A stretch of DNA of 64,000 nucleotides, from positions 1-64,000 of the forward strand of contig JANQQD010000310.1 of the NCBI GenBank assembly GCA_028285185.1, written 5' to 3'. Each line of letters opens with the position of its first letter. Within the stretch, counting starts at the first letter, position 1. A program made the translations under genes and the position numbers. Shown piece by piece: positions 1 through 64,000 of the stretch. The DNA comes from Anaerolineae bacterium (GTDB taxonomy: Bacteria; Pseudomonadota; Alphaproteobacteria; DSM-16000; Inquilinaceae). The notes below the pieces were generated by a model. It was given only the letters and a program-made list of their open reading frames with translations. It had not been told where the DNA came from and did no database searches.

Positions 1-557
1 CGCCTTGCGATGGCGTTGAGGAACTTGCCGCCATCGCCGGCCACGAGATCTTCCGCCCCGTCACCGATCCCGCGCAGCACGTCGTCGAGCCAGTCCGCAT
101 CGGCCTTCGCGAAATCGTGCAACACGTAACCCGCCACCGCATCCTTGTGGCCCGGATGGCCGACGCCGAGGCGGACCCGGTCGTAATGCGGCCCGATATG
201 CTCGTGGATTGAGCGCAGCCCGTTATGGCCGGCATGGCCGCCGCCCGCCTTCAGCCGCACCTTGCCCGGCGCCAGATCGATCTCGTCGTGAAAGACGGTG
301 AGATCGGGGGGCTCCAGCTTGTAGAACCGCATCGCCTCGCCCACGGACTGGCCGGAGCGGTTCATGTAGGTCATGGGCTTCAGCAGCACGACCTTCTCGC
401 CGCCGATCCGGCCCTCGCTGATCTCGCCCCCGAACTTCGCCCGGAACGCCGGAAAGCCGTGGTCCTCCGCGATCCGGTCGAGCGCCATGAACCCGATATT
501 GTGCCGGTGCCGGGCGTATTTCGGGCCCGGGTTGCCGAGGCCGACGAAGAGGTGCAT
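1..557 (-). CDS. pth: Peptidyl-tRNA hydrolase (partial, cut by window edge)
   Basis: Cytoplasmic enzyme that cleaves peptidyl-tRNA released from stalled ribosomes and so recycles tRNA. The frame starts at 557 and runs off the left edge, so about 185 codons are visible and the C-terminal end is missing. The N-terminus reads MHLFVGLGNPGPKY followed by RHRHNIGF, which contains the GNPG segment and the His of the catalytic RHN motif. MTYMNRSG, VFHDEID and GGGHAGHNGLRS follow in the order usual for bacterial Pth. rplY often lies next to pth in proteobacteria; here both are on the minus strand with a plus-strand phosphatase gene between them. Identity is secure; only completeness is unknown. Confidence 0.95.
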   Translation of the reverse strand, partial: MHLFVGLGNPGPKYARHRHNIGFMALDRIAEDHGFPAFRAKFGGEISEGRIGGEKVVLLKPMTYMNRSGQSVGEAMRFYKLEPPDLTVFHDEIDLAPGKVRLKAGGGHAGHNGLRSIHEHIGPHYDRVRLGVGHPGHKDAVAGYVLHDFAKADADWLDDVLRGIGDGAEDLVAGDGGKFLNAIAR

Positions 558-626
558 GGCTGCCTCCGAACGCAATGCGGCCCCGTCATCCCCGATCCGG
601 GCCGCGCTGGCAAGCGAGGAGCGGCG

Positions 627-1442
627 ATGATCGGCGCGGCGGACCGGGACTGGCTGGTGGCGCAGGTGCGGGCGGTGGCCCGGGCCGAGATCCTGCCGCG
701 GTTCCGGGCTTTGGCTGCCGCCGAGGTGCGGGCGAAGACCGGGCCGGACGACCTCGTCACCGAGGCCGATCTGCGCGCCGAGGCGGTGCTCTCGGAGGCA
801 TTCGCGGCGCGCTTTCCCGAAGCGCTGATCCTCGGCGAGGAGGCGGCCTCCGCCGATCCCTCCCTAATCGACTGGGTGGCGGAGGCGGAGCTGACGCTAA
901 TCCTCGATCCGGTCGACGGCACCTGGAATTTCGCCCATGGGCTTGCCGTATTCGGCGTGATCCTCGCCGTCGCCAAGCGCGGCGTCCCGGTTTGGGGCAT
1001 GCTCTACGATCCGATCTGCGACGATTGGGTGGAGGCTGCGGAGAGCGAGGGCGCCCGGTTCAGGCAACGGCGGCTTGAGATCGCCGGGGCGGGAGCACAG
1101 GCCCGCACAGGCTATGCTCCGCTCGGTTTCATCCCGCAGCGCCACCGCGCCGAGATGGCCGAGCGTCTATCCGGGTTCGGCCGGGTCGGTTCACTACGCT
1201 GCTCCTGCCACGAATACCGGATGCTGGCCCAGGGCCATGTCGATTTCGTGCTCTCCGCCGGGCTGATGCCCTGGGATCACGCCGCGGGGGTGCTCGCCGT
1301 TGGGCAGGCGGGCGGCACGGCGAAGATGCTCGACGGCCGCGCCTACCATGCCGGTCTCACGAGCGGCTATCTGCTTGCGGCGCGGGATGGGCAGACCTGG
1401 GATCGGCTGGCCGCCGAGTTCAGTTTTCTGCGCGACCCATAG
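627..1442 (+). CDS. Inositol monophosphatase family protein (271 aa)
   Basis: Mg2+-dependent phosphatase of the IMPase/SuhB/CysQ/HisN superfamily. Motifs appear in family order: GEEAA (metal-binding Glu), ILDPVDGTWNFAHG (the DPxDGTxN metal site) and WDHAAG near the C-terminus. The length of about 270 residues is normal. The frame is open upstream to 225, but that part is antisense to pth. The ATG at 627 begins homology-like sequence and is preceded by AGGA, so I chose it. The substrate (inositol phosphate, histidinol phosphate or PAP) cannot be told from the sequence. The gene converges on rplY with a hairpin between them. Confidence 0.9.
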   Translation: MIGAADRDWLVAQVRAVARAEILPRFRALAAAEVRAKTGPDDLVTEADLRAEAVLSEAFAARFPEALILGEEAASADPSLIDWVAEAELTLILDPVDGTWNFAHGLAVFGVILAVAKRGVPVWGMLYDPICDDWVEAAESEGARFRQRRLEIAGAGAQARTGYAPLGFIPQRHRAEMAERLSGFGRVGSLRCSCHEYRMLAQGHVDFVLSAGLMPWDHAAGVLAVGQAGGTAKMLDGRAYHAGLTSGYLLAARDGQTWDRLAAEFSFLRDP

Positions 1443-1445
1443 CAA

Positions 1446-1470
1446 AACGGCGCCCGAATCCGGACGCCGC
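1446..1470 (-). terminator. Probable rho-independent terminator of rplY
   Basis: A 9-base stem with one mismatch (CGGCGTCCG / CGGGCGCCG as read on the minus strand) and a 4-base loop, followed on the minus strand by TTTTG. It lies between the convergent IMPase-family gene and rplY. The T-run favours service to rplY. Confidence 0.6.
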
Positions 1471-1491
1471 CTGCACATTCCGAACCTGGGA

Positions 1492-2151
1492 TCACGCTTC
1501 TTCCGCGGTCTCCTCGGCCTCCGGCGCGGCCTCTTCGGTCTCGCCGCCCTCGCCCTCTTCGTCATCGCCCTGCGAGCGCAGGCCGGACGGGGCGGTGATA
1601 TTGGCGATGACGAAGTCGCGGTCGATGGTCGGGCGGGCGCCCTCGGGCAGGGTGACGTCGGAGATCGTGACCGTATCGCCGACCTCCAGCCCGGTCAGAT
1701 CGACATCGATCTGTTCGGGGATGTCGCCGGCGGTCACCACAAGCTCCACTTCCGGGCGGACCACGGTCAGCACGCCGCCCTTGCGGATGCCCGGCGCGTC
1801 CTTCTCGTTCAGGAACTCGACCGGGATGAAGAGGTTGATCTTCGAGGTCCGCTTCAGGCGCAGGAAGTCGACATGGGTCGGCAGGTCCTTCACCACGTCA
1901 CGCTGCACAGACCGGCAGATCACGCGGACATCGTCCTGGCCCTCGACCTTGAGGTTGAAGAGCGTGGACATGAAGCGCCCAGCCTTCAGCCGCTTCAGCA
2001 GATCGTTGAACGGGATCGCGATCGGCAGCGGATCGGCATCGCCGCCATAGACGATGCCGGGCACCTTGCTGGCGCGGCGGGCGGCGCGGGCAGCACCCTT
2101 GCCGGTGCCCTCGCGCTTTTCGGCGATGAGATCGGGGACGTCCTTGGCCAT
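1492..2151 (-). CDS. rplY: 50S ribosomal protein L25 / general stress protein Ctc (219 aa)
   Basis: 5S rRNA-binding protein of the large ribosomal subunit, in the long Ctc form: an L25 domain, then a C-terminal TL5-type beta domain, then an acidic tail. The start [19 protein letters not shown] with VPGIVYGG is typical. The C-domain includes [18 protein letters not shown] and [12 protein letters not shown]. The tail from about residue 195 is almost all Glu, Asp and Ala, as is common in alphaproteobacteria. The frame stays open far upstream, over the lldD gene in another frame, but the ATG at 2151 is the family start. It lies downstream of a 143-base spacer that probably holds its promoter. Confidence 0.95.
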
Positions 2152-2294
2152 ATCTTTGGTCCTTTCGTCGCGCACCCCCTTCTCTGTCGGGGGCCCACTT
2201 TGCGGTCTGGGCGCGGCCGGCGCCCGGTGAAGCGCTGCCTTTAGCGCGGGTCCGGGCGTTTGAAAAGCCCCGATTGGCGGGGCCGTGCCGCGGC

Positions 2295-3452
2295 CTATGC
2301 GACGGCGAACCCGTCCGGCACCACCAGGATATCGGGGTCGAGCGTCGTCACATCGCGCCGCCCGCAAAGCGCCATCGTCGTGTCGAGCTCCTTGTGGATC
2401 ACTTCGAGGGCCCGGGTCACCCCGGCCTCGCCCATCGCGCCCAGCCCGTAGACGAAAGCGCGGCCGATATAGGTGCCCTTGGCCCCGAGCGCGAGCGCCT
2501 TCAGCACGTCCTGGCCGGAGCGGATGCCGCTGTCGAGATGCACCTCGATCTTGTCGCCCACGGCGTCGAGGATCTTCGGCAGGACCCGGATCGAGGACAG
2601 CGTCCCGTCGAGCTGCCGCCCGCCATGGTTCGACACCACGATGGCGTCGGCGCCGACATTGAGCGCCTCGCGCGCGTCGCGCGGGTCCATGACGCCTTTG
2701 ATGATCACCGGCCCGTCCCACATGTCGCGGAACTCCTTGATCCGCGCCCAGTTCAGCGAGGGGTCGAAGGCTTCCGCCGTCCAGGAGGCCAGGGAGCCGG
2801 GATCGGTGACGCCCTTGGCGTGACCCACCACGTTGCGGAACTCGCGCCGTTTGGTGCCGAGCATTTCGAGGCCCCAGCGCCATTTGGTGGCGAGGTTGAG
2901 GAGCGTTGCTGGGGTCAGTTTCGGAGGCGCGGAGAGGCCGTTTTTGATGTCCCGGTGGCGCTGGCCCATGATCTGGAGGTCGACGGTGATGACGAGGGCA
3001 GAGCAGTTCGCCTCCTTCGCCCGGTCGATCAGGCGACGCATGAAATCGTCGTCGCGGAGCGTGTAGACCTGAAACCAGAAGGGCGCCGAAGTGTGTTCCG
3101 CCACATCCTCGATCGAGCAGATCGAGAGGGTGGAGAGCGTGAAGGGTACGCCGAATGTCTCCGCCGCCCTTGCCGCCTTGATCTCGCCATCCGCGCTCTG
3201 CATGCCGGTGAGGCCCACAGGCGCCAGGGCCACCGGCATCGCCACATCCTGTCCGACCATCTGAGAGGCGGTGGAGCGCCCGGCCATGTCCACGGCGATG
3301 CGCTGGCGGAAATAGAGCTGGTCGAAATCTGAGGTGTTCTCGCGGAAGGTCTGTTCGGTCCAGCTCCCCGATTCCGCATAATCGTAAAACATCCGCGGCA
3401 CCCGGCGGCGGTAGAGCCGCTTGAGGTCCGCGATTTCGGTGATGACGGGCAT
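2295..3452 (-). CDS. lldD: FMN-dependent L-lactate dehydrogenase (LldD-like, 385 aa)
   Basis: Membrane-associated alpha-hydroxy-acid dehydrogenase that oxidises L-lactate to pyruvate and passes electrons to the quinone pool. Features of the FMN TIM barrel are visible: FYDYAESG near residue 25, [27 protein letters not shown] (FMN-binding Lys), [10 protein letters not shown] (catalytic His and Arg) and [19 protein letters not shown]. Length matches the family. The downstream neighbour rplY is unrelated. A related alpha-hydroxy acid such as glycolate or mandelate cannot be fully excluded as substrate, but the sequence is closest in style to lactate dehydrogenases. Confidence 0.9.
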
Positions 3453-3620
3453 TCGCGCCTCCCAGACCGCGGCGGTCGGGCCTGCCTAGCAACCGCACCC
3501 GCCGGGTGCAATCTTGCCCCTGCCCCCCGTTGGCATCCGTGCGATCCTGCACAGCCTCGGTGGATTGCAAATCGGCGGCTCCGACCCAACCTTCAGGACC
3601 AGACGCAAGGAGGCGACCGC

Positions 3621-4835
3621 GTGGCGCTCTCGAATACGCATGACAGCTATGGCAGCGTGGCCAAGGTCTTTCACTGGCTGACCGCCCTGCTCATCTTCAC
3701 CGCCCTCCCGCTCGGCATCATTGCCAACGGCATCGAGGTCAGCCCGGAGACCCTGCCGCGCAAGGCGCAGCTCTTCTCGATCCACAAGACAGTCGGCATC
3801 GCGGCCTTCGCCGTCGCGCTCGCCCGCATCCTCTGGGCGCTGATCCAGACCAAGCCGGGGCTGCTGCATCCCGACCGGCGGGCAGAGAGCTTCATGGCCG
3901 AGACGGCCCATTGGCTGCTCTATGCCTCGCTGGTGATCGTGCCGCTCAGCGGCTGGCTGCACCATGCCGCGACCGAGGGCTTCGCGCCGATCCTGTGGCC
4001 TTTCGGCCAGTCCCTGCCGCTGGTGCCGAAATCCGTCGCCGTGGCCGAATTCTTCGCGGTCTGGCACTATGTCTTCGTGATCGTCCTCGGCGTCACCCTG
4101 GCGGCGCATGTGGCCGGGGCGCTGAAACACCATGTGATCGACCGCGACGCCACCCTGCGCCGGATGTGGTTCGGCTCGGTCCGCGCGGCCGCGCCCTCGG
4201 GCGGCCATGCCGGCGCCGCGCCCTTCCTGGCCGCTCTGGCGCTCTATGTCGCGGCGATGGGCGTGGCCTCGGCCATGGCGCTGAGCGAACCCCACGAGGC
4301 CCCCGCGCCGGAGACCCCGGTCGCCGCGGCACCCGAAGAGCCGGCGGCGGACGGGGCGTGGGTTGTCGAGGACGGGACGCTCGCCATCACGGTGCGCCAG
4401 CTTGGCAGCGATGTCGGCGGCAGTTTCGGCGACTGGTCGGCGCGGATCGTCTATGATGAGACCGCCAAGGGGCCGGTCAAGGGCGCCGTCGAGGTCGAGA
4501 TCGGCATCGCCAGCCTGACCCTCGGCTCGGTGACCTCCGACGCGCTGGGCCCGGATTTCTTCGATGCCGCGCAGTTCCCCACCGCCGCTTATGCCGGAGA
4601 GATCGTCGAGACCGAGGCCGGGCTGCGGGTCGACGGGATGCTCGACCTCAAGGGTGTGCAGGCCGAGGTGCCGCTGGACTTCACCCTTGCCATCGACGGG
4701 GACCGGGCCGCGATGCAGGGCGGGGCGGTGATCGACCGCCGCAGCTTCGCGATCGGCGAGAGCTATGCGGGCGAGGATGCCGTGGGGTTCGACGTCGCGG
4801 TCAGTGTCGAGCTGACGGCGCTCCGCGCCCGGTAG
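3621..4835 (+). CDS. Cytochrome b561-YceI fusion protein (404 aa)
   Basis: Two-domain inner-membrane protein. Residues 1 to about 180 form a four-helix b561 domain with haem-ligand candidates in [19 protein letters not shown] and HVAGALKHH. After a further hydrophobic segment near 200-220 and a Pro/Ala/Glu-rich linker there is a YceI-type lipocalin-like domain (about 245-404), predicted to be periplasmic. YceI domains bind polyisoprenoid or quinone-like lipids, so the fusion suggests electron exchange between a bound quinone and the b-type haems. The start is GTG at 3621 behind a strong AAGGAGG. It converges on a stand-alone YceI gene, which supports a shared role. Confidence 0.9.
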
Positions 4836-4844
4836 AACGGGAAA

Positions 4845-4868
4845 CGCCGCGCCCGGCCGGACGCGGCG
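4845..4868. terminator. Bidirectional terminator hairpin
   Basis: Two 12-base arms pairing at 11 positions (CGCCGCGCCCGG / CCGGACGCGGCG) lie between the convergent b561-YceI and YceI genes. There is no long T-run on either side, but TTT follows on the minus strand. Confidence 0.55.
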
Positions 4869-4888
4869 CCTTAGCTTACATCACCGGA

Positions 4889-5464
4889 TTACTCGGGCTG
4901 CGTGGCCTCGATGGAGATCGCGATGTCCACCTGGTCGCTGACCGCCGGTGCGAAGCGTCCGAGGTCGAAATCCGAGCGCAGGACGCTGGTCGTCGCATCG
5001 AACCCGATCAGCGGCGCGCCGTTGATCGGATGGGCGCCGGCCTGGTTCAGCTCGGTTTCGAGCACCACGCTCTGGGTCACCCCGTTCATCGTCAGGTCGC
5101 CGGTGATCATCGCGGTATCCTCGCCGGTGACCTCGATCCCGGTGGAGACGAAGGTGACGAGATCGCCGTCCGAGGCGCCGAAGAAATCGTCGGACAGGAA
5201 ATGGCCGTCGCGCTGTTCCCAGCCGGTGAACATGTTCATGACCGGGATCGAGACCGAGACGCTGGACGCGGTGGGATCGTCGGCGTCGAAAACGATCTCG
5301 CCCTCGAAGCCCGAGAACATCCCGTAGGTGGTCGAAAAGCCGAAGTGATCGTAGCTGAAGATCACCTGGCTGTGGCTCGGGTCGAGCGTGTAGGTCTCGG
5401 GCGCGGCGAATGCGGATGTCGCCGCCGAAGCTGCCAGGGCAGCAAGCAGGGCCTTGGTTTTCAT
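4889..5464 (-). CDS. YceI family periplasmic protein (191 aa)
   Basis: Exported lipocalin-like protein predicted to bind a polyisoprenoid lipid in the periplasm. Residues 1-20 (MKTKALLAALAASAATSAFA) are a clear Sec signal peptide ending in an AxA site. The mature part begins APETYTLDPSHSQVIFSYDHFG, the usual YceI opening, and keeps GDLTMNGVTQ and FDATTSVLRSDF(D). Length is normal. It faces the b561-YceI fusion across a hairpin; the pair may act on the same ligand, which is inference. There is an untranslated leader of about 140 bases before trpA. Confidence 0.92.
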   Translation of the reverse strand: MKTKALLAALAASAATSAFAAPETYTLDPSHSQVIFSYDHFGFSTTYGMFSGFEGEIVFDADDPTASSVSVSIPVMNMFTGWEQRDGHFLSDDFFGASDGDLVTFVSTGIEVTGEDTAMITGDLTMNGVTQSVVLETELNQAGAHPINGAPLIGFDATTSVLRSDFDLGRFAPAVSDQVDIAISIEATQPE

Positions 5465-5604
5465 GTTACTCTCTCCGTGTGTGGGGAACAGGCGCCGTCA
5501 GGTAGAGCCGTTTCGGCGCAAATGACAACCGAGCGAAACTCAACACTATGTGTGACCGGCCGAACACTGCCAGCCGGTCGTGCCGAGGATTGCGGGGTGG
5601 TGGC

Positions 5605-6396
5605 TCAGCCGCGATGGGCCCCGGCCGCAAGGCCGGCCACGAAGTCGAGGATCTCGGCAACCGGCTTGCCCGCGCCGATCTCGGCCACGATTGCCGAACC
5701 GACCACGCAGCCATCGGCGACGCCGGCGATGGCCTCTGCCGCCTCCGGCGTTTTGATCCCGAAGCCCACCACCACCGGCAGGTCGGTCGCCGCCTTGATC
5801 CGGGCCACGTCCGGCCCGACATCGGCGGCCTGGGCCTCGGCGGCGCCGGTGATGCCGGTGATCGAGACGTAGTAGACAAAGCCGGAGGTGTTCTGGAGCA
5901 CCGTGGGCAGGCGCTTGTCGTCGGTCGTGGGCGTGGCGAGCCGGATGAAGTTCAGCCCCGCCGCCTGAGCAGGAAGGCAAAGCTCGGCATCCTCCTCCGG
6001 CGGCAGGTCGACGACAATGAGGCCGTCGACCCCGGCGGTCTTGGCGTCCGCCAGAAACCGGTCGACCCCACGGCTATAGATCGGATTGTAGTAGCCCATC
6101 ATCACGACCGGGGTCTCGTCACCCGCCGCCCGCAGGTCCCGCACGATCTGGAGCGTCTTCTCGAGCGTCTGCCCGCCCTCGAGCGCCCGCTGCCCGGCGA
6201 GCTGGATCGTCGGCCCGTCGGCCATCGGGTCGGTAAAGGGCATGCCAAGCTCGATGATATCGACACCGGCGCCCGAGAGCCCCAGCACGACATCCCGCGA
6301 GGTCTCATAATCCGGATCGCCGGCCATGATATAGGCGACAAAGGCCTTGCGGCCCTCGGCCTTCAGCCGTGCGAACGTGTCGTCGATCCGTGTCAT
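5605..6396 (-). CDS. trpA: Tryptophan synthase alpha chain (263 aa)
   Basis: Cleaves indole-3-glycerol phosphate to indole and glyceraldehyde 3-phosphate as the alpha subunit of the TrpAB complex. The TIM-barrel signature [19 protein letters not shown] holds the two catalytic acids (Glu49 and Asp60 of the E. coli enzyme). [18 protein letters not shown] and [10 protein letters not shown] follow. I chose the ATG at 6396 ([16 protein letters not shown]), the conserved family start, over the longer frame from 6435. trpB is not adjacent in this window, so trpA stands apart from any visible trp operon. Confidence 0.95.
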
Positions 6397-6475
6397 CTGG
6401 CACCCCCGGAAAGCTGCTCGCGGGGGTTTGCGCAATGTCGGTCAGGAAATCAATGGCCCGTTACCCGAGCTGCGG

Positions 6476-6889
6476 TCAGGCGAGCGGAGCGGTGGTCGAG
6501 ATCATCCAGTTGATGCCGAACCGGTCCCGCAATGTGCCGAAGCCCGGGGTCCAGAAGGTCGGGCCATAGGGCATCCGCACCTCGCCGCCCTCCGCGAGCC
6601 TGTCGAAGGCCGCCTGACCTTCGGCGGCGGTCGGAAAGGCCATGTGGATCGAACTGCCCTGCATCGGCTCGGCATCGCCGAACATGTCGTCGGAGGCGAA
6701 GATCGCCCCGCCGCCCTCGAATTGCAGGCCGGTATGCATGACCCAGTCCTCCTTGCCCGCGGGCACCTCGAAATCGGGGGCCTCGCCGGGCTTCATCATC
6801 ATGTCGATCTTTCCGCCGAAGACCTCGGCATAGAAGGTCATCGCCTCGCGGCAGGTGCCCGGGAAGGTCAGATAGGGGATCGGGGTCAT
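6476..6889 (-). CDS. PhnB-like VOC (glyoxalase superfamily) protein (137 aa)
   Basis: Small protein of the vicinal-oxygen-chelate fold, in the PhnB/YjdN group. It starts MTPIPYLTFPGTCREAMTFY followed by FGGKIDMMM, the typical opening in which an acidic or His ligand set is arranged over two beta-alpha-beta-beta-beta modules. It ends in PYGPTFWTPGFGTLRDRFG and IxWM, characteristic of PhnB-like proteins. The ATG at 6889 is chosen because AGGA lies 7 bases upstream; the ATG five codons earlier has no such site. Substrate and reaction are unknown for most members, so no specific function is assigned. Confidence 0.85.
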   Translation of the reverse strand: MTPIPYLTFPGTCREAMTFYAEVFGGKIDMMMKPGEAPDFEVPAGKEDWVMHTGLQFEGGGAIFASDDMFGDAEPMQGSSIHMAFPTAAEGQAAFDRLAEGGEVRMPYGPTFWTPGFGTLRDRFGINWMISTTAPLA

Positions 6890-7013
6890 GGCAGTCCTCA
6901 TCACGTCACAGGGTCAGGGTTGCATACTACCATATCACGCCCATGCGGGCACGCCCGTTGCATGGGGAGCCGGGGCGCCCTAGAAGGCCCGGGCCGCGGA
7001 TCGGAGGGATGAG

Positions 7014-8111
7014 ATGGGTTTCAGGATGGGGATTGTCGGGCTGCCGAATGTCGGCAAGTCCACGCTGTTCAATGCGCTGACCCGGACCGCCGCCGCCCAG
7101 GCCGCGAACTTCCCGTTCTGCACCATCGAGCCCAATGTGGGCGAGGTGAACGTGCCGGACGCGCGGCTCGACAAGCTGGCGGAGATCGCCAAATCCGCCA
7201 AGGTGATCCCGGCCCGGATGACCTTCGTCGACATCGCCGGTCTGGTGAAGGGCGCGTCGAAGGGCGAGGGGCTCGGCAACCAGTTCCTCGCCAATATCCG
7301 CGAATGCGACGCCATCGCCCATGTGCTGCGCTGTTTCGAGGACCCGGACGTGACCCATGTCGAGGGCCGGGTCGATCCGGTTGCCGATGCCGAGGTGATC
7401 GGGACCGAGCTGATGCTCGCCGATCTCGAAAGCATCGAGCGGCGACTGCAAAACATCGTCCGCAAGGTGCGCGGCGGCGACAAGGAAGCGCTGGAACAGG
7501 AGCGGCTCCTGAAGGCCGCGCAGGCGGTGCTGGAGGAGGGACAGCCGGCGCGCAGCGTCGAGGTGGCCGAGGAGGACCGGAAAACCTGGACCGGCCTGCA
7601 ACTCCTGACCGCGAAGCCGGTGCTCTATGTCTGCAACGTGGCCGAGGAAGAGGCCGCCTCCGGCAATGCGCTCTCGGCCAAGGTGGCGGAGATGGCGGCG
7701 GCGGAGGGCAATTCCCATGTCGTGATCTCGGCGCGGATCGAGGAGGAACTGGCCCAGCTTGAGCCGGAAGAGGCGGCGCTTTTCTTGAGCGAGATGGGCC
7801 TTGACGAGCCCGGCCTCGACCGGCTGATCCGGGCGGGCTACGCGCTTCTGGGCCTCCAGACCTATTTCACCGCCGGCCCGAAAGAGGCTCGCGCCTGGAC
7901 GATCCCTGCTGGCACCTCGGCGCCCCGGGCCGCGGGCGTCATCCATGGCGATTTCGAGAAGGGCTTCATCCGCGCCGAGACCATCGCCTATGACGATTAC
8001 GTGACGCTGGGGGGCGAGCAGCCGGCCAAGGAAGCGGGCAAGATGCGCGCCGAGGGCAAGGGCTATGTCGTCAAGGACGGCGACGTGATGCACTTCCTGC
8101 ACTCGGGCTGA
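7014..8111 (+). CDS. ychF: Redox-regulated ATPase YchF (365 aa)
   Basis: Universally conserved OBG-family P-loop protein that prefers ATP to GTP and associates with ribosomes. Walker A is GLPNVGKST near residues 8-16, Switch II is DIAGLV, and the base-recognition motif is the variant CNVAEE rather than NKxD, which explains ATP preference. A coiled-coil domain occupies about 130-195, and the C-terminal TGS-like domain reads QTYFTAGPKEARAW and GYVVKDGDVMHF. The start ATG lies behind GGAGGGATGAG. It is the last core gene before the tRNA that carries the island. Confidence 0.97.
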   Translation: MGFRMGIVGLPNVGKSTLFNALTRTAAAQAANFPFCTIEPNVGEVNVPDARLDKLAEIAKSAKVIPARMTFVDIAGLVKGASKGEGLGNQFLANIRECDAIAHVLRCFEDPDVTHVEGRVDPVADAEVIGTELMLADLESIERRLQNIVRKVRGGDKEALEQERLLKAAQAVLEEGQPARSVEVAEEDRKTWTGLQLLTAKPVLYVCNVAEEEAASGNALSAKVAEMAAAEGNSHVVISARIEEELAQLEPEEAALFLSEMGLDEPGLDRLIRAGYALLGLQTYFTAGPKEARAWTIPAGTSAPRAAGVIHGDFEKGFIRAETIAYDDYVTLGGEQPAKEAGKMRAEGKGYVVKDGDVMHFLHSG

Positions 8112-8174
8112 GCGCTCGCGGCCCGGGCGCGATTGGGGTTGTTCCGGTGCCGGTCGGGCGCTAGACGGGTCGAC

Positions 8175-8264
8175 GGAGACGTGGCCGAGTGGTCGAAGGC
8201 GCTCCCCTGCTAAGGGAGTAGGCGGGAAACCGTCTCGAGGGTTCGAATCCCTTCGTCTCCGCCA
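8175..8264 (+). tRNA. tRNA-Ser (anticodon GCU)
   Basis: A 90-base class II tRNA with a long variable arm. The acceptor stem is GGAGACG / CGTCTCC, the anticodon loop CTGCTAA gives GCT, and the T arm contains GGTTCGAATCC. CCA is encoded at 8262-8264. It reads AGC and AGU codons. Its 3' end is the insertion site of the element that follows: the last 17 bases are part of the att repeat and are restored intact at this end. Confidence 0.97.
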
Positions 8265-8268
8265 CTTG
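8248..8268 (+). repeat. attL: 21-base direct repeat in the tRNA-Ser 3' end
   Basis: Identical over 21 bases to 18007-18027. The copy covers the T-stem and acceptor end of tRNA-Ser plus CTTG beyond CCA. With an integrase gene starting 100 bases away it marks the left end of an integrated element. Bases on either side of the two copies differ. Confidence 0.9.
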
Positions 8269-8326
8269 ACCTGTAACCCACTGGTCAACCTACAGTTTTC
8301 CAAGAGCGAAACTGGCAAATCCGGCT

Positions 8327-8349
8327 CCTGCTACAGAACACTGCTACAG
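8327..8349 (+). promoter_or_regulatory. Direct CTGCTACAG repeats, candidate integrase arm or operator sites
   Basis: CTGCTACAG occurs twice here in direct orientation (8328-8336 and 8341-8349), just ahead of the integrase start. The same motif occurs at the other end of the element (17925-17933), there followed by its inverted copy. Placement at both ends fits arm-type integrase or excisionase sites; the left pair could also control int expression. Confidence 0.45.
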
Positions 8350-8363
8350 TGGGAGCGCCAAGG

Positions 8364-10073
8364 ATGGGCATTACTCCGCATCTCGTGCTGCGAGGCACGA
8401 CATATTGTTTTCGCATGGCTGTGCCGCGCCACCTGGTGAGAATGGTGGGCCGGGCTGAGGTCTCCACGTCTTTACGAACTGTTAACCGAAAGGAGGCGAC
8501 GCTAAGATGCCGTTACCTCAGCAATTCGTTGGACATGTTTTTTCGGGGGCTGTGCATGCAGAAAGGCCCGACATTCGAGGAGATTGACGCCGAGATAAAG
8601 GCTTACTTTCAGAAGGCCCTGAACTGGTCTTTGGAGTTCACAGAAGTCTTGATGGACGACATCACGCTGGACGCAGATACGGAAGCTGAGGGCCTGCCTA
8701 CTTTGATCAAGGATTTCCAAAGTCAGCTCAAGTCCGGCAGCTTTAGCCAAAGCGTCCAGAGCGACGCCCACGAGCTTCTGGCTCCACTCCTACCCAGCGG
8801 AGGCAAGGCTAATCTAGGGGCGATCAGACACGCCTGTCGCGGGATCGCGCTGGCCAAAATCGAACAGTATCGTCGGCTAATCGGTGATTTGACTGGCGAT
8901 TTTTCCGGCCTCGGCCAAGGCGATCCCCGATTTGCCGGTATGTTTGCAACGGGCTATCCGCCGATGAAGGGGGAAGAGGACCAATCTGGCAGCGAGACCT
9001 TGCAGTTAATTGCAACGCGTTTCCGCGATCACAAACAGGCAATCGGTGATGCCGCTAAGACAATTGCAGATTTCGATGTCACGATGCGGATCGTGTACGA
9101 GGTGATCCCGTCGAACCGTCCGATCCGAGCGGTCAGCGATGCGGATATTCGCGGGATCAGGGACCTACTCAAGCGGATGCCCCCGAACGCCCTCAAAGCC
9201 AAGGCGGCGGCTGGGAAAACCTTCTCACAACTCGCAGCTGAGAATGAGAAAGGTCCTTATCTAGCCTATGCCACGCAGGAAAAGAGGCTCAGGTTTTTCC
9301 GCACCATGCTGAACTGGGCCGCCGAGGAAGGCTATCTGGACACGGTTCCGGGGCAGAAAGTTGCCGTGGCCGGCAAAAAACAAAAGGCGCAGACGGGCGG
9401 CCCCTATTCTCGTGAGGACCTGCAAATCATATTCTCCACGCCTGTCTACACGGGACGCGCCAGCGAGGCGCGGGCAGGCACCAAGGGTGATCATGTCTTC
9501 AAAGATGCTAAGTTCTGGGTACCCTTAATTGGCTTGTTCTCAGGTATGCGGTTGGGTGAAATCGCACAGTTGCATCGGACCGATTTGAATTCCGTTGATG
9601 GGGTGTGGGTGTTCGACATCAACCGCTCCGAAGACGCCGACAAGAAGGTCAAGACTGACACCAGCCTGAGGCTGGTCCCGGTTCACCACACCTTGATTGA
9701 TTTAGGGCTCTTGGAACGCCGAGGCGACACCGCGCTTGGAAAGCAGCTCTTTCCAGAAGTCGAGCCGGGCAAGAACGGTTTCTACTCGCACAACTTCTCG
9801 AAATGGTGGAGTAGATACGGAAACACCTTTGGCTTCCACGGCGACAAGAAGGTATTTCACAGTTTCAGGCACCTGTTCACGGATGCCTTGCGCGACATAG
9901 AAGCGCCGGACTACATTCTCAAAGCGATCCTCGGTCACTCCGACAAGAGCATTACGGCCAGCTATGGTCACGGTGCAAAGCTGTCATTGCGGCAGTCATA
10001 TGTGGACAAGATCAGTTTTGATGTTCCCGCGTTAAATGACCTCATTGATCGGGAACGAGCAGTCGGAAAGTAG
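8364..10073 (+). CDS. Tyrosine-type integrase of the tRNA-Ser element (569 aa)
   Basis: Site-specific recombinase that would integrate and excise the element at tRNA-Ser. The N-terminus (HLVLRGTTYCFRMAVPRHL) matches the DUF6538-type domain seen in many alphaproteobacterial island integrases. A helical SAM-like core-binding region follows. The catalytic domain has SGMRLGEIAQLH (Arg I), HSFRHLF (HxxR) and GHSDKSITASYGH (second His and nucleophilic Tyr). The frame is open to a GTG at 8349, but the ATG at 8364 has GGAG nine bases upstream. The position directly after attL and reading away from the tRNA is standard. The catalytic set looks complete, so the enzyme may be active. Confidence 0.92.
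   Translation: MGITPHLVLRGTTYCFRMAVPRHLVRMVGRAEVSTSLRTVNRKEATLRCRYLSNSLDMFFRGLCMQKGPTFEEIDAEIKAYFQKALNWSLEFTEVLMDDITLDADTEAEGLPTLIKDFQSQLKSGSFSQSVQSDAHELLAPLLPSGGKANLGAIRHACRGIALAKIEQYRRLIGDLTGDFSGLGQGDPRFAGMFATGYPPMKGEEDQSGSETLQLIATRFRDHKQAIGDAAKTIADFDVTMRIVYEVIPSNRPIRAVSDADIRGIRDLLKRMPPNALKAKAAAGKTFSQLAAENEKGPYLAYATQEKRLRFFRTMLNWAAEEGYLDTVPGQKVAVAGKKQKAQTGGPYSREDLQIIFSTPVYTGRASEARAGTKGDHVFKDAKFWVPLIGLFSGMRLGEIAQLHRTDLNSVDGVWVFDINRSEDADKKVKTDTSLRLVPVHHTLIDLGLLERRGDTALGKQLFPEVEPGKNGFYSHNFSKWWSRYGNTFGFHGDKKVFHSFRHLFTDALRDIEAPDYILKAILGHSDKSITASYGHGAKLSLRQSYVDKISFDVPALNDLIDRERAVGK
9001..9014 (-). repeat. Copy 1 of 14-base palindrome-like repeat TGCAATTAACTGCA
   Basis: Inverted copy of the repeat found at 11093 and 12460. 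It lies inside the integrase coding region. The motif is a near-palindrome of the form TGCArTTAAyTGCA. Confidence 0.7.
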
Positions 10074-10082
10074 AACGCACAC

Positions 10083-11054
10083 GTGGCCATCAAAATAACC
10101 AAGAAAAAGGTGTCTGCGTATAACAAGTCCCAAACACCCCCAGAAACACCGGATAAAGCTCAGCCATTCATTGATCGAATGACTGTTGGTATCAACTTCT
10201 CACCAAATGCTGCATCGGAAGCCATACACAGTAATATCTGGTCCCAATTGGCAGACACGCAGACCTACCCACCGGCGAAGACATCGGGGGGATACAGCAA
10301 AGCGTGGCGCGTTGCTGTTGTCTCAGCAGTAAAGATGAAGCACCGCCCATTCATGCAATATCGGCACGCAAACAAATGCGCTGATCGCCTATCCCTCAGC
10401 TTCTCTCCACATGATTTAGGAGACCAAGGCCTTGGCGAAATGCACATCGCGCTGAAATCCATGGTCGATAATGGCTGGGACGCGTTCATAGACGCCGGGA
10501 TGATCAGCATGATCGAGGTATCAGTCGATCTGCCCGGCGTCTCGATGAGTAACCTGCACGTTCTGCCGCAGCAGACCACGACCGTTAAGACTTGGTCCAA
10601 TTCAGGACAGCTCGAAACGGTGATGTTTGGGAAGAAAAAGGGCAACCAGACGCGCATCTATGATCGTGCGCAAAAGCGGATGGCCAAGAAGCAGGCATGG
10701 GCGAAAGGTAAGGCAACGCGGGTAGAACGTGTGCTAAGATCACAAGCTCAGCCGGTTAAATTGCTCCCCAACCTCCCCAACGCTTTCTCCCATCTGGCAT
10801 TCGTTGATCTGCCGCCAACGCCACCACCGGGGGAACCCAAAGGAAAAGAGTATGTCTGGAACCTGTTCCGTGATGCAGTCCATGTGCGCGGGCTGCCCGT
10901 GGCTCTCAAAATGCTACCCGAAGACAGCTATCGAAAGAGATACAGAAAGTGGCTCGCCCAGCATACAAAACCGTGGTGGCAACCCGAGCAAATATGGCTT
11001 GGTTGGGAGCCAATGATTGAAAAGACCCGCCTTGCCAAGAAGGGTTGGTTCTAA
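10083..11054 (+). CDS. Rep-like protein (possible rolling-circle initiator), 323 aa
   Basis: Not recognised with certainty. It starts with GTG nine bases after the integrase stop, so the two are probably cotranscribed. The middle part resembles Rep_trans/pT181-type initiators: IEVSVDL (144-150), then RIYDRAQKR (191-199) and TRVERVLR (212-219), the positions where such proteins carry a YDK-type segment and an R-x-E strand. The C-terminus is Trp- and Lys-rich (KWLAQHTKPWWQPEQIW). No full HUH motif is evident. It might initiate replication of the excised element or act as a DNA-binding accessory to the integrase. A perfect hairpin follows the stop codon directly. Confidence 0.5.
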   Translation: MAIKITKKKVSAYNKSQTPPETPDKAQPFIDRMTVGINFSPNAASEAIHSNIWSQLADTQTYPPAKTSGGYSKAWRVAVVSAVKMKHRPFMQYRHANKCADRLSLSFSPHDLGDQGLGEMHIALKSMVDNGWDAFIDAGMISMIEVSVDLPGVSMSNLHVLPQQTTTVKTWSNSGQLETVMFGKKKGNQTRIYDRAQKRMAKKQAWAKGKATRVERVLRSQAQPVKLLPNLPNAFSHLAFVDLPPTPPPGEPKGKEYVWNLFRDAVHVRGLPVALKMLPEDSYRKRYRKWLAQHTKPWWQPEQIWLGWEPMIEKTRLAKKGWF

Positions 11055-11081
11055 GTGTCTCAGCGACAGTTTTTGAGACAC
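11055..11081. terminator. Inverted repeat after the Rep-like gene
   Basis: GTGTCTCA (11055-11062) and TGAGACAC (11074-11081) are perfect 8-base arms with an 11-base loop, beginning at the base after the stop. There is no T-run, so it may be a terminator or a protein-binding site. Confidence 0.4.
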
Positions 11082-11092
11082 CAGTGATTTTC

Positions 11093-11110
11093 TGCAATTA
11101 ACTGCAATCA
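11093..11110 (+). repeat. Copy 2 of TGCAATTAACTGCA repeat (18 bases identical to copy 3)
   Basis: Intergenic copy in the 235-base spacer between the Rep-like gene and the next gene. The identity with copy 3 extends to ATCA at the right. The rest of the spacer holds no other recognisable signal apart from the ribosome binding site of the next gene. Confidence 0.7.
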
Positions 11111-11289
11111 CAGCAACACATCCGAAATCGAAAGTGGAAATCCGACCGGGTTTTGCGGGGGCGAACCTAAGCCGAAATAAGGCCTACAGACCGTCATTCT
11201 GGCCGTTTTCCCTTCCATAGGTAGGCCACTGGGATACGCTTATAGAGGGTCAGATGTCCCTGATCCCCCTTGTTCCAAGGAGGGATCAT

Positions 11290-12387
11290 ATGGACACCAC
11301 GAAGAGAATAGACCCATTCCGCAACGCGTTGCTGGCGGAGGTAATTGACGGCGGGGACGTGGCTCCACCTCAGCCTCTAGACATATCGCCTTGGCTGGCG
11401 ATGAGCTTGCTCCAGAAGTCTGTCCGCCGAGGTCGCTGTGACCTTGCGTTGAAAGCTGCTGCCACCTTGCACCGAGATGCCCCGGATCGCCTGTGGCGAC
11501 GGCTCGGGGGCATTTCTTTCGAGGATATTGGCCTTGCCGATCTACAAGCCGTGGGGCTGACCACAGCCGCACTGACAGGCAAGCGGTTCCGCCGTGATCT
11601 AGGCGGGGACTGGAACGTCGCTTCGGTTGTGGTGCAGCGGCTGACGCGGAGCAGAAAGAGCCGTGCAAGCGATGATTTGTTCATGGCTCTGGAGACGCTA
11701 CCCGGTCTTGCCGTCGACCGCCGCACCCTCAGCGCCGAAACCAACCCCCGGCTGCGTCTGACCGCACTGACGACGCCCAGCCTGCACATTCGTGCCCTGT
11801 CCGTTTTGTTCCTGCTCGGCACCGACCGACCGGGGTGGAAGTTGCCCGCACGAAGGGGTGAAGTCGCGTTGGCGTTCGACCTATTGGACGAACTCGGCCC
11901 GGCCCCCACCACATTGGCGATCTGCCGCGAAGGCTACCGTAAGACGCAGGAGGCACTGCCTCCGCTGCTTGCGCTTCTGGCCTTGGAAAACGGGCTGCGG
12001 GACGAAACCACCGATGACCGAATGCCTGAAGAAGCGATGATCGGGCCGGTGCCGGGTTGGGCATTGGATATGTTCACCCGCGAAGGCAAATTTGCATTGA
12101 CCCGGTTGTTGGAGACAAATGCAGGCATAGCCGAATTTGCCCGTTCCATGGTTCCGAAGCAGAAGCAGGGTGGGTTCCTGGGGCAGGTTCTCTTTCGGGT
12201 CGAAGGCGGTGTTCTTGCCCGCCGTGTTGGGGGCGACCTCAGTGACCGGCTGCGCTCACAGCTTATGTTCGAGACGTTGGGGATAGACCCACTTGCCGCA
12301 GCTCAAGCGTTAGACCTGATGCGTCAGGATTTGCCACTGCTGAACTGCATTCGGCGGACAGTGGTCGGAGGGCAGCACAATGGGTAA
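11290..12387 (+). CDS. Protein resembling the C-terminal part of MgsA/RarA ATPases (365 aa)
   Basis: Residues about 30-85 (LLQKSVRRGRCDLALKAAAT then RLWRRLGGISFEDIGLADL) resemble the region behind the AAA+ domain of MgsA/RarA replication-fork proteins, where it serves in oligomerisation. No Walker A or B motif is present, so the ATPase part is absent and the protein cannot be a full RarA. The ATG at 11290 has AAGGAGG six bases upstream and is preferred to the earlier frame-open GTG. The stop overlaps the next recombinase gene by eight bases, which suggests translational coupling. It may be an accessory to recombination or replication of the element; this is inference. Confidence 0.55.
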   Translation: MDTTKRIDPFRNALLAEVIDGGDVAPPQPLDISPWLAMSLLQKSVRRGRCDLALKAAATLHRDAPDRLWRRLGGISFEDIGLADLQAVGLTTAALTGKRFRRDLGGDWNVASVVVQRLTRSRKSRASDDLFMALETLPGLAVDRRTLSAETNPRLRLTALTTPSLHIRALSVLFLLGTDRPGWKLPARRGEVALAFDLLDELGPAPTTLAICREGYRKTQEALPPLLALLALENGLRDETTDDRMPEEAMIGPVPGWALDMFTREGKFALTRLLETNAGIAEFARSMVPKQKQGGFLGQVLFRVEGGVLARRVGGDLSDRLRSQLMFETLGIDPLAAAQALDLMRQDLPLLNCIRRTVVGGQHNG

Positions 12388-13372
12388 CACCTTCGGCCCC
12401 TCCGATAACATTCACATATCGAAGCCTCAGACCCCGGTCAGAGCGAACGCCAGCCCGATTGCAATTAACTGCAATCATCCAGCGGATGCACGCCTGCACA
12501 AGCTGATCTCGGCCAGCCTCTCGGAAAACACCAAGCGGGCATACATGGGCGACCTAGCCCACTTCCTAGAGGCAGGCGGTGAACTCCCTGCATCCCCTGA
12601 CGATGTTGCTCTTTACCTCTCGCGCTTTGCTGACAAGCTGGCGGTGTCGACGCTGACCCGTCGTGTTGCGACACTGGGGAAAGTCCATAAGGCCAATTGT
12701 TGGCCGAACCCGTGTCAAACCGAACTGGTGAAGTCAGTCATGCGTGGCATCCAGCGGACGCATGGTGGAAATCAGCATCAGGCCAAGCCCCTCTGCCGTG
12801 AAGACCTGTTTCTGGTCCTCGACGCGATGGGAGAGACACGCAGGGACATCAGGGACAAAGCCTTGCTTCTGACCGGGTTCGCGGGAGGGTTTCGACGCTC
12901 CGAATTGGTGGGCTTGAACTGGTCCGATGTTGAAGAAGTCCGCGAAGGCGCGGTGATAACGCTGCGCCGTTCTAAGACCGATCAGACCGGGGTTGGGCGC
13001 AAGGTGGGGGTGCCCCTTGGGCGAACGCGGCATTGTCCGGTTCGCGCTTTGCTGGCTTGGCGTGATGTTGCTGGCAACATTGGGCAAGCGGTCTTTAGGC
13101 CAGTCGATTGGCTGGGTCGCATTCAGGATACCCGCCTGTCTGGTGAGGCTGTCCCGATCATTCTGCGAGAGCGAATGGTCGCAGCGGGGTTGGACCCAAC
13201 CGGGTTCTCCGGCCACTCGCTTCGAGCGGGATTTGCCACCAGCGCAGCTAAGGCGGGTGTCGCCTCCTACAAGATCAGGCAGCAAACTGGGCACAAGTCC
13301 GACGCGATGCTGGGCCGCTATATCCGCGACGGCGAACTGTTCGAGGGCAACGCGGCGGGGGTGCTTCTGTGA
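12380..13372 (+). CDS. Second tyrosine recombinase (330 aa)
   Basis: Phage-integrase family enzyme with a SAM-like core-binding domain (about 40-125) and a catalytic domain with FRRSEL (Arg172/173), HSLRAGF (His279, Arg282), GHKSD (His305) and Tyr314 in MLGRYIR. It is shorter than the main integrase and lacks its N-terminal domain. Its start overlaps the MgsA-C-like gene, so the two are probably made together. Proteins of this shape often sit as cargo recombinases in alphaproteobacterial elements and need not be the enzyme that integrates the island. Codons 27-32 lie over copy 3 of the 14-base repeat, so the gene may be under local control. Confidence 0.88.
   Translation: MGNTFGPSDNIHISKPQTPVRANASPIAINCNHPADARLHKLISASLSENTKRAYMGDLAHFLEAGGELPASPDDVALYLSRFADKLAVSTLTRRVATLGKVHKANCWPNPCQTELVKSVMRGIQRTHGGNQHQAKPLCREDLFLVLDAMGETRRDIRDKALLLTGFAGGFRRSELVGLNWSDVEEVREGAVITLRRSKTDQTGVGRKVGVPLGRTRHCPVRALLAWRDVAGNIGQAVFRPVDWLGRIQDTRLSGEAVPIILRERMVAAGLDPTGFSGHSLRAGFATSAAKAGVASYKIRQQTGHKSDAMLGRYIRDGELFEGNAAGVLL
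12460..12477 (+). repeat. Copy 3 of TGCAATTAACTGCA repeat
   Basis: The same 18 bases as copy 2, here inside the first part of the second recombinase gene. Confidence 0.7.
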
Positions 13373-13389
13373 GCGGCTGGAATAGGCCC

Positions 13390-13716
13390 TTACAGGCGCT
13401 TCCCGGCCAATGCCTCCACCTGCACCGCGACAACCTCAAGAACACCGTCAGAGACGCCCTGAGCGGCGGATTGGACACGTTGCAGCAGGAGGTCGCGCGG
13501 AGAGGCCGTTGGCGGTACTTCGAGGCCAAGAAGTTGATTGGGCGTAACACCCAGCGCCTCGGCGATCCGAACGAGTGTGGCGAGGTCAGGTTCCCGATCC
13601 CCGCTGACATAATGCGCATAGCGCCGCTCGCTGAGACCGCTACGCCGCGCAGCCTCAGCATTGGAGATACCCAGTTCCTCCGCTCGATTTCTCAAATTTC
13701 GACAAAACGCATCCAT
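13390..13716 (-). CDS. XRE-family HTH transcriptional regulator (108 aa)
   Basis: Cro/C1-type repressor. The helix-turn-helix lies at about residues 10-64 (EAARRSGLSERRYAHYVSGD, then LVRIAEALGVTPNQLLGLE). The frame is open to 13803, but that longer form would run through repeats that look like operators and would overlap the divergent gene. I therefore prefer the ATG at 13716, giving a protein that starts MDAFCRNLRNRAEEL. It points against the recombinase and away from the small exported protein. Its likely task is to repress itself and the divergent gene. Confidence 0.85.
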   Translation of the reverse strand: MDAFCRNLRNRAEELGISNAEAARRSGLSERRYAHYVSGDREPDLATLVRIAEALGVTPNQLLGLEVPPTASPRDLLLQRVQSAAQGVSDGVLEVVAVQVEALAGKRL

Positions 13717-13717
13717 A

Positions 13718-13788
13718 GGAACGTTTTGTTCTGGAAAAACGGAACGTTCCATGAACTTATCGGGGTGACACGTAAGCCCATTTTGTTC
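13718..13788. promoter_or_regulatory. Operator-like repeats between XRE gene and divergent exported protein
   Basis: GGAACGTT occurs at 13718 and again at 13741, where it forms the perfect palindrome GGAACGTTCC. TTTTGTTC occurs at 13724-13731 and again at 13781-13788. Such paired sites directly upstream of an XRE gene are typical of its own operators. Confidence 0.45.
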
Positions 13789-13802
13789 CTGAGAGGTGTT
13801 CA

Positions 13803-14210
13803 ATGAAAATCATGTTGTTTGCCTGCACTGTCGCAACGGCAATTGCGGTGACTGCTGTTTCAGCGCAGAACCGCGAAATCATTCAGATAAATGACGGTCA
13901 GCTGATCGTTTGTAGTAATCTTGCCGCTACGCAGACCATGTATGCGCTGGCTGCGAACAACAGAGTGCAGCATGTAGACGGGTGCTGGGTCATAGAAGCG
14001 CCGATGGAGGTTATCGTTCTGCAAGACGGTCCCCGCATCAGCAGCATCACGTACCGCAGGTTCAGGGGTGAGGACGTAATCGCGCAAATGATCGAGAATG
14101 GACTTTCGGAAGACAGTGAGAGTGTCCAACGGGTTCGCGACAATCCTTGGACGGAGTGGTATGCCCGCCCTGCCTGGGCATTCACTGCGTGGCTCGAACC
14201 GAGCGGCTAA
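13803..14210 (+). CDS. Small exported protein of unknown function (135 aa)
   Basis: Not recognised. Residues 1-21 (MKIMLFACTVATAIAVTAVSA) form a Sec signal peptide, so the mature part of about 114 residues is likely periplasmic. It contains two Cys (CSNLAATQ and DGCWVIEAP) that could form one disulfide. AGAGG lies upstream of the ATG. It is divergent from the XRE repressor and probably under its control. The 194 bases between its stop and the next gene hold no recognisable signal. Confidence 0.6.
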   Translation: MKIMLFACTVATAIAVTAVSAQNREIIQINDGQLIVCSNLAATQTMYALAANNRVQHVDGCWVIEAPMEVIVLQDGPRISSITYRRFRGEDVIAQMIENGLSEDSESVQRVRDNPWTEWYARPAWAFTAWLEPSG

Positions 14211-14404
14211 GGCGGAAGCGCCATGAATTCTAGGACCGTTGACGGACTGGGAAGGTAACAGGTCGCTATGCCCGTACGAAATTGATGGAAAAATCTGGCA
14301 AAAATCTACCCTGAGCGCAGACAGAGCTTCACAATCATTGCACCTGCTTGAGCTGCACACCATGACTGTGTGATGGTATACGTTGAGCGATGTAAGGGTG
14401 TTGA

Positions 14405-16126
14405 ATGGACGATAGAGATGACTTGAGGCGGACCATAGTCGAAGGAGATGCCGCCGGACGTCTTATCTCGACCATTCTTGACCTAGAATACAAAGATAGA
14501 AAGCAAGAACTCGGGGCTTTTCTAGCTGAGCTGCATAACGCAGGTGAAATTTCCCTGCTTTCCGCCACTAATCTTCGGGCAATTGAAGAACTTCAACACA
14601 ATAGCTTTTGGATGGTGTTTGGCGCGTTGTCTGACGCAATTGAGCATGTGACAGATGACTATCCCGCTGTTCAGCGATTTACTGAATGTTTGGTCGAAAG
14701 AGCAGGCAATGATGGGGCTTCTAACACACCATTTGTGTCATTCGTCCGTTGGTGCGAAAAACATCCCCCAAAGGCCAGAGAAATCATACTGGGTGCAAAA
14801 GACGGCCAAGCAGATTGCCAACGGTCTTGTGTTTTTGCTTTGCAAGGCCTCAATGACTTTGGGTGCTTGGTAGACTTTGTAGGGGACGGTAGAGCAGAAA
14901 TCCGATCCATTGGTTTTCGTGCCTTAGGAAGGCTCAAAAATATGACAACACAGGATGACCAAACCGGCATAGATGCTTGTCTGACGGAAATTCAGAACTC
15001 GTCTTCGGATGATGCGAGGAATGCTGCAATTGAAGCTGTCTTTCGCGTTTGGGACAATGACGCGACCGAAGAAAAATATAGGCAAGACGAGGTGATGAAG
15101 TCTCTTCTCGACAAGCCGACCGATGAAGACTTGGTGCGTCTGTGCGCGATGCTGTTTTATCACAAGAATGCATCCACAGAGAAAACCATCAGCGCGATAT
15201 TAAATAGGTCGCAAGGAATATCCTCAAGTTTCGAGGCAGCAAGTAACTGGATAGAAAGCGCCCTAACTTGGAAAGATGACCGTTGGTCGTTCAAGCAGGT
15301 AGTTGCATTCATGGAAGCCATGGTTCCGCGCTTTGAGCAGCCAGCAAAAAGCAAGCAGTTCCACAGCTTTATCGAATGGGTTTTTGCTGACCCTAAAAAT
15401 TCGTCATATTTATTTGCCCGATGGCTTAATTCTGGCGACTTTTCCTTGTGCAGCTTCCTAGCTGAGATGATCAGCAGCGGTGACAAGGGAACCGCGCTAG
15501 CACTCCAGCCGCAAGACTTACCCCACGAAGCCGTCGATCAAGTCTTCCTAGCCAGAAAATGTATAGGGTTCCTCTGGCTGCATGAGATTACAGCGGCCTC
15601 CATTCTCCTTAGTCTTGTTGAACATGGGCATCCCGATGCCGTTCCTGAGATCGAAGGACTGCTTTGGGAGCCGCTTCTGCTTAGCTACTCTAGTGAGCTT
15701 AGGCCGTATCTTGAGCAGCAGGCGTCTAGTGCTTCTCCGACTGTAGCTAAGGCATCTCAAGACCTAACAGCACGACACAAGGCGTATATTGAGGGATTGC
15801 AGAACGCGGAGGAGATAAGCGAGCTCGAACCTTCAAATGAAGCGAGGCGAGCAGCTGCGATCAAAGACCACCAGCGGAACACCGATATTCAAAAGCAAGC
15901 TCGGCAGATGTCAGTGTTTGCTAGTTTGGTTCACAACGTCACAATGCTATACGGAAGCAAGAGTTTGACCATGATCACGGGTACCGACGGCCAACGGTTT
16001 CCAAGCATTAGCCCACTGAGCGAACACTCCTACAGCTTTGAGTTCCCTCGGTTGTCGGTCGTTGACCCGGTTGGGTTTAATGCTTTTCTGACGATTTGTA
16101 GGGTCGAGCAGAGAAAAGTAAAATGA
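14405..16126 (+). CDS. Large alpha-helical protein with HEAT-like repeats, cargo gene 1 (573 aa)
   Basis: Not recognised. The sequence is almost entirely helical; residues about 135-220 (FALQGLNDFG, IRSIGFRALGRLKN, RNAAIEAVFRVWDND) have the spacing of HEAT-like repeats. No nucleotide-binding motif or membrane segment is seen. The C-terminal 60 residues look like a separate beta-containing domain (YGSKSLTMITGTDGQRFPS). The stop overlaps the next start by four bases (ATGA), so the two are surely one translational unit. GC content is visibly lower than in neighbouring core genes. Its place at the end of an integrated element, beside a nuclease-like partner, suggests a defence or stability role, which is inference. 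Confidence 0.6.
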   Translation: MDDRDDLRRTIVEGDAAGRLISTILDLEYKDRKQELGAFLAELHNAGEISLLSATNLRAIEELQHNSFWMVFGALSDAIEHVTDDYPAVQRFTECLVERAGNDGASNTPFVSFVRWCEKHPPKAREIILGAKDGQADCQRSCVFALQGLNDFGCLVDFVGDGRAEIRSIGFRALGRLKNMTTQDDQTGIDACLTEIQNSSSDDARNAAIEAVFRVWDNDATEEKYRQDEVMKSLLDKPTDEDLVRLCAMLFYHKNASTEKTISAILNRSQGISSSFEAASNWIESALTWKDDRWSFKQVVAFMEAMVPRFEQPAKSKQFHSFIEWVFADPKNSSYLFARWLNSGDFSLCSFLAEMISSGDKGTALALQPQDLPHEAVDQVFLARKCIGFLWLHEITAASILLSLVEHGHPDAVPEIEGLLWEPLLLSYSSELRPYLEQQASSASPTVAKASQDLTARHKAYIEGLQNAEEISELEPSNEARRAAAIKDHQRNTDIQKQARQMSVFASLVHNVTMLYGSKSLTMITGTDGQRFPSISPLSEHSYSFEFPRLSVVDPVGFNAFLTICRVEQRKVK

Positions 16127-17835
16127 AGCTGATACTTAAAGAATATCTCGCGTCTCTTAGGGAGCGCGGTGACCTTGACAAAGCGTTGCTACCCAACCTG
16201 CTGTCCGCCATGGGTTTGCAGGTTCTGAAAACTCCAATGATCGGCACTCGCCAAGATGGTGTTGATATATCTGCCGTAGGTCAGCTGCAAGGCGATGACC
16301 GGAAATACCTCTATTTGCTCTGCGTGAAGGCAGGAGACGTGGGCCGTAGCGATTGGGATGCAGGGCCGCAGTCAGTGCGTCCAGAGTTGCAGGAAATATT
16401 GGATGTCTACATAGGCTCAAAAATCGCAAAAGAGCATCAAGATCTTCCGATCAAAATATGCTTGTGCATGGGTGGTGAGCTGAAGGAAACCGTTGAGGGC
16501 AATTGGGCTGGTTTCACGCGGAAGAACGCGACTAGCGAACTCTGCTTCGAGCTATGGAACGGGGATCGCCTTGCTGGATTTATGGAGAAATCCCTACTGG
16601 CTCGGGAGTTATTGGAAGAAGAGGCGCGAAGACATTTTCAGAAAGCCCTCGCAATGGTGAATGAACCAGAGGCTTGCTACGAGTATACCAGAAGCCTCAT
16701 CGCGATCATCCTCCCGCGAGAGGAGTTGAAGGACAAAGAGCGTCTATTGCGGCTTAGGCAGGCGTTTATTTGTCTCCATGCCATTTGCGCCTGGGCGGTT
16801 GAAGCAAAAAGCCTTGATGTCGTTTATCGAATAACTGAATTGGGTTTGCTGTTCTGCTGGGATGCCATGCGAGAACAACCAATCAAACCTAAGCCCACCA
16901 AGCATCAAATCGCCTTGACAGAAATTCTAGACCAGTACGTCCGGCTCTACCTTATGATGTCCGAGATGTACTTTGAGAAGGTGCTCTATCCACATGCTGA
17001 AACGCTTCATGCTTTGACCGTTTCGGTAAAGTCGCGGGAAGCAGTCGATGCCAATCTTGCGATGTTCGAACTGCTTGGGCGAGCGGCTACCCGCGCAATC
17101 TGGACGGACTTGTTCGGAAAAGCCCTCTCGGAGGCAAACCCTGATTTTGCTCGCAGCCTGAGCGAACAGACTTCGAAGATGCTAGACATGTTGGTTGCCC
17201 TGCTTAACAACAACCCGACTTTAGGGTCTCCGTTCAAGGACGATCATATGATCGAGGCAGCCTTGGTTATGTATCTTGCGCAACAGACATCGTCAGGGAG
17301 GCGATTTATGCCGTGGTTCCATGCCATGGCTGAGAACACCTCGTTCGCTCTGTTAACCAATGCCAGTTATCCAACATGCTTGCGCGATTACAGCGATCTG
17401 CTTGCGCACCCTGCGAGCAATGAGCAGGAGTATCGAAACGAGGCGTGTGTGGGAAGTGTCTTGCACCCGTATCTGTTTATTTGGCTCCAGTACAGTGCCG
17501 AACAAAACTCCATTGAAGAATTTTCAAAACGACTTTCGCAACAAATTCCGAACTGCACATATCAGGCATGGTTCCCTGATGAGGAAACGGATCACAAAAT
17601 CTGGCGTGGAGAAACATACCATGGGATTTGCGTGACTGACCTTTCGCCATCGCGTGGACATGCGGAGATAGCGGATACCTTGAACCTCGCTATTAAGGAA
17701 TGTGGGGCAATTCTCGAAATGACAGCGATCAAACGCGGACTGGTGCCACTTTTCTTAACGGCGTGCAGGCACCATCGTTTGCCAATCCCGCCAACACTTT
17801 GGATGCCGCCTCAAGAAGGTTCAGGGCAAGCGTGA
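16123..17835 (+). CDS. Protein with Mrr-like nuclease N-terminus and helical C-terminus, cargo gene 2 (570 aa)
   Basis: Residues about 20-90 look like a PD-(D/E)xK fold: LLPNLLSAMGLQV helix, GTRQDGVDIS with Asp45 and Asp48, a beta strand YLYLLCVKAGD with Lys69, then RSDWD and SVRPELQEILDVYI. Mrr-type enzymes have QxK in place of ExK; here it is CxK, so activity needs testing. From about 160 onward the protein is helical with no other motif recognised. It overlaps the upstream gene by four bases. It is the last gene of the element before attR. A two-protein nuclease plus sensor arrangement is plausible but not shown. Confidence 0.6.
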   Translation: MKLILKEYLASLRERGDLDKALLPNLLSAMGLQVLKTPMIGTRQDGVDISAVGQLQGDDRKYLYLLCVKAGDVGRSDWDAGPQSVRPELQEILDVYIGSKIAKEHQDLPIKICLCMGGELKETVEGNWAGFTRKNATSELCFELWNGDRLAGFMEKSLLARELLEEEARRHFQKALAMVNEPEACYEYTRSLIAIILPREELKDKERLLRLRQAFICLHAICAWAVEAKSLDVVYRITELGLLFCWDAMREQPIKPKPTKHQIALTEILDQYVRLYLMMSEMYFEKVLYPHAETLHALTVSVKSREAVDANLAMFELLGRAATRAIWTDLFGKALSEANPDFARSLSEQTSKMLDMLVALLNNNPTLGSPFKDDHMIEAALVMYLAQQTSSGRRFMPWFHAMAENTSFALLTNASYPTCLRDYSDLLAHPASNEQEYRNEACVGSVLHPYLFIWLQYSAEQNSIEEFSKRLSQQIPNCTYQAWFPDEETDHKIWRGETYHGICVTDLSPSRGHAEIADTLNLAIKECGAILEMTAIKRGLVPLFLTACRHHRLPIPPTLWMPPQEGSGQA

Positions 17836-17924
17836 GACGCGACTAGGGTCACATAAGTCCCTTAAGGTCACTAACACGCGTCAATCAGGACGTGGATAAT
17901 TCGCGCTTAACATTGCCCAGACAC

Positions 17925-17943
17925 CTGCTACAGTTCTGTAGCA
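17925..17943. promoter_or_regulatory. Inverted CTGCTACAG / CTGTAGCA pair, candidate arm sites
   Basis: TGCTACAG and CTGTAGCA face each other across two bases, giving a perfect palindrome. The same word occurs twice beside attL. Position 65 bases inside attR fits an integrase arm or excisionase site. Confidence 0.45.
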
Positions 17944-18006
17944 CCCTAGGGGCTGGACCGAGCGTAACCCCTTGGAAAACTTAGCGGCACGCAAAGTGGA
18001 AACCTC

Positions 18007-18027
18007 TCCCTTCGTCTCCGCCACTTG
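18007..18027 (+). repeat. attR: 21-base direct repeat
   Basis: Exact copy of 8248-8268, containing the acceptor end of tRNA-Ser but not the rest of the gene. It marks the right end of the element that begins at the tRNA. Confidence 0.9.
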
Positions 18028-18165
18028 CCCTCGCGAAAGCTTTCTCTCCGTCGGGCTGCGGCCGGATTTTTCCGTTGTTTTCGAGGGTTGTGCGGGTGGA
18101 GCACTTAACCGCCAGAATCCAAGAGCTTCGGGGCGGGCGTCTCTATGTTCCCGGTTTCTCCCGAC

Positions 18166-18193
18166 CTCTTAACCGCGTTCCAGCGGTTAAGAG
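18166..18193. repeat. Perfect 11-base inverted repeat
   Basis: CTCTTAACCGC and GCGGTTAAGAG with a 6-base loop, about 100 bases downstream of the res stop. There is no adjoining T-run, so it is either a weak terminator or a protein-binding site. Confidence 0.5.
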
Positions 18194-18294
18194 CCTCAAG
18201 CATCTGTTTTTACGTCGTATTCCCGTAGCCCTGGGATCAACTCGTTCGAATGAACGTTCTCTCTGCGTTCGCGACCGAGAACGAACCCGTGGGC

Positions 18295-20889
18295 TCACAC
18301 GGCGTAGTCATCCGCGACGGCACTCTCGTATAGAGCCTTGACGGACGTCGCGCTTTCGACCGCGGCTCGCACCGCCTCTTCCTTAAGATCCAGAACGCGA
18401 AAGCCTTCGCCCACCTTCGCGATCGCATCTATTCGGCGGAAGGTCTCGCCGTAGGTCGCAGCATACTTCGCAAGGCCCTTCAGCTTTGGGATCGAGTCAC
18501 CGAACTGCGTCCCGTGCGGGTCGACGATGTCGGCTGCGATTGACCCATCTGCCAGCTTCGCGAAGAAGATAAAGTCGGGCCGCACAATCTTGACGTCCCC
18601 GCCGTCCTCGTAGGTCACGCCGAGAGAGTCCTGGCTGGCGCGAGACGGATTTCGATACCACGCGATCGTTCCCGCGCGCTTCAGCTCTGCGGACAGAACG
18701 TCTCCCTCCCACGAATTGAAGTCCTCTGGGAACATGCCATCCTCGGCGCACAACAGGTGCCTTTCGAAGCGTGGCAGCGGGGTCTCCGACCCATCCGCTT
18801 CTCGCACGGTCGTGGGCTGCATCCACGAAGCTGGCTTGGCCAGGTCGACATCCAAAGGATGAGCGCTCATCTCTCGGATCTGGCGATAGACCTCTTGGCG
18901 CTCGTCCGAGAGGCTCTTGATCTCGATCCGGTGGTGCGTGAGCCACTTGTTCGCGAGGCTCTCTGCCTCTGTCTCGAGGTACTCCTTCACTTCCGGCACC
19001 AGCCCGAGCGCAGCGACCGTGACACGCGCCTCGATCAACGCAGCTTCAAGGTCGCCATCGTCGCCCTCAGCCTTCGCTAGAGATTCACTGTAGGACGTTG
19101 CAAGATCCGGGCTGATGGTACGCCCTGCACGGCGGTATGCATCATCGATCACCGCGAAATCTGCAGCCTCGAGGAAGTCATCGAACGACATCTCTCGTGT
19201 CTCCAGATCGGTCTTGAGGCTCTTGCCTTCGACCGTCATCACCGTCTTGCGAGCCTTCGCGATCTCCGACTTGTAGCGCTCTCGCGCGGCGTTCAGCACC
19301 TTGTGCATCTCTGCATGGGCCTTCTTGCCGGCCTCCGGCAGGAGCCCGTCAGCAGCAAGTTCGTGGGCCAGCGACGTCAGGCGCTTCACGGGCTTGGCCT
19401 GGCGCTTCGGCAGCGACTGCGACGGAAGAGAGAGCAGCTTGTCCCAGACCGCCTCCGGAATCGCCGGGTTCGGCTTCATCTCGTCAGGGTTGACCAGCAC
19501 GCGCCGGCCGGGGAGCTCTTCGCCCCCGTCGCCGCCAGACATCAGCGCCTTGGCGACATCCTTCACGGACTGCGCGTCGAAGAATGGCAACAGGCAGTCA
19601 ACGGCGTTGAGCCGCTCGTTGCCCGGGATCCTCCTGGCAAGCGGCGTACGGACCATGCGGCCGAGAAGCTGCGTGATATGCGTTCTGTCCTTCGCGGGAC
19701 GGAACGACACCATCACCTCGGCCCTCGGACAGTCCCAGCCAGTGCTGATCGCGTCCTTGGCGATCAGAACGCGGACCCACGTCGACTCCTGCACGCGCTC
19801 CGGCGAGATGTAGGGGATCGAGTGGCTGCCGAAGGTCTGGGTCGTGTGGTCACCGAAAACATGGGCCACCGCGTCGTCGCCGAGCTCGGGCCAGCGCTCG
19901 TAGATCGTATCAAGAGCACGTCCGATCTCGTCGTGATCTGGTGAGTTCGGCACCTGCAGAACCATCAGCGGCGCCACGGTATCGGCATCGTCCTGCTGCT
20001 TGGCGTACTCCTCCCAGGCAGCCGTGATCTCCTTCAGCTTGTCGGTTCCGCGTCGGACCAGCACGGTATCGAACTGGCCGACCTCGTTGGGCACGTCGAG
20101 AATGATCGTGTCCTTCAGCAGGCCCGAGGCCTGCACCTTGCCGGAGTCGACCATCACGTTGGGAAGTGTGGCTCGGCCCTGCATGTCGGCCATGGCGGCG
20201 TTGAATCGCTCGACCGTTGCCGAGATGCCGAGAACGATCGGGATACCGGGCACCGAGCCGGATCCGTTGATCAGCCGCTTCACGATGGTTGTCTTCTCGC
20301 CGCCGCCATTCCCGCCCGAGGCCTTCATCCCGCGGTGTGCCTCGTCGAGGACGAGGTAGAGGGTCAGGTTCGGGTCCTCGATGGTGTTCTGGATCGTGTC
20401 CCAGATCGTGAAGGCGCGCATGTCGGGCATAACAGTCTGGCGGCCGTCCGTTTCGACACCCGGATCGTCAGGGTCGTGGCCGCGCACCAGCAAGCTCGAT
20501 TTGCTCAGCTTCTGCGTGTTCAGGAAATAGACCTTCCCCGCCTCGAGCTTCTCGCGGTTGAAGGTGTTCTGCACGATCACAAGGTCCGACAGCGTCAGAC
20601 GGTCGGAGGCCTCACGCAAACGGAAATGCGACTGAGCGTTCAGCGCAGGGTCATCGCTGAACCAGATCACGACCGCGCCGGGATCGGGCTCGAAGTCGAA
20701 ATTGTCATCGCCATGGAACAGCGCCTCGAACACGGCCGCGGCCATGACGGTCTTGCCGGCGCCGGTAGTCGCCGTGAGCGAGAAGGCGTGCCGGTCCCCA
20801 TCCTCGTGCCAGCGCTTCGCGGCCTTGCGGAGGTTGGTTAGCACATCCTTGACGGCATATTCCTGGTAATCTTTCAGCGTGAACTTCAT
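18295..20889 (-). CDS. res: Type III-like restriction enzyme Res subunit, DEAH helicase (864 aa)
   Basis: ATP-dependent translocase/helicase partner of the adjacent methyltransferase. Walker A is TGAGKT (42-47), the DEAH box is at 182-185, and the second RecA domain has DAISTGWDCPRAEVMVSF and QLLGRMVRTP (motifs V-VI). The C-terminal part has RPDFIFF followed by AADIVDPHG and PKLKGLAKY. This is where type III Res enzymes carry a PD...ExK nuclease, but a normal ExK is not seen; the metal site may be altered. It starts three bases after the mod stop, so the two are one operon. Together they would recognise, methylate and cut unmodified foreign DNA. Confidence 0.85.
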   Translation of the reverse strand: MKFTLKDYQEYAVKDVLTNLRKAAKRWHEDGDRHAFSLTATTGAGKTVMAAAVFEALFHGDDNFDFEPDPGAVVIWFSDDPALNAQSHFRLREASDRLTLSDLVIVQNTFNREKLEAGKVYFLNTQKLSKSSLLVRGHDPDDPGVETDGRQTVMPDMRAFTIWDTIQNTIEDPNLTLYLVLDEAHRGMKASGGNGGGEKTTIVKRLINGSGSVPGIPIVLGISATVERFNAAMADMQGRATLPNVMVDSGKVQASGLLKDTIILDVPNEVGQFDTVLVRRGTDKLKEITAAWEEYAKQQDDADTVAPLMVLQVPNSPDHDEIGRALDTIYERWPELGDDAVAHVFGDHTTQTFGSHSIPYISPERVQESTWVRVLIAKDAISTGWDCPRAEVMVSFRPAKDRTHITQLLGRMVRTPLARRIPGNERLNAVDCLLPFFDAQSVKDVAKALMSGGDGGEELPGRRVLVNPDEMKPNPAIPEAVWDKLLSLPSQSLPKRQAKPVKRLTSLAHELAADGLLPEAGKKAHAEMHKVLNAARERYKSEIAKARKTVMTVEGKSLKTDLETREMSFDDFLEAADFAVIDDAYRRAGRTISPDLATSYSESLAKAEGDDGDLEAALIEARVTVAALGLVPEVKEYLETEAESLANKWLTHHRIEIKSLSDERQEVYRQIREMSAHPLDVDLAKPASWMQPTTVREADGSETPLPRFERHLLCAEDGMFPEDFNSWEGDVLSAELKRAGTIAWYRNPSRASQDSLGVTYEDGGDVKIVRPDFIFFAKLADGSIAADIVDPHGTQFGDSIPKLKGLAKYAATYGETFRRIDAIAKVGEGFRVLDLKEEAVRAAVESATSVKALYESAVADDYAV

Positions 20890-20892
20890 GGG

Positions 20893-23034
20893 TTAGCGGC
20901 CCATCGAAAAGCGAAAATTGGAAAGATACGACTCGTAGAGCCGGATCGGCTCGACAGAGTCAGGCAGCCTGCGCGCGACGGATTGAAAGCGTCGGTCGTC
21001 GTCGGTGACGATAAATGCGATGCGCAACCCGTCGCAGGCATCGACCGCGTCGCAGAACTCCGCCGAGCGGTCCAGGTCTACCAGCAGCCCATACGTCTCG
21101 GCGACGGCCCAGCCCTGATCCGGCAGCGCATCAATCCGGCTTCCCTCTGCGCCCGCACGCATCCAGAGGAGCGGCGCTATGCGCTGAAAGGCGAGGTTGT
21201 GATGTACCGCGACCGGCGTCTCGTAGGTCAGCGTGAAGAACTCGGCGTTCTCTTCGAAGCCCTCGGTCATCGGGAACTCGTCGGTGAACTTGTAGTCGCC
21301 GTCGATGTCTTCGCCCTCGGGCGTCTTGCCTGTGATCGCGGCTCTGATCCGGGGCTTCGTGATGTAGTCGCAGATGCCGAGCTGCTCCCATTCGGCATCT
21401 CCTGGACGGAGCCCGCTCTTCTTCAAAGTCGCTTGCTCTGTCGCTCGAACTTCATTGTTTGTAACGCAGATGGATTGCCGGCGTCCTCCGTCTTGGCGAT
21501 TGAGCCGCATTACGGCATGAGCCGTCGTTCCGGACCCACTGAAGAAATCGAGCACAACAGCGTTCGGCTTCCCTCGGACAACGACCCTGAGCGCGTCTTC
21601 CACAGCATAAAGACTCTTGGGGAATGGAAAGGCCCGGCCGTTTCCTAGAAGTGCGCCAACTAGATCTGTTCCGTATGCACCTGCGTCGTGGCTTGTCCGA
21701 TGCCAGACCGTTCTCACCTTCCGAGTTGCCGCTCCGGCATACGCTACGTCCGCAACACCCGTTATCGGGTCGCAAGATAAGACTGAGAGAATACCCTCTT
21801 CAATTTCGGCCCTATGCTGCTCCGTAAGGTATGTAATGCCCCAAGATCGCCGCTTTTTATCGTAGCGACCTAATGCTACGTATCCATTCTTGACCAAGTT
21901 GTTGAACGTATCTACTCCCACACCCCAGCGACCAAGACTCAAGTCTTTTCTCACAGGCCAAACGGCTGTGTTTCCTTCTTCGTCTCTAAGTTCGAAATCC
22001 GGCTCTTTGTCGAGCGGGAGATATTCCCCAGCTCTAATAATCTTCTTTGACTTTGGGTTTATCCAGACCGGATAGAACATTTGCTCACGATCTTTTCGCT
22101 GCGCCTCATCGCCTGAACGAAGCAAACCCTTCCATCGTGGGCGTGAAAGACCATCCTCGGTCTCTTTGGTCTCCCTGAAGGTAAGCAAATCATCATCGGC
22201 AGAGTAGATCGTGCATTCAGGGCCAAAACAGAAGAAGGCATATTCCTCAACTCGTGACAGATAACCTTGGGTGACACCCTTCGGGTTGTTCACGATTGTT
22301 ACCTGTTGGATGGTGAACCCTTGAAGGGTTTGCTCCAGCAACAGTCCAAGTCGCCTTACCTCATGTTCGTCAATCGTAACGATCAATGCGCCCGATGGCT
22401 TCAAGAGGTTTTTTGCAACCAAAAGGCGGCGCTCCATGAACGCGAGCCATTTAGAGTGCCGGTAAAGATCGTCGTCGCCAACATAATTATTGTTGTACTT
22501 CCAATCGCTAGCGCCGGAATTGTAGGGTGGGTCTATGTAAATCGCATCGACCTTTCCGCGGTGCGTATAGGTCAACGCTTCCAGAACGTGAAAATTCTCG
22601 CCGTTGATCACGGTGTGGTAGGGCTTGTCGCCGCCGCGCTCGACCTTCCCGGTGCTGACCAGCCCCGGATAGATGTAGTCGCGGAACTCTGCGACCACGA
22701 CGAGGTTATCGGTCGCGACGTCAGCCGTCTCGGGCTCTGCGGCGTCGATCAGCGAGACATGTGCGGTGCGCTTGCCGTCGTCTTCGTCGATGCGGAGCAC
22801 CTTCCACAGCCGCGGGTCGCCCTTGGCCGTGGAACCGCGCGGCGGCAGGATGCGCACCTTGTCTCCCCTGCGGATCGGCCGACCCGGCAGCTCCACGCTC
22901 TCGGGCCGGTGCCGTTCGAAGTTGAGACCGAAGGCGCGGCGCGACGCCAGCGCCTTGAATTCCCGCTCCAGCTCGTCTCCGAGAGCTCGATCCTTCGCCT
23001 TCGCCCGTGCGATCAGATCCGTCAGTCGCGACAC
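20893..23034 (-). CDS. mod: Type III-like site-specific DNA methyltransferase Mod (713 aa)
   Basis: Modifies adenine (or N4-cytosine) at the recognition site of the restriction pair. The order DPPY (168-171, in AIYIDPPYNSG) before the SAM-binding FFSGSGTTAHAV near residue 500 is that of beta-class amino-methyltransferases, to which type III Mod belongs. A beta-rich N-terminal segment (residues 45-120) and the region between the motifs probably read the target sequence. The start is GTG at 23034 behind AGAGG. GC content falls in the middle of the gene (about 21450-22550), which fits an exchanged target-recognition region. Confidence 0.9.
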   Translation of the reverse strand: MSRLTDLIARAKAKDRALGDELEREFKALASRRAFGLNFERHRPESVELPGRPIRRGDKVRILPPRGSTAKGDPRLWKVLRIDEDDGKRTAHVSLIDAAEPETADVATDNLVVVAEFRDYIYPGLVSTGKVERGGDKPYHTVINGENFHVLEALTYTHRGKVDAIYIDPPYNSGASDWKYNNNYVGDDDLYRHSKWLAFMERRLLVAKNLLKPSGALIVTIDEHEVRRLGLLLEQTLQGFTIQQVTIVNNPKGVTQGYLSRVEEYAFFCFGPECTIYSADDDLLTFRETKETEDGLSRPRWKGLLRSGDEAQRKDREQMFYPVWINPKSKKIIRAGEYLPLDKEPDFELRDEEGNTAVWPVRKDLSLGRWGVGVDTFNNLVKNGYVALGRYDKKRRSWGITYLTEQHRAEIEEGILSVLSCDPITGVADVAYAGAATRKVRTVWHRTSHDAGAYGTDLVGALLGNGRAFPFPKSLYAVEDALRVVVRGKPNAVVLDFFSGSGTTAHAVMRLNRQDGGRRQSICVTNNEVRATEQATLKKSGLRPGDAEWEQLGICDYITKPRIRAAITGKTPEGEDIDGDYKFTDEFPMTEGFEENAEFFTLTYETPVAVHHNLAFQRIAPLLWMRAGAEGSRIDALPDQGWAVAETYGLLVDLDRSAEFCDAVDACDGLRIAFIVTDDDRRFQSVARRLPDSVEPIRLYESYLSNFRFSMGR

Positions 23035-23372
23035 GCTGAAACCTCTTTCATCTCAATACTTGCTGACCAGGATGCCCAAGTCGCGCCCGGACGCCACCCG
23101 GTCCGTCGCGCCGAGTCGCGCGGAGACGCTTGGGCTGGTTGGCCCAAGATCGGACAAGGCTGGAGGGATCGCGCGCATGGCGGTCATCGTGGTCGCTCTC
23201 ATTTCACAGCAGGCGGCGGCATTGCCGGACGCCCCGGATTTGAGCTGACATTCCCGCCGTTTACGCCTGCAGACTAAGCCGCGCCGGCCTCCTTCCGCAA
23301 GTCGAATGCCCAGTCGCGGCCCCTCCGGAGCCGATGACGTCGCGCATTTCGGCTGCGCTCGGGGCCTCACCG
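23035..23372. other. 338 bases without a supported gene
   Basis: Spacer between mod and the truncated upstream gene. Open frames here are antisense or lack a start and codon signal. I see no repeat or hairpin of note; the mod promoter may lie near its right side. Confidence 0.4.
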
Positions 23373-24092
23373 CTACAGGGGAAGCGCGTCTTGGCGTGTG
23401 TCGTCCACGCGCAGGACGCCCAGCAGCTGCCAGGTGTGCGGGCGCTTCGCCATGTTGCCAACGCAGAAGAGCATGCCCTTCTTCGGGTATTCGTCGTTGA
23501 ACGTTGTGCTCATCCACTCGAGCGCTGCACGCTCTGACCCCTCGCGACGTTTTCCAAAGAAGAACATGGCATGGGCCTCCCAGTCGCCGTTCGCATAATC
23601 GTGCGGACCAGTGCCGTCCTCGAACTTGAAGCGGAACTCGTAGGGGCTTGGCTCCAACGCCTTCAGTTCTTCGTCGAAGAAATCGCCCTGGCTTGCGGCC
23701 TGCCGATAAGTCTCGCGCTCTGCCTCAATCTGCTCAGACGATTTTGCCTTGTAGTAGAAGCGCGTGTTTCTCGGCCGGATCAAAGCCAGGGATCTACCAG
23801 CTTCAGCGGCTTCCGCCACAGACTTCGACACGAGTGGATCAAGGAAGGCGGCTCGATCTTTGCGCGGCATGCAACCGTCCCGCTTGATCGATTCTTCGGC
23901 GACATGGCAGCTTTCGCTACGATTGTCGCGTGTCGGTCTGCGATACTTGAAATTCACCCAATCCCAACGCTTGAAGGCAGACTCATCGGAAAGCTGGCGG
24001 AATCGCACTGGATAAAGCCGCTTGAACTCGCCGCGGGCAGTCACCTCGGCGCAGCAGACCGTTTCCCCGTGAGAGGTACTACGCTGCGGTAG
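23373..24092 (-). pseudogene. Unrecognised RM-associated protein, 5' end removed by IS
   Basis: The frame from 24044 (GTG) gives 223 aa, but coding-like sequence continues upstream as LPQRSTSHGETVCCAEV to 24092, two bases from the IS end. The segment HGETVCCAEVTARGEFKRL followed by YPVRFR looks like the start of a family in which a KTYP-like strand comes first, so the start codon and about ten residues are probably lost. Later parts read RWDWVNFKYRRP and a C-terminal LGVLRVDD. The function of the family is not known to me. It is upstream of mod and res on the same strand, so it is likely a third gene of that locus. Re-initiation at the GTG could still give a shortened protein. Confidence 0.55.
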
Positions 24093-24135
24093 CGTGTCCA
24101 GCCCCCTGCGATTGGGCCGCTTTTGGGCGTGTTCC

Positions 24136-24876
24136 CTAGATTGTCTCGGGCACGGGTGGTCGCATTCCCAGGGCCTCGTGGGGACGGATCCGATTGTATT
24201 GACGGAGCCATGCGTTGATGACGGTCTGTGCCTGTCGGGTTGTAGCGAACCACTCAGCGTTCAAGACTTCTTGACGGAGGGTGCCGTTGAATCGCTCATT
24301 GTAGCCGTTTTCCCAGGGCGATCCGGGTAGGATGCGGATCGGGTCGATACCGACGCGCTTCAGCCAAGTCTGCAGGGGCTCGGCGATGAACTCCGGGCCG
24401 TTGTCAGAGCGCAGGTGATCCGGCGCACCCCTCTGGACAATAAGCGGCGCCAGGGCTTCAACCACCTCGTGTGCCCCCATCTTCGTGGCGACTTGGACGC
24501 AGAGGGCTTCCCTGGTGAACTCGTCGAGAACAGTGAGCATTTTGTAGGGTCGACCGCTGCTCAAGCGGTCGTGCACGAGATCGACGGACCAGACGTGGTT
24601 GGGGTATTTGGGCCGGAGCCGGATCACCGATGCATCGTGGTGGTAGAGCCGTTTGTGCTTCTTGTGCCGTTCCGGGAGCTGCAACCCTTCTTCGCGCCAG
24701 AGCCTCTCGACCTTCTTGTGATTGATCCGCCAGCCTTCAGCGCGGAGGAGTTCACCCACCTTGCGATAGCCGTAGCGACCATACTTCTTGGCCAATCGGA
24801 TCATGGCCAGGCGCAGCGCGTCGTCGTCCTTGGGTTCGGACTTGTATTGCATCGTTGACCGCGCCACGCCCATCAC
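24136..24876 (-). CDS. IS3-family transposase OrfB (DDE integrase core, 246 aa as an independent frame)
   Basis: Catalytic part of the transposase. It contains an HTH_21-like segment (KYGRYGYRKVGELLRAEGW), the DDE core with VDLVHDRLS (first Asp), SDNGPEF (second Asp) and PWENGYNERFNGTLRQE (Glu), and the end NAWLRQYNRIRPHEALG. The frame continues upstream as EAEGLSKDQLRQAVVYTRQ, joining orfA by a -1 shift at the T6 run read from 24972 to 24967, so the true product is the OrfAB fusion. All catalytic residues are present; the copy may be active. Confidence 0.93.
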   Translation of the reverse strand: MMGVARSTMQYKSEPKDDDALRLAMIRLAKKYGRYGYRKVGELLRAEGWRINHKKVERLWREEGLQLPERHKKHKRLYHHDASVIRLRPKYPNHVWSVDLVHDRLSSGRPYKMLTVLDEFTREALCVQVATKMGAHEVVEALAPLIVQRGAPDHLRSDNGPEFIAEPLQTWLKRVGIDPIRILPGSPWENGYNERFNGTLRQEVLNAEWFATTRQAQTVINAWLRQYNRIRPHEALGMRPPVPETI

Positions 24877-24950
24877 CCGACACGTCCGACGTTCAGAGGT
24901 GCCAAGGCGCTGACGGGTGTAAACGACGGCCTGACGCAGTTGGTCCTTGC

Positions 24951-25238
24951 TCAGGCCTTCGGCTTCAAAAAATCGAGGCTCTCCTTCAGGATCAACTTGT
25001 CGAGCTCAAGCTCTGCCACGATCCTCTTGAGCCGCTGGTTTTCTTTTTCCAGCGCTCGCATCTGCGAAAGCTGCGACCGTCCCATACCGCCAAACTTCTT
25101 GCGCCACGTATAGTAGGTCGCATCGCTGATCCCAGCCTTCCGACACGCCTCAGCCACGTCCAGCCCTGATGCCAGATGGACTTCAATCTCTCTAAGCAGA
25201 CGCAACGCGTCCTCGTCCGTGTGACGCTTCCGGGCCAT
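24951..25238 (-). CDS. IS3-family OrfA (HTH, 95 aa)
   Basis: DNA-binding N-terminal part of the transposase. The HTH_8-type domain reads LDVAEACRKAGISDATYYTW followed by RKKFGGMG, with a leucine-zipper-like stretch LEKENQRLKRIVAELELDK and the end KESLDFLKPKA. These words are typical of IS407-group elements. It ends just after the slippery T6 run that links it to orfB. Alone it normally represses transposition. Confidence 0.93.
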   Translation of the reverse strand: MARKRHTDEDALRLLREIEVHLASGLDVAEACRKAGISDATYYTWRKKFGGMGRSQLSQMRALEKENQRLKRIVAELELDKLILKESLDFLKPKA

Positions 25239-25296
25239 CGATCATCCCCCTCTCAGCTCTGATACAGAATGGCCCAGTTCTAGGGGGCAGGGACAC

Positions 25297-25619
25297 GACT
25301 ACAACAATCAGGGCGCGTTCGACGCCGGAACCAACCTATTCACAGCCCCTACTTCTTTGGCGCTACGCTGCTCTACAAGATCAACGCAAGCACATCGGCG
25401 CGGATGAGCGGGCGGCTCGTCCTGAACGGCACGACCGAGATCCGCGGCTCGTTCGGCGAGATCAGTGGCGCGCATGTCTCCGAGGCGACGGCGCTGTGGT
25501 TGCAGACGATGGTCGCGCTCACCGCCGGCGACACCGTCGAGCTACAGGGCAACTTCCGCGCCGCGGATGGCTATTTCGCCGCCGACCAGACGTCCTTCTG
25601 GGGCGCGAAGATCGGCTGA
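25297..25619 (+). pseudogene. C-terminal remnant of phage-type C1q-like structural protein
   Basis: Directly beside the IS, frame 1 reads DYNNQGAFDAGTNLFTAP and then the frame changes near 25350 to YFFGATLLYKINAS, continuing to GDTVELQGNFRAADGYFAAD and the stop. This is the layout of a C1q/TNF-like beta sandwich found at the tips of phage tail or fibre proteins in Rhodobacteraceae. The 5' part is missing at the IS and there is a small deletion with frameshift, so it is dead. The ATG at 25404 gives only a 71-residue tail. It shows that prophage material once lay here. Confidence 0.6.
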
Positions 25620-25912
25620 GGGAGGCACGCCTTAATTTCGCAACGACCGGACGGCTGCTTCATCTGCATGGCAGATCAATAGTTCGAGGCACCTATTGAA
25701 CCTACTGAAGAGAAGCTTTGGATTTGATCCACAGTCTCTGCTCTTCCCGAGTGTAACGGACTCACATCAGGGAGAGCGAATTGGCGAAGTTAAGGATGTC
25801 AGGTTGATCGCAAAATCCGACTGGCCATGAGACCGTGACCGCATCTGTTGCGCATCCTCAATTGCCCAAGATCTTTCAGCCGGCGCTCATGTCGTATTTG
25901 GCGGCTTGGGAC
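25620..25912. other. Spacer without gene
   Basis: 293 bases between the phage remnant and the end of the metalloprotease gene. I see no gene, hairpin or repeat that can be supported. Confidence 0.4.
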
Positions 25913-26545
25913 TCAGAGGCCGCCGTAGAGCAGGTCGGTAGTTAGATACTCGAGACTCTGCGCGTTACGCAGCGCTGCAGCCTGGTTCTGCTTCGCCAAA
26001 GCCTCGAGCGCGGGCACAGCGTAGACCTCCTGTTCGGTGCCCTGCGGAAGCACTCCGACCGTGTGCAGCGCCTCGTGCATAGCGGTCGAGGCCTGGCTAT
26101 CCAAGCCTGTGGCTCCTACCTCGAAGAACTGCGGCGCGAAGAAGATGTCCCGGGGAGCAGCTGGGTGTACGCCCGCGAAGTCGCCGGCATTCCAACCGAA
26201 CTCGGGGCTGTTGGCGACCGGGCACCAGACTCCGCCGAATCCAGAAAAAGTGACGACGCGTTCATAATGCGCTCGGGCCGATGCGATCGCTGTGGGCGTC
26301 GGGGACCCGAGCCAGCGGCTAAACTTTTGCAGCGTTGTCGCGTCTCCTGCGTCAAGCTTCGCGATCGTCGCTGTTGCGTCCTTTCGCGCCTGCTCCATGG
26401 CAGCGTCAACCAGCGCTTTCTCCACGCCCGCACATGCAATCTTGTGGTCATTAACACCCGCTACGGCTGTCGTGATCAAATTGGTCGTCAGTGTGAGCCC
26501 GGCGACCATAAGCAACGCCCTGCATGTGATCTTCTGATTGATCAT
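25913..26545 (-). CDS. Secreted M35-like (aspzincin) metalloprotease (210 aa)
   Basis: Residues 1-29 are a signal peptide (LLMVAGLTLTTNLITTAVAG), so it acts outside the cytoplasm. HEALH (157-161) is an HExxH zinc site; GTEQE (169-173) stands where aspzincins have GTxxD; LAKQNQAAALRNAQSLEYL matches the family's A..NAxxYeyf end. The third zinc ligand would therefore be Glu173 in place of Asp. The ATG at 26545 has GGAG upstream and is preferred to the earlier frame-open start at 26602. It follows the coiled-coil operon by 64 bases on the same strand and is probably its last gene. The protease class is inferred from motifs only. Confidence 0.6.
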   Translation of the reverse strand: MINQKITCRALLMVAGLTLTTNLITTAVAGVNDHKIACAGVEKALVDAAMEQARKDATATIAKLDAGDATTLQKFSRWLGSPTPTAIASARAHYERVVTFSGFGGVWCPVANSPEFGWNAGDFAGVHPAAPRDIFFAPQFFEVGATGLDSQASTAMHEALHTVGVLPQGTEQEVYAVPALEALAKQNQAAALRNAQSLEYLTTDLLYGGL

Positions 26546-26609
26546 TCCAATTCTCCCTTGATCCCTTTGAACTTGTGAATTTCGTCCAGCATGGCTGTTC
26601 ACTTATTCG

Positions 26610-27422
26610 CTACTTAACCGAAGCAAGGATCGCCTCGAGATCGGTAAAAATCGCCGAGATCGTCTGTAACGCCGTGCCTGCGCTCTCCACGGTTCTGTCC
26701 TTGGCCTCGCGCGCCTTGCCGAACATCTCGACGATCTGGGCGATCTTGTTCATCGACCGCTCGATCTTCGTGCGCACGGCGAGGACGCGCTCCTGCGTCC
26801 GCTCGATGTCGACGAGTAGGGACCTGTTCATCTCCGCACCCAATTGTTCCCAGGCTTCCTCGAAATCGAGCTCTGTCAGTTCGTCCAACCGGGCCTCGAG
26901 AACATCTTTGGCGCTGCGTAGCGTCTCCTGCCACGCTTCCGCCTCGCTCTCGAAGGTCGTCGCGTGATTGCTCAGGTCGGTGAGCATTTCAGTACGCGCT
27001 TGGTCGAGGTCGGCGACGCAGTCCTCCAGAGTTTCTTCCAGCAGGGTCTTGAGGCGGTCGTCGATCGTGCTCACGGCCTTCTCGATGAAGGCTTCGGCGC
27101 TGGACTTCGTCTCGTCGGCGATAGCGCCGAGGTCGGGTTTGGTAAGGCGGGTGGTGTATTCCGCAGCATCCTTCGCGATCGCATCGAGGCGTCCTGCGTA
27201 CGCTTGTAGCTTCTCGTTGGCTGCGCGCTGAAGCGAGGTGACGAAGGATTGAGCCAGCTCCGGGCTCTCTGCGCCGCTCTGCTCGATCTGTTCCAGCGCC
27301 GTGCCGACATCTCCAGCTGCGGACTGAAAACGCGCGCTTAGCGATTCGAGACGCATCCGCGCGCGGCGGCGGCGCTGCTCGAGTCGCTGTATTGCATCGT
27401 TCAAGTCGGCTGTTGACGTCAT
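26610..27422 (-). CDS. Coiled-coil protein A of unknown cluster (270 aa)
   Basis: Not recognised. Nearly the whole length is charged heptad-like helix: DLNDAIQRLEQRRRRARMRL at the start, then long Ala/Glu/Thr stretches such as KLQAYAGRLDAIAKDAAEYT, and a more hydrophobic end TALQTISAIFTDLEAILASV. There is no signal peptide, membrane helix or catalytic motif. The start overlaps the stop of protein B by four bases (ATGA), so translation is coupled. It is the last of five small helical proteins in a row; size and helix content resemble apolipoprotein-like or alpha pore-forming subunits, but that is only a comparison of shape. Confidence 0.65.
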   Translation of the reverse strand: MTSTADLNDAIQRLEQRRRRARMRLESLSARFQSAAGDVGTALEQIEQSGAESPELAQSFVTSLQRAANEKLQAYAGRLDAIAKDAAEYTTRLTKPDLGAIADETKSSAEAFIEKAVSTIDDRLKTLLEETLEDCVADLDQARTEMLTDLSNHATTFESEAEAWQETLRSAKDVLEARLDELTELDFEEAWEQLGAEMNRSLLVDIERTQERVLAVRTKIERSMNKIAQIVEMFGKAREAKDRTVESAGTALQTISAIFTDLEAILASVK

Positions 27423-28264
27423 AGTCCGATCCCCACACTTCCTGCCAGCGACTTGAAGCTGTTAAACGCAGCTTCGAGGGGCGTGAAAGCACCTCTAACT
27501 TGCTCAAGCGCTTCCTGCAGCGCTTCGCGCTGTTCGGCACCAGCATCATCCCCGCCGGTCAGTTCGGCCTTAAGCGATTGAAGTTCGGCCCGTACGATCT
27601 CTGCAATTTGCTCTAGCGCCTCCTCGATTGGCGCGCCAATCTTCTCCTCCGCTTCCTCGAAGAGCGTCTCGACAAGCCTGATTACGGCCTTATCGACTGT
27701 CTCCGTCCACACCTCCTGCAGCCTGTCGGCCTGTTCGCGTACGGGGCCAGTGACCTCCTCGTTGATAACAGTCGCAAGTTGGCCCGTGATATCTCCGAGT
27801 GCACTCTTGAAGCTGTCACGCCCGCCCTCGATTGCCTCGCGCAGGCTCAAAAGGAGTTCGTCCGTCCGGTTGCTCAACGTGCCCACGTCCGCGAGGGCGT
27901 CGCCCGAGGCGGCAGTAATCCTGTCGCCCAGGTCGTCCACGGCCCGCTTCGCCTCGTCGAATTCAGTTGTCACTTGCGTTTCAATGTAGGTGAGCACGGC
28001 TCTGAGTTTGGCAATCTCGCCCTCGGCCTCAGTCAATGCAGGGTCGAAAGTCTCGGCCAGGAAGGTGTCCACCTGCGCGTCCACCTGGGCGATCGCCGTT
28101 TCCAACGCGACGAGACCGTCGACGACGCCGTTAAGGCGGCCCGTCAGCTCGTCCAGGGTCTGCTCCATGAAAGCTCGGGTGGCTGCGAGTTCCTCGCTGT
28201 CCTCTTCCAGCGCCTCGCCCAGTGCCATCAGTCGCTCCAGCAGCGCTTCGTCGATCTCTGCCAT
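27419..28264 (-). CDS. Coiled-coil protein B of unknown cluster (281 aa)
   Basis: Not recognised. It is an acidic, helical protein from end to end (LMALGEALEEDSEELAATRA; ETQVTTEFDEAKRAVDDLGD). The C-terminus TPLEAAFNSFKSLAGSVGIG is hydrophobic, and its PLEAAFNSF matches PLEPAFDAFE of protein E and FEPVVDAFEA of protein D, which suggests common descent or a common docking tail. It lies one base after protein C and overlaps protein A by four bases. There is no membrane segment and no known motif. Confidence 0.65.
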   Translation of the reverse strand: MAEIDEALLERLMALGEALEEDSEELAATRAFMEQTLDELTGRLNGVVDGLVALETAIAQVDAQVDTFLAETFDPALTEAEGEIAKLRAVLTYIETQVTTEFDEAKRAVDDLGDRITAASGDALADVGTLSNRTDELLLSLREAIEGGRDSFKSALGDITGQLATVINEEVTGPVREQADRLQEVWTETVDKAVIRLVETLFEEAEEKIGAPIEEALEQIAEIVRAELQSLKAELTGGDDAGAEQREALQEALEQVRGAFTPLEAAFNSFKSLAGSVGIGL

Positions 28265-28265
28265 C

Positions 28266-29114
28266 TTAGAACCCTGCCCGCATGATCTCGAGGGCCCGGC
28301 GCACCGCGCCGACGACGTTCTTGGCCACGACCAGTTGCGGTAGATACCCTGACAGCATGCCCGTTAGCTGCGCCGAAATCTGGGTCATCACGACATCGTC
28401 GACGACTTCTTGCATCGTTCGGGCGATCACGGTCTCGCCAAGCTCGCGTACCTCGTCCTCGAAAAGCGCGCGGCCGGTATGCTCGACCTTGGTCTGCAGC
28501 CGATCGGTCATGTCGGCGACGTGGTCGCGGACCTCGCCGATGCGCTCTTCGGCGTTGCTCCGAAGCTTGGTCAGCACCTCCTCGAACTCGCCCTCGATGA
28601 TCGAAACAACTTCTCCCGGCAATTCCTCGATCTGGCTCCGCAAGTCGGAGAGCGTCTCGGCGAGCGCCTCTTCGATCGCCTCCTCGAGCTCCTCGGTGAT
28701 GAAATCGCGGAGCGCTTCGATTTTCTTCTCAGTGTCGTCTCCATAGCTGAGAAGCGCGTCGCGCGTCGCCTCTACCGCGTCGTCCGCATTCTGACGTAGC
28801 TGGAAGAGAGCCTGCTGAAGTTCCCGGGCGGACGACGTTGCGGCGTCTCGGGCCCCGTCGGTCATGTCGTCGACAAGCACGAGTGCTCTTAGCCGGTCCG
28901 TCCGGGACTTGGTCACGCCGACGACGGCATCCCCGGATTCCGAGGCGGTTCGGCCGACGTCCCGCGCCCCGTGGCTCAAGCGCCCTGCAATGGCGTCGAG
29001 CGTTTGTTTGCGGTCAGCTAGCGCAGCGCCGATGGTCTCTATTTCAATCTTCACCGCCCCTGCCGAGCGTTGCACCTCGGCGAGCGCGCGCCGGAGCTCT
29101 TCATTGGTCGCCAT
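28266..29114 (-). CDS. Coiled-coil protein C of unknown cluster (282 aa)
   Basis: Not recognised. The N-terminus MATNEELRRALAEVQR followed by VKIEIETI and DRK aligns with that of protein D (MATVEKFRHALAEGRR, VKREAAAI, KRK), a clear sign of paralogy. The middle is a long acidic coiled coil (ITEELEEAIEEALAETLSD). Near the C-terminus lies a Gly- and hydrophobic-rich stretch (ISAQLTGMLSGYLPQLVVAK) that is not a classical membrane helix but might insert. The start codon shares one base with the stop of protein D. Confidence 0.65.
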   Translation of the reverse strand: MATNEELRRALAEVQRSAGAVKIEIETIGAALADRKQTLDAIAGRLSHGARDVGRTASESGDAVVGVTKSRTDRLRALVLVDDMTDGARDAATSSARELQQALFQLRQNADDAVEATRDALLSYGDDTEKKIEALRDFITEELEEAIEEALAETLSDLRSQIEELPGEVVSIIEGEFEEVLTKLRSNAEERIGEVRDHVADMTDRLQTKVEHTGRALFEDEVRELGETVIARTMQEVVDDVVMTQISAQLTGMLSGYLPQLVVAKNVVGAVRRALEIMRAGF

Positions 29115-29617
29115 TAGGTCAGGGCCTCAAAGGCATCGACAACGGGCTCGAAGGCAACGAGAGCGCAAACGTAGCGATGAAGAGCGAACTGTACATCCCG
29201 TAGTTCCTCTTCCTGCTTTTCAAGAGACCCCTCGTCTGCGCCTTCGAAATCGCCTTTAATGATCGTGCTAATCTTGACGGAAAGCTCCCAAATCTTATCA
29301 CAAATTAGATCTAAAAACACCGTGCCTGATGCAGCGAAGATCTCATACATTTCGGCGTCGCGCAGCATATCAACCCTAGATTCTGCTGTAAGCTCATCCA
29401 TGGGCAATTCTAGCTTTTTTTTGAGCTCATCAATTTCGGCCTGAAGCACGTCGATTTCGTTTTCGATGTTGTGCCTATTATTGATGATCTTTTCTTCGGT
29501 CGCCGCTGTCTTCCTCTTCATTAGCTCTAACTCGATCGCCGCCGCCTCCCTTTTCACTACCTCCAACAAGCGACGCCCCTCAGCTAGCGCATGCCGGAAT
29601 TTCTCAACGGTGGCCAT
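29114..29617 (-). CDS. Coiled-coil protein D of unknown cluster (167 aa)
   Basis: Not recognised. This is the shortest of the five helical proteins and has visibly lower GC than its neighbours. The ATG at 29617 shares one base with the stop of protein E; the TTG one codon earlier is less likely. After the N-terminal part shared with protein C come LQAEIDELKKKLELPMDEL (strong coiled coil), a hydrophobic helix GTVFLDLICDKIWELSVKIS, and the C-terminal tail FEPVVDAFEALT shared with E and B. It looks like a shortened member of the same family as C. Confidence 0.62.
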   Translation of the reverse strand: MATVEKFRHALAEGRRLLEVVKREAAAIELELMKRKTAATEEKIINNRHNIENEIDVLQAEIDELKKKLELPMDELTAESRVDMLRDAEMYEIFAASGTVFLDLICDKIWELSVKISTIIKGDFEGADEGSLEKQEEELRDVQFALHRYVCALVAFEPVVDAFEALT

Positions 29618-30363
29618 CAATTTAGGATCTCAAAGGCATCAAAAGCGGGCTCAAGCGGCTGGACGATATTATTGATCTCCTCCAATAGGTCCGCCACAGC
29701 CGAGAGCCGGTCGATGATTTCGGCGGCAGCACTGTCGACCAGCGTCTCGATGTGGGTCAGCACCGAGTTAATTCTCGCTGCCAACACGCGCAATTTCTCG
29801 GCGAACACTTCGCCAACTAGCTCGCGTACGAAGCCGCTGAGATCCGGCATTTGCTTGCTCATGAGCTCTTGCAGTCGCTCGTGACCTTCGCGCGCACTGA
29901 CAGAGGCCTCTGTGGCCTCCTCGAGGACTCCACTAAAACGGTCGTGTACCGTGCCTAGCGTCTCGACGATCTGGCCAGTGGTCTCGGTTGCAGCAGTCGC
30001 AATCGTCTCGGTCGCAGAGTCGGCAGCTTCGGTGTACTCGCCGAGCGCGTCGCCTACAGCGCCTTCGACCTCGTCGGCAGCTGTCTCGTCCCAAGCAGTG
30101 TCGAACGCGGCGGGAGGTAGGGCTCCCTCGACTTCCGTAAGCGCCGCATCCAGCGTGGCGAAACTGGCCGCTACATAAGTCTCTGCGCGCTCCTCGGGAT
30201 CGGTGTCGGAAATCAGAGCAGCTACGCGGGTAAGCCGGGCGCCCAGACCTTCGACGACCTCGACAATCTCTTCCGCAGCGTTGAGAGCGGATTCCATCCC
30301 GTCAAGGCGTGCCTCTCCGTCGGCTAGCGCTCGGGCGATCTCGGCGGCGAGGCGGTCATCCAT
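29617..30363 (-). CDS. Coiled-coil protein E of unknown cluster (248 aa)
   Basis: Not recognised. It is an acidic helical protein, rich in Ala, Thr and Glu in the middle (EYTEAADSATETIATAATET). It has two hydrophobic amphipathic segments near the end (VRELVGEVFAEKLRVLAARI; IIDRLSAVADLLEEINNIV) and the tail PLEPAFDAFEILN shared with D and B. The start overlaps the end of the 563-aa gene by eight bases. It is the first of the five small helical proteins in transcription order. Confidence 0.62.
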   Translation of the reverse strand: MDDRLAAEIARALADGEARLDGMESALNAAEEIVEVVEGLGARLTRVAALISDTDPEERAETYVAASFATLDAALTEVEGALPPAAFDTAWDETAADEVEGAVGDALGEYTEAADSATETIATAATETTGQIVETLGTVHDRFSGVLEEATEASVSAREGHERLQELMSKQMPDLSGFVRELVGEVFAEKLRVLAARINSVLTHIETLVDSAAAEIIDRLSAVADLLEEINNIVQPLEPAFDAFEILN

Positions 30364-32047
30364 TTTGAACTCCTCCCTCTAACTCGTCCTGATGTCTCGG
30401 CCCCGTTACGCCCGTCGGGTCAGTCGAGACCCATTTCCTCCAGCTTTTTAGTTCGGCGCTAAGCTGCATCGTGTCTGAAGGCAGCATCCGTGCAAGTGCC
30501 TCTAAGAATAGCCCAACTTCGGCTTGGGTGATCTCCGTGGCCTTGCTCTCGCCGGGGTCAGCGGACTTTGCGCCTTCGGCTATGGGCTTCAGATGCGATA
30601 CTAGCCGACTTCCATTGACTAACCCCTCCAACGCCCGGGCGTCGGCAGGTTGGAAGCTGTGTGTCTGCGTGCGTGGGTCGTCGGGGTCGCGCACGGTGTC
30701 CAGGGCTGTTGCTGCCATCTCGGTGTGCACGACGACATCCTTGCTCTTGGCGAGTTCCCGCCCCAGCCAAATCATTTCGCCAGGCCAGAATTGCGTTGGC
30801 TCCAATTGGTATCGTGGCTGGCCCGTGGCACCGCGCGGCTGCTCGGCAGGGAAGCCGGGAAAGCTCGTAAGATCCAGAAGATCGACGATGTCGCGTGACT
30901 CGTCGGTGCCCGACGCATTCGGTGCTACAAGCGACACCCTGGACAGGAGGTAATCGTCGCTGGAATGCGGGAACATCAGGTTGGCGAGGTGCAGACGATA
31001 GGCTTTCAACGTGGTCTCGGGCCGATCGGGGCGAACGCGGTTGTGGTGCGAGAGTGCGACCGGCATGCCAAGCGGGTCCAGGAGTTGGCAGCGAAGCCGA
31101 CCCCAAGCGTCGATCTCAATGCGCAGCGTATAGGAAGTGGTGGCTTCCGGTGGTGCCTCTGCCGCACTGGCATACCCCTCCTCTTCGCCATGCATGGGAC
31201 TCTCCTGGCGCGTGATGGTGATGGTTGTGCAGTTCGCTTCCGTACCGCTGGTGTCACGATAGATGATCAACCGCCCGTCCTGACGCAGCGTTTCGCTCGT
31301 GTTTTCGCGGAAGCGGGCGTGATCTACGACGGGCAGCGCAGCGAACTCCGGTGCGATGCATGAAGGCTGACGCCCGGGGGCAAGAAGCCTGACGCTCAGC
31401 GGACGACGCAGAGCACGATCTGCTTCAGCTTCACGCGCGAGCCAAGTGCCGGCGCTGCGCTGGAGCATCGGGTCGGTCGAAAATTCATCCCGCGGCACCG
31501 GGACATGCAATGCGGGCGCCTCCAGCGGGTTCGGATCGAAGCGCAGGTAGGTTTGCCCGGGCCAGCGCAGCCTGCGCAGGCCGTAGACCAGCCAGAAAGG
31601 CGGCATCCGAGGCTCCGACGTCTTCTGCTCGCCTCCAGCCTCCTTCGGCGGAGGAAGGAGGAATAGCGTTCGGACACCGGTCGAAGTTTCCAACTGCGCC
31701 GCGATGCGTGCCCGCGCCTCCGCGAGTAGCGCGATCAAGAAGCGGCAGCGATCCGGATCGTCGCGCGGGATCTCGTCCCAGTCGGGATATACGCGCAGCA
31801 TCCGCCCTTGTGCGTGCCCGCCGAGTGTCCCGGCTCCGCCACCATTGATTGCATAGGCCAGTGCGTTTGCGTCGTCGCCAGCGACCCAAGCCTCTGCCTC
31901 ATGGTGACGGATTCCGCCGGTCATCGCCGCATCCGAAAACTGTCGGCGCACCGCTACGCAAGCGATCTCGGAAGTCTTTGCGCCCGGAGCGTGCACATGC
32001 ATCTCTCGCGTGCCGATCGCTATCCGGAAGAGTTGTTCATCCGACAT
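30356..32047 (-). CDS. Unrecognised cytoplasmic protein F of unknown cluster (563 aa)
   Basis: Not recognised. No signal, membrane helix or nucleotide-binding motif. The N-terminal 140 residues seem to be an alpha/beta domain (RIAIGTREMHVHAP; GRMLRVYPDWDEIP; RTLFLLPPP). The middle is beta-rich (TTSYTLRIEIDAWGRLRCQL) with Pro-rich links, and the last 90 residues are helical. The gene starts four bases after the 871-aa gene, behind GGGAGG, and overlaps protein E. Its place between the membrane protein and the five helical proteins suggests an adaptor or assembly role, as inference only. Confidence 0.6.
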   Translation of the reverse strand: MSDEQLFRIAIGTREMHVHAPGAKTSEIACVAVRRQFSDAAMTGGIRHHEAEAWVAGDDANALAYAINGGGAGTLGGHAQGRMLRVYPDWDEIPRDDPDRCRFLIALLAEARARIAAQLETSTGVRTLFLLPPPKEAGGEQKTSEPRMPPFWLVYGLRRLRWPGQTYLRFDPNPLEAPALHVPVPRDEFSTDPMLQRSAGTWLAREAEADRALRRPLSVRLLAPGRQPSCIAPEFAALPVVDHARFRENTSETLRQDGRLIIYRDTSGTEANCTTITITRQESPMHGEEEGYASAAEAPPEATTSYTLRIEIDAWGRLRCQLLDPLGMPVALSHHNRVRPDRPETTLKAYRLHLANLMFPHSSDDYLLSRVSLVAPNASGTDESRDIVDLLDLTSFPGFPAEQPRGATGQPRYQLEPTQFWPGEMIWLGRELAKSKDVVVHTEMAATALDTVRDPDDPRTQTHSFQPADARALEGLVNGSRLVSHLKPIAEGAKSADPGESKATEITQAEVGLFLEALARMLPSDTMQLSAELKSWRKWVSTDPTGVTGPRHQDELEGGVQNG

Positions 32048-32051
32048 TTTG

Positions 32052-34667
32052 CTATCGCCCTCCCGCCAAGTCGCCCAATGCCCGTGCGAGCGAGGTCTTC
32101 AAACGTCCGCGCGCCTCTTTGACCGCGTCGTCTGCCTCTTTCTGCTTATCCGCCTGCTTGCGCATTTCATCGGCCACCAGTTTGGCATCTGCCTTCAAGT
32201 GCTGCTCGATGATTGAGAAGCGAGCGATCGCGTCCTCGCCCGGGCGTCCAAGGCTGCGTGCGATTTGCTCAGCAAAGCGCTCGAGAAAGGCCTTGCGTTC
32301 GACCTCGAGGTGACGGCGCCACTCGCCGAATACTTCTAGCAGGACGCCATCCACGGCGTTGGACGCCCCCTGTTCAATCGTCGCGATCTTGTCTAGCTTC
32401 ATGTCTCGGCGCGTGAGCACAATAGTCTTAAAGGCAAGCCAAATGTTCAGCGCGAGTAGGAGCAACAGTAACGACGTCAACAGCCAGTTCGTGGTGACTA
32501 GTACGGTCACTGAGAATGCGAGAAAGGCCCACGCTTGGGCCAGGGCGGACATTTCGCCGAGCATTTGGCGGCCTGTGGCGGCGCGCTGCTCATTGTCCGT
32601 TTCGGTGCAATCGGCGATCTTGTCCCGCAGCCGGGTGTATTCCACCTCCGCGAGCCAGCGCAAGCGGTTGCGCTGCTCCGCTGCCGTTTCCCAAGTCGTA
32701 TCCGTCATGTCGAGGCCAGACGGATCTTTGGGCAATAGCCAGCCCCAAAGGTTTTGCCAGGCTGGCGAGACACGGATCAGCGGATTGCCGCTTTGAACTG
32801 ATGCAATGATCGCGTCGCGAACAATTCTTTGGTCTTGTCCCGACGCGATTTCGCCCAACACGCTATTGTCAAGCGTGTCGAGTACTTTCTCAAGGACTCC
32901 ACCTTTTCGGTTCTCTTGATCATCTTGCGCCCCGTTCTCATTCCCCGGAATATGCCACGCCGCGTAGTGCGAAGGACATCCGGGATCGTCTGAGCGCACA
33001 ACTTCTTCGCGTGCAACGTAGCGATTGAACCCGTCGCTCAGTGCAGCTCCCGTGAAGCCGGCCAACGCAACGATACCGACGCCGACAGCGAGGATGCGCG
33101 TGAATTTTCGAGACTGCCCTTTGATCTGCTTCGGGTTCCAAGCGGTCGGCACACGTTGTTCGCCCGGCCACTTCATTCGTTCCTCGAGCCTGCGCCGAAC
33201 CTCCACCGGATGTCCGACAAGCGGCTTGAAGCTGGTGTGTACAGCATCGATTTCCGGCAGTCGGGGATTAGCGCTGGCATCGCCAAGCTCGGACTTCACG
33301 ATATCGGTGTAGCGAGGGCGCAGCCGGCGTAGCCAGTATAGGCGGAGGAGATGGGCTTGCCCGGCGGTCAGACCATCGAGAACGGCGAGAGTGCGCTGCA
33401 CGATCTCGGATCGCGCCCCATCGGCGAGGCGCAAAATGACCGATGGATCAGTCCTTTTCTCGCGAGCATCGGTGAAAGCCCGCGTCTCTTCATGGATAAG
33501 GTCCGTCTGTGCTACCGCCAACCTCGACAGGAGCGCCGGCGCCGTGTTGCGTAGTTTTAGACGGGCCTCCGCATGGGTTGTCAGAAGCTGAACGAAGCGC
33601 TCGGTTTCTTGGTCGGCTTGGGCAACGAGCTGCTGAATTGTGCGGGTTGGGTCGGCTGGGCGGACGTTGGCAAGGCTGTCGCTTTGTCCTTGAACGAGCG
33701 CCTTGTAGGCTTGGATCGGGTCGCCCTTGGGCGACGTGCTGGCTTCGGGCGTGACCGGCCGGAGGGTTGTTGCCCGATCAAGGTCATAACGAATCTGCGC
33801 AGTCTCTGCAGCCGACGCACGGCTGAGACGCACGGTGAGGGGTGCAGGCGGATCAACCCGCTGCCAGGCAACGCCTCCTGGCGCGCCGGGAGCGAGCACA
33901 GGCGCGAGGTCCGGGTGCAATGCGGCAGGGTCCGCTCCTCGTCCCGTCGCGACAACGGTCACGGTCTTGTCTGGTGCGTCGAGCCATTCGGTGACCAATT
34001 CCACAAGCTTCCGGCGAAGAGCTTTTGAAGGGTCACTCAGGGTGCCTTTTTCTGGTTTTGAGGGCCGTGTCTCGACCCAGCACCAAGGGGCGTCGAGCGT
34101 CAACGCGAGATGCGCTCCGGCCTCAGTCACAGGCGAACGTACAGAGCTCCGCCGGATTGCGCTGGCCTTCAAGGGCATCGGGGCTTCAGGCAATAGCTCG
34201 GCTGGCCAAGTCGGATGACGATCACCATCCCCGGATGTTGAGAGGTCAACCCACGAGATCGTTTGCGAATCGAAACCCTGGATGCCGTTCTGAAGGGCGC
34301 GGAGATGCGGACCAACAGTCCTGCCTGGCTCACAATGGGCGAGCAGGACAACTGGAGAGCGGCTCAAGGCTTTGGCCAGAAGGCTGTCTTCTGCGGGTCG
34401 CCTCGACGCGTCGCGAACTACCAAGACAAATACCGCGGGGGGAGGAGCGTCCTTTGACGTAGTCTCGATATCACTTCGGCCGGCGGCGCCGGAAAACGGG
34501 TTGACCGAGATCCCGTGTGACACGACTTGGCTGGATGATCCTAAACGGATCAAATCGAGTGCGCGTCCCGGGTCCTCACAGGTCAGCGCCAGCGCTCGCA
34601 AGAGTTCGGTTTTCGGCACCTCACCGAGAGAGCAGCCGAGTGCACCAACCTGGATCCAGTTCACCAT
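32052..34667 (-). CDS. Unrecognised membrane protein G of unknown cluster (871 aa)
   Basis: Not recognised. Residues 1-500 are soluble; 78-115 (VFVLVVRDASRR, SPVVLLAHCEPG) look like strands of an alpha/beta domain, and 340-460 are helical. Hydrophobic helices lie at about 524-544 (ILAVGVGIVALAGFTGAAL) and 712-750, the latter long enough for a hairpin of two. The segment between them (545-711) holds Cys564 and Cys687, which could pair if it is periplasmic. From 751 on comes a highly charged coiled coil (EEFAEQ-like, LKADAKLVADEMRKQADKQK). The start has GGAGGGGAGCGGA upstream. It probably anchors the complex in the inner membrane. Confidence 0.6.
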   Translation of the reverse strand: MVNWIQVGALGCSLGEVPKTELLRALALTCEDPGRALDLIRLGSSSQVVSHGISVNPFSGAAGRSDIETTSKDAPPPAVFVLVVRDASRRPAEDSLLAKALSRSPVVLLAHCEPGRTVGPHLRALQNGIQGFDSQTISWVDLSTSGDGDRHPTWPAELLPEAPMPLKASAIRRSSVRSPVTEAGAHLALTLDAPWCWVETRPSKPEKGTLSDPSKALRRKLVELVTEWLDAPDKTVTVVATGRGADPAALHPDLAPVLAPGAPGGVAWQRVDPPAPLTVRLSRASAAETAQIRYDLDRATTLRPVTPEASTSPKGDPIQAYKALVQGQSDSLANVRPADPTRTIQQLVAQADQETERFVQLLTTHAEARLKLRNTAPALLSRLAVAQTDLIHEETRAFTDAREKRTDPSVILRLADGARSEIVQRTLAVLDGLTAGQAHLLRLYWLRRLRPRYTDIVKSELGDASANPRLPEIDAVHTSFKPLVGHPVEVRRRLEERMKWPGEQRVPTAWNPKQIKGQSRKFTRILAVGVGIVALAGFTGAALSDGFNRYVAREEVVRSDDPGCPSHYAAWHIPGNENGAQDDQENRKGGVLEKVLDTLDNSVLGEIASGQDQRIVRDAIIASVQSGNPLIRVSPAWQNLWGWLLPKDPSGLDMTDTTWETAAEQRNRLRWLAEVEYTRLRDKIADCTETDNEQRAATGRQMLGEMSALAQAWAFLAFSVTVLVTTNWLLTSLLLLLLALNIWLAFKTIVLTRRDMKLDKIATIEQGASNAVDGVLLEVFGEWRRHLEVERKAFLERFAEQIARSLGRPGEDAIARFSIIEQHLKADAKLVADEMRKQADKQKEADDAVKEARGRLKTSLARALGDLAGGR

Positions 34668-34684
34668 TCCGCTCCCCTCCGTTC

Positions 34685-36727
34685 TCAGCCCGCCTTAGCC
34701 GCGCGAGCAAGCTGAATGGCCGCGATCAGGCGCAGTGCTGTAGTGTGCAGCCTCGTCTCCGCTTTGCCTTCGTCTGGGGGCAGACCTGGACGTCTAGTGA
34801 AGGGGTCCAGGGCCTCAACGGCTCGTTCGAGATCATCCTCTTGAGCAGCAAGGGTCTTATCGATCTCGCGTCGGCTCAATCCGTCCAGCGCTGAGTCAAT
34901 CTCACCTGATAGCCGATCGACGATGGTGCGAAGCGCCTTGATCTCTGGCAGCGGTGAGCCAGGACGCACGGCACCTTCCCCAGCACCGAGCAGCGCAGCA
35001 AGCCTTGGGTAAGCCCGCCTGACATCTGACACGTCAAGAACATGGCGCATTACATCCGTCAGAGTGAGGTTGCGCGACGGTCGGTTCACGTCCGCTTTAA
35101 AGAAGATCTCCAGCGTGTCGAGATCCGAATAGGCCGAGTGCAGCCACTCTGAATTCGGATCGTGAGCGTTCCAATCGGCTTGCAGTGCCTCGGCAAGACT
35201 TGCAAGAGGGGGCGTAAACTCCCGCGCAATCCACCGGGCGATAGCTGATCGGGAGAGACCCGCGACGATAAGGGATTGTTCGGGCGCCGAGACCTTGTGT
35301 GCCTCGTCTGGCGGCGATTCCCAGAAAAAGCCGACAAGACGCTCGAAGATTGTCTCTCCAGAAAGGGAGGCGCCCTCAAGATCCGCAATCATTCCGCTGG
35401 CATCATTGCGCGGGTGAAGCAGCGGGAGCAGCTCGATCCCGCCGCGCGCCCGGACAACAGGTCCCGTGAAGTCGTCGCTCCAGAGCGCCTCGATTGCAGC
35501 GAGCAACGGTGCCGAAAGCGCCAAAGGCGGACCGATCCCGTTCAGCACGGCCTGCATCGAAGGTGCAAGCCAAACTCCGAATAAGTCCGCAGTGGTCAGT
35601 TCGCGCCCGGGCGCCTGGTTAAAGCTGCTCTCGGCCAGGCGATTCGCTGTTTCGGAGTTCAACCAGCGTAGTGCCCTGCTGTGGACGTCGGTGTCTATTG
35701 GCGTAGGTGCCCCGACCTCGGCATCTCGGGAAATTGGCGTCAGTCCCTGGAGTGTCGCTTCGAAGAGAACAGTTCGCGGGCTTGCGGAAGCAAGCTCTGC
35801 ACCGAGATCCGCCTTGGCGTCGGTCATTGGCGAGACCGATGTGAACAACGCTGTTTTGTCTAGGCCAAAGAATGCCACGAGATCCCTAGGGAGGAGATCC
35901 AGAGAGAGCTCGATCTCATACTGCTGGGCAGCTTCGGGCGTTGAGAACTCGGTGGGCGGCAGAGCGGCCGGCATTTCGGAGACGCGACGAATCCGGATCT
36001 CCGTCGCGTCCATCTTAATGACGGGCTCTTGCGGGCTAGTGTCGGGTGCGCGCCGCATCTCGTCTCGTGCCAACACGACCACCGCCACGCAGTCACCCAG
36101 TGCGAGATCGCTATCGGGAGTGCGCTTCTCATCCGTCACCGTCACGGAGTAGCGCTTGCCCGACCTGCGCCCCGCAGATAACCGGACTTCCCTCGTGCCA
36201 GATCTCCGCTTGGCAATCTCGAAGGGCCAGACTGCGATGGCTTCGTCAGCAAGACGAGCCATGCGCGTCATCCCGAGCAACGTGCAACCTTCTTGCGCCG
36301 CCTGCGCGTCCGGCGATGAGGTCACTTTGAGGCAGGTAGCAGAGTGCTCTGGCACGTATAGCACTACGGCTGCGCTCTGCGCGTCACGCGGTGGGCGAGA
36401 CTGACGCAATACGAACCGCGCCACCTGCCGCCCGTACTGGCGAAAATCCACGATGACATCTCTTTGCGCCTGTAGTGCGGTGGGCAGTCGACCCGTCAGC
36501 CAGATGCTCTTGCTAGATTTCTCGCCGGCTGCGGGGGGGGGCTCCGGCCAAGCAACGGCTACTGAGAGCGTCACCTCTCCCGCGCCAGAGGCCGAGCGAG
36601 CAGACAGCGACGCCAAGACTCGCCTGTCCGAACTGCCTGTGGGCTCAGGCCCTTCAGGCTTTTCCGGCGAGTGTTCCGTGACCAGAACCAGGTCGCCTGT
36701 CTCTTGCGTCCAAAAAAGAGTTGTCAT
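34685..36727 (-). CDS. Unrecognised protein H, first gene of unknown operon (680 aa)
   Basis: Not recognised. The first half is beta-rich (TLFWTQETGDLVLVTEH; DVIVDFRQYGRQVARFVLRQ; GDCVAVVVLARDEMRR) and the second half helical, with a C-terminal predicted coiled coil (LSGEIDSALDGLSRREIDKT). A G8 run lies in the gene near 36533-36540 and would be prone to slippage. No membrane helix is seen. It opens the operon read toward 25913 and is divergent from the 395-aa gene, with 90 bases between the starts. Confidence 0.6.
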   Translation of the reverse strand: MTTLFWTQETGDLVLVTEHSPEKPEGPEPTGSSDRRVLASLSARSASGAGEVTLSVAVAWPEPPPAAGEKSSKSIWLTGRLPTALQAQRDVIVDFRQYGRQVARFVLRQSRPPRDAQSAAVVLYVPEHSATCLKVTSSPDAQAAQEGCTLLGMTRMARLADEAIAVWPFEIAKRRSGTREVRLSAGRRSGKRYSVTVTDEKRTPDSDLALGDCVAVVVLARDEMRRAPDTSPQEPVIKMDATEIRIRRVSEMPAALPPTEFSTPEAAQQYEIELSLDLLPRDLVAFFGLDKTALFTSVSPMTDAKADLGAELASASPRTVLFEATLQGLTPISRDAEVGAPTPIDTDVHSRALRWLNSETANRLAESSFNQAPGRELTTADLFGVWLAPSMQAVLNGIGPPLALSAPLLAAIEALWSDDFTGPVVRARGGIELLPLLHPRNDASGMIADLEGASLSGETIFERLVGFFWESPPDEAHKVSAPEQSLIVAGLSRSAIARWIAREFTPPLASLAEALQADWNAHDPNSEWLHSAYSDLDTLEIFFKADVNRPSRNLTLTDVMRHVLDVSDVRRAYPRLAALLGAGEGAVRPGSPLPEIKALRTIVDRLSGEIDSALDGLSRREIDKTLAAQEDDLERAVEALDPFTRRPGLPPDEGKAETRLHTTALRLIAAIQLARAAKAG

Positions 36728-36817
36728 CGAGCGACTGTGAAGTTTGATTAACTAACGGGATCATTGCAAAAACTTTCCCTGCCAGAAACAACAAACTCAC
36801 TTCTTTCGTGAGGGCCT
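36728..36817. promoter_or_regulatory. Divergent promoter region of the unknown cluster
   Basis: 90 AT-rich bases between the starts of protein H (minus) and protein I (plus). It must hold promoters for both; no clear operator repeat is seen. GAGG at the right end is the ribosome binding site of protein I. Confidence 0.5.
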
Positions 36818-38005
36818 ATGGATATCGCTCTTGTTCCGTGCACGCAGACCAGGGAAAGCGTGCTCCGCGGCTTGGGTCTGCATCTACTAGGCCTGACGCA
36901 CAGTGAGTCGATCGACGTCGATCTCGGTGGAGAGGGTTGGGCAGGCCGCGGGACGGTCGACCTGCATGGCCCTCTGCGCGATGCGGCCCTTCTAGCAGCA
37001 TATGACCGCTTGCATAGCCTGACCGAGACACCTCACTCCGAGCACTTTGTTCAACGGCCGATGCATCCTGATCGTTTGGACCGGCTCTACGATCCACCTG
37101 AGAAGCAATCCGAGTACCGAAATGGCTTGTCAGAGGATATGGCGCTTTCAGGTCAAGTGCGCGTTGCAGGGCTTGCAATGTCGGAAGGACCGCCAAGAAG
37201 CGGTCGTGGCTTGCGCCCGTTGATGATCAAGGGGAACGTTCACCTTACCGAACTCGACATAAGCCTGCCTTCGGCATTCTCGCGTGCTCACGACCTCGCT
37301 GCGGCGAGCGACGTGACCCAAGCGCGGCAGGCCGCAGCACGAGAATTACTTGGCCGAGATGCGATCGTTATCTGGATTGGAACCGATCATCCCGCTGACC
37401 ACGCGAACGCGGCCTCTCTAGATTCTTTGCTAGACATCATGACCACGGAGGCCGGGTTGGCCGGTCGTGCCGCGCAGGATAATGGCGCAGACTGGTTAGC
37501 GAATACGGTAGTGCGATTGAAGAGAATAGTCATTTCAGTTGGCGGCGTCGGACAGACGGTGGCTGGGACGAAGAGACCGCTGGCAGAATACGATGCTGAT
37601 ACCCTATTCCAAGTCGGGGCACTTCCCCTGCTTAGGCGTCATGCGTCGATTATTAGGGGATGTGCGCGTCTCGCAGGGAACATTCGCCTCGTCTCCGGGC
37701 ACGACCGGGAAGTTCCGCTGATCTGTGTGCCGATGGATCTTGCGGGAGACATTCCTTCGGTCGGATGTGTCAACCGGGACCCGCTAGACCCGGCGCTGGA
37801 AAGGCTCAGGTCGCGGGATTTCTATATCCAGCGCGGGCGTCCGCTCCCCGAGACCAGGCGCGCCATTGTGGACGCCGTACGCCCCGCTTGGCGCCCCTTC
37901 AACGTTGTAGGTCCGCTGCTCGCTGCCAGCGGCGATTTCGCCATGTTCACGGCCATGGAACTCTGTGAAACTGACTGGTCGAGTTTCGAGGATGCGCGTC
38001 TCTGA
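36818..38005 (+). CDS. Unrecognised protein I of unknown cluster (395 aa)
   Basis: Not recognised. A soluble alpha/beta protein with strands such as DAIVIWIGTDHP (about 181-192), RIVISVGGVGQTVAG and EVPLICVPMDLAGD. It has no signal peptide and no P-loop. Conserved-looking His and Asp clusters (THSESIDVDLGGEGW; GTDHPADHANA) could be functional, but no family is evident. The ATG follows GAGGGCCT. It is transcribed away from the main operon and ends seven bases from the convergent stop of the 915-aa membrane protein, so it is framed by the cluster on both sides. Confidence 0.6.
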   Translation: MDIALVPCTQTRESVLRGLGLHLLGLTHSESIDVDLGGEGWAGRGTVDLHGPLRDAALLAAYDRLHSLTETPHSEHFVQRPMHPDRLDRLYDPPEKQSEYRNGLSEDMALSGQVRVAGLAMSEGPPRSGRGLRPLMIKGNVHLTELDISLPSAFSRAHDLAAASDVTQARQAAARELLGRDAIVIWIGTDHPADHANAASLDSLLDIMTTEAGLAGRAAQDNGADWLANTVVRLKRIVISVGGVGQTVAGTKRPLAEYDADTLFQVGALPLLRRHASIIRGCARLAGNIRLVSGHDREVPLICVPMDLAGDIPSVGCVNRDPLDPALERLRSRDFYIQRGRPLPETRRAIVDAVRPAWRPFNVVGPLLAASGDFAMFTAMELCETDWSSFEDARL

Positions 38006-38012
38006 CATTGCA

Positions 38013-40760
38013 TCACGCAGGCTCACCTTCTAGGTCTTCAGGGTTTGCCTTGACGCCGTGTCTTTCATCTGCCGCTAGGTACTGCAGATACACCTGTGCC
38101 GCTGGTCGGAGTTCGTATATGTCTTCGGTCGTCTTGCGCACTAAATTGCCTAGCAAAGCAAGTATTCGCCGGGCGCGGGCCCGGCGTGGCGATCCAGTAA
38201 TCCGCGAAATGTTGATGGTAACCGGGTAATCCGCACTGCCCGTGAGCTTGAAGTGCTGGACGATAGTGCTGAAGATCGTTGGATCTTCTCGCGAAATCCC
38301 ACTCAAAGCGCTTTCAATCACCTGCTCGTCGAATCGAACGCCTTCATGAGCCTCGACGCCGATTAAGGTACTTCGACGGAGGATTACAACGCAGATCGCC
38401 ATAAGCACGATCATGATGTCAATCATTACCGCGATGGCAAAGGCATAGAACTCGTATATGTAGGTGATACCACCGGACCATGATGTCTCTCGCTCCACAG
38501 ACGAGCTTTCCGCTTCGTTTATGCCCAAGACCCACATGAACGGGCTGGCCAGCCACGCTATTACATCTGTCGCTACACCCGACAAGTCGGAGAGAGCGTT
38601 GCCCATGTCTCGCTGCAACATAAGGATCATCCGTTGCCAAGACCTGCGCACTGTCGCACGCCCGTCCAAGTTCGAGATCGCTTGGCTGAGGTCAGCTAAA
38701 GTGCCTGTATACGTACCAGAGAGCATTTCCCTCGCCCCGACGGGACGCGTAACACGCAGTTCACTGAGAGCCAACTCTGCGTTTCGGCGTAGCGTCAAAA
38801 CAGGTTCTGGGTCGGCAAGCTCAGGGTTATCCAATTCGACCTCGGCGACCCTTATCCGAGCGATATGCAGCCTCCCGATGGCTTGGTATGTTGTGGAAGA
38901 TGGAGCGAAACGTTGACAAATAAGGCCTCGAATTGGCTCCGGGTTTTCCAGGTCGACATTGGCCGCCTCTTGCAGGTTTCGAAGAACACTGTCGAGTTCT
39001 TGGCATGCAAGTCGAGCGATAAGAAGACAATCGCCAGCTTGGGGTGGCTCGACACTTTGCAATGGCGGATCAGGTGGCCTATCCATATTGCTGCACGTCA
39101 ACGCGCCGAGAGAGCCACTGAGGCGACTCTCCACGACACTTAGAAGTGCTTCGTCCACAGCAACCGCAAACGTTTCAATCCCTTCGAGACCCGCTCCAGA
39201 AAGGCCTGCCATCGCATCGTCACCAAATTCCGGGACGGTGGCAGCGTAGTTCTCAAGCCTCGTCATTTCGGCAAGCAAAGCTTCCGTGAGTGCGCGCCGT
39301 CCTTGATCAGTTCGACGTATGTTGTCATCTCGCAGCATCTGCTGCGCTCTCTCAATGTCTGACCTACGCGTGGCTATTGTTGCCTCCGCTTCCCGTCGAT
39401 CACGAAGGTATCCAATCGCTTGTCTTCTAAGTTGGTCGAAATAGGACACACCACGCCCTGGGATCGAAGTGGCGCGTGAGCAATTCGGTGGACCGCCTTC
39501 CAAGGCATCTACGATCCCGAAAAGGGTGGCTTGAAGGTTCGGATATGTGATCTTATCGAGCTGATCAGCAGTCAGTCCAGAAAGGCTCTCGACTGTTGTT
39601 GAATCATCCTCAATAAATGTAATGAGCGCATCGCGGATTAAGCGGGCTTGTTCGCGGTCATTTTCGTCCTCCAGTCGTAGTGCGAAACTAGTAAGTCCAG
39701 CTTCTTCACGTTCAAGAATTGTCCTGAGAATTCCGGCGATCGCGGCAACCTCAAGCCTGGCCACTGAAGTCCGAAAGGCCTCGCGCGTGCACAAACCGCC
39801 ACCACTATCTAAGTCTTCTGGATCCTCCGGGTTTGCATCGAAAAAATCGAAGACTAGGCCGTGCTCCCAATTTGTCTGACCATTCACAATCGCAAGACGC
39901 TTTTCAGTCAGCAAAAGTGACCTTTCCGCTGCACGAATCTCTGTTTGCCAGCGGCCTATATTTTCTTGAATTGCATTGCGCTCCTCGTCTGGCAACGCGT
40001 CCCCGTCTTCTGTGTCGAGCACTCTACGCAACCGTTGGCGAGTATTGAAAAGCGGCCCGCCCAATTGTGCGACGAGGTTCAGGCTGGCTTCTTGGGCGCC
40101 CGCTCCAAGTTCTCCCGAAGCTGGCGACCAACTGGCGCTACGTGCTTCGATCTCTCGAAGAATCGCTTGTTGGATTCTTGCTCGCCCAACCTCGAAGAGC
40201 TCCGGTACATCGTTCAGAGTGGTTCGCGCGATCTCTTCATCCGTCTCCAGCGTATGATGGAAGGTCGCATATGAGAAAGCTATCGAAAACGCGAGAAAAG
40301 GAGCAAGTAGCACACCGACTACGACTACGCCGACCACCTGTAGTCCTCTAACGGACACCGCCGTAGCTATGCGGCGCCAACGCGGTAAACTAAGCGGCAC
40401 GTGCGACGCCGTAAAAAGGCGTACCAACTGCCCGCCGAAGAACAGCGAAAGCACGACTGCTATGATCTGGATCCCGAGTGTCGTACCGGCTGCAATCACT
40501 CCCCGCGTGATTGGATCGAACAAGCCAGCGCGATCCAAGGCCTGATTGGACCCGGCGATTAGTAACTCATAGAGCGCTAACGCTGTTGTTGCGAACGACA
40601 CGAACGTGAGAGTCAAGATCGCATAGAATAACCAGGTGGCGAGGCTTTGGCGATCAAAGACCCGCATGAGCCGTTCGCGCATCGGACGGCCACGCCGGAT
40701 AACCTCTGCGTTTTCGTCGGACTGGAGGTCAATCCAGGCGGAAAATCGAGATCTAGCCAC
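38013..40760 (-). CDS. Unrecognised four-helix membrane protein J with large exported domain (915 aa)
   Basis: Not recognised. Hydrophobic helices lie at about 41-68 (WLFYAILTLTFVSFATTALA), 88-113, 138-165 and 770-794 (FAIAVMIDIMIVLMAICVVI). Positive residues before the first (RRGRPMRERLMR) and after the last (ILRR, SPRRARARR) put both ends in the cytoplasm, so the roughly 600 residues between helices 3 and 4 would be periplasmic. That domain is largely helical and holds six Cys, with almost none elsewhere. The cytoplasmic tail of about 119 residues looks like a small alpha/beta or winged-helix domain. The frame is open to TTG 40781, but GTG at 40760 has GAGG just upstream. It is probably the membrane core of the cluster. 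Confidence 0.6.
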   Translation of the reverse strand: MARSRFSAWIDLQSDENAEVIRRGRPMRERLMRVFDRQSLATWLFYAILTLTFVSFATTALALYELLIAGSNQALDRAGLFDPITRGVIAAGTTLGIQIIAVVLSLFFGGQLVRLFTASHVPLSLPRWRRIATAVSVRGLQVVGVVVVGVLLAPFLAFSIAFSYATFHHTLETDEEIARTTLNDVPELFEVGRARIQQAILREIEARSASWSPASGELGAGAQEASLNLVAQLGGPLFNTRQRLRRVLDTEDGDALPDEERNAIQENIGRWQTEIRAAERSLLLTEKRLAIVNGQTNWEHGLVFDFFDANPEDPEDLDSGGGLCTREAFRTSVARLEVAAIAGILRTILEREEAGLTSFALRLEDENDREQARLIRDALITFIEDDSTTVESLSGLTADQLDKITYPNLQATLFGIVDALEGGPPNCSRATSIPGRGVSYFDQLRRQAIGYLRDRREAEATIATRRSDIERAQQMLRDDNIRRTDQGRRALTEALLAEMTRLENYAATVPEFGDDAMAGLSGAGLEGIETFAVAVDEALLSVVESRLSGSLGALTCSNMDRPPDPPLQSVEPPQAGDCLLIARLACQELDSVLRNLQEAANVDLENPEPIRGLICQRFAPSSTTYQAIGRLHIARIRVAEVELDNPELADPEPVLTLRRNAELALSELRVTRPVGAREMLSGTYTGTLADLSQAISNLDGRATVRRSWQRMILMLQRDMGNALSDLSGVATDVIAWLASPFMWVLGINEAESSSVERETSWSGGITYIYEFYAFAIAVMIDIMIVLMAICVVILRRSTLIGVEAHEGVRFDEQVIESALSGISREDPTIFSTIVQHFKLTGSADYPVTINISRITGSPRRARARRILALLGNLVRKTTEDIYELRPAAQVYLQYLAADERHGVKANPEDLEGEPA

Positions 40761-40941
40761 TATTGCCTCTGTACTGTTCAATCAAGCGAATGGCATTTTT
40801 TGTAGAATGACTTGGCAGGGGTTGTGCAAACACTGGCACCCTCGTCTTTCATCATCTAGCGCAGGCTAGGCATCTGGGGTCCAGACTGCTGTCCTTCTCG
40901 CCGCTAGGCAACAAAATTTCATCTTGAAGGATCGGGTACCC

Positions 40942-41082
40942 ATGGGAAAGGCTACCATCGTCGGCGTCGATCTCGCAAAGGACGTGCTCCAAGTTCAAGG
41001 CGCTGCTGCGGACCGACTGACGCTGTTCCAGCAGAGGCTGTCGCGACTGCGGCTCGCGCGGTTCGGTGCCAGTCGCAATTGA
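40942..41082 (+). pseudogene. IS110-family transposase N-terminal remnant
   Basis: 46 codons from ATG 40942: MGKATIVGVDLAKDVLQVQG, the usual IS110 DEDD-transposase start with the first catalytic Asp, followed by LFQQRLSRLRLARF and a premature stop. The remaining 300 or so codons are gone. It marks the right side of the unknown cluster. Confidence 0.75.
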
Positions 41083-41125
41083 ACCAGATGACTGCTGGAG
41101 CCATCAGCTGGATCAATAATTTCAA

Positions 41126-41480
41126 TTACTTAAACGCCAGAGAACGTTCGATCCCGGTCCCGTCCCCTCCGCCACCGGCTTTTTTGCGAGGCGAAACGCC
41201 AGCGATACAGTGAACGGAGCAGTGTCGGGTCGGGCAGGGCTGTCGGTCTCCAGCGATGGTTTTCGTTCCGACACCCCGGCGCCGGCAGGTGAACGGGGCA
41301 TCGATGGCGCGGAGGTCAGGATCGAGGGCGGCCCCGGGAAGACCGATCGTCTCGGCGAGCGCACACCGATCCAGCGCGATGGCGATCAGTCCCGGCCGCA
41401 CCTCCCCGGAGGCAGCGGCCGTGGCGATGGCCGAGACACCCTGTCGACGGATTGCATCGACCAGGAAGGACCGCAGCCTC
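41126..41480 (-). pseudogene. Possible recombinase C-terminal remnant
   Basis: The minus frame reads ERLRSFLVDAIRRQGVSAIA, then EVRPGLIAIALDRCALAE, APFTCRRRGVGTKTIAGDRQ, after which the likely continuation lies in another frame (SLAFRLAKK). The words resemble the C-terminal part of recombinase-type proteins in this bacterial group, with RRGVETKIIxGD as the usual form. No start or catalytic domain is present. Low certainty. The remaining bases from 41481 to 41689 show nothing else. Confidence 0.3.
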
Positions 41481-41689
41481 TCGCCGACACCTCTTCAAAC
41501 AGAACCGAACCGCCGCCCTCTCTCAATGGCGCCGTCTTTGGGCGGGTGAGAGGATGGCGCCCCTGTCCAGACAGAGACTGGCCCGAACTCGTCCGACTGC
41601 ACCCTCGTAGCTATTGCAGAAATGGGGTCGATACACCAACGACATCGGGAAGTCCGCCGACATCATCATTGCGGTCGTCAAAGCCAATC

Positions 41690-42466
41690 TCAGGCATGGA
41701 GCAACTCACGAGTGTATTCGTGGACTGGTGACGCGATAACCTGATCTGTCGGGCCATACTCGATACAATCTCCATGCCGCATGACGAGCAAGTTGTCTGA
41801 CATGTAACGGACCACATGCAGATCATGCGTGACAAACAACATGGACAGCCCGAGCTGGTCCTTTAGGTCACATAACAAGTTGAGAACCTGGGCTTGCACA
41901 GATACATCCAGCGCCGAAGTCGGCTCGTCCAGTATCATCAAAGTCGGCTTCAGTGCGAGCGCACGGGCGATGGCAACACGTTGCGCTTGACCACCGGATA
42001 GTTCGATGGCCCGGCATTTCAGGTAATCTGCCGGCAAGCCGCATTGGCTCAGAAGCTCTTGCGATCTTTGCTCTATCTCTCGCCGCGAAAAAGACTCTGC
42101 CGAAAGCATCGGCTCGGCAAGGATCTGAGCAACAGTGAACCTTGGGCTGAGCGAGAGAAACGGGTTCTGGCCGACGACGCCAATACGGGCGCGTTTCATA
42201 CGCATGTCGCCGGGTTTTAGCGCCAACCAGTCCTCGCCGTTGATTTGAATTGTCCCGCTCTCGACCGGGATCAATCGCAAGATGGCATTGAGAACCGTCG
42301 TCTTTCCGGAGCCGCTTTCCCCGACAATGCCAAGTGTCTGCCGCGATCTCAGATCAAAGCTCACACCGCAGACCGCCGGCTCTGGCCGCCGGGAGAACAT
42401 CGACTGCTTCCGGTAACGGATCAGCAGGTCGTCAACTCTAAGAACCGAATTGGGCATCGCCATCAT
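41690..42466 (-). CDS. Opp/Dpp-type ABC transporter ATP-binding protein, cluster 1 (258 aa)
   Basis: Cytoplasmic ATPase subunit (OppF/DppF type) of an oligopeptide-like importer. Walker A is GESGSGKTT, the signature is LSGGQAQRV, Walker B is LMILDEPTSALD, and the His loop is in LFVTHDLHV. The frame is open to 42652, but that upstream part is antisense-like sequence over the C-terminus of the partner ATPase; the ATG-ATG at 42466 fits the family start. It overlaps the upstream gene by 29 bases. It lacks the Cys-rich tail of its partner and ends at HEYTRELLHA. It is the last gene of cluster 1. Confidence 0.9.
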   Translation of the reverse strand: MMAMPNSVLRVDDLLIRYRKQSMFSRRPEPAVCGVSFDLRSRQTLGIVGESGSGKTTVLNAILRLIPVESGTIQINGEDWLALKPGDMRMKRARIGVVGQNPFLSLSPRFTVAQILAEPMLSAESFSRREIEQRSQELLSQCGLPADYLKCRAIELSGGQAQRVAIARALALKPTLMILDEPTSALDVSVQAQVLNLLCDLKDQLGLSMLFVTHDLHVVRYMSDNLLVMRHGDCIEYGPTDQVIASPVHEYTRELLHA

Positions 42467-43400
42467 CCAAGTGACAAGACCAGTTGCGGTCGCCTTGCCT
42501 TCGCATCTTTGGCACCGACCTCGAACACATGGGAAGCGCCCAGGGACAGCGATCGGAGAACAGGCACCCGGTCTGCACCTCTGCCGGCTTTTTCGGATGC
42601 CCATCGATTGTGGCCAGGCGCGATTCCTTCGGAATGCGGGCCGGACGGGCATTCAGAAGGGCACGTGTATAAGGGTGTTTCGGATCGGACAGAATCTCAT
42701 CCGCCCTCCCATCCTCAACCGTGGCGCCGGCATAGAGAACACTGGCGCGCGTACAGCTCTCGGCAATGACATCCATATCATGCGTAATCAGAAGAACCGT
42801 GAGCCCGCGCCCAGCCACAAGTGACTTCAAGACAGTCAAAATCTGTTTCGCAATGGTCTTGTCCAGGGCGGTCGTCGGTTCGTCTGCGATCAGAAACTCC
42901 GCACCCGTGGCCAAAGCCTGCGCAATCACGACGCGCTGCTGCATGCCGCCGGACAACTCGTGCGGATAACTGCGCATGACCTTTCGGCAGTCTGGCAACC
43001 TGGTGGCCTCCAGAAGCTCAAGAGCCATCCGCTGACGTTCTTGGGACGATTTCACCCCGTGGGCTTTCAGCACGTCCTTGATCTGCTTCCCGATCGTCAG
43101 GACCGGGTTCAAAGCTGCGGCAGGATCCTGTGAAATGAGCGAAATTCTCGTGCCCCGCAGATCCTGAGCATTCTTTGCCAGGTCGATCCCATCAAAGTGA
43201 AACTTCCGGGCGGCAATCCTGGCCCCTTCGGGCAGCAGGCCCAGCATCGACATGCCGGTAATGGACTTTCCACTTCCAGATTCTCCGATCATCCCATGTA
43301 TCGTTCCTGCCTCGATCCCCAACGTTACGTCGCGAACCAGGCGAAGCGGCCTGTCCTTGAGTCCAAGCGTGATTTCCAGGTTCTGAACCTCAATCAACAT
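42438..43400 (-). CDS. Opp/Dpp-type ABC transporter ATP-binding protein, cluster 1 (320 aa)
   Basis: OppD/DppD-type ATPase subunit. GESGSGKS (Walker A), LSGGMQQRV (signature) and LIADEPTTALD (Walker B) are present. The C-terminal oligopeptide/dipeptide extension with a four-Cys iron-sulphur-type pattern (CLFSDRCPWALPMC, WSCH) is typical of this subunit. I chose ATG 43400 (MLIEVQNLEITLG), which overlaps the permease stop by 11 bases; the longer frame to 43637 is a shadow of the permease. It works as a heterodimer with the next gene's product. Confidence 0.92.
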   Translation of the reverse strand: MLIEVQNLEITLGLKDRPLRLVRDVTLGIEAGTIHGMIGESGSGKSITGMSMLGLLPEGARIAARKFHFDGIDLAKNAQDLRGTRISLISQDPAAALNPVLTIGKQIKDVLKAHGVKSSQERQRMALELLEATRLPDCRKVMRSYPHELSGGMQQRVVIAQALATGAEFLIADEPTTALDKTIAKQILTVLKSLVAGRGLTVLLITHDMDVIAESCTRASVLYAGATVEDGRADEILSDPKHPYTRALLNARPARIPKESRLATIDGHPKKPAEVQTGCLFSDRCPWALPMCSRSVPKMRRQGDRNWSCHLDDGDAQFGS

Positions 43401-44226
43401 CGGACCGGCTCTTTTCTGTGTCGCGCAGCGCATCACCCAGCAGGCTGAACGCAAGTGCCAGGACGAAAATCGCAACACCAGGCGCAACGGCGATCCACCA
43501 GCGGTCGGGGAAGACGATGCGCCCTGCATTGACCATCGCGCCCCAGTCCGCAATCGGCGGCCGGACGCCCAGACCCAGAAACGACAAGGCCGAACCTGTG
43601 AGCAGCGCCGGACCGAAATCCAAGGCCCCCTGAACACTCAGCGGGCGCAGAACCGAGGGTAGGATGTGACGAACAAGGATGCCAAAGTGAGAGACGCCCA
43701 TGATCTGGGCCGCCGTCACATATGGCTGGCTGCGGAGAACCAATACTTCGGACCGGGCAAGACGCGCGTACCACGGCCACCAACTGACAGAGATCGCCAG
43801 TATGCAGTTGAACATGCCGGCCCCGAGGGCCGCCGCGAGAAGAACCGCCAGCAACAAGGCTGGAAACGCCAAAAACACGTCGGTGATACGCATCAGGACT
43901 TCGTCCAGCCACCCGCCGGCATATCCGGCGACAATGCCGATCGGCAGACCGATCAAAAGGGCGAACAAGACCACGGTCAAACCGATCGTGACCGAGACGC
44001 GCCCTCCATAGAGTATGCGGGACAATACATCGCGGCCGAACCCATCGGTTCCCAACCAGTATTGCGCCGAAGGCGGCTGAAACCGCTCGGCAATGTTTGG
44101 GGCGCCCGCACCATGGTCCGGATAGGGAGAGACCAGATGGGCGAAAATGATCGCCGTCAGGAAGACGATGATCGCGCCAAGGCTCAGGGTTCCCGTCAAT
44201 CCCAGTCTGGAAATAAGGGTTCTCAC
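43390..44226 (-). CDS. Opp/Dpp-type ABC permease (DppC-like), cluster 1 (278 aa)
   Basis: Inner-membrane permease with an N-terminal helix (LGAIIVFLTAIIFAHLVSPY), the conserved WLGTDGFGRDVLSRILYGGR segment and five further helices. The EAA loop reads AAQIMGVSHFGILVRHILPS and contacts the ATPases. GTG start at 44226 overlapping the DppB-like stop by four bases (GTGA). It forms the pore with the preceding gene's product. Confidence 0.93.
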   Translation of the reverse strand: MRTLISRLGLTGTLSLGAIIVFLTAIIFAHLVSPYPDHGAGAPNIAERFQPPSAQYWLGTDGFGRDVLSRILYGGRVSVTIGLTVVLFALLIGLPIGIVAGYAGGWLDEVLMRITDVFLAFPALLLAVLLAAALGAGMFNCILAISVSWWPWYARLARSEVLVLRSQPYVTAAQIMGVSHFGILVRHILPSVLRPLSVQGALDFGPALLTGSALSFLGLGVRPPIADWGAMVNAGRIVFPDRWWIAVAPGVAIFVLALAFSLLGDALRDTEKSRSDVD

Positions 44227-45245
44227 GAGACCGTCACTCTCGGATCAATGACGGCCTGCGCCACGTCGATCAGCAGGTTCATCAAGACGTAGCAAACGGT
44301 GACAACCAAAGTGGAGGCCGCGATAACCGGGAAATCCTTGGATAGGATTGCCTCGAAGATGTATCGCCCCAATCCCGGCCAAGCGAAAATGATCTCGACC
44401 AGCACGGCGCCGGTCAAGGAAAACGCGAAGCTCAAGCCGATTATGGTCAGGGCGGGACCCACAGCGTTTGGAAGAGCGTGGCCAAACAGAATGCGACGGC
44501 GTGACAAGCCCACAGCCTGCGCGGTAACGATATGTTTGCGCTGGAGAATCTCAATCATCAGGGATCGCGTCAATCGCAGCGCGATACCTGTTGGATACGC
44601 CGCCAGGGTAAGGGCCGGCAGCGCAAGATGGCGCATCGCATCCCAAAACGCATCAAGGCGACCGGCAATCAGGCTGTCGAGCAATAAGAAACCCGTCACG
44701 GGTTCAATCGGATCGAACAGCGATAGGTCCCGAGAGATTCGCCCGGCAAGCGGAAAGAGCTCCAGCCATTGTGCAAATACGAACTGCAATACCATGGCCA
44801 GGAAGAAAGTCGGCATCGCGACCGCGGCAATCGATGCCAATCCCGCCGATCTGTCAAACCAGCTGCCACGCCAGCCAGCGGTTAGGACACCAAGCGGAAT
44901 ACCGAAGATGAGCGCCAAACCCGTCGCAAAAAGTGCGAGTTCCAGGGTTGCCGGCAGAAAAACCGCGAGATCGTCCGATATCAGCCTGCGGGTGCGATAG
45001 GAAAAGCCGAGATCTCCGGCAAGAGTCGACGATACGAAATCGAAGAACCGGACGATCATTGGATCATCAAGCTTCAACATTGCGCGAGCGGCTTCGATCT
45101 GGTCCGCGGTGGGGCGGGGTCCGGCGAACAGTGCCGCCGGATCAGACGGCACCAATCGTGACGCAATGAAGACCAGGAAGGTCACGCCGAACACAACAAA
45201 AACCGACATGAAAGCCCGTCTTAGAGCATATCGGAACAGGCGCAT
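44223..45245 (-). CDS. Opp/Dpp-type ABC permease (DppB-like), cluster 1 (340 aa)
   Basis: Inner-membrane permease of six helices. It starts MRLFRYALRRAFMSVFVVFG with SRLVPSDPAA, typical of DppB. The EAA loop is AQAVGLSRRRILFGHALPNA and the end is PLGRYIFEAI-like (WPGLGRYIFEAILSKDFPVI) followed by IDPRVTVS. It follows the binding-protein gene by 25 bases and overlaps the next permease by four bases. Confidence 0.93.
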   Translation of the reverse strand: MRLFRYALRRAFMSVFVVFGVTFLVFIASRLVPSDPAALFAGPRPTADQIEAARAMLKLDDPMIVRFFDFVSSTLAGDLGFSYRTRRLISDDLAVFLPATLELALFATGLALIFGIPLGVLTAGWRGSWFDRSAGLASIAAVAMPTFFLAMVLQFVFAQWLELFPLAGRISRDLSLFDPIEPVTGFLLLDSLIAGRLDAFWDAMRHLALPALTLAAYPTGIALRLTRSLMIEILQRKHIVTAQAVGLSRRRILFGHALPNAVGPALTIIGLSFAFSLTGAVLVEIIFAWPGLGRYIFEAILSKDFPVIAASTLVVTVCYVLMNLLIDVAQAVIDPRVTVS

Positions 45246-45270
45246 GACGTGACCTCTGGATCAGTAAGGT

Positions 45271-46842
45271 CTAACGGCGAAGCTGATGAACAAAAACAGC
45301 GTGCGAATAGGCCGGGTTGTCCGTGTACCCCTCGATGTCAGAACGAATGAAGTGTACATTCGGCAGATCCAGCATGAACACCGCCGCGGCCTCGTCCACT
45401 ACAATCCTCTGGGCCTCTTGAAACTTGGCGATCGAGGCCGGGCGGTCGGAGCCGGAAAGCACATTGGCCTCGTCCAACAGCGCATCGAATTCCGGATTGG
45501 AGTAGTAGCCGAGGTTGAACACCGTTTCTTCCTCGGTGTTGAACATGCTGTAGAGAAAATCATAAGGCGTGATGAAGGTCGGCCACCAATAGATCATGTA
45601 GATGTCCTGGGCCGCCTGCGGATCCCCCTTCGCAAGCTCCCATTGCGCCTCCCATGCCATCGGCTGAAGCTCAAGATCGATGCCGAGCGTTGCCAGGTTC
45701 GCCCGCCACAGCTCGCCAGCAAGGGCCTGAAGCGCGTCACCCGTATTGTAAGTCACCGTGATCTTCAGACCCGGTTCAATCCCGGCCTGGTCGAGCAACT
45801 CGCGTGCGGCGTCCAAATCGGTGGGTGTGAGGGGCAGGTCGGGGTCGTGGCCCCAGATACCTGGCGGCAGAGCGCCTTTGGACCGGCTTCCCAGACCTGC
45901 CGTTCCGGCCGAAATCACGTCGTCATATGGAAAGGCCAGGGAGATCGCTTGACGGACCCGAGCGTCATCCAGGGGCGCGCGCTGGACGTTGATCAATCCC
46001 AACAGATTCTGGAACGACGGATTAACAACAACCGACAATTCCGGATTCTGTCGGAGCTGCTCAATGTTCTCGAAGGGAAGGTTGTAGGTCCAGTCAGCCT
46101 GTCCATTCATGATCATGGACTGAGCAAGGACCAAATCCTCAACGACTTCAAAAACGACGTTATCGAACTGGCCGTCCTCCCATCCGCCCCAATAGTCTTC
46201 GTTGCGCGACAGAATGGCTCGCTGACCTGGTTCATAGCGACTGATCACATAGGGACCAGTGCCACCCGTATTGCCCTGATTGAACCAGGCATTGTCCTGA
46301 TCGGTGGCAGCCGAACTGTAGATCCAGGCCGCGTAGAAGGCCGAGGCTGCCATATCCATCGGCTGTTGCCAGGCCAGCTTCATGACAACGGTCAGATCGT
46401 CCGGGGTTTCGATTGCTTCGACCGGGGCCCAGATAAACGAGGCACCGCCCTCAATGCGCATCGTGCGCTCGATTGATTTCTTGACATTCGCCGACGTCAA
46501 CGGCTCGCCATCCGAGAACGTGACACCGCTACGCAGATAGAAGGTCCATGTCAGCCCGTCATCCGAGGTCTCCCAGCGCTCCGCCAGCAGAGGCTCGACC
46601 CGGCCAGTCGCGTTTTCGACGTCCGGAATATAGCGGGTGAGCGTTTCATAGCAGTTCGCCAAGACATACCCATCGCCACCGAATGATGTTGCCGGGTCAA
46701 AATCGGGGAATCCGGTGGGGACGGATAGGGTGAAGACATTCCTTCCCTGCGCCTGAGCGCCCGAGAACAGCCCGGCCGCATTATAGCTGGCGGTGGCGAG
46801 AGCGGCTAAAGCACTGTTCTGAATAAACGCGCGTCTTTTCAT
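45271..46842 (-). CDS. ABC transporter substrate-binding protein (family 5), cluster 1 (523 aa)
   Basis: Periplasmic binding protein of the peptide/opine/nickel class (SBP_bac_5). The N-terminus MKRRAFIQNSALAALATAS has the RRxFIQ pattern of a Tat signal, so export of a folded protein is possible. LLAERWETSDDGLTWTFYL and SDGEPLTSANVKKSIERTM are the family's usual words. Length is normal. GGGAG lies upstream of the ATG. It brings the substrate to the two permeases that follow; the operon partners suggest a hydantoin-like or cyclic dipeptide-like compound rather than a plain peptide. Confidence 0.92.
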   Translation of the reverse strand: MKRRAFIQNSALAALATASYNAAGLFSGAQAQGRNVFTLSVPTGFPDFDPATSFGGDGYVLANCYETLTRYIPDVENATGRVEPLLAERWETSDDGLTWTFYLRSGVTFSDGEPLTSANVKKSIERTMRIEGGASFIWAPVEAIETPDDLTVVMKLAWQQPMDMAASAFYAAWIYSSAATDQDNAWFNQGNTGGTGPYVISRYEPGQRAILSRNEDYWGGWEDGQFDNVVFEVVEDLVLAQSMIMNGQADWTYNLPFENIEQLRQNPELSVVVNPSFQNLLGLINVQRAPLDDARVRQAISLAFPYDDVISAGTAGLGSRSKGALPPGIWGHDPDLPLTPTDLDAARELLDQAGIEPGLKITVTYNTGDALQALAGELWRANLATLGIDLELQPMAWEAQWELAKGDPQAAQDIYMIYWWPTFITPYDFLYSMFNTEEETVFNLGYYSNPEFDALLDEANVLSGSDRPASIAKFQEAQRIVVDEAAAVFMLDLPNVHFIRSDIEGYTDNPAYSHAVFVHQLRR

Positions 46843-46860
46843 CTTCTTGACTCCCTTTGC

Positions 46861-48000
46861 TTATTGTTTGGAGGGCTCTACTTCCTTCTGGTGGTAGTTT
46901 GCGACGGGTTCCGGATCATGCGGCGAACCCACTGCAACAAAGTCAAAATCGTAACCGAAGGCCCGTGGCCCAACGACGTCCAGGGCCTTCGGGCTGCGGA
47001 AAAGCCGGGGAGCAGGCAGGCAAAGCGCTGACACGCGCATTCCATACCGAAGCTCCTCAGTGGCGACCGGTCGACCGGACTCGCTATCGACGACGCAAAT
47101 CAGGTCCGGCACCATTGCAACGTTTGATTGATTTTCACGCGCCACGATGAACTCGTTTTGGATGTCTATTTCCATCTCGCGGCCCTTATGCGGACCAAGA
47201 CCCGAGATCGTCAGCTTTCCGCGAACAAATCCACCGCTGATTCCGCGTTCGATATCAACGACCTTCCCGCTTATCAGATACGCACCCCGAGCCGCTTCGG
47301 TAATTGCTCTGACAGGGTCGGCCTTCTCGGACCGGGCGTTCCGCACAGCATCGCCGATCTGTCTGCAAAAGCTAACCGAATGAGAAATTCCATTCTCGCG
47401 GACAAATGCCCCTGACATTGGCGCGGAGGTCATGAAGGCGGTGCATCCCATCGAAATCGTGCCGTCACGCATGATCCGTTCGAGGCGCTCGGGGCTTTCA
47501 GCCGCCGTAACCACCAGCGTGTTTCCCTGGGCATCGGTGAGAACGGACGGGGCGGTTGCGAGGCCGCCGATGAAGAAACTGGTCATCTGCGTTTCCGGAA
47601 ATGCACGCCCCATCCCGTCAGCATCGACGACGGGAATGCCGAGATGCGCCGCCGGGATCATCGGCGACATACCGTTCGAACCGCCTACTTCGTCCGCCAC
47701 CAAGGCACTCACCTTGCGCCCGATGAATTTCTCAATTGTCTCGATTGCGCGACGGCCTTCGTTTCCCTCTTCCATTTTTTCAATGCCGACGGTGGGCGCG
47801 CCAATACCGCCGACTGAAACGACGACTGCATCATCGGGTAGGTCTTCGGGCAGAACCAATTCAATCGTGTGGCCCTGCTCCAACAGCGCATTCACCCTCA
47901 GCTGGCCAAGATACGGGCTACCGCCCCCTCCGGTCCCCAGAATACCTGCACCGATCGCGATGCTATTGATGTCATTTTCGGTGATCTTCCAGGTCTTCAT
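46861..48000 (-). CDS. DUF917 (S-methyl-thiohydantoin desulfurase-type) protein, cluster 1 (379 aa)
   Basis: Member of the family once called DUF917. AGILGTGGGGSPYLGQ near residue 18 and VDADGMGRAFPETQM near 125 are its two hallmark segments. From memory, Pfam has since linked the family to S-methyl-thiohydantoin desulfuration; I have not checked this. Members almost always sit beside HyuA-like hydantoinase/oxoprolinase genes, as here, where the start overlaps the HyuA-like stop by four bases. It likely acts on the same ring compound. It is related to the two tandem DUF917 genes of cluster 2 and is slightly longer at the C-terminus. Confidence 0.85.
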   Translation of the reverse strand: MKTWKITENDINSIAIGAGILGTGGGGSPYLGQLRVNALLEQGHTIELVLPEDLPDDAVVVSVGGIGAPTVGIEKMEEGNEGRRAIETIEKFIGRKVSALVADEVGGSNGMSPMIPAAHLGIPVVDADGMGRAFPETQMTSFFIGGLATAPSVLTDAQGNTLVVTAAESPERLERIMRDGTISMGCTAFMTSAPMSGAFVRENGISHSVSFCRQIGDAVRNARSEKADPVRAITEAARGAYLISGKVVDIERGISGGFVRGKLTISGLGPHKGREMEIDIQNEFIVARENQSNVAMVPDLICVVDSESGRPVATEELRYGMRVSALCLPAPRLFRSPKALDVVGPRAFGYDFDFVAVGSPHDPEPVANYHQKEVEPSKQ

Positions 48001-49553
48001 CGATCCAGGTCTCCGACCACTTTGACCGACATCCGAACGGCGTTACCGGGCAGATATGCCAGAGGCGTCTCGGACAGTTCGACGACTTCTAGATTGCGTG
48101 CGCTCGCCCCGGCTTCGACGGCACGTTCGCGGGCATCGCCAATGACGCTCTGGATCGCAGCCTCACGGCTTTGCCCATCAAGCGAAACGACCGTGTCAAC
48201 CTCACCTGAAATCTGGGCGATTGCTGCGCCTATGGCATTGGCCGAACCGAAATGCGCAGGTTTTTCAACCCTATTGCACCCTTTCAGACCACCCCCGATC
48301 AGAACGGATCCGCCACCGACAAGGATGGCCGGGATCGGGTCCGGGCCCGGCTTCATCCGATCGACGATATCCTCGATTCTCGCCTTCATATGCGCCAGCG
48401 CCGCGCCGACGAGTTCCGGGTCCAGATCATCCACGTTCAAAGGGTCGCCAAGAACGGCCTGCCCGCCGGCTACGGCAATGTCAGTGGCCGTCAGCTCTTT
48501 ACCTCCGAAGACACTCGCCAGTTCAGTCAGACGATATCCGACCGATTCAGGGCCAACGGAAACCGCCCGGCCCTCGGACCGGACAATGCTCCCGCCACCA
48601 AGCCCCATCGAGAAGACGTCAGGGACGCGGAAGTTGGTCCTAACCCCCGCAATTTCCGCACCCTCGCCACGGCTTCTCGGGAATCCTCCTGAAAGAAGGC
48701 CAATATCGGTCGTGGTTCCTCCGATATCGATGACGATGGCGTCACCGATTCCCGATAGAAAGGCCGCGCCCCGCATCGAGTTCGTCGGACCGGATGCGAT
48801 GGTGAATATCGGATAGCGGGCGGCATAGTCGGCCGACATGACCGTCCCGTCATTCTGGGTCAGGTAGAGCGCACATTCCAAGTTCAACCTAGAGAATGCG
48901 CTCTGGAACGCGGCGACCGTCTGGCTTCCCAGTTTCATCAAACTGGCATTCAGGATGGTCGCGCTCTCCCGCTGCAGCAAACCGGTATGCCCGATTCTAT
49001 GGGAAAGACTCAAACCAACTCCTGGCATTTCCTCTTCGACGATACGCGCTGCCTCGATCTCCATTTTGCTGTCAACCAGGGCAAACACCGAACAGATCGC
49101 GACGTATTCGATCCCCTTGTTCCGCCACTCGCGGCAGGTCAGGCGGATGGCATCGCTGTCGAGGGGGGCAATCGGGCGCCCGTCAAACTCGACACCCCCG
49201 GCGACAAGAGCGCAGTCGGCGCCGATCCTGTCTCGAAGGTCCCTCGGCCAGTCGACCATGGGTGGCAGCGATCGCGTGGCCGAACCACACAATCGAAAGA
49301 CCCCCACCTTTTGCAGATCTTGTCGTTGGATCACGGCATTGAGAAAGCGGGTTGTCCCGATCATCACGGCCGCGACATCGCTTTCAGCGACATCCTTTGC
49401 ATCCAACAAACCCTGAATGGCGGCGAAAACGCCATCATTGGCATTCTTCGTTGTCGCGGTCTTGAGAGTCGCCAGAACCTCGGCACCGCGCAAAAGAGCG
49501 GCGTCGGTATTGGTGCCGCCGACATCCACGCCTATTCGCAGCTCTCCATTCAT
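47997..49553 (-). CDS. Hydantoinase/oxoprolinase (HyuA-like) family protein, cluster 1 (518 aa)
   Basis: ATP-using ring-opening enzyme family with an actin/ASKHA fold. The phosphate-1 loop is GVDVGGTNTDAAL near residue 7, and the second is DIGGTTTDIGLLSGG; GLGGGSIVRSEG and ILVGGGSVLIGG follow. This size corresponds to the short HyuA-like form that pairs with DUF917, not to the 700-aa classical HyuA with a HyuB partner. No HyuB gene is present. It shares four bases with the regulator gene before it and four with the DUF917 gene after it. Confidence 0.88.
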   Translation of the reverse strand: MNGELRIGVDVGGTNTDAALLRGAEVLATLKTATTKNANDGVFAAIQGLLDAKDVAESDVAAVMIGTTRFLNAVIQRQDLQKVGVFRLCGSATRSLPPMVDWPRDLRDRIGADCALVAGGVEFDGRPIAPLDSDAIRLTCREWRNKGIEYVAICSVFALVDSKMEIEAARIVEEEMPGVGLSLSHRIGHTGLLQRESATILNASLMKLGSQTVAAFQSAFSRLNLECALYLTQNDGTVMSADYAARYPIFTIASGPTNSMRGAAFLSGIGDAIVIDIGGTTTDIGLLSGGFPRSRGEGAEIAGVRTNFRVPDVFSMGLGGGSIVRSEGRAVSVGPESVGYRLTELASVFGGKELTATDIAVAGGQAVLGDPLNVDDLDPELVGAALAHMKARIEDIVDRMKPGPDPIPAILVGGGSVLIGGGLKGCNRVEKPAHFGSANAIGAAIAQISGEVDTVVSLDGQSREAAIQSVIGDARERAVEAGASARNLEVVELSETPLAYLPGNAVRMSVKVVGDLDR

Positions 49554-50068
49554 TTCACACGCAGATTCCGGCGCCGGAGACGAGGGGGAGAAGCGCCGCT
49601 GTCTTTGCTGAGCGCCGTCGTGCGGGTGCCGAAAACCTTGTAGAGGCGCATGACCAGGTTGATATTGACCCGCCTGACCCCTTCGGCCTGCGCAATATGG
49701 GTTTCCGCGAAATCCAGAAGGTCGGTGTTTGTATCCCCGAACACCGACGCGATCAGGCTGAAGTCACCGGTCGTTGCGGCCAGGTAGCCCACTTGATCAT
49801 ACTCAGCGAGCACCGCAGCGACGCTCTCAACGCAACCGGGCCGAACATCGATCATCACCTCGGCCTCGACGCCTGGCTGGGTCAGGGTTGAGTCCGGGAT
49901 CGCACTTATCACGATCTGACGAGATTCCAGCAGTGCCGCGATCCGGTTCCGGATCGTGCGCTCTGACACCTTGCCGATTCTCTGTGCGATTTCCGAAGCG
50001 GAAGCGCGGCCGTCGGCGGACAAAATGTCAATGATTTCAATATCGAGGTCGTCTATCGCATGGGTCAT
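49550..50068 (-). CDS. Lrp/AsnC-family transcriptional regulator, cluster 1 (172 aa)
   Basis: The N-terminal winged HTH is at about 5-50 (DDLDIEIIDILSADGRASAS then IAQRIGKVSERTIRNRIAAL); the RAM ligand-binding domain is at 65-145 (VEAEVMIDVRPGCVESVAAV; GYLAATTGDFSLIASVF). A basic tail of about 25 residues follows. ATG 50068 with GGAGG six bases upstream is preferred to the frame-open start at 50089. It is the first gene of cluster 1 and probably senses the imported compound or its amino-acid product, regulating the operon and perhaps the divergent oxidoreductase. Confidence 0.9.
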   Translation of the reverse strand: MTHAIDDLDIEIIDILSADGRASASEIAQRIGKVSERTIRNRIAALLESRQIVISAIPDSTLTQPGVEAEVMIDVRPGCVESVAAVLAEYDQVGYLAATTGDFSLIASVFGDTNTDLLDFAETHIAQAEGVRRVNINLVMRLYKVFGTRTTALSKDSGASPPRLRRRNLRVK

Positions 50069-50360
50069 CTCGGCCTCCCACAGAATCATCTATACAATCA
50101 TTTCCGATACAGGTAAATCTGACACATCTTGCTTCCGTTTCGGAATTCATTGGAGGGCAGCATCTGCCGAACAGGAACAGACGGGATACGAGTGACGGCG
50201 GATGAACGGGGCCTTCGCCAGGCTTTGGGCGTCCAAGACCGCGAAGTCGGGCCCGCCCCTCGCGGCGAAGGGTTCGGCTGAAAGCGCCTCAGAACACCGC
50301 TTACCGACCGCGCCGTTCGACCTCTTCCGCAATCCCCGCTGACAGTAGAAAGGAGATCCG
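50069..50360. promoter_or_regulatory. Divergent promoter region, regulator / oxidoreductase
   Basis: 292 bases between two divergent starts. The left third is AT-rich (CTATACAATCATTTCC near 50090) and is the likely cluster 1 promoter and Lrp binding area; no long symmetrical operator stands out. AAAGGAG at the right end serves the oxidoreductase. Confidence 0.45.
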
Positions 50361-51368
50361 ATGCCCAAGGCCCTGATTGTACGTGAGTTTAGAGAGTATG
50401 GAGACTTCTCGGCGATTGACCTGGAAGACATCGAGATGCCCGTCCCGACAGGTCACGAGGTCTTGATCGATGTCGATGCGTTTGCCCTGAACTACGGCGA
50501 CTTCGAACTGTTCTGCGAGAAATACACGTTCACGCTCGACCTCCCGGCGCGCTTCGGTGACGAATGCGCGGGAACAGTCATTGCCCTCGGCCCGGATGTG
50601 GCAAACTTCAAGGTGGGCGACAGGGTTGCGACGATGCCCGTCATCTACGGCGCAAATGGGGTGGACGGCGAAGTCGCCCTGTTCGATTCCCGGTTCTGCG
50701 CTCCGGTCCCGGACTCAATGAGCAGCATTGAAGCCTGTACCATCTGGACGGCGTACTTCACGGCCTACACGGCCATGATCGAGATCGCCGATGTGCAGCC
50801 CGACGACGTCGTACTCATTACCGCCGGGAGCAGTACAGCCGGGATCGCCGCGATGGAAATGTGCCGGATGATCGGGGCCACCACGATCGCCACGACCCGG
50901 ACCAACGCTAAGAGAGAATATCTGCTCGATCTGGGCTTCGATCATGTTGTGGCGCAAGACACCGACAGCATGTCCGAAGTGGTGAACCAGGTCTCGAATG
51001 GGAAAGGATCGCGGGTCATCTATGACCCTATCGGCGGGAAGATCGTCGAAGAGTACAAAGATGCACTCGCAATGAACGCGATCATCTTTCTATACGGCGG
51101 CATTGATCAGAGTGACACGATTCTGCCGGCAACCGAGATGGTGCGGACCAACGCGATTATGAAGCCGTTTTCCGTCTTTCACTATATTGTCGACGACGAT
51201 CTGCGCAGCCGAGCTATTCCCTTCATCTACGACGCGATTGACAAGGGACATATCAAGCTGCGGGTCGGCCCGGTCTATGATCTGAAGGATTGGAGGAAGG
51301 CCTTTGACGATCAATACAATACAAGTGACCGGCGCGGCAAAATGGTGATCCGGGTCAAGGGCAGCTAA
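50361..51368 (+). CDS. MDR-superfamily zinc-independent oxidoreductase (quinone reductase-like, 335 aa)
   Basis: NAD(P)H-dependent reductase of the medium-chain dehydrogenase superfamily. A GroES-like domain (FALNYGDFELFCEKY; FGDECAGTVIALG; FKVGDRVA) is followed by a Rossmann domain (VLITAGSSTAGIAAMEMCRM). The structural-zinc Cys cluster and catalytic Cys-His-Cys set are missing, as in quinone oxidoreductases. The end KLRVGPVYDLKDWRKAF with GKMVIRV is typical. It is divergent from cluster 1 and may be part of the same catabolic route; substrate unknown. Confidence 0.88.
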   Translation: MPKALIVREFREYGDFSAIDLEDIEMPVPTGHEVLIDVDAFALNYGDFELFCEKYTFTLDLPARFGDECAGTVIALGPDVANFKVGDRVATMPVIYGANGVDGEVALFDSRFCAPVPDSMSSIEACTIWTAYFTAYTAMIEIADVQPDDVVLITAGSSTAGIAAMEMCRMIGATTIATTRTNAKREYLLDLGFDHVVAQDTDSMSEVVNQVSNGKGSRVIYDPIGGKIVEEYKDALAMNAIIFLYGGIDQSDTILPATEMVRTNAIMKPFSVFHYIVDDDLRSRAIPFIYDAIDKGHIKLRVGPVYDLKDWRKAFDDQYNTSDRRGKMVIRVKGS

Positions 51369-51762
51369 CCGATAGTCCAGGTGATCGGATCAGGCAGATC
51401 CGCCATGCCGAACTGATCAACCCCACTTTGGTGGTCCGGTTTGATTGTTGGTGCATGTGCGCTGGATAAGGGACAGAGCCACTGTCCTACCAGAGACCGG
51501 TTCGAATTAATCTGCCAGCACCGCCATCAGATCCCAGTCTTCACGATACTTGTCATTTGGATAGGAGACGGTGGGTTGATCCACCGATCCGAACTGGCCT
51601 GCCCCTGAGGAGTGGTCCATTCTGAAACATGGTTCCCGAGCCAGTGGGTCAGCCGCAACTCACACCCTGCGGCTTCGGCCGCTGCCGCGTAGCGCTCCAC
51701 CGCCTGACGCGCGATCGAGCCCGGTCCGGGATCGCCGTCCGGGAGGGAGATGCGTGGCCTCG
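51369..51762. other. Decayed stretch with two gene fragments
   Basis: About 390 bases without an intact gene. On the minus strand a frame from about 51605 to the stop at 51507 reads SVDQPTVSYPNDKYREDWDL then MAVLAD, which looks like the genuine C-terminus of a lost protein. From GTG 51766, overlapping the ABC pseudogene stop by four bases, another minus frame (RPRISLPDGDPGPGSIARQA, then ERYAAAAEAAGCELRLTHWL) looks like the true N-terminus of a downstream operon gene that breaks off near 51620. The two are joined by a deletion. No other feature is seen. Confidence 0.35.
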
Positions 51763-52790
51763 TCACGGCTGCCTCGATCCAAGGCGCCAGCCCGCCGCCT
51801 TGTGCCGTTCGTTCCAGAAATCCGCATATCTGCCGTTTGCCGAGAGCAGCGTCTCGTGGTCGCCGAATTCGGTCACACGACCGTCGCCGAGCACAACGAT
51901 CCGATCCGCCGCACGGACGGTTTGCAGGCGGTGGGCGACAACGATCAGGGTCTTGTTCCGGGTCAGCGCCCGCAAGCCGGCCTGAACCGCAAGCTCATTG
52001 ATCGGGTCGAGCGCCGATGTCGCTTCGTCCAGCAACACGATCGGCGCGTCTTTCAGGATCGCGCGGGCGATGGCGACGCGTTGTGCCTCGCCGCCCGACA
52101 GATGCGCGTCCTCGCCCGGGACGGAGGCGTAGCCGCGCGGCCGTGTGATCAGCCGGTCGTGGATCTGTGCGGCGCGGGCGGCGGCCTCGATCTCCGCCGG
52201 GCCGGCCGCGGGGCGGGCGAGCGCGATGTTCTCGGCGAGGCTCATGCGCAGGAGTTGGACATCCTGAAAGACGAAGGACACCGAGCGGTAGAGCGTTGCC
52301 GCTTCCATCTCACGCAGATCGACGCCGCCGATGGTGATCGGCCCGTGCCCGACATCCCAGAAGCGCGGGAGAAGACCTGCGAGCGTCGACTTGCCCGCGC
52401 CGGACGGACCGACAAGCGCCCATAAGCCTGCCGCGCCTGCGCCGCCATCCGTCGCCGCAGATCGAGTTGCAGGTCGACATCGGCAAGATGGGTCAGCGCA
52501 CCTGCCGCCATCAGGCAGATGAGGCGGATCGCCAGGGCGAGGACGGCGGCGCCGACGATCCACCAGACGGATGCCGGATCGGCCGCATCGCTCAGCAGCA
52601 CCCGTCCGATCTCGGCCACAGCGATGAACGGGACCACGCCGGCAAAGGCGCTCATGCCCTGCAGGACACAGGCGATGATCCGTCGGCGTCGGACCGGTGC
52701 CAAGAGCGCCCGCGCAGGACGTGCGGAGGAGGCTGCCGCCGCCGGTTCCGTGGGGAAAGAAGGGCTGTCGTCTGTGGTCGACACGTTCAA
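51763..52790 (-). pseudogene. ABC exporter (fused permease-ATPase) with internal deletion and frameshift
   Basis: The N-terminal frame from 52790 encodes a cytoplasmic lead and two membrane helices (IIACVLQGMSAFAGVVPFIA; WWIVGAAVLALAIRLICLMA) up to LDLRRRMAAQ near 52440. There the sequence passes, in another frame, straight to an ATPase domain: ALVGPSGAGKST (Walker A), LSGGEAQRV, IVLLDEATSALD, IVVAHRLQTV, ending at 51763. About four of six membrane helices and the link are missing, so no working transporter is possible. The intact parts resemble siderophore-type exporters or importers (IrtA/IrtB, YbtP/Q style). Confidence 0.65.
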
Positions 52791-53394
52791 TATCCTGCGA
52801 TGGGGGCTGACGATCGTATTTCAGCACTCCCCCCTGCCGCGATATGGCGCCCTACATCACTTTGCATGACCCGACGGCTGATCCCCAAGGGTCAAGAGCA
52901 ACGCGATGGTTCGATCCGCCCCGCAGGATCGACGAGGCGCAACCGCGGCAATCCAACTCTTGACCAGAATACTCAGGTGAACCGACCCCACAAGAATGCG
53001 CGAAAGGAAAGGGCGTCGACTGCGTGCCCTCTCCATGCGCATGCTCGAAACTGGCAAGACGGCCCTGTTTGGGCCGGGAGGGTCCCGGGTCAGGTCATCG
53101 ACGACCGTCGGCAGCCCTTCGAGATCGCTGCGCCGCCCGAGCGCATCGTTGCGCGCGCCGCATTCGGCTCGGACATGGTTGTCCCCCCGGGCCGCGAGCC
53201 CGTTGGTCTCAGCCTCTGCAAGCGCCCTGTCCGAGGAACGCGCCTTGAGCGGGGCAGGCGCGGGCCCGTTTGGTCGTGACCGAACCCGGTCCGTTCAGAC
53301 GGCCTTCATCGGCACGATCTTGCGGTACCGTCCTCTGCCCTTTGCGTTCGGCCGCCAATTGGTGTGAATTTCGGTCGTGCAGAGAACCCAGAAG
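52791..53394. other. About 600 bases without a supported gene
   Basis: Region between the ABC pseudogene and the LuxR-type gene. All open frames are short and lack start, ribosome site and recognisable motifs. The minus strand near 53090-53200 (ALGRRSDLEGLPTVVDDLTR) may be a fragment of a lost gene. The promoter of the LuxR-type gene should lie at the right end. Confidence 0.35.
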
Positions 53395-54879
53395 ATGTCT
53401 AGGCGCGGCGCGGAGGCGCTGCGGGAACTCCATCGCGGCGGCGGGTTTCTGTACCCGTTCCGTCACGGCTACGGCGCGCTCGAACGGCTGCTCGAACGCA
53501 TGCCGGTCGACGCATGGCGACGCGACGAGGCCGTGCTGGGCGGCGTGGTCATGCTACTGGTCAAGCGCGGACAGGCTGCGCGGGCCAAGTCCTACTTGAC
53601 CGCGGTCGAACTGGAATTCGACAAGACCGACCAGTTCACCGTGCTCGAACTGCTCCTGGCCCTCCACCTCGGCGAACCCGTCAGCGAACGGAAACTGCGC
53701 AACTGGCGCAGGCTGGAGCGGACCCTCCCGATATCTGAGCCGCTGCTGCTCGGGCTCTATTACAATTCGATGATGGCGATGTATGTCCGGCTTGGACGTC
53801 CCGCCGATGCCCGTGTGACCGGCCAACAGGCCATTTCATGTTATCGCGAGGCGCGGCATGTCTATCTGGAACACTTCATCCATATCCACCTTGCCGATCT
53901 CGACGTGATCGAAGGCAGGCTGCATCGCGCGACACAGGGGTTGGCGGCGGCCGAGCGCTGCCTGAGCCAGTCCGGCGTCCGATATGGCAACGAGGAGGCG
54001 GTGATCGCGATTGCACGGCTGGCGGTGCACTACGAACGCGGCGAGCTTCATTCGGTCCGCACGGGGGCCGCGAAGTTGCGCAACAGCCTGCTGGTCGGCG
54101 ACAGTTGGTCCGAGCTTTTCATTCAGCTGACGCGGATCGCGGTTCTCAGCGCATACTTCCTTGACGGCAGCCAGGCGGCTCTTGCCGAACTCGCCGACTT
54201 TCAGGCCGATTATGCGCGCCGCCACAATGGCGACGCCGTGGCGATGGACGGGCTCAAGGCGCTGATCTGGCACCTCGACTGGCACCCCGACGCGGCCGAG
54301 CGCATATGGGACCAGATCCGCGAGCGCCCGATCCAGAGTGCGGTCGGCCAGATGCTGTTCAGTGAACTGGGCGTCGCTCTGGGCCGTGCGGAGATGGTCG
54401 ATCCGTCGACGCCACGGGGACGGGTCGTCGAAGCGTTGCAGCAGGCCCGAACCGCCCGGGGCCGCCGACGCTGCGACGCGCTCGAACGCGCCCTCCGACG
54501 TGCCTTCGAGGAGGGGCATATCGCGCCGTTCCTCGAACACCGCGACGTCTTTCTGGGGACCAATAGCGCCCTGGCGCGCCGCGGCGGGCTGCGGACTCGA
54601 GGACGGCTGGGACGCATGGTGAGCAAGGTCTGCCGTCTGGTCACGGAGAGCTATGTCGTTCCCGAGGCGCTGCGCCGCGCCGGGTTCAGCCGCCGCCAGT
54701 ATCGGGTGGCCGCCGCGTTGCAGTCCGGGGCAAGCAACAAGCAGATCGCCCGCCAATTGGGCACCTCCGAGGCAACGGTGAAGTATCACCTGACAAATCT
54801 CTACCGATTGACCGGCACATCAAAAAGAGGGCAACTTATTGATTTTATGTTAGATTCTGAAGTTTTTTCCATTTCCTAG
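53395..54879 (+). CDS. LuxR-family transcriptional regulator, cluster 2 (494 aa)
   Basis: The C-terminal LuxR HTH occupies about the last 60 residues (FSRRQYRVAAALQSGASNKQ, IARQLGTSEATVKYHLTNLY, then RLTGTSKRGQLIDF). The long N-terminal part is helical and TPR-like (LYYNSMMAMYVRLGRPADAR; IHLADLDVIEGRLHRATQGL), as in the MalT-type C-half, but no P-loop or receiver domain is present. ATG 53395 is used; GTG 53377 is also possible, and neither has a strong ribosome site. It lies directly before the transport genes of cluster 2 with 82 bases between, so it is most likely their regulator. Confidence 0.85.
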   Translation: MSRRGAEALRELHRGGGFLYPFRHGYGALERLLERMPVDAWRRDEAVLGGVVMLLVKRGQAARAKSYLTAVELEFDKTDQFTVLELLLALHLGEPVSERKLRNWRRLERTLPISEPLLLGLYYNSMMAMYVRLGRPADARVTGQQAISCYREARHVYLEHFIHIHLADLDVIEGRLHRATQGLAAAERCLSQSGVRYGNEEAVIAIARLAVHYERGELHSVRTGAAKLRNSLLVGDSWSELFIQLTRIAVLSAYFLDGSQAALAELADFQADYARRHNGDAVAMDGLKALIWHLDWHPDAAERIWDQIRERPIQSAVGQMLFSELGVALGRAEMVDPSTPRGRVVEALQQARTARGRRRCDALERALRRAFEEGHIAPFLEHRDVFLGTNSALARRGGLRTRGRLGRMVSKVCRLVTESYVVPEALRRAGFSRRQYRVAAALQSGASNKQIARQLGTSEATVKYHLTNLYRLTGTSKRGQLIDFMLDSEVFSIS

Positions 54880-54961
54880 ACGTTTTTGTCGATCATTCGA
54901 CTTTTTTCCGATCACACCCGCCTCGCCTTTTCGACAGCATCGGCTCCGGGAAAGGGGCTGC

Positions 54962-55984
54962 ATGTTCATCTACCTGCTCAAACGCGCAATCACGCTGCTG
55001 CTGGTCCTTCTGGGGCTCGCGATCCTGATCTTCGTGATCGCGCGGATCGTCCCGGGCGATCCCGCCCGCATCGCCCTCGGCCCGCTTGCGACCGCCGATC
55101 AGGTGGCCGAGCTCCGCGAGGAGATGGGGCTCAACGAATCCTTTCCGGTGCAGCTCTGGACCTACCTGACGGGTCTCGCCCAAGGCGATCTCGGCAAGTC
55201 GCTGCTGACCTCGCGGCCGGTCATGGACGATATCCGCGCCGCCCTGCCCGCGACGTTTGAACTCGTGCTGTTCACCATCATCCTCCAGATTGCCGTGTCG
55301 ATCCCGCTCGGCGTGATGGCCGCGATCTACCGCAACACCTGGGTCGACAACGTGCTTCGGGTGATCTCGCTGATCGGCGTCGTGACCCCGGGCTTCCTGC
55401 TGGCGATCATCCTGCAACTCGTCGCCGCGCATTACTTCGGCTTCTTCCCGGTGACCGGGCGGCTCGACGGCAGCATCGACTTCACGGCCGACATTACCGG
55501 CCTCCTGCTGATCGATGGCGCGCTCTATGGCCGGTTCGACGTCGTGCTGGACGCGATCCGGCATCTGTTCCTGCCCTCGATTGCGCTGGCCGCCGCCGGC
55601 ATCGGTCAGGTCATGCGGATCACCCGCACCGCGATGATCGAGGTCTCGGGCCGCGATTTCGTCGAGGCCAGCCGCGCCTACGGCATCCCCGAGCGGGTCG
55701 TCCGGTTCCGCTACATGCTGCGGGTCGCCGCCGTCGCGCCGCTGACCATCCTCGGGCTGGAATTCGCGTCCCTGATCGGCAACGCCTTCATCGTCGAGTT
55801 CGTGTTCTCCTGGCCCGGCATCGCCAGCTACGGCGTGCGCACGATCCTGCAAAAGGACCTCAACGCGGTGATCGGCGTGGTGCTCGTCTCCGGCGTCTTC
55901 TTCGTCGTGGCGAACCTCACGATCGACCTCATCCTGGGGCTTCTCGATCCGCGCCACCGGATCCGCGCGGGACGGGACGGATGA
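54962..55984 (+). CDS. Opp/Dpp-type ABC permease (DppB-like), cluster 2 (340 aa)
   Basis: Six-helix inner-membrane permease. Start MFIYLLKRAITLLLVLLGLA, then ARIVPGDPARIALG; EAA loop EASRAYGIPERVVRFRYMLR; end GLLDPRHRIRAGRDG. AAAGGGG lies before the ATG. Same length as the cluster 1 counterpart but clearly divergent in sequence, so the clusters are not a recent copy. It overlaps the next permease by four bases (ATGA). Confidence 0.93.
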   Translation: MFIYLLKRAITLLLVLLGLAILIFVIARIVPGDPARIALGPLATADQVAELREEMGLNESFPVQLWTYLTGLAQGDLGKSLLTSRPVMDDIRAALPATFELVLFTIILQIAVSIPLGVMAAIYRNTWVDNVLRVISLIGVVTPGFLLAIILQLVAAHYFGFFPVTGRLDGSIDFTADITGLLLIDGALYGRFDVVLDAIRHLFLPSIALAAAGIGQVMRITRTAMIEVSGRDFVEASRAYGIPERVVRFRYMLRVAAVAPLTILGLEFASLIGNAFIVEFVFSWPGIASYGVRTILQKDLNAVIGVVLVSGVFFVVANLTIDLILGLLDPRHRIRAGRDG

Positions 55985-56865
55985 GCGCGCTGATCGACGA
56001 CCCCGATGCCCCGGACCGCGGGCTGTCCGCCCGCCAGATGGCGTTCTACCGGTTCCGCCGCAACCCGCTCGCGGTGGTCGGGGCGCTGATCGTTCTGAGC
56101 GTCATCCTCGCTGCGATCTTCGCGCCCTGGCTCGCCCCCTCACCCGAGAGCGCGGGCGCCTTCGTCGATTTTCGCAACCGGCACGCGCCGCCGTCCTGGG
56201 ATCACCCGATGGGAACCGACAATGTGGGGCGCGACGTCTTCAGCCGGGTGATCTTCGGCTATCGGATTTCGCTTGGCCTGGTGGTCGGCGTGCTCGGCGT
56301 GGCCGTCCCTTTCGGCGTCGTCCTCGGGCTCGTCGCCGGGTATTTCGGCGGCTGGACCGAGACCATCGTCATGCGGTTCACCGACATCATGCTCGCTCTG
56401 CCGCCGCTGGCCATGGCGCTGGCGATCACCGCCGTGCTGTCGCCGAACCTGATCAACGCGATGATCGCCATCACGCTGCTCTGGTGGACCTGGCACACCC
56501 GCCTGATCTACCGCATCGTGAAGGCGCAGATGAACGAGGATTATGTCGAAGCCGCCCGGGTCGCCGGGGCGAGCCATTTCCACATCCTGTTCCGCGAACT
56601 TCTGCCGAACTGCTTCTCGGCCGTCGCGGTCAAGATCTCGCTCGACGCGGGTTTCGTCATCCTGTTCGGCGCGGCGTTGTCTTTTCTCGGCCTCGGGGTT
56701 CAGCCGCCGGCGCCGGATCTTGGCACCATGGTCGCGACGGGGGCGGAATACATGCCCGAAATGTGGTGGCAGGCGGTGATGCCGGGTCTGGCGATCCTCT
56801 ATGCGATCCTCGGCTTCAACCTGCTGGGCGACGGGTTGCGCGACATGCTGGATGTCGAGCTGTGA
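55981..56865 (+). CDS. Opp/Dpp-type ABC permease (DppC-like), cluster 2 (294 aa)
   Basis: Partner permease with an N-terminal helix (LAVVGALIVLSVILAAIFAP), the MGTDNVGRDVFSRVIFGYR segment, EAA loop EAARVAGASHFHILFRELLP, and LSFLGLGVQPPAPDLGTMV. It ends GDGLRDMLDVEL. It shares four bases (GTGA) with the ATPase gene. Confidence 0.93.
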   Translation: MSALIDDPDAPDRGLSARQMAFYRFRRNPLAVVGALIVLSVILAAIFAPWLAPSPESAGAFVDFRNRHAPPSWDHPMGTDNVGRDVFSRVIFGYRISLGLVVGVLGVAVPFGVVLGLVAGYFGGWTETIVMRFTDIMLALPPLAMALAITAVLSPNLINAMIAITLLWWTWHTRLIYRIVKAQMNEDYVEAARVAGASHFHILFRELLPNCFSAVAVKISLDAGFVILFGAALSFLGLGVQPPAPDLGTMVATGAEYMPEMWWQAVMPGLAILYAILGFNLLGDGLRDMLDVEL

Positions 56866-58559
56866 GCGCGCTTCTCGACATCCGCGATCTTTCGATCGGA
56901 TTTGTCGCCTATGGCAGGCATCGCCGCGTGCTCCACGATGTCAGCATGCGGGTCGACGAGGGCGAGCGTGTTTCGCTCATCGGCCAGTCGGGATCAGGCA
57001 AGACCGTCACCATGCGCACCATCATCGGCACGCTGCCGATGCCGCCCGGAAAGGTCGAAAAGGGCAGCATTCACTACGACGGGCGGTCGCTTCTCGATCT
57101 GTCGCCACCGGAGCGGAACCGGCTCAAGGGCACCGGCATTTCCATCGTACTTCAGGACCCGATGCTGTCGTTCAACCCGGTGCTGACCATCGGGCGGCAG
57201 ATGGACGACATCATCCGCTACGCCGACATCCGGCTCGGCCAAAACCGGTCGAAGGTCGACCGGCGCGCGCATATGATCGACACGCTGCGCAAGGTGCAGC
57301 TCACGGATGGCGGACGGATCCTCAACAGCTACCCGATGATGCTCTCGGGCGGGATGCGCCAGCGGGTCCTGATCGGCATGGCGCTTCTCAACAAGCCGCG
57401 TCTGCTGATCGCCGACGAGCCGGGCACCGCCCTCGACGTCACCACGCAGGACGAAATCCTCGCCCTGCTGAACCGGCTTGTCGCCGAGGAGGGCCTGTCG
57501 CTCCTGCTCATCACCCACAATCTCGGCGTGGTCCGCGAGATGGCGGATCGGGTCTATGTGATGGAGCGCGGCCGCATCGTGGAAACCGGAACACGCGACG
57601 ACATCTTCCATGCCCCCAAGCATCCCTATACCCGCAAGCTGATGGCCGCGGTGCCGCCGCTCTACGGGGATCAGGTCCGAACCGTGACCCACACCGCGAC
57701 CGGTCCGCTTCTGACCATAGGCAAGGTCTCGAAACGGTTCCGCACCCGCGCCGGGCTGTTCAATCGCGTCACGGGAGAGGTGCAGGCGGTGCGCGATGTC
57801 AGCCTCCGCGTCGACAAGGGCGACATCTTCGGGGTCGCAGGGGAAAGCGGGTCCGGCAAGACGACGCTGGCGAAAATGGTGATGGGGCTGACCCCGCCGA
57901 CATCCGGGGAGATCAGCATCGATGGCCGGCCCGTCTCTGAGTTCGCCGGCACCCGCGCGTTCCGCAAGCTCATCCAGATCGTCTATCAGAATCCCGGCTC
58001 CTCGCTGAACCCGCGCCGCACCGTGGCCGATCAGCTCGCGGTGCCGCTGAAATTCACCGGCGAGGGGCGCACGGCCATCGCTCGGCGCATTGGCGAGCTT
58101 CTCGAACTCGTCGATCTGCCGCAATCCTATGGCTCGATGTATCCCCACGAATTGTCCGGCGGCCAGAAGCAGCGCGTCGCCATCGCGCGGGCGCTCTCCG
58201 TCAATCCCCGGATACTGGTTCTCGACGAACCGACCTCGGCGCTCGACGTGCTGGTGCAGTCGACCGTGATCGACCTTCTGAACCGGCTGCGCGACGAGTT
58301 CGACCTCACTTATCTGTTCATCAGCCACGATCTCAGCCTGATGCGCAACTTCTGCAACCGGGTCGCGGTGATGCTGCGGGGCGAGGTCGTCGAGACCGGC
58401 GCCGTCGGCGCGATATTCGACGCCCCGACCCATCCCTATACCCGTGCCCTGCTCTCGGCGATCCCGGTGATCTCGCCGGAGGAGGAAGCCCGGAAACCGA
58501 AAGTCACGAAGGAAGAGCGCGCCAGGGTGCTGGCGACCTCGACGGAATTGGAGGATTGA
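56862..58559 (+). CDS. Fused double ATP-binding protein (OppD-OppF type), cluster 2 (565 aa)
   Basis: Both ATPase subunits of the importer in one chain. The first domain (about 1-270) has GQSGSGKT, LSGGMRQRV and LLIADEPGTALD; the second (about 285-540) has GESGSGKTTL, LSGGQKQRV and ILVLDEPTSALD, with the His loop in FISHDLSL. In Walker B of the first domain, PGTALD replaces the usual PTTALD. The Cys-rich tail of OppD is not visible at the joint. GTG 56862, overlapping the permease stop, is the start; the frame-open start at 56484 is a shadow of the permease. Cluster 1 has the same functions in two genes. Confidence 0.92.
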   Translation: MSALLDIRDLSIGFVAYGRHRRVLHDVSMRVDEGERVSLIGQSGSGKTVTMRTIIGTLPMPPGKVEKGSIHYDGRSLLDLSPPERNRLKGTGISIVLQDPMLSFNPVLTIGRQMDDIIRYADIRLGQNRSKVDRRAHMIDTLRKVQLTDGGRILNSYPMMLSGGMRQRVLIGMALLNKPRLLIADEPGTALDVTTQDEILALLNRLVAEEGLSLLLITHNLGVVREMADRVYVMERGRIVETGTRDDIFHAPKHPYTRKLMAAVPPLYGDQVRTVTHTATGPLLTIGKVSKRFRTRAGLFNRVTGEVQAVRDVSLRVDKGDIFGVAGESGSGKTTLAKMVMGLTPPTSGEISIDGRPVSEFAGTRAFRKLIQIVYQNPGSSLNPRRTVADQLAVPLKFTGEGRTAIARRIGELLELVDLPQSYGSMYPHELSGGQKQRVAIARALSVNPRILVLDEPTSALDVLVQSTVIDLLNRLRDEFDLTYLFISHDLSLMRNFCNRVAVMLRGEVVETGAVGAIFDAPTHPYTRALLSAIPVISPEEEARKPKVTKEERARVLATSTELED

Positions 58560-58561
58560 AC

Positions 58562-60106
58562 ATGTATCGCATCGGCGTGGATGTCGGCGGCACGAATACC
58601 GACGCTGTGGTCATGCGGGGCGACACGGTGCTCGCGGGGGTCAAGTCGCCCACCACCGAGGATGTCATGAGCGGGGTGGTCGACGCGGTGACCCGCGCCC
58701 TGGCCGATAGCGGCGTGGAGACCGGCGCGGTGGACGCGGTGATGATCGGTACCACCCATTTCACCAACGCCGTCGTCGAGCGCCGTCATCTGGCGCGGAC
58801 CGCGGCCGTCCGTCTGTGCCTGCCCGCGGCGCAATGCCTGCCGCCCATGGTGGACTGGCCCGACGACATCCGAGAGGCGGTCGGCGGGGCCTACTGGATG
58901 GCCAAGGGCGGCAACGAGTTCGACGGCCGCACCATCTCGGACCTCGACATGGCGGAACTGGATGGCATCGCCGCCGAGATCGGCGAGCGGGGCATCGCCT
59001 CGGTCGCCATCACCTCGGTCTTCTCGCCGGTCAGCGACGAGATGGAGCGCAAGGCGATGGCGCGTCTGGCCGAACGGCTGCCCGGCGTCGATTTCACCCT
59101 GTCGAGCGAGATCGGCCGCCTCGGCATCCTCGAACGCGAGAATGCCGCGATCATGAACGCCTCGCTGCGCGCCCTGTCTGAGCGTACCGTCGCCGCCTTC
59201 GGACGGGCGCTGGAAAAGGTCGGCCTCACCTGCCGCTACTACATCACCCAGAACGACGGCACGCTGATGAGCCGCGAGTTCGTGCAATCCTACCCGGTGC
59301 TGACCTTCGCCTCCGGCCCGACCAATTCGATGCGGGGCGCGGCGTTCCTGTCGGGGCGGAGCGACGCCATCGTGGTGGATGTGGGCGGCACCACCACGGA
59401 TGTCGGCGCGCTTGTCAAAGGCTTCCCGCGCCCGGCCAGCACCACCGTCGATGTCGGCGGCGTGCGCACCAATTTCCGGATGCCCGATGTCTTCGCCATC
59501 GGTCTGGGCGGCGGCAGCATCGTTTCGGGTGAGGGCGGGAACCTCAGGGTCGGCCCGCAATCGGTCGGCTACCGGCTGACCGAGGAGGCGCTGATCTTCG
59601 GGGGCAAGACGCTCACCACGTCGGATGTCGCGGTCGGTCTCGGCATCGCCGGATTCGGCGATAAATCCGCCGTCGCGGGCCTCGACCCGGCCCATCTGAA
59701 AGCCGTCAAGGCGCGCACCGACGAGATGCTGCTCAACGCCGTGGAGCGGATGCGGGTCTCGCCGGAACCGATCCCGGTGCTCGCGGTCGGCGGTGGATCG
59801 ATCCTCGTCCCCGACAAGGTGGGCGACCTCGACGTCATCCGGCCGGACCATTTCTCGGTCGCCAATGCCGTCGGCGCGGCCATCGGCCAGATTTCCGGCG
59901 AGGTGGATCGCATCTTCTCGCTGGAGAAGACCACGCGCGAGGACGCCCTGGCGGAGGCCCGCAAGGAGGCCACCGGTAAGGCGATTGCGGCGGGCGCCGC
60001 CCCCGACAGCATCGAGCTTCTCGATCAGGAAGACGTGCCGCTTGCCTACCTGCCCGGCAACGCCACCCGCATCCGCCTCAAGGTCGTGGGTGACATGCAT
60101 GGCTGA
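58562..60106 (+). CDS. Hydantoinase/oxoprolinase (HyuA-like) family protein, cluster 2 (514 aa)
   Basis: Counterpart of the cluster 1 protein. GVDVGGTNTDAVVMRGD (phosphate-1), DVGGTTTDVGALVKGFPRP, GLGGGSIVSGEG and VLAVGGGSILVP occur in the same order. ATG 58562 has GGAGG seven bases upstream; the TTG two codons earlier lacks this spacing. It ends DVPLAYLPGNATRIRLKVVG, matching the cluster 1 end (LAYLPGNAVRMSVKVVGD). The stop overlaps the DUF917 start. Confidence 0.88.
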   Translation: MYRIGVDVGGTNTDAVVMRGDTVLAGVKSPTTEDVMSGVVDAVTRALADSGVETGAVDAVMIGTTHFTNAVVERRHLARTAAVRLCLPAAQCLPPMVDWPDDIREAVGGAYWMAKGGNEFDGRTISDLDMAELDGIAAEIGERGIASVAITSVFSPVSDEMERKAMARLAERLPGVDFTLSSEIGRLGILERENAAIMNASLRALSERTVAAFGRALEKVGLTCRYYITQNDGTLMSREFVQSYPVLTFASGPTNSMRGAAFLSGRSDAIVVDVGGTTTDVGALVKGFPRPASTTVDVGGVRTNFRMPDVFAIGLGGGSIVSGEGGNLRVGPQSVGYRLTEEALIFGGKTLTTSDVAVGLGIAGFGDKSAVAGLDPAHLKAVKARTDEMLLNAVERMRVSPEPIPVLAVGGGSILVPDKVGDLDVIRPDHFSVANAVGAAIGQISGEVDRIFSLEKTTREDALAEARKEATGKAIAAGAAPDSIELLDQEDVPLAYLPGNATRIRLKVVGDMHG

Positions 60107-61193
60107 GGTCCTCAGAGAAGTCACCGACGCCGATCTGGACGCCATCGAGATCGGCGCGGCCATCCTCGGCACCGGGGGCGGCGGCAACCCCTATATCGGC
60201 AAGCTCCGCTGCCGCGAGGAGCTGAAGAAGGGCCGCCGGATCCCGGTGATCCCGCTCGCCGAACTGCCCGATGACGCGCTCGTCGTGTCGCTCGGCGGCA
60301 TCGGCGCACCGGTGGTCGGGGTCGAGAAGATCGAAGAGGGGGAGGAATGCCTCCGCGCCCTGCGCGCCCTCGAAAAGGAGCTTGGAGTCAAGGTCGATGC
60401 GTTGATCTCGGCCGAGATCGGCGGCGCCAACTCGATGGAGCCGATGCTCACGGCCGCCCAGGCCGGGTTGCCGGTGGTCGATGGCGACGGCATGGGCCGG
60501 GCGTTTCCCGAGATGCAGATGTGCACCTGGTCGATCTACGGCCATCGCGAGGCGCCGGGGGCAATGGCCGACGAGAAGGGCAATATCGTCGTGATCCGCG
60601 ACACGGTGGACGATGTCTGGCTCGAACGGATCGCCCGGTCGGTCGTGGTGACCATGGGCGCGGCGGCGGGCCTGGCGACGCAGCCGATGCGCGGCGCCTT
60701 CGTCAAACGCGCGGCGGTGCCGGGCACCATCACCCAGGCCCTGAAGCTCGGGCGCGCCGTGCTCGACGCCCACAGAACCAATGCCGATCCGGTACAGACG
60801 GTGATCGACAGCGAACGCGGCCGGCTTCTGATGACGGCGAAGATCGTCGACCTCGAACGCCATTTGAAGGGCGGTTTCGCCGTGGGTCATCTCGCGCTCG
60901 AGGGCTTCGGCGGCTTCGCGGGAGATACCGGCCGCATCGAGCTTCAGAACGAGTTCCTGATCTTCCGGCGCAACGATGTCGTGGAGGTCTGCACGCCGGA
61001 CCTCGTTGTCGTGCTCGACAGCGATACCGGCCTGCCGATCACCACCGAAATGCTGCGCTACGGCCAGCGCATCGCCGTCCTCGGCCTGCCCGCGCACCCG
61101 CTGATGCGCTCGCCCGAGGCGCTCGCCGTCGTCGGCCCCGCCGCCTTCGGCTATCCCGGGATCACCTTCAGACCGATGGAGGACGCCTCATGA
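60099..61193 (+). CDS. DUF917 family protein, first of tandem pair, cluster 2 (364 aa)
   Basis: Hallmarks: AAILGTGGGGNPYIGKLRC, LGGIGAPVVGVEKIEEGEE and VDGDGMGRAFPEMQM. It is closer in these words to the cluster 1 DUF917 protein (GGIGAPTVGIEKMEEGNE) than to the gene that follows it, so it is probably the direct counterpart. ATG 60099 overlaps the HyuA-like stop by eight bases. Likely a ring-acting enzyme subunit; see the cluster 1 entry for the family. Confidence 0.85.
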   Translation: MAEVLREVTDADLDAIEIGAAILGTGGGGNPYIGKLRCREELKKGRRIPVIPLAELPDDALVVSLGGIGAPVVGVEKIEEGEECLRALRALEKELGVKVDALISAEIGGANSMEPMLTAAQAGLPVVDGDGMGRAFPEMQMCTWSIYGHREAPGAMADEKGNIVVIRDTVDDVWLERIARSVVVTMGAAAGLATQPMRGAFVKRAAVPGTITQALKLGRAVLDAHRTNADPVQTVIDSERGRLLMTAKIVDLERHLKGGFAVGHLALEGFGGFAGDTGRIELQNEFLIFRRNDVVEVCTPDLVVVLDSDTGLPITTEMLRYGQRIAVLGLPAHPLMRSPEALAVVGPAAFGYPGITFRPMEDAS

Positions 61194-62287
61194 GCAAGCT
61201 CACCACGATCGCCCGGGACGACATGGCGACAATCGCCCTGGGCGGAGCGTTCCTCGGCACCGGCGGCGGCGGCGATCCCTATATCGGGCGGCTGATGGCC
61301 GAGCAGGCCATCGACGCCAACGGCCCGGTCCCGGTGATCGATGTCGACGCGCTCGACGACGACGCCCTTGTCGTTCCTGTCGCCATGATGGGGGCGCCGA
61401 CGGTGATGCTCGAAAAGCTGCCCCGCGGCGACGAGGCGATCGGCGCGCTGCGTTCTCTGGAAGCCGTACTGGGCCGGACGGCCGACGCGATCTTCTGCAT
61501 CGAGGCCGGGGGGCTCAACTCGACCATTCCCATCGCCGTGGCCGCCAGCGCGGGCCTTCCCATCGTCGATGGCGACGGCATGGGCCGGGCGTTTCCCGAA
61601 TTGCAGATGGTGTCGATGACCATGTTCGGCATTCACGCCTGCCCCATGGCCATGGCCGACGAGAAGGGCAACGCGCTCGTGCTCAATACCGTCGACAATC
61701 TGTCGACCGAGAAATTCGCCCGGGTCATCACGGTCGAGATGGGGGGCGCGGGGCTGATCGCGCTCTACCCGATGACCGGGGCGCAGGCGAAACGCGCCAT
61801 CCTGCGCGGCTCGCTCTCGCTCATCGCCGATATCGGGCGCATCATCCGGTCGGAACAGGCCGCCAACCGCAACCCGGCCGAGCGGCTGGCCGCCGATCTC
61901 GGCGGCGTGCGTCTCTTCGAGGGCCGGGTGACGGATGTGGATCGCCGCACCGAGGGCGGCTTCGCGCGCGGCCGGGCGCGCTTCGAGGGGCTCGATAGCT
62001 ACCAGGGGCAGACCCTGACGCTCCAGTTCCAGAACGAGTTCCTGATGGCCGAGACAGGCGACGGCACCCCCCGGGCGATGACGCCCGATCTGATCTGCCT
62101 GCTCGACCTCGAAACCGGGGAACCGATCACCACCGAGACCATGGCCTATGGTTTTCGGGTGATCGTCTTCGGCCTGCCCTGCGACCCGAAATGGCGCAGC
62201 GATCACGGTCTCGACCTCGTCGGCCCACGCTATTTCGGCTACGATGTCGACTATCAGACCATTGAAAAACTTAACGAAAAATCCTGA
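61190..62287 (+). CDS. DUF917 family protein, second of tandem pair, cluster 2 (365 aa)
   Basis: Hallmarks: GAFLGTGGGGDPYIGRLM and VDGDGMGRAFPELQM. It departs from the other two in the segment after the first motif (VAMMGAPTVMLEKLPRGDEA in place of GGIGAP...EKIEEG) and in the C-terminal tail YFGYDVDYQTIEKLNEKS. ATG 61190 overlaps the previous stop by four bases. Its constant pairing suggests a heteromer or a second step on the same substrate. Confidence 0.85.
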   Translation: MSKLTTIARDDMATIALGGAFLGTGGGGDPYIGRLMAEQAIDANGPVPVIDVDALDDDALVVPVAMMGAPTVMLEKLPRGDEAIGALRSLEAVLGRTADAIFCIEAGGLNSTIPIAVAASAGLPIVDGDGMGRAFPELQMVSMTMFGIHACPMAMADEKGNALVLNTVDNLSTEKFARVITVEMGGAGLIALYPMTGAQAKRAILRGSLSLIADIGRIIRSEQAANRNPAERLAADLGGVRLFEGRVTDVDRRTEGGFARGRARFEGLDSYQGQTLTLQFQNEFLMAETGDGTPRAMTPDLICLLDLETGEPITTETMAYGFRVIVFGLPCDPKWRSDHGLDLVGPRYFGYDVDYQTIEKLNEKS

Positions 62288-62305
62288 CAACAAGGAGGAC
62301 GACCC

Positions 62306-63871
62306 ATGAAGACCCTCAGACTGACGACCGCCGCAACGGCACTTGCCATGGCATTCGGTGCCGGGACGGCCACGGCGGAGAACGTCGTCACCGTCAACGC
62401 GGTGCAGATCTTCGGCACTGTCGATCCGGCCAAGATCAACGACTATACCGAGTACATGGCGGGCGTGAACCTCTATGAGGCGCTCACCACGCTGGACGGC
62501 TCCGGTGCGATCCAGCCGCTTCTGGCCGAAAGCTGGACGACATCCGAGGACGGGCTGACCTGGACCTTTACGCTCAAGCAGGGCGCCACCTTCCAGGACG
62601 GCACTCCGGTCGAGGCGAAGGATGTCGTGTGGTCGGTCGACCGGCTTCTGGCGATCAATGAAGGCCCGTCCTACCTCTTTGAGGGCGTCCTGGAAGAAGG
62701 CGCCGTCACCGAGATCGACAGCCGCACGGTCCAGTTCGTGCTCTCCCAGACCTATGCGCCGTTTCTGACCACGACCCCGATCCTGTTTGTCGTCAATTCC
62801 GACCTGGCGGCGGAGAACGCGACCGGAGACGACCCCTGGGCGCAGGACTTCATCGCCAACAATTCCATCGGCGCGGGCGCATTCATGCTCGACAGTTGGG
62901 AGCGCGGGGCGAGCATGACGATCACGGCCTATGAGGGCTATCACCTGGGCTGGGACGAGGACAGCATCGACGAGGTGCGCTTCGTCGTCACCAACGAGGA
63001 AGCCACGGTCAAGGCGCTCGCCGCATCCGGTGAGTTGTCGATGTCCTCGGACGCACAGGCGCAGGAGACCTATGACAGCATCGGCGCGCTGGAGGATTAC
63101 CGGATCGTCGAATATCCCACGGCGACGAACTTCTACTTCAAGCTTAACAACAGCCGGCCGCCCACCGACGACGTCAACATCCGCAAGGCCATCGCCTATG
63201 CCACGGATTACGAGACGATCCGCGACGTGATCCTGCCCGGCGAACCGCTTTCGGGGCCGATGCCGCCGATCTTCGCCGATGCCTACCCGGACGATGTCGA
63301 GATACCGGTCTTCGACGTCGCCAGGGCGCAGGAATACGTCAATGCCTCGCGATATGCCGGCCAGGGCCCGATCGACATCGAGATCATGTATGTCGCCGGC
63401 CTCGCCTTCGAGGAGGAGATCGGCCTGCTGATGAAGTCGATCCTCGACCCGATCGGCTTCAACACGATCCTCAGGCCGGAACCCTGGAACCGGATGACCG
63501 AACTGGCCGGCGATGTCGACAGCACCCCGGCGATCAACCAGGTGTTCTACGGCGCGACCTACCCCTCGCCGGACACCTATTTCTTCACGCAGTATCATAG
63601 CCGCGCCGCGGGCACCTGGGCCTCGATGGAATGGGTGCAGGACCCCGAGGTCGACGCGATGATCGACGCGGCCCGCGCGACCCCGGATGTCGATGAGCAG
63701 AACGCGATCTACCAGGACCTTCAACGCAAGCTCGTCAACGATCAGGTGGGTGTCTTCCTGCTGACCCAGCGCAGCCAGCAGGCGTTTCACAACTGCCTTC
63801 AGGGCTTCACCTGGGTGCCGATGCAGAGCTTCGAGTTCAACTTCCACACCATGAAATGGGTGTGCGACTGA
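62306..63871 (+). CDS. ABC transporter substrate-binding protein (family 5), cluster 2 (521 aa)
   Basis: Periplasmic SBP_bac_5 protein with a Sec signal (MKTLRLTTAATALAMAFGAG, TATA). LLAESWTTSEDGLTWTFTLK and FQDGTPVEAKDVVWSVDRLL are family words. GGAGG lies before the ATG. It is the last gene of cluster 2, whereas the cluster 1 binding protein precedes the permeases and has a Tat-type signal. A hairpin follows 9 bases after the stop. Confidence 0.92.
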   Translation: MKTLRLTTAATALAMAFGAGTATAENVVTVNAVQIFGTVDPAKINDYTEYMAGVNLYEALTTLDGSGAIQPLLAESWTTSEDGLTWTFTLKQGATFQDGTPVEAKDVVWSVDRLLAINEGPSYLFEGVLEEGAVTEIDSRTVQFVLSQTYAPFLTTTPILFVVNSDLAAENATGDDPWAQDFIANNSIGAGAFMLDSWERGASMTITAYEGYHLGWDEDSIDEVRFVVTNEEATVKALAASGELSMSSDAQAQETYDSIGALEDYRIVEYPTATNFYFKLNNSRPPTDDVNIRKAIAYATDYETIRDVILPGEPLSGPMPPIFADAYPDDVEIPVFDVARAQEYVNASRYAGQGPIDIEIMYVAGLAFEEEIGLLMKSILDPIGFNTILRPEPWNRMTELAGDVDSTPAINQVFYGATYPSPDTYFFTQYHSRAAGTWASMEWVQDPEVDAMIDAARATPDVDEQNAIYQDLQRKLVNDQVGVFLLTQRSQQAFHNCLQGFTWVPMQSFEFNFHTMKWVCD

Positions 63872-63880
63872 GCGGTAATG

Positions 63881-63907
63881 CCGGCGCCCGGGTCCACCGG
63901 GCGCCGG
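63881..63907. terminator. Terminator-like hairpin at the end of cluster 2
   Basis: Perfect 11-base stem CCGGCGCCCGG / CCGGGCGCCGG with a 5-base loop, between the cluster 2 stop and the stop of the convergent minus-strand gene. No T-run. Confidence 0.55.
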
Positions 63908-63920
63908 ATCGGCGGCGCCG

Positions 63921-64000
63921 TCAGGCGTCCGGATCGGGCGCTCTGCGCAGCAGATAGCTGTCCATGATCCAGCCGTGCCGCGCGCGGGTTTCGGCGCGGG
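63921..64000 (-). CDS. C-terminal end of an unidentified gene (cut by window edge)
   Basis: The minus frame enters from the right edge and ends at the TGA at 63923-63921, reading RARHGWIMDSYLLRRAPDPD. Only 26 residues are visible, too few to identify the protein. It converges on cluster 2 across the hairpin, which supports that it is real. Confidence 0.5.
   Translation of the reverse strand, partial: RAETRARHGWIMDSYLLRRAPDPDA

What the first reader, a model, noticed from the sequence alone, without database searches (positions are those of the whole stretch)
14405..17835. Two-gene cargo: HEAT-like protein coupled to an Mrr-like nuclease protein
The two genes overlap by ATGA, are low in GC, and are the only long cargo of an integrated element. 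The second has GVDIS...LCVK near its N-terminus, the layout of Mrr-like PD-(D/E)xK nucleases with Cys in the place of Gln or Glu, followed by 400 helical residues. Large helical sensor plus nuclease is a common plan for anti-phage systems, but this pair matches none that I know.
Basis: partly seen in the sequence, partly recalled or inferred. Interest (0 to 1): 0.68.

Follow-up and report, generated by a model that had tools for sequence, protein, structure and literature searches.

The report
Olokun anti-phage pair on mobile element
The two genes are a copy of Olokun, a bacterial anti-phage defence system already described, made of a spring-shaped partner protein and a likely DNA-cutting protein with an unusual active site, carried on a small mobile DNA element.

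Summary
The two-gene unit is real, but it is not new: it is an Olokun system. OloA (14405-16126) and OloB (16123-17835) match the PADLOC profiles almost end to end (E 8e-80 and 1.5e-161). Pfam and NCBIfam have no model for either. OloA is a HEAT-type solenoid. OloB begins with an Mrr/FokI-like PD-(D/E)xK fold followed by helices. Over 42 aligned OloB rows, D48 and K69 are invariant, and position 67, where Mrr has Gln, is S/C/V/T/I/L and never D, E, Q or N. The pair lies on a 9.8-kb element bounded by a 21-bp repeat of the tRNA-Ser 3' end. Relatives at 80-86% DNA identity share only the oloAB cassette, also across bacterial classes. In a Ruegeria genome the whole element is one integrase plus oloAB. 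The mechanism of Olokun was not found in the papers searched. I favour a HEAT sensor or adaptor that licenses an atypical nuclease. Side results: a short-OloA subtype on Klebsiella-type plasmids, and the family-wide non-canonical active site.

The parts
8175..8264 (+). tRNA-Ser (GCT), integration site of the element
   Evidence: ARAGORN
8248..8268 (+). left att repeat (21 bp, exact) at the tRNA 3' end
   Evidence: exact repeat search
8349..10073 (+). tyrosine integrase (DUF6538 + Phage_integrase) of the carrier element
   Evidence: Pfam PF20172 and PF00589 over cut-off
14405..16126 (+). oloA: 573-aa HEAT-type solenoid with a conserved C-terminal tail
   Evidence: PADLOC OloA 8e-80; model pLDDT 84.9; HEAT relatives by profile and fold
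15812..16123 (+). OloA residues 470-573: the best conserved part, also kept in the short-OloA variant; S503, L515, G517, P548 and P555 invariant in 24 sequences
16123..17835 (+). oloB: 570-aa putative nuclease, start overlaps the oloA stop by 4 nt
   Evidence: PADLOC OloB 1.5e-161; model pLDDT 86.0, pTM 0.80
16123..16617 (+). OloB residues 1-165: Mrr/FokI-like PD-(D/E)xK domain
   Evidence: topology, VIA-align to FokI, MspJI, AF1548, hhalign to Mrr_cat
16264..16329 (+). active-site stretch D48 ... C67-V-K69
   Evidence: D48 and K69 in 42 of 42 rows; position 67 never D/E/Q/N
18007..18027 (+). right att repeat (21 bp, exact)

Best explanation
The pair is an Olokun anti-phage system (oloA-oloB) carried by a tRNA-Ser-integrated element. 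Shown by computation: family membership, overlapping genes, joint inheritance, HEAT solenoid in OloA, PD-(D/E)xK fold with invariant D48 and K69 in OloB, and spread as a two-gene cassette between elements. Inferred: OloA and OloB form a complex; the variable HEAT array of OloA recognises an infection signal or holds OloB inactive; on infection the OloB nuclease cuts nucleic acid. Because the usual Glu/Gln of (E/Q)xK is missing family-wide, the invariant helix acids E14 and D19 (D19 aligns with the conserved helix Glu of Mrr) probably complete the metal site. Identity as Olokun is about 0.97 likely; the nuclease mechanism about 0.55.
For: PADLOC OloA/OloB full length. OloA: hmmsearch of its profile hits artificial HEAT proteins at 3e-10 and YibA at 0.0012; Foldseek hits PP2A scaffold and importins, best E 3.4e-4. 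OloB residues 1-163: FokI cleavage domain Z 10.8 over 146 residues at 3.9 A, AF1548 Z 9.1, MspJI Z 8.4; hhalign to 19 Mrr_cat sequences probability 80.7, E 1.3e-5, controls (OloB C-terminal part, OloA) probability 0.1. E14, D19, D48, K69, G71 and R75 in 42 of 42 rows. OloA and OloB distances correlate at r 0.95 over 28 pairs, 0 of 2000 permutations reach it. All 11 plasmid records with an OloA match also have OloB. DNA homology to 8 close loci covers oloAB and nothing else of the element.
Against: No activity was measured. Foldseek alone gave no OloB match in the PDB with E <= 0.001, and the VIA rows for residues 1-163 (Z 7-11) overlap the range of unrelated helical rows. The canonical second acid or Gln is absent in 42 of 42 rows, so the domain could be a dead nuclease used for DNA binding. 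No search found a published mechanism. Joint inheritance does not prove a physical complex. That OloA is the sensor is an analogy.
Confidence: 0.65

Rival explanations
1. OloB's N-terminal domain is a pseudo-nuclease that binds DNA or phage nucleic acid without cutting it; the effector activity lies in the C-terminal helical part or in OloA.
For: The catalytic (E/Q) position is lost in 42 of 42 rows; Pfam Mrr_cat does not recognise the domain.
Against: D48 and K69 stay invariant down to 23-28% identity to the window protein, which is unusual for a dead enzyme; position 67 is Ser or Cys in 31 of 42 rows, not random.
Confidence: 0.25
2. Olokun is an effector module that can be driven by a CBASS cyclase, as suggested by a Burkholderia ubonensis plasmid where a CD-NTase gene precedes oloB.
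For: L030: SMODS cyclase, a 174-aa protein, a 141-aa OloA C-terminal piece and OloB in one run of adjoining genes (and blastp).
Against: Two of the three other relatives of the 174-aa protein are annotated as SLATT domain proteins, so cyclase plus SLATT looks like a complete CBASS by itself (recalled); OloA is cut to its tail there and OloB is split by an IS3. This is one of 34 OloB plasmid records, and reads as a broken remnant.
Confidence: 0.04
3. A housekeeping or plasmid-maintenance pair rather than defence.
For: No experiment was done here; several relatives sit on large plasmids.
Against: Sparse: 5 of 385 and 9 of 398 genomes matched, weak and broken matches included; 0 of 14 control genomes in each; neighbours include type III R-M genes, a CBASS-type cyclase and TIR/SIR2 genes; the family is listed as a defence system in print (passages).
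Confidence: 0.03

Closest known systems
Olokun (OloA/OloB; Millman et al. 2022, recalled; paper not held)
   Same: Both genes, order and overlap, full-length profile matches
   Different: Nothing essential found; the window copy is a new member at 91% or lower OloB identity to the other copies aligned
Mrr_cat-type restriction nucleases (Pfam PF04471), MspJI, FokI cleavage domain
   Same: Fold topology, helix acid, GxD, K, and the W-NGDRL motif aligned to Mrr's LIDGD-L
   Different: No Gln/Glu before the Lys in 42 of 42 rows; no Pfam match; a C-terminal helical region of about 400 residues instead of a DNA-reading domain (the latter recalled)
Lamassu LmuA and Upx (defence proteins with solved structures)
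   Same: VIA-align rows over the nuclease part, Z 7.2 and 7.4
   Different: Different partner proteins and architectures (recalled); Z is in the range of chance arrangements

Membership tests
Olokun | full-length OloA profile match | tested here: met
   267.7 bits, residues 8-571 vs profile 8-595 of 596
Olokun | full-length OloB profile match | tested here: met
   537.2 bits, residues 1-562 vs profile 1-552 of 556
Olokun | the two genes adjacent, oloA first | tested here: met
   4-nt ATGA overlap at 16123
Olokun | protects cells from phage | not testable with these tools
   needs plating
Pfam Mrr_cat (PF04471) | score over the curated cut-off | tested here: not met
   no Pfam match to OloB up to E 1; only profile-profile similarity, probability 80.7
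Pfam Mrr_cat (PF04471) | (E/Q)xK motif after GxD | tested here: not met
   D48 and K69 present, the E/Q position is Cys here and S/C/V/T/I/L over 42 rows
PD-(D/E)xK fold superfamily | alpha-beta-beta-beta-alpha-beta core with Asp and Lys on adjacent strands | tested here: met
   predicted topology H17-29 E33-36 E49-53 E62-69 H85-99 E110-116 H122-135 E140-145; VIA rows to FokI and MspJI; a model, not a solved structure
HEAT repeat proteins | Pfam HEAT model over the cut-off | tested here: not met
   no Pfam match to window OloA
HEAT repeat proteins | superhelix of paired helices | tested here: met
   model and matches to PP2A scaffold and importins, profile match to artificial HEAT proteins
CBASS effector | cyclase gene in the same operon | tested here: not met
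   none among the element's ORFs tested; the cyclase next to oloB in L030 is beside a broken copy

The most novel reading that the evidence does not exclude
OloB founds a lineage of Mrr-like nucleases whose catalytic centre has been rebuilt: the (E/Q)xK position is Ser/Cys or a small or hydrophobic residue in all members, and the metal site is completed by the invariant helix acids E14 and D19 (perhaps with Q83). The system also has a short-OloA subtype with about half the HEAT array, which would show that the OloA tail plus OloB is the core effector and that the array is a tunable sensor.
Probability: 0.35. Interest if true: 0.5.

Novelty: new member of a known kind. Interest (0 to 1): 0.3.

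Why it matters
Olokun is listed as uncharacterised or of unknown mechanism in the papers seen (passages in PMC12926258, and PMC12592470). The alignment gives precise residues to test (E14, D19, D48, K69, and 67 as the odd position), and a natural short-OloA variant, so the open question of how Olokun works becomes testable with few mutants.

Tried and rejected
Rejected: 'unknown pair'. Rejected: CBASS-driven Olokun in L030; the 174-aa neighbour has relatives annotated as SLATT, and both olo genes are broken there. Rejected: a third gene upstream of short OloA; homology between L024, L025 and L077 begins around the short oloA start. Phage records gave no match with two OloB queries. Whole-model Foldseek of OloB against PDB and BFVD was dominated by the helical part, with no match at E <= 0.001. 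An empty-site comparison was tried with the flank left of the element; in the listed relatives the GTPase-gene part and the tRNA part of the query matched at separate places, so no empty site could be shown. The genome hit G471 (L078) was not reproduced by my own OloB profile and was dropped; G255 (L041) is a weak partial match and G605 (L079) a remnant, both dropped. Rows left out of the 42-row count: L007 and L009 (broken or truncated), L036 (taken as a duplicate of L034 from its identical match values), L001 and L040 (the window itself); the fragment of L030 was kept in. For the Mrr comparison, one search listed 26 places and gave 24 loci; L069 (partial) was not extracted and 4 of the 23 extracted (L063, L068, L070, L071) were dropped as weak or doubtful.

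The names and roles of the MspJI Gln and FokI acid, the SLATT function and 'Millman 2022' for the first report are recalled; for papers I saw search listings and the passages named by call, none in full.

Full report
WHAT IS THERE. The window holds oloA (14405-16126, 573 aa) and oloB (16123-17835, 570 aa), coupled by an ATGA overlap. The stretch has GC 0.50-0.52 against 0.66-0.71 in the first 8 kb. PADLOC names both at once: OloA, 267.7 bits, E 8e-80, and OloB, 537.2 bits, E 1.5e-161, each nearly end to end. These are the two genes of Olokun.

CARRIER. tRNA-Ser (GCT) lies at 8175-8264. A 21-bp exact direct repeat, the tRNA 3' end plus a few bases, lies at 8248-8268 and 18007-18027, so the element is about 9.8 kb. 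It carries a tyrosine integrase directly inside the left end (8349-10073), a second XerC/D-like recombinase (12380-13372), an XRE regulator (13390-13803, minus), two ORFs without a curated family over its cut-off (10083-11054, 11254-12387) and oloAB. The pair is thus nearly, but not quite, the only cargo.

THE CASSETTE MOVES BY ITSELF. Against eight close loci (L002-L007, L009, L010), DNA identity is 80-86% and lies within 14435-17815, that is oloAB and nothing else of the element. tRNA genes lie on four of these loci, all different: Phe, Ala, Cys and Arg. In Ruegeria pomeroyi (L006) a 44-bp repeat of the tRNA-Cys 3' part frames a stretch of about 5.7 kb that holds one tyrosine integrase and oloAB. 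The OloB tree puts the window copy in a fully supported group of seven with four named alphaproteobacterial copies and with Halomonas and Salinicola, which are gammaproteobacteria (classes recalled), so transfer between classes looks recent. Six viral contigs carry oloB. 34 of 72,556 plasmid records match OloB and 11 match OloA, all 11 among the 34. Phage records gave none.

OLOA. The model (pLDDT 84.9) is a helical solenoid to about residue 470, then a long helix and a low-confidence hairpin tail. Its profile matches artificial HEAT repeat proteins (3e-10) and YibA (0.0012), and Foldseek finds the PP2A scaffold and importins. The tail is the best conserved part (0.54 and 0.52 mean column conservation in 501-573 against 0.39-0.49 before).

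OLOB. The model (pLDDT 86.0, pTM 0.80) has the PD-(D/E)xK order of helices and strands in residues 17-158, with D48 just before one strand and K69 at the end of the next. VIA-align gives, for residues 1-163, the FokI cleavage domain (Z 10.8, 146 residues, 3.9 A), MspJI (Z 8.4, residues 1-165) and AF1548 (Z 9.1, model range 12-223). Z of 8-11 is suggestive by the tool's own notes, not proof; Foldseek alone had no match at E <= 0.001. The independent sequence test agrees: hhalign of OloB 1-170 to 19 Mrr_cat sequences gives probability 80.7, E 1.3e-5, against 0.1 for the two controls, and it pairs D19 with the Mrr helix Glu, D48 with the GxD Asp, K69 with the Lys, and W145-NGDRL with the LIDGD-L motif.

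ACTIVE SITE. In 42 OloB rows E14, D19, G46, D48, K69, G71 and R75 never vary, and Q83 varies once. Position 67 is Ser 20, Cys 11, Val 4, Thr 3, Ile 3, Leu 1. Either another residue (E14 or D19) completes the metal site or the domain does not cut. The strict conservation of D48 and K69 favours the first.

ONE UNIT. OloA and OloB distances correlate at r 0.95 over 28 pairs (0 of 2000 permutations reach it), and 21 of 28 junctions are 4-nt overlaps. This shows joint inheritance; a complex is inferred.

VARIANTS. 21 of the 34 plasmid records, from Klebsiella and two related genera, match only the first 190 or so residues. No upstream gene is shared. This is a short-OloA form of Olokun.

MECHANISM. 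Most likely: OloA and OloB act together; the HEAT array senses or restrains, the OloB nuclease cuts. Steps shown: family, folds by model, conserved residues, gene overlap. Steps inferred: complex, trigger, cutting. In print: Olokun is filed under nuclease activity, validated or predicted, in a table of PMC10855318 (passage), with unknown mechanism in PMC12926258 (passage) and as not thoroughly characterised in PMC12592470 (passage). Searches found no mechanism or structure paper in the held library; subscription papers are mostly not held.

VERDICT. A new member of a known system, with a sharp, testable point on its active site.

Noticed in passing
18295-24044: Next to the right att site: a type III-like restriction helicase (ResIII), a type III methyltransferase (PADLOC MTase_III, 897 bits) and a PDC-M19B-like protein, so a second defence cluster abuts the Olokun element.
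   Followed up: partly
26610-40781: A long run of mostly minus-strand genes (coiled-coil-like proteins of 168-282 aa, then 563, 871, 680, 395 and 922 aa) with no Pfam family over a curated cut-off and no strong PADLOC match in the 8 tested.
   Followed up: partly
24136-24876: A transposase with integrase core (rve) domains between the type III cluster and that run.
   Followed up: no
L006 4363-10022: An element of about 5.7 kb at tRNA-Cys that holds only a tyrosine integrase and oloAB: a very compact mobile defence unit.
   Followed up: partly
L030 2979-8039: CBASS-type cyclase plus SLATT-like gene butting onto an OloA tail and an IS3-split OloB: a new defence system seems to have replaced the front of an old one.
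   Followed up: partly
L007 4864-9431: OloB in Paracoccus kondratievae is split by an insert with a 573-aa ORF.
   Followed up: no
   Followed up: partly

What the first reader, a model, noticed from the sequence alone, without database searches (positions are those of the whole stretch)
25913..40781. Unrecognised multi-gene membrane and coiled-coil system
Ten genes lie together with no recognised function except one protease-like product. Seen: one minus-strand operon H-G-F-E-D-C-B-A with gaps of 17 bases or less or short overlaps, then an exported metalloprotease-like gene; a divergent gene I; and a convergent gene J encoding a 915-aa protein with four predicted membrane helices. G has three hydrophobic helices, and A to E are almost pure coiled coil. 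Established knowledge: genes beside restriction systems on islands are often defence systems. Inference: J and G form an inner-membrane complex with A-E as a helical assembly (filament, sheath or pore) and H, F and I as sensors or adaptors. No known system such as Zorya, BREX, DISARM, Lamassu or type VI secretion matches by motif.
Basis: partly seen in the sequence, partly recalled or inferred. Interest (0 to 1): 0.88.

Follow-up and report, generated by a model that had tools for sequence, protein, structure and literature searches.

The report
Orphan helical-membrane operon in defence island
Next to two known anti-virus systems on a mobile stretch of a bacterial chromosome lies a compact block of genes with no recognisable relatives: two membrane proteins and a set of helical proteins that partly arose by gene duplication. 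It may be an undescribed cell-envelope machine, perhaps a defence, but nothing yet shows what it does.

Summary
An eight-gene minus-strand operon (H-G-F-E-D-C-B-A) is followed by an exported M35/aspzincin-type protease gene, with I divergent and J convergent. The genes are real by codon structure. F, G, H, I and J match nothing in Pfam, NCBIfam, PADLOC, PHROGs or PDB. I found no relative in sampled genomes, plasmids, phages or close-relative pattern scans, although the same searches found relatives of the neighbouring protease.

The block lies on a tRNA-Ser/recombinase island beside a complete Olokun pair (OloA/OloB), a type III restriction-modification pair and a PDC-M19B gene, so 'defence-island neighbour' is well supported. 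Function is not.

New facts: A-E are acidic amphipathic helical proteins with periodicity 3.6-3.7, not classical heptads (3.5). B and E are paralogues; B-C, D-C (heads) and D-E (tails) are linked, and a 100-nt repeat brackets gene D, so part of the set grew by tandem duplication. J has about 590 residues predicted periplasmic, with six cysteines. No obvious catalytic motif except the protease's, whose third zinc ligand is replaced.

Best guess: an envelope-anchored scaffold or sensor machine, possibly anti-phage (about 0.3). Whether J, I and the protease belong is unproven. Conserved co-occurrence could not be tested.

The parts
38013..40781 (-). J: 922-aa (915 aa from GTG) inner-membrane protein; three N-terminal hydrophobic segments, ~590-aa predicted periplasmic helical region with 6 Cys, fourth membrane helix, ~110-aa cytoplasmic tail
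   Evidence: hydropathy and Cys positions; topology by the positive-inside rule is inference; no relatives; GC3 0.55, lower than most of the operon
36818..38005 (+). I: 395-aa soluble orphan protein, divergent from H, convergent with J
   Evidence: no family or plasmid match
34685..36727 (-). H: 680-aa soluble orphan protein, first gene of the operon
   Evidence: no match
32052..34667 (-). G: 871-aa protein; N-terminal 520 aa soluble, hydrophobic segments 521-545 and 706-753, charged helical C-terminal tail
   Evidence: no relative in any genome sample, plasmids or phages (the hit is antisense noise)
30356..32047 (-). F: 563-aa soluble orphan protein
   Evidence: no match; actin-fold idea tested and not supported
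29617..30363 (-). E: 248-aa acidic all-helical protein, paralogue of B
   Evidence: B-E 27% identity over 269 aa, E 1e-6; 0 of 300 pattern-preserving shuffles reach the score
29114..29620 (-). D: 168-aa helical protein (ATG at 29617); head like C, tail like E
   Evidence: C-D heads 0/1000 shuffles; D-E tails 5/1000; flanked by a 100-nt repeat
28266..29114 (-). C: 282-aa helical protein
   Evidence: periodicity 3.73; B-C similarity z 3.9
27419..28264 (-). B: 281-aa helical protein, strongly acidic (net -40)
26610..27422 (-). A: 270-aa helical protein; relationship to B-E not established
   Evidence: periodicity 3.71; pairwise scores not beyond pattern-preserving shuffles
25913..26602 (-). Exported M35/aspzincin-like metallopeptidase (probable ATG start at 26545 with signal peptide)
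   Evidence: Pfam Aspzincin_M35 1.2e-10; relatives in Ruegeria and Polaromonas plasmids; HExxH kept, third-ligand column D/E to Q
29553..29652 (-). Copy 1 of 100-nt direct repeat (E tail / D head junction)
   Evidence: 70% identical to copy 2, spacing 503; background maximum 51% over 90 nt in 2878 pairs
29050..29149 (-). Copy 2 of 100-nt direct repeat (D tail / C head junction)

Best explanation
A horizontally acquired, lineage-restricted envelope machine carried on a defence island. Shown: the operon, the membrane segments, the all-helical nature and non-heptad periodicity of A-E, partial tandem duplication among B-E, the island context, and the lack of recognisable relatives. Inferred: G is the membrane anchor, with a large cytosolic head and a helical cytosolic tail. 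The helical proteins (B-E as duplicated and diversified subunits, A less certain) bundle on G's tail as a hetero-oligomeric rod or scaffold. H and F are soluble partners of the head. J, if it belongs, is a separate inner-membrane sensor whose periplasmic helical domain reads an envelope event and signals inward through its short cytosolic tail. The most likely purpose, from the neighbours alone, is defence against phage or other mobile DNA at the cell envelope, acting by conformational or membrane effects rather than by a recognisable nuclease or NTPase.
For: Defence neighbours on the same island: complete OloA/OloB, type III MTase and restriction-type helicase, PDC-M19B. Island signs: tRNA-Ser at 8175-8264 followed by tyrosine recombinases, GC drop from 0.68 to 0.50-0.63, absent from the 16 other genomes held of the order. 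Tight operon with coding signature. Membrane segments in G and J, and six cysteines in the predicted periplasmic part of J. Helical periodicity 3.60-3.73 in A-E with working synthetic controls. Paralogy and tandem duplication.
Against: No protein has a known defence domain or NTP-binding motif. The right-hand neighbour genes are metabolic (peptide ABC transporter, hydantoinase), so island cargo is not only defence. No second example exists to show conserved linkage with defence genes. Structure models are too poor to use (pLDDT 37 and 44). An IS3 element lies between the block and the restriction genes.
Confidence: 0.3

Rival explanations
1. A non-defence envelope or intracellular structure (surface apparatus, transport scaffold, membrane-shaping or granule-coating assembly) that travels on the same island. 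A-E act as amphipathic helical coat or scaffold proteins recruited by G.
For: Helical periodicity 3.6-3.7 and weak Pfam hits of the helical proteins to apolipoprotein, LEA, phasin and perilipin models (all below curated cut-offs); metabolic cargo next door; no defence domain in any protein.
Against: A-E are strongly acidic (net -15 to -40), which does not favour direct binding to anionic membranes. The weak hits are what any amphipathic helix gives. Left-hand neighbours are defence genes.
Confidence: 0.3
2. The ten- or eleven-gene unit is composite. The functional unit is the operon H-A only; J, I and the protease are independent neighbours brought together on the island.
For: J and I have their own transcription units. 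J GC3 is 0.55 against 0.65-0.78 for H, G, F and A-C. M35 relatives are stand-alone in the same genome and genus and have other neighbours elsewhere. The protease probably starts 64 nt after A.
Against: All are orphans of similar unusualness packed without other genes between them, and I/J and I/H spacing is tight. Gene D, inside the operon, also has low GC3 (0.58).
Confidence: 0.4
3. A secreted or contact-dependent weapon: multi-component helical pore-forming proteins with an exported M35 peptidase.
For: Several helical proteins of 170-280 aa encoded in a row; exported peptidase at the 3' end. The closest plasmid relatives of that peptidase sit beside large orphan genes, at least two of which look exported (signal peptides).
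Against: A-E lack signal peptides and hydrophobic hairpins. No immunity gene or known pore-forming family is recognisable. The protease has lost the acidic third zinc ligand seen in its relatives.
Confidence: 0.12
4. Artefact: overpredicted ORFs, decayed genes or contamination of a fragmented assembly.
For: Assembly contamination estimate 8.5%, 402 contigs; several long overlapping antisense ORFs in the region.
Against: Codon-position GC, overlapping stop/start junctions, uninterrupted frames of 563-922 aa, and embedding in a 76-kb contig whose high-GC left flank carries the tRNA-Ser next to the recombinases.
Confidence: 0.02

Closest known systems
Zorya (ZorAB)
   Same: Inner-membrane complex with a long helical cytoplasmic tail, periplasmic part and defence-island setting (PMC11890865). 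Helical proteins B, C and E give weak hits to the helical regions of ZorA models.
   Different: No MotA/ExbB/TolQ or MotB domain, no ZorC/D/E counterpart. Hits cover only ZorA's helical region and are far below NCBIfam cut-offs. The helical parts here are separate small proteins.
DO-GTPase/GAP1 and vWA-MoxR conflict systems (PMC7159879)
   Same: Multi-gene operons with membrane-linked components and orphan all-helical partners.
   Different: No GTPase, AAA+, vWA, GAP1 or GASH domain detected here.
Aspzincin/M35 metallopeptidases
   Same: Exported ~200-aa M35 protein, 31-34% identical to Ruegeria and Polaromonas plasmid proteins.
   Different: Third zinc-ligand column carries Q instead of D/E, so activity is uncertain.
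Apolipoprotein-type amphipathic helical proteins (Pfam PF01442)
   Same: Long acidic amphipathic helices with periodicity near 11/3 rather than 7/2.
   Different: Scores (34 and 25 bits) are far below the curated cut-off of 90; this is a resemblance of composition and pattern, not homology.

Membership tests
Zorya | ZorA MotA/ExbB/TolQ membrane domain and ZorB MotB-like peptidoglycan-binding protein | tested here: not met
   No such domain in any protein in Pfam, NCBIfam or PADLOC; only the ZorA helical region is hit
Zorya | ZorC/D/E effector module | tested here: not met
   No PADLOC hit for F, G, H, I, J
BREX, DISARM, Lamassu, Druantia and other PADLOC systems | Core proteins recognised by PADLOC profiles | tested here: not met
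   F, G, H, I, J: none; A was not run against PADLOC; helical-only weak hits for B, C, D, E
Type VI secretion or phage tail-like systems | Sheath, tube, baseplate or membrane-complex proteins | tested here: not met
   No Pfam match; PHROGs gave nothing above noise for F, G, H, I, J and the protease
DO-GTPase/GAP1 conflict systems | TRAFAC GTPase with Walker A plus GAP1 protein | tested here: not met
   No Walker A in any protein; no GAP1 or GASH Pfam hit at E up to 10 for F-J
Actin/Hsp70 (ASKHA) fold, protein F | Profile similarity to MreB, DnaK or FtsA | tested here: not met
   hhalign probability at most 0.5%, while single FtsA and DnaK sequences reach 95.7% and 97.7% against MreB
M35/aspzincin peptidase (protease gene) | Family profile match | tested here: met
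   PF14521 1.2e-10, above cut-off
M35/aspzincin peptidase (protease gene) | HExxH plus acidic third zinc ligand | tested here: inconclusive
   HEALH present; ligand column is Q where relatives have D, E, D; acidic neighbours on both sides
Classical heptad coiled coils (A-E) | Hydrophobic periodicity 3.5 | tested here: not met
   Peaks 3.60-3.73; synthetic heptad control gives 3.500
A defence system | Protection against phage or mobile DNA | not testable with these tools
   Needs an experiment
A defence system | Conserved co-occurrence with defence genes in several genomes | tested here: inconclusive
   Only one locus found; beside Olokun and type III RM there

The most novel reading that the evidence does not exclude
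A new class of envelope-spanning defence machine: a membrane anchor (G) with soluble head partners (H, F) carrying a rod or scaffold of tandemly duplicated, diversified amphipathic-helix subunits (A-E), triggered by a large periplasmic sensor (J), and working without any recognisable nuclease or NTPase.
Probability: 0.18. Interest if true: 0.85.

Novelty: categorically new. Interest (0 to 1): 0.5.

Why it matters
If the block is one working system it would be a 15-kb bacterial machine with no sequence relation to any described family, placed beside Olokun and a restriction system. It would also show how a helical scaffold diversifies by tandem duplication that keeps subunit ends and changes bodies. 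Its rarity means conventional co-occurrence mining for defence systems would have missed it. The label 'categorically new' is by sequence only; a fold-level relation to a known kind is not excluded.

Tried and rejected
(1) F as an actin/Hsp70-fold protein: suggested by eye (IGTREMHVHAPG..., AWVAGDDANALAYA, RVYPDWDEI) and by the order of predicted strands and helices. Rejected as unsupported by profile comparison with working controls.
(2) J relatives at E up to 0.1 in 34 genomes: the hits inspected were TRAP-type transporters and antisense frames; noise.
(3) The G hit in G928: antisense frame with seven stops over a metal ABC-transporter locus; noise.
(4) ZorA, LeoBC, LmuB, JetC and apolipoprotein hits of the small helical proteins: amphipathic-helix pattern, not homology.
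(5) Using the M35 protease to find related operons: relatives exist, but none had A-E- or F-J-like neighbours.
(6) AlphaFold without usable alignments: F pLDDT 37, B pLDDT 44; too poor for a fold search, which was therefore not run.
(7) An attachment-site repeat of the tRNA-Ser 3' end: no second copy in the window.
(8) DUF4407-like layout of J (three N-terminal helices, long helical domain, one C-terminal helix), recalled from memory: Pfam gives no hit even at E 10.
Full report
CHECK OF THE OBSERVATION. H-G-F-E-D-C-B-A run on the minus strand with gaps of 17, 4 and 1 nt and overlaps of 8, 4, 1 and 4 nt. A protease gene follows; I is divergent from H; J converges on I. Codon-position GC (GC2 0.30-0.52, GC3 0.55-0.78) and stop/start overlaps show real genes. 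The protease probably starts at the ATG at 26545 (64 nt after A), because the signal peptide follows that codon directly.

HOW UNRECOGNISED IT IS. F, G, H, I and J have no match in Pfam, NCBIfam, PADLOC or PHROGs; the few listed hits are weak and below cut-offs. PDB sequence searches gave nothing meaningful. Pfam queries with separate soluble and membrane pieces also gave nothing useful. Relatives were sought in samples of whole genomes. G was sought in 61, 385, 297 and 78, H in 398, J in 385 and 17, F in 17, and a B/E profile in 116. These sets overlap. No true match was found outside the window's own genome. tblastn of G, J, H, F, I and B against plasmids and of G, J, H and F against phages found nothing. 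The same tool with the neighbouring protease found six relatives down to 23% identity, so the method works. Pattern scans of 84,980 species genomes and of viral contigs reach only close relatives and were empty too.

SETTING. The block sits on an island: tRNA-Ser at 8175-8264, tyrosine recombinases from 8349, and GC falling from about 0.68 to 0.50-0.63. PADLOC recognises OloA (14405-16126, 8e-80) and OloB (16123-17835, 1.5e-161), a type III methyltransferase (20893-23034, 1e-270) with its restriction-type helicase (18295-20889), and PDC-M19B (23373-24044, 3e-23). An IS3 element (24136-25238) separates these from the block. To the right are a peptide ABC transporter and a hydantoinase operon. 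The island therefore carries both defence and metabolic cargo, and the block lies between them. The 16 other genomes held from the order lack G, F and J.

ANATOMY. J: hydrophobic segments at 46-77, 91-126, 137-175 and 772-811, with six of seven cysteines in the 180-770 region. With the positive-inside rule this region is periplasmic (inference). G: about 520 soluble residues, hydrophobic segments 521-545 and 706-753, then a charged helical tail. No Walker A motif was found in any of the eleven proteins, and the only metal-protease motif is the HExxH of the M35 protein. A-E are strongly acidic (net -15 to -40), poor in proline and free of membrane helices. Their hydrophobic periodicity peaks at 3.60-3.73. 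Synthetic heptad, hendecad and pentadecad controls of the same composition peak at 3.500, 3.667 and 3.750. So A-E are not classical heptad coiled coils, and their hits to ZorA, LeoBC, LmuB and apolipoprotein models follow from this pattern.

ORIGIN OF THE HELICAL SET. B and E are paralogues (27% over 269 aa, E 1e-6; 0 of 300 shuffles that keep the hydrophobic pattern reach the score). B-C is probable (0 of 300, z 3.9). C and D share heads (0 of 1000); D and E share tails (5 of 1000). At DNA level a 100-nt direct repeat, 70% identical and 503 nt apart, covers the E-tail/D-head and D-tail/C-head junctions; the best of 2878 background pairs reached 51% over 90 nt. Gene D is thus bracketed by copies of the same junction, the mark of tandem duplication or unequal exchange. 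Ends are kept while bodies diverge, which fits, but does not prove, subunits that dock through their ends. A could not be tied to the set.

THE PROTEASE. It belongs to the M35/aspzincin family. Its closest plasmid relatives, in Ruegeria and Polaromonas, sit beside other large orphan genes (3311, 1899 and 612 aa), of which the 3311-aa and 612-aa proteins carry apparent signal peptides. Paralogues in the window's genome and genus stand alone. The acidic third zinc-ligand column is Q here. It may be a passenger or an altered enzyme.

MECHANISM. With no catalytic domain found, the best-supported picture is structural. G is an anchor, A-E a helical hetero-oligomer on it, H and F soluble partners, and J a possible envelope sensor. 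A defence role rests only on neighbours. I give it about 0.3, about the same as a non-defence envelope or intracellular structure. Separately, I put 0.4 on the view that J, I and the protease are not part of the operon's system; this can be true together with either reading, so the confidences do not sum to one. J's GC3 (0.55) is lower than that of H, G, F and A-C, although D inside the operon is also low (0.58).

VERDICT.

Noticed in passing
window 14405-17835 (+): Complete Olokun pair, OloA (PADLOC 8e-80) and OloB (1.5e-161).
   Followed up: partly
window 18295-24044 (-): Type III methyltransferase and restriction-type helicase with an upstream PDC-M19B gene (candidate defence family).
   Followed up: partly
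window 8175-13372: tRNA-Ser followed by recombinase genes: a DUF6538/phage-integrase protein (8349-10073), unrecognised ORFs 10083-11054 and 11254-12387, and a second tyrosine recombinase 12380-13372. No second copy of the tRNA 3' end was found in the window.
   Followed up: partly
window 40940-41080 (+): Short reading frame MGKATIVGVDLAKDVLQVQG... that looks by eye like the start of an IS110-type transposase; Pfam does not confirm it.
   Followed up: partly
window 25913-26545 (-): M35 protease keeps HEALH, but the third zinc-ligand column is Q where three relatives have D, E, D.
   Followed up: partly
L063 408-18597 (Ruegeria sp. THAF33 plasmid): M35 relative downstream of two giant orphan proteins (3311 aa with a possible TAT signal, and 1899 aa) and three small orphan genes.
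   Followed up: partly
L064 15957-18540 (Polaromonas sp. JS666 plasmid): M35 relative directly downstream of a 612-aa orphan protein with an apparent signal peptide, on a plasmid with a SIR2-family gene close by.
   Followed up: partly
window 29050-29149 and 29553-29652: 100-nt direct repeat, 70% identical, that brackets gene D at both gene junctions.
   Followed up: yes
window 41690-49553 (-): Peptide ABC transporter, S-Me-THD-like and hydantoinase genes: metabolic cargo beside the block.
   Followed up: no
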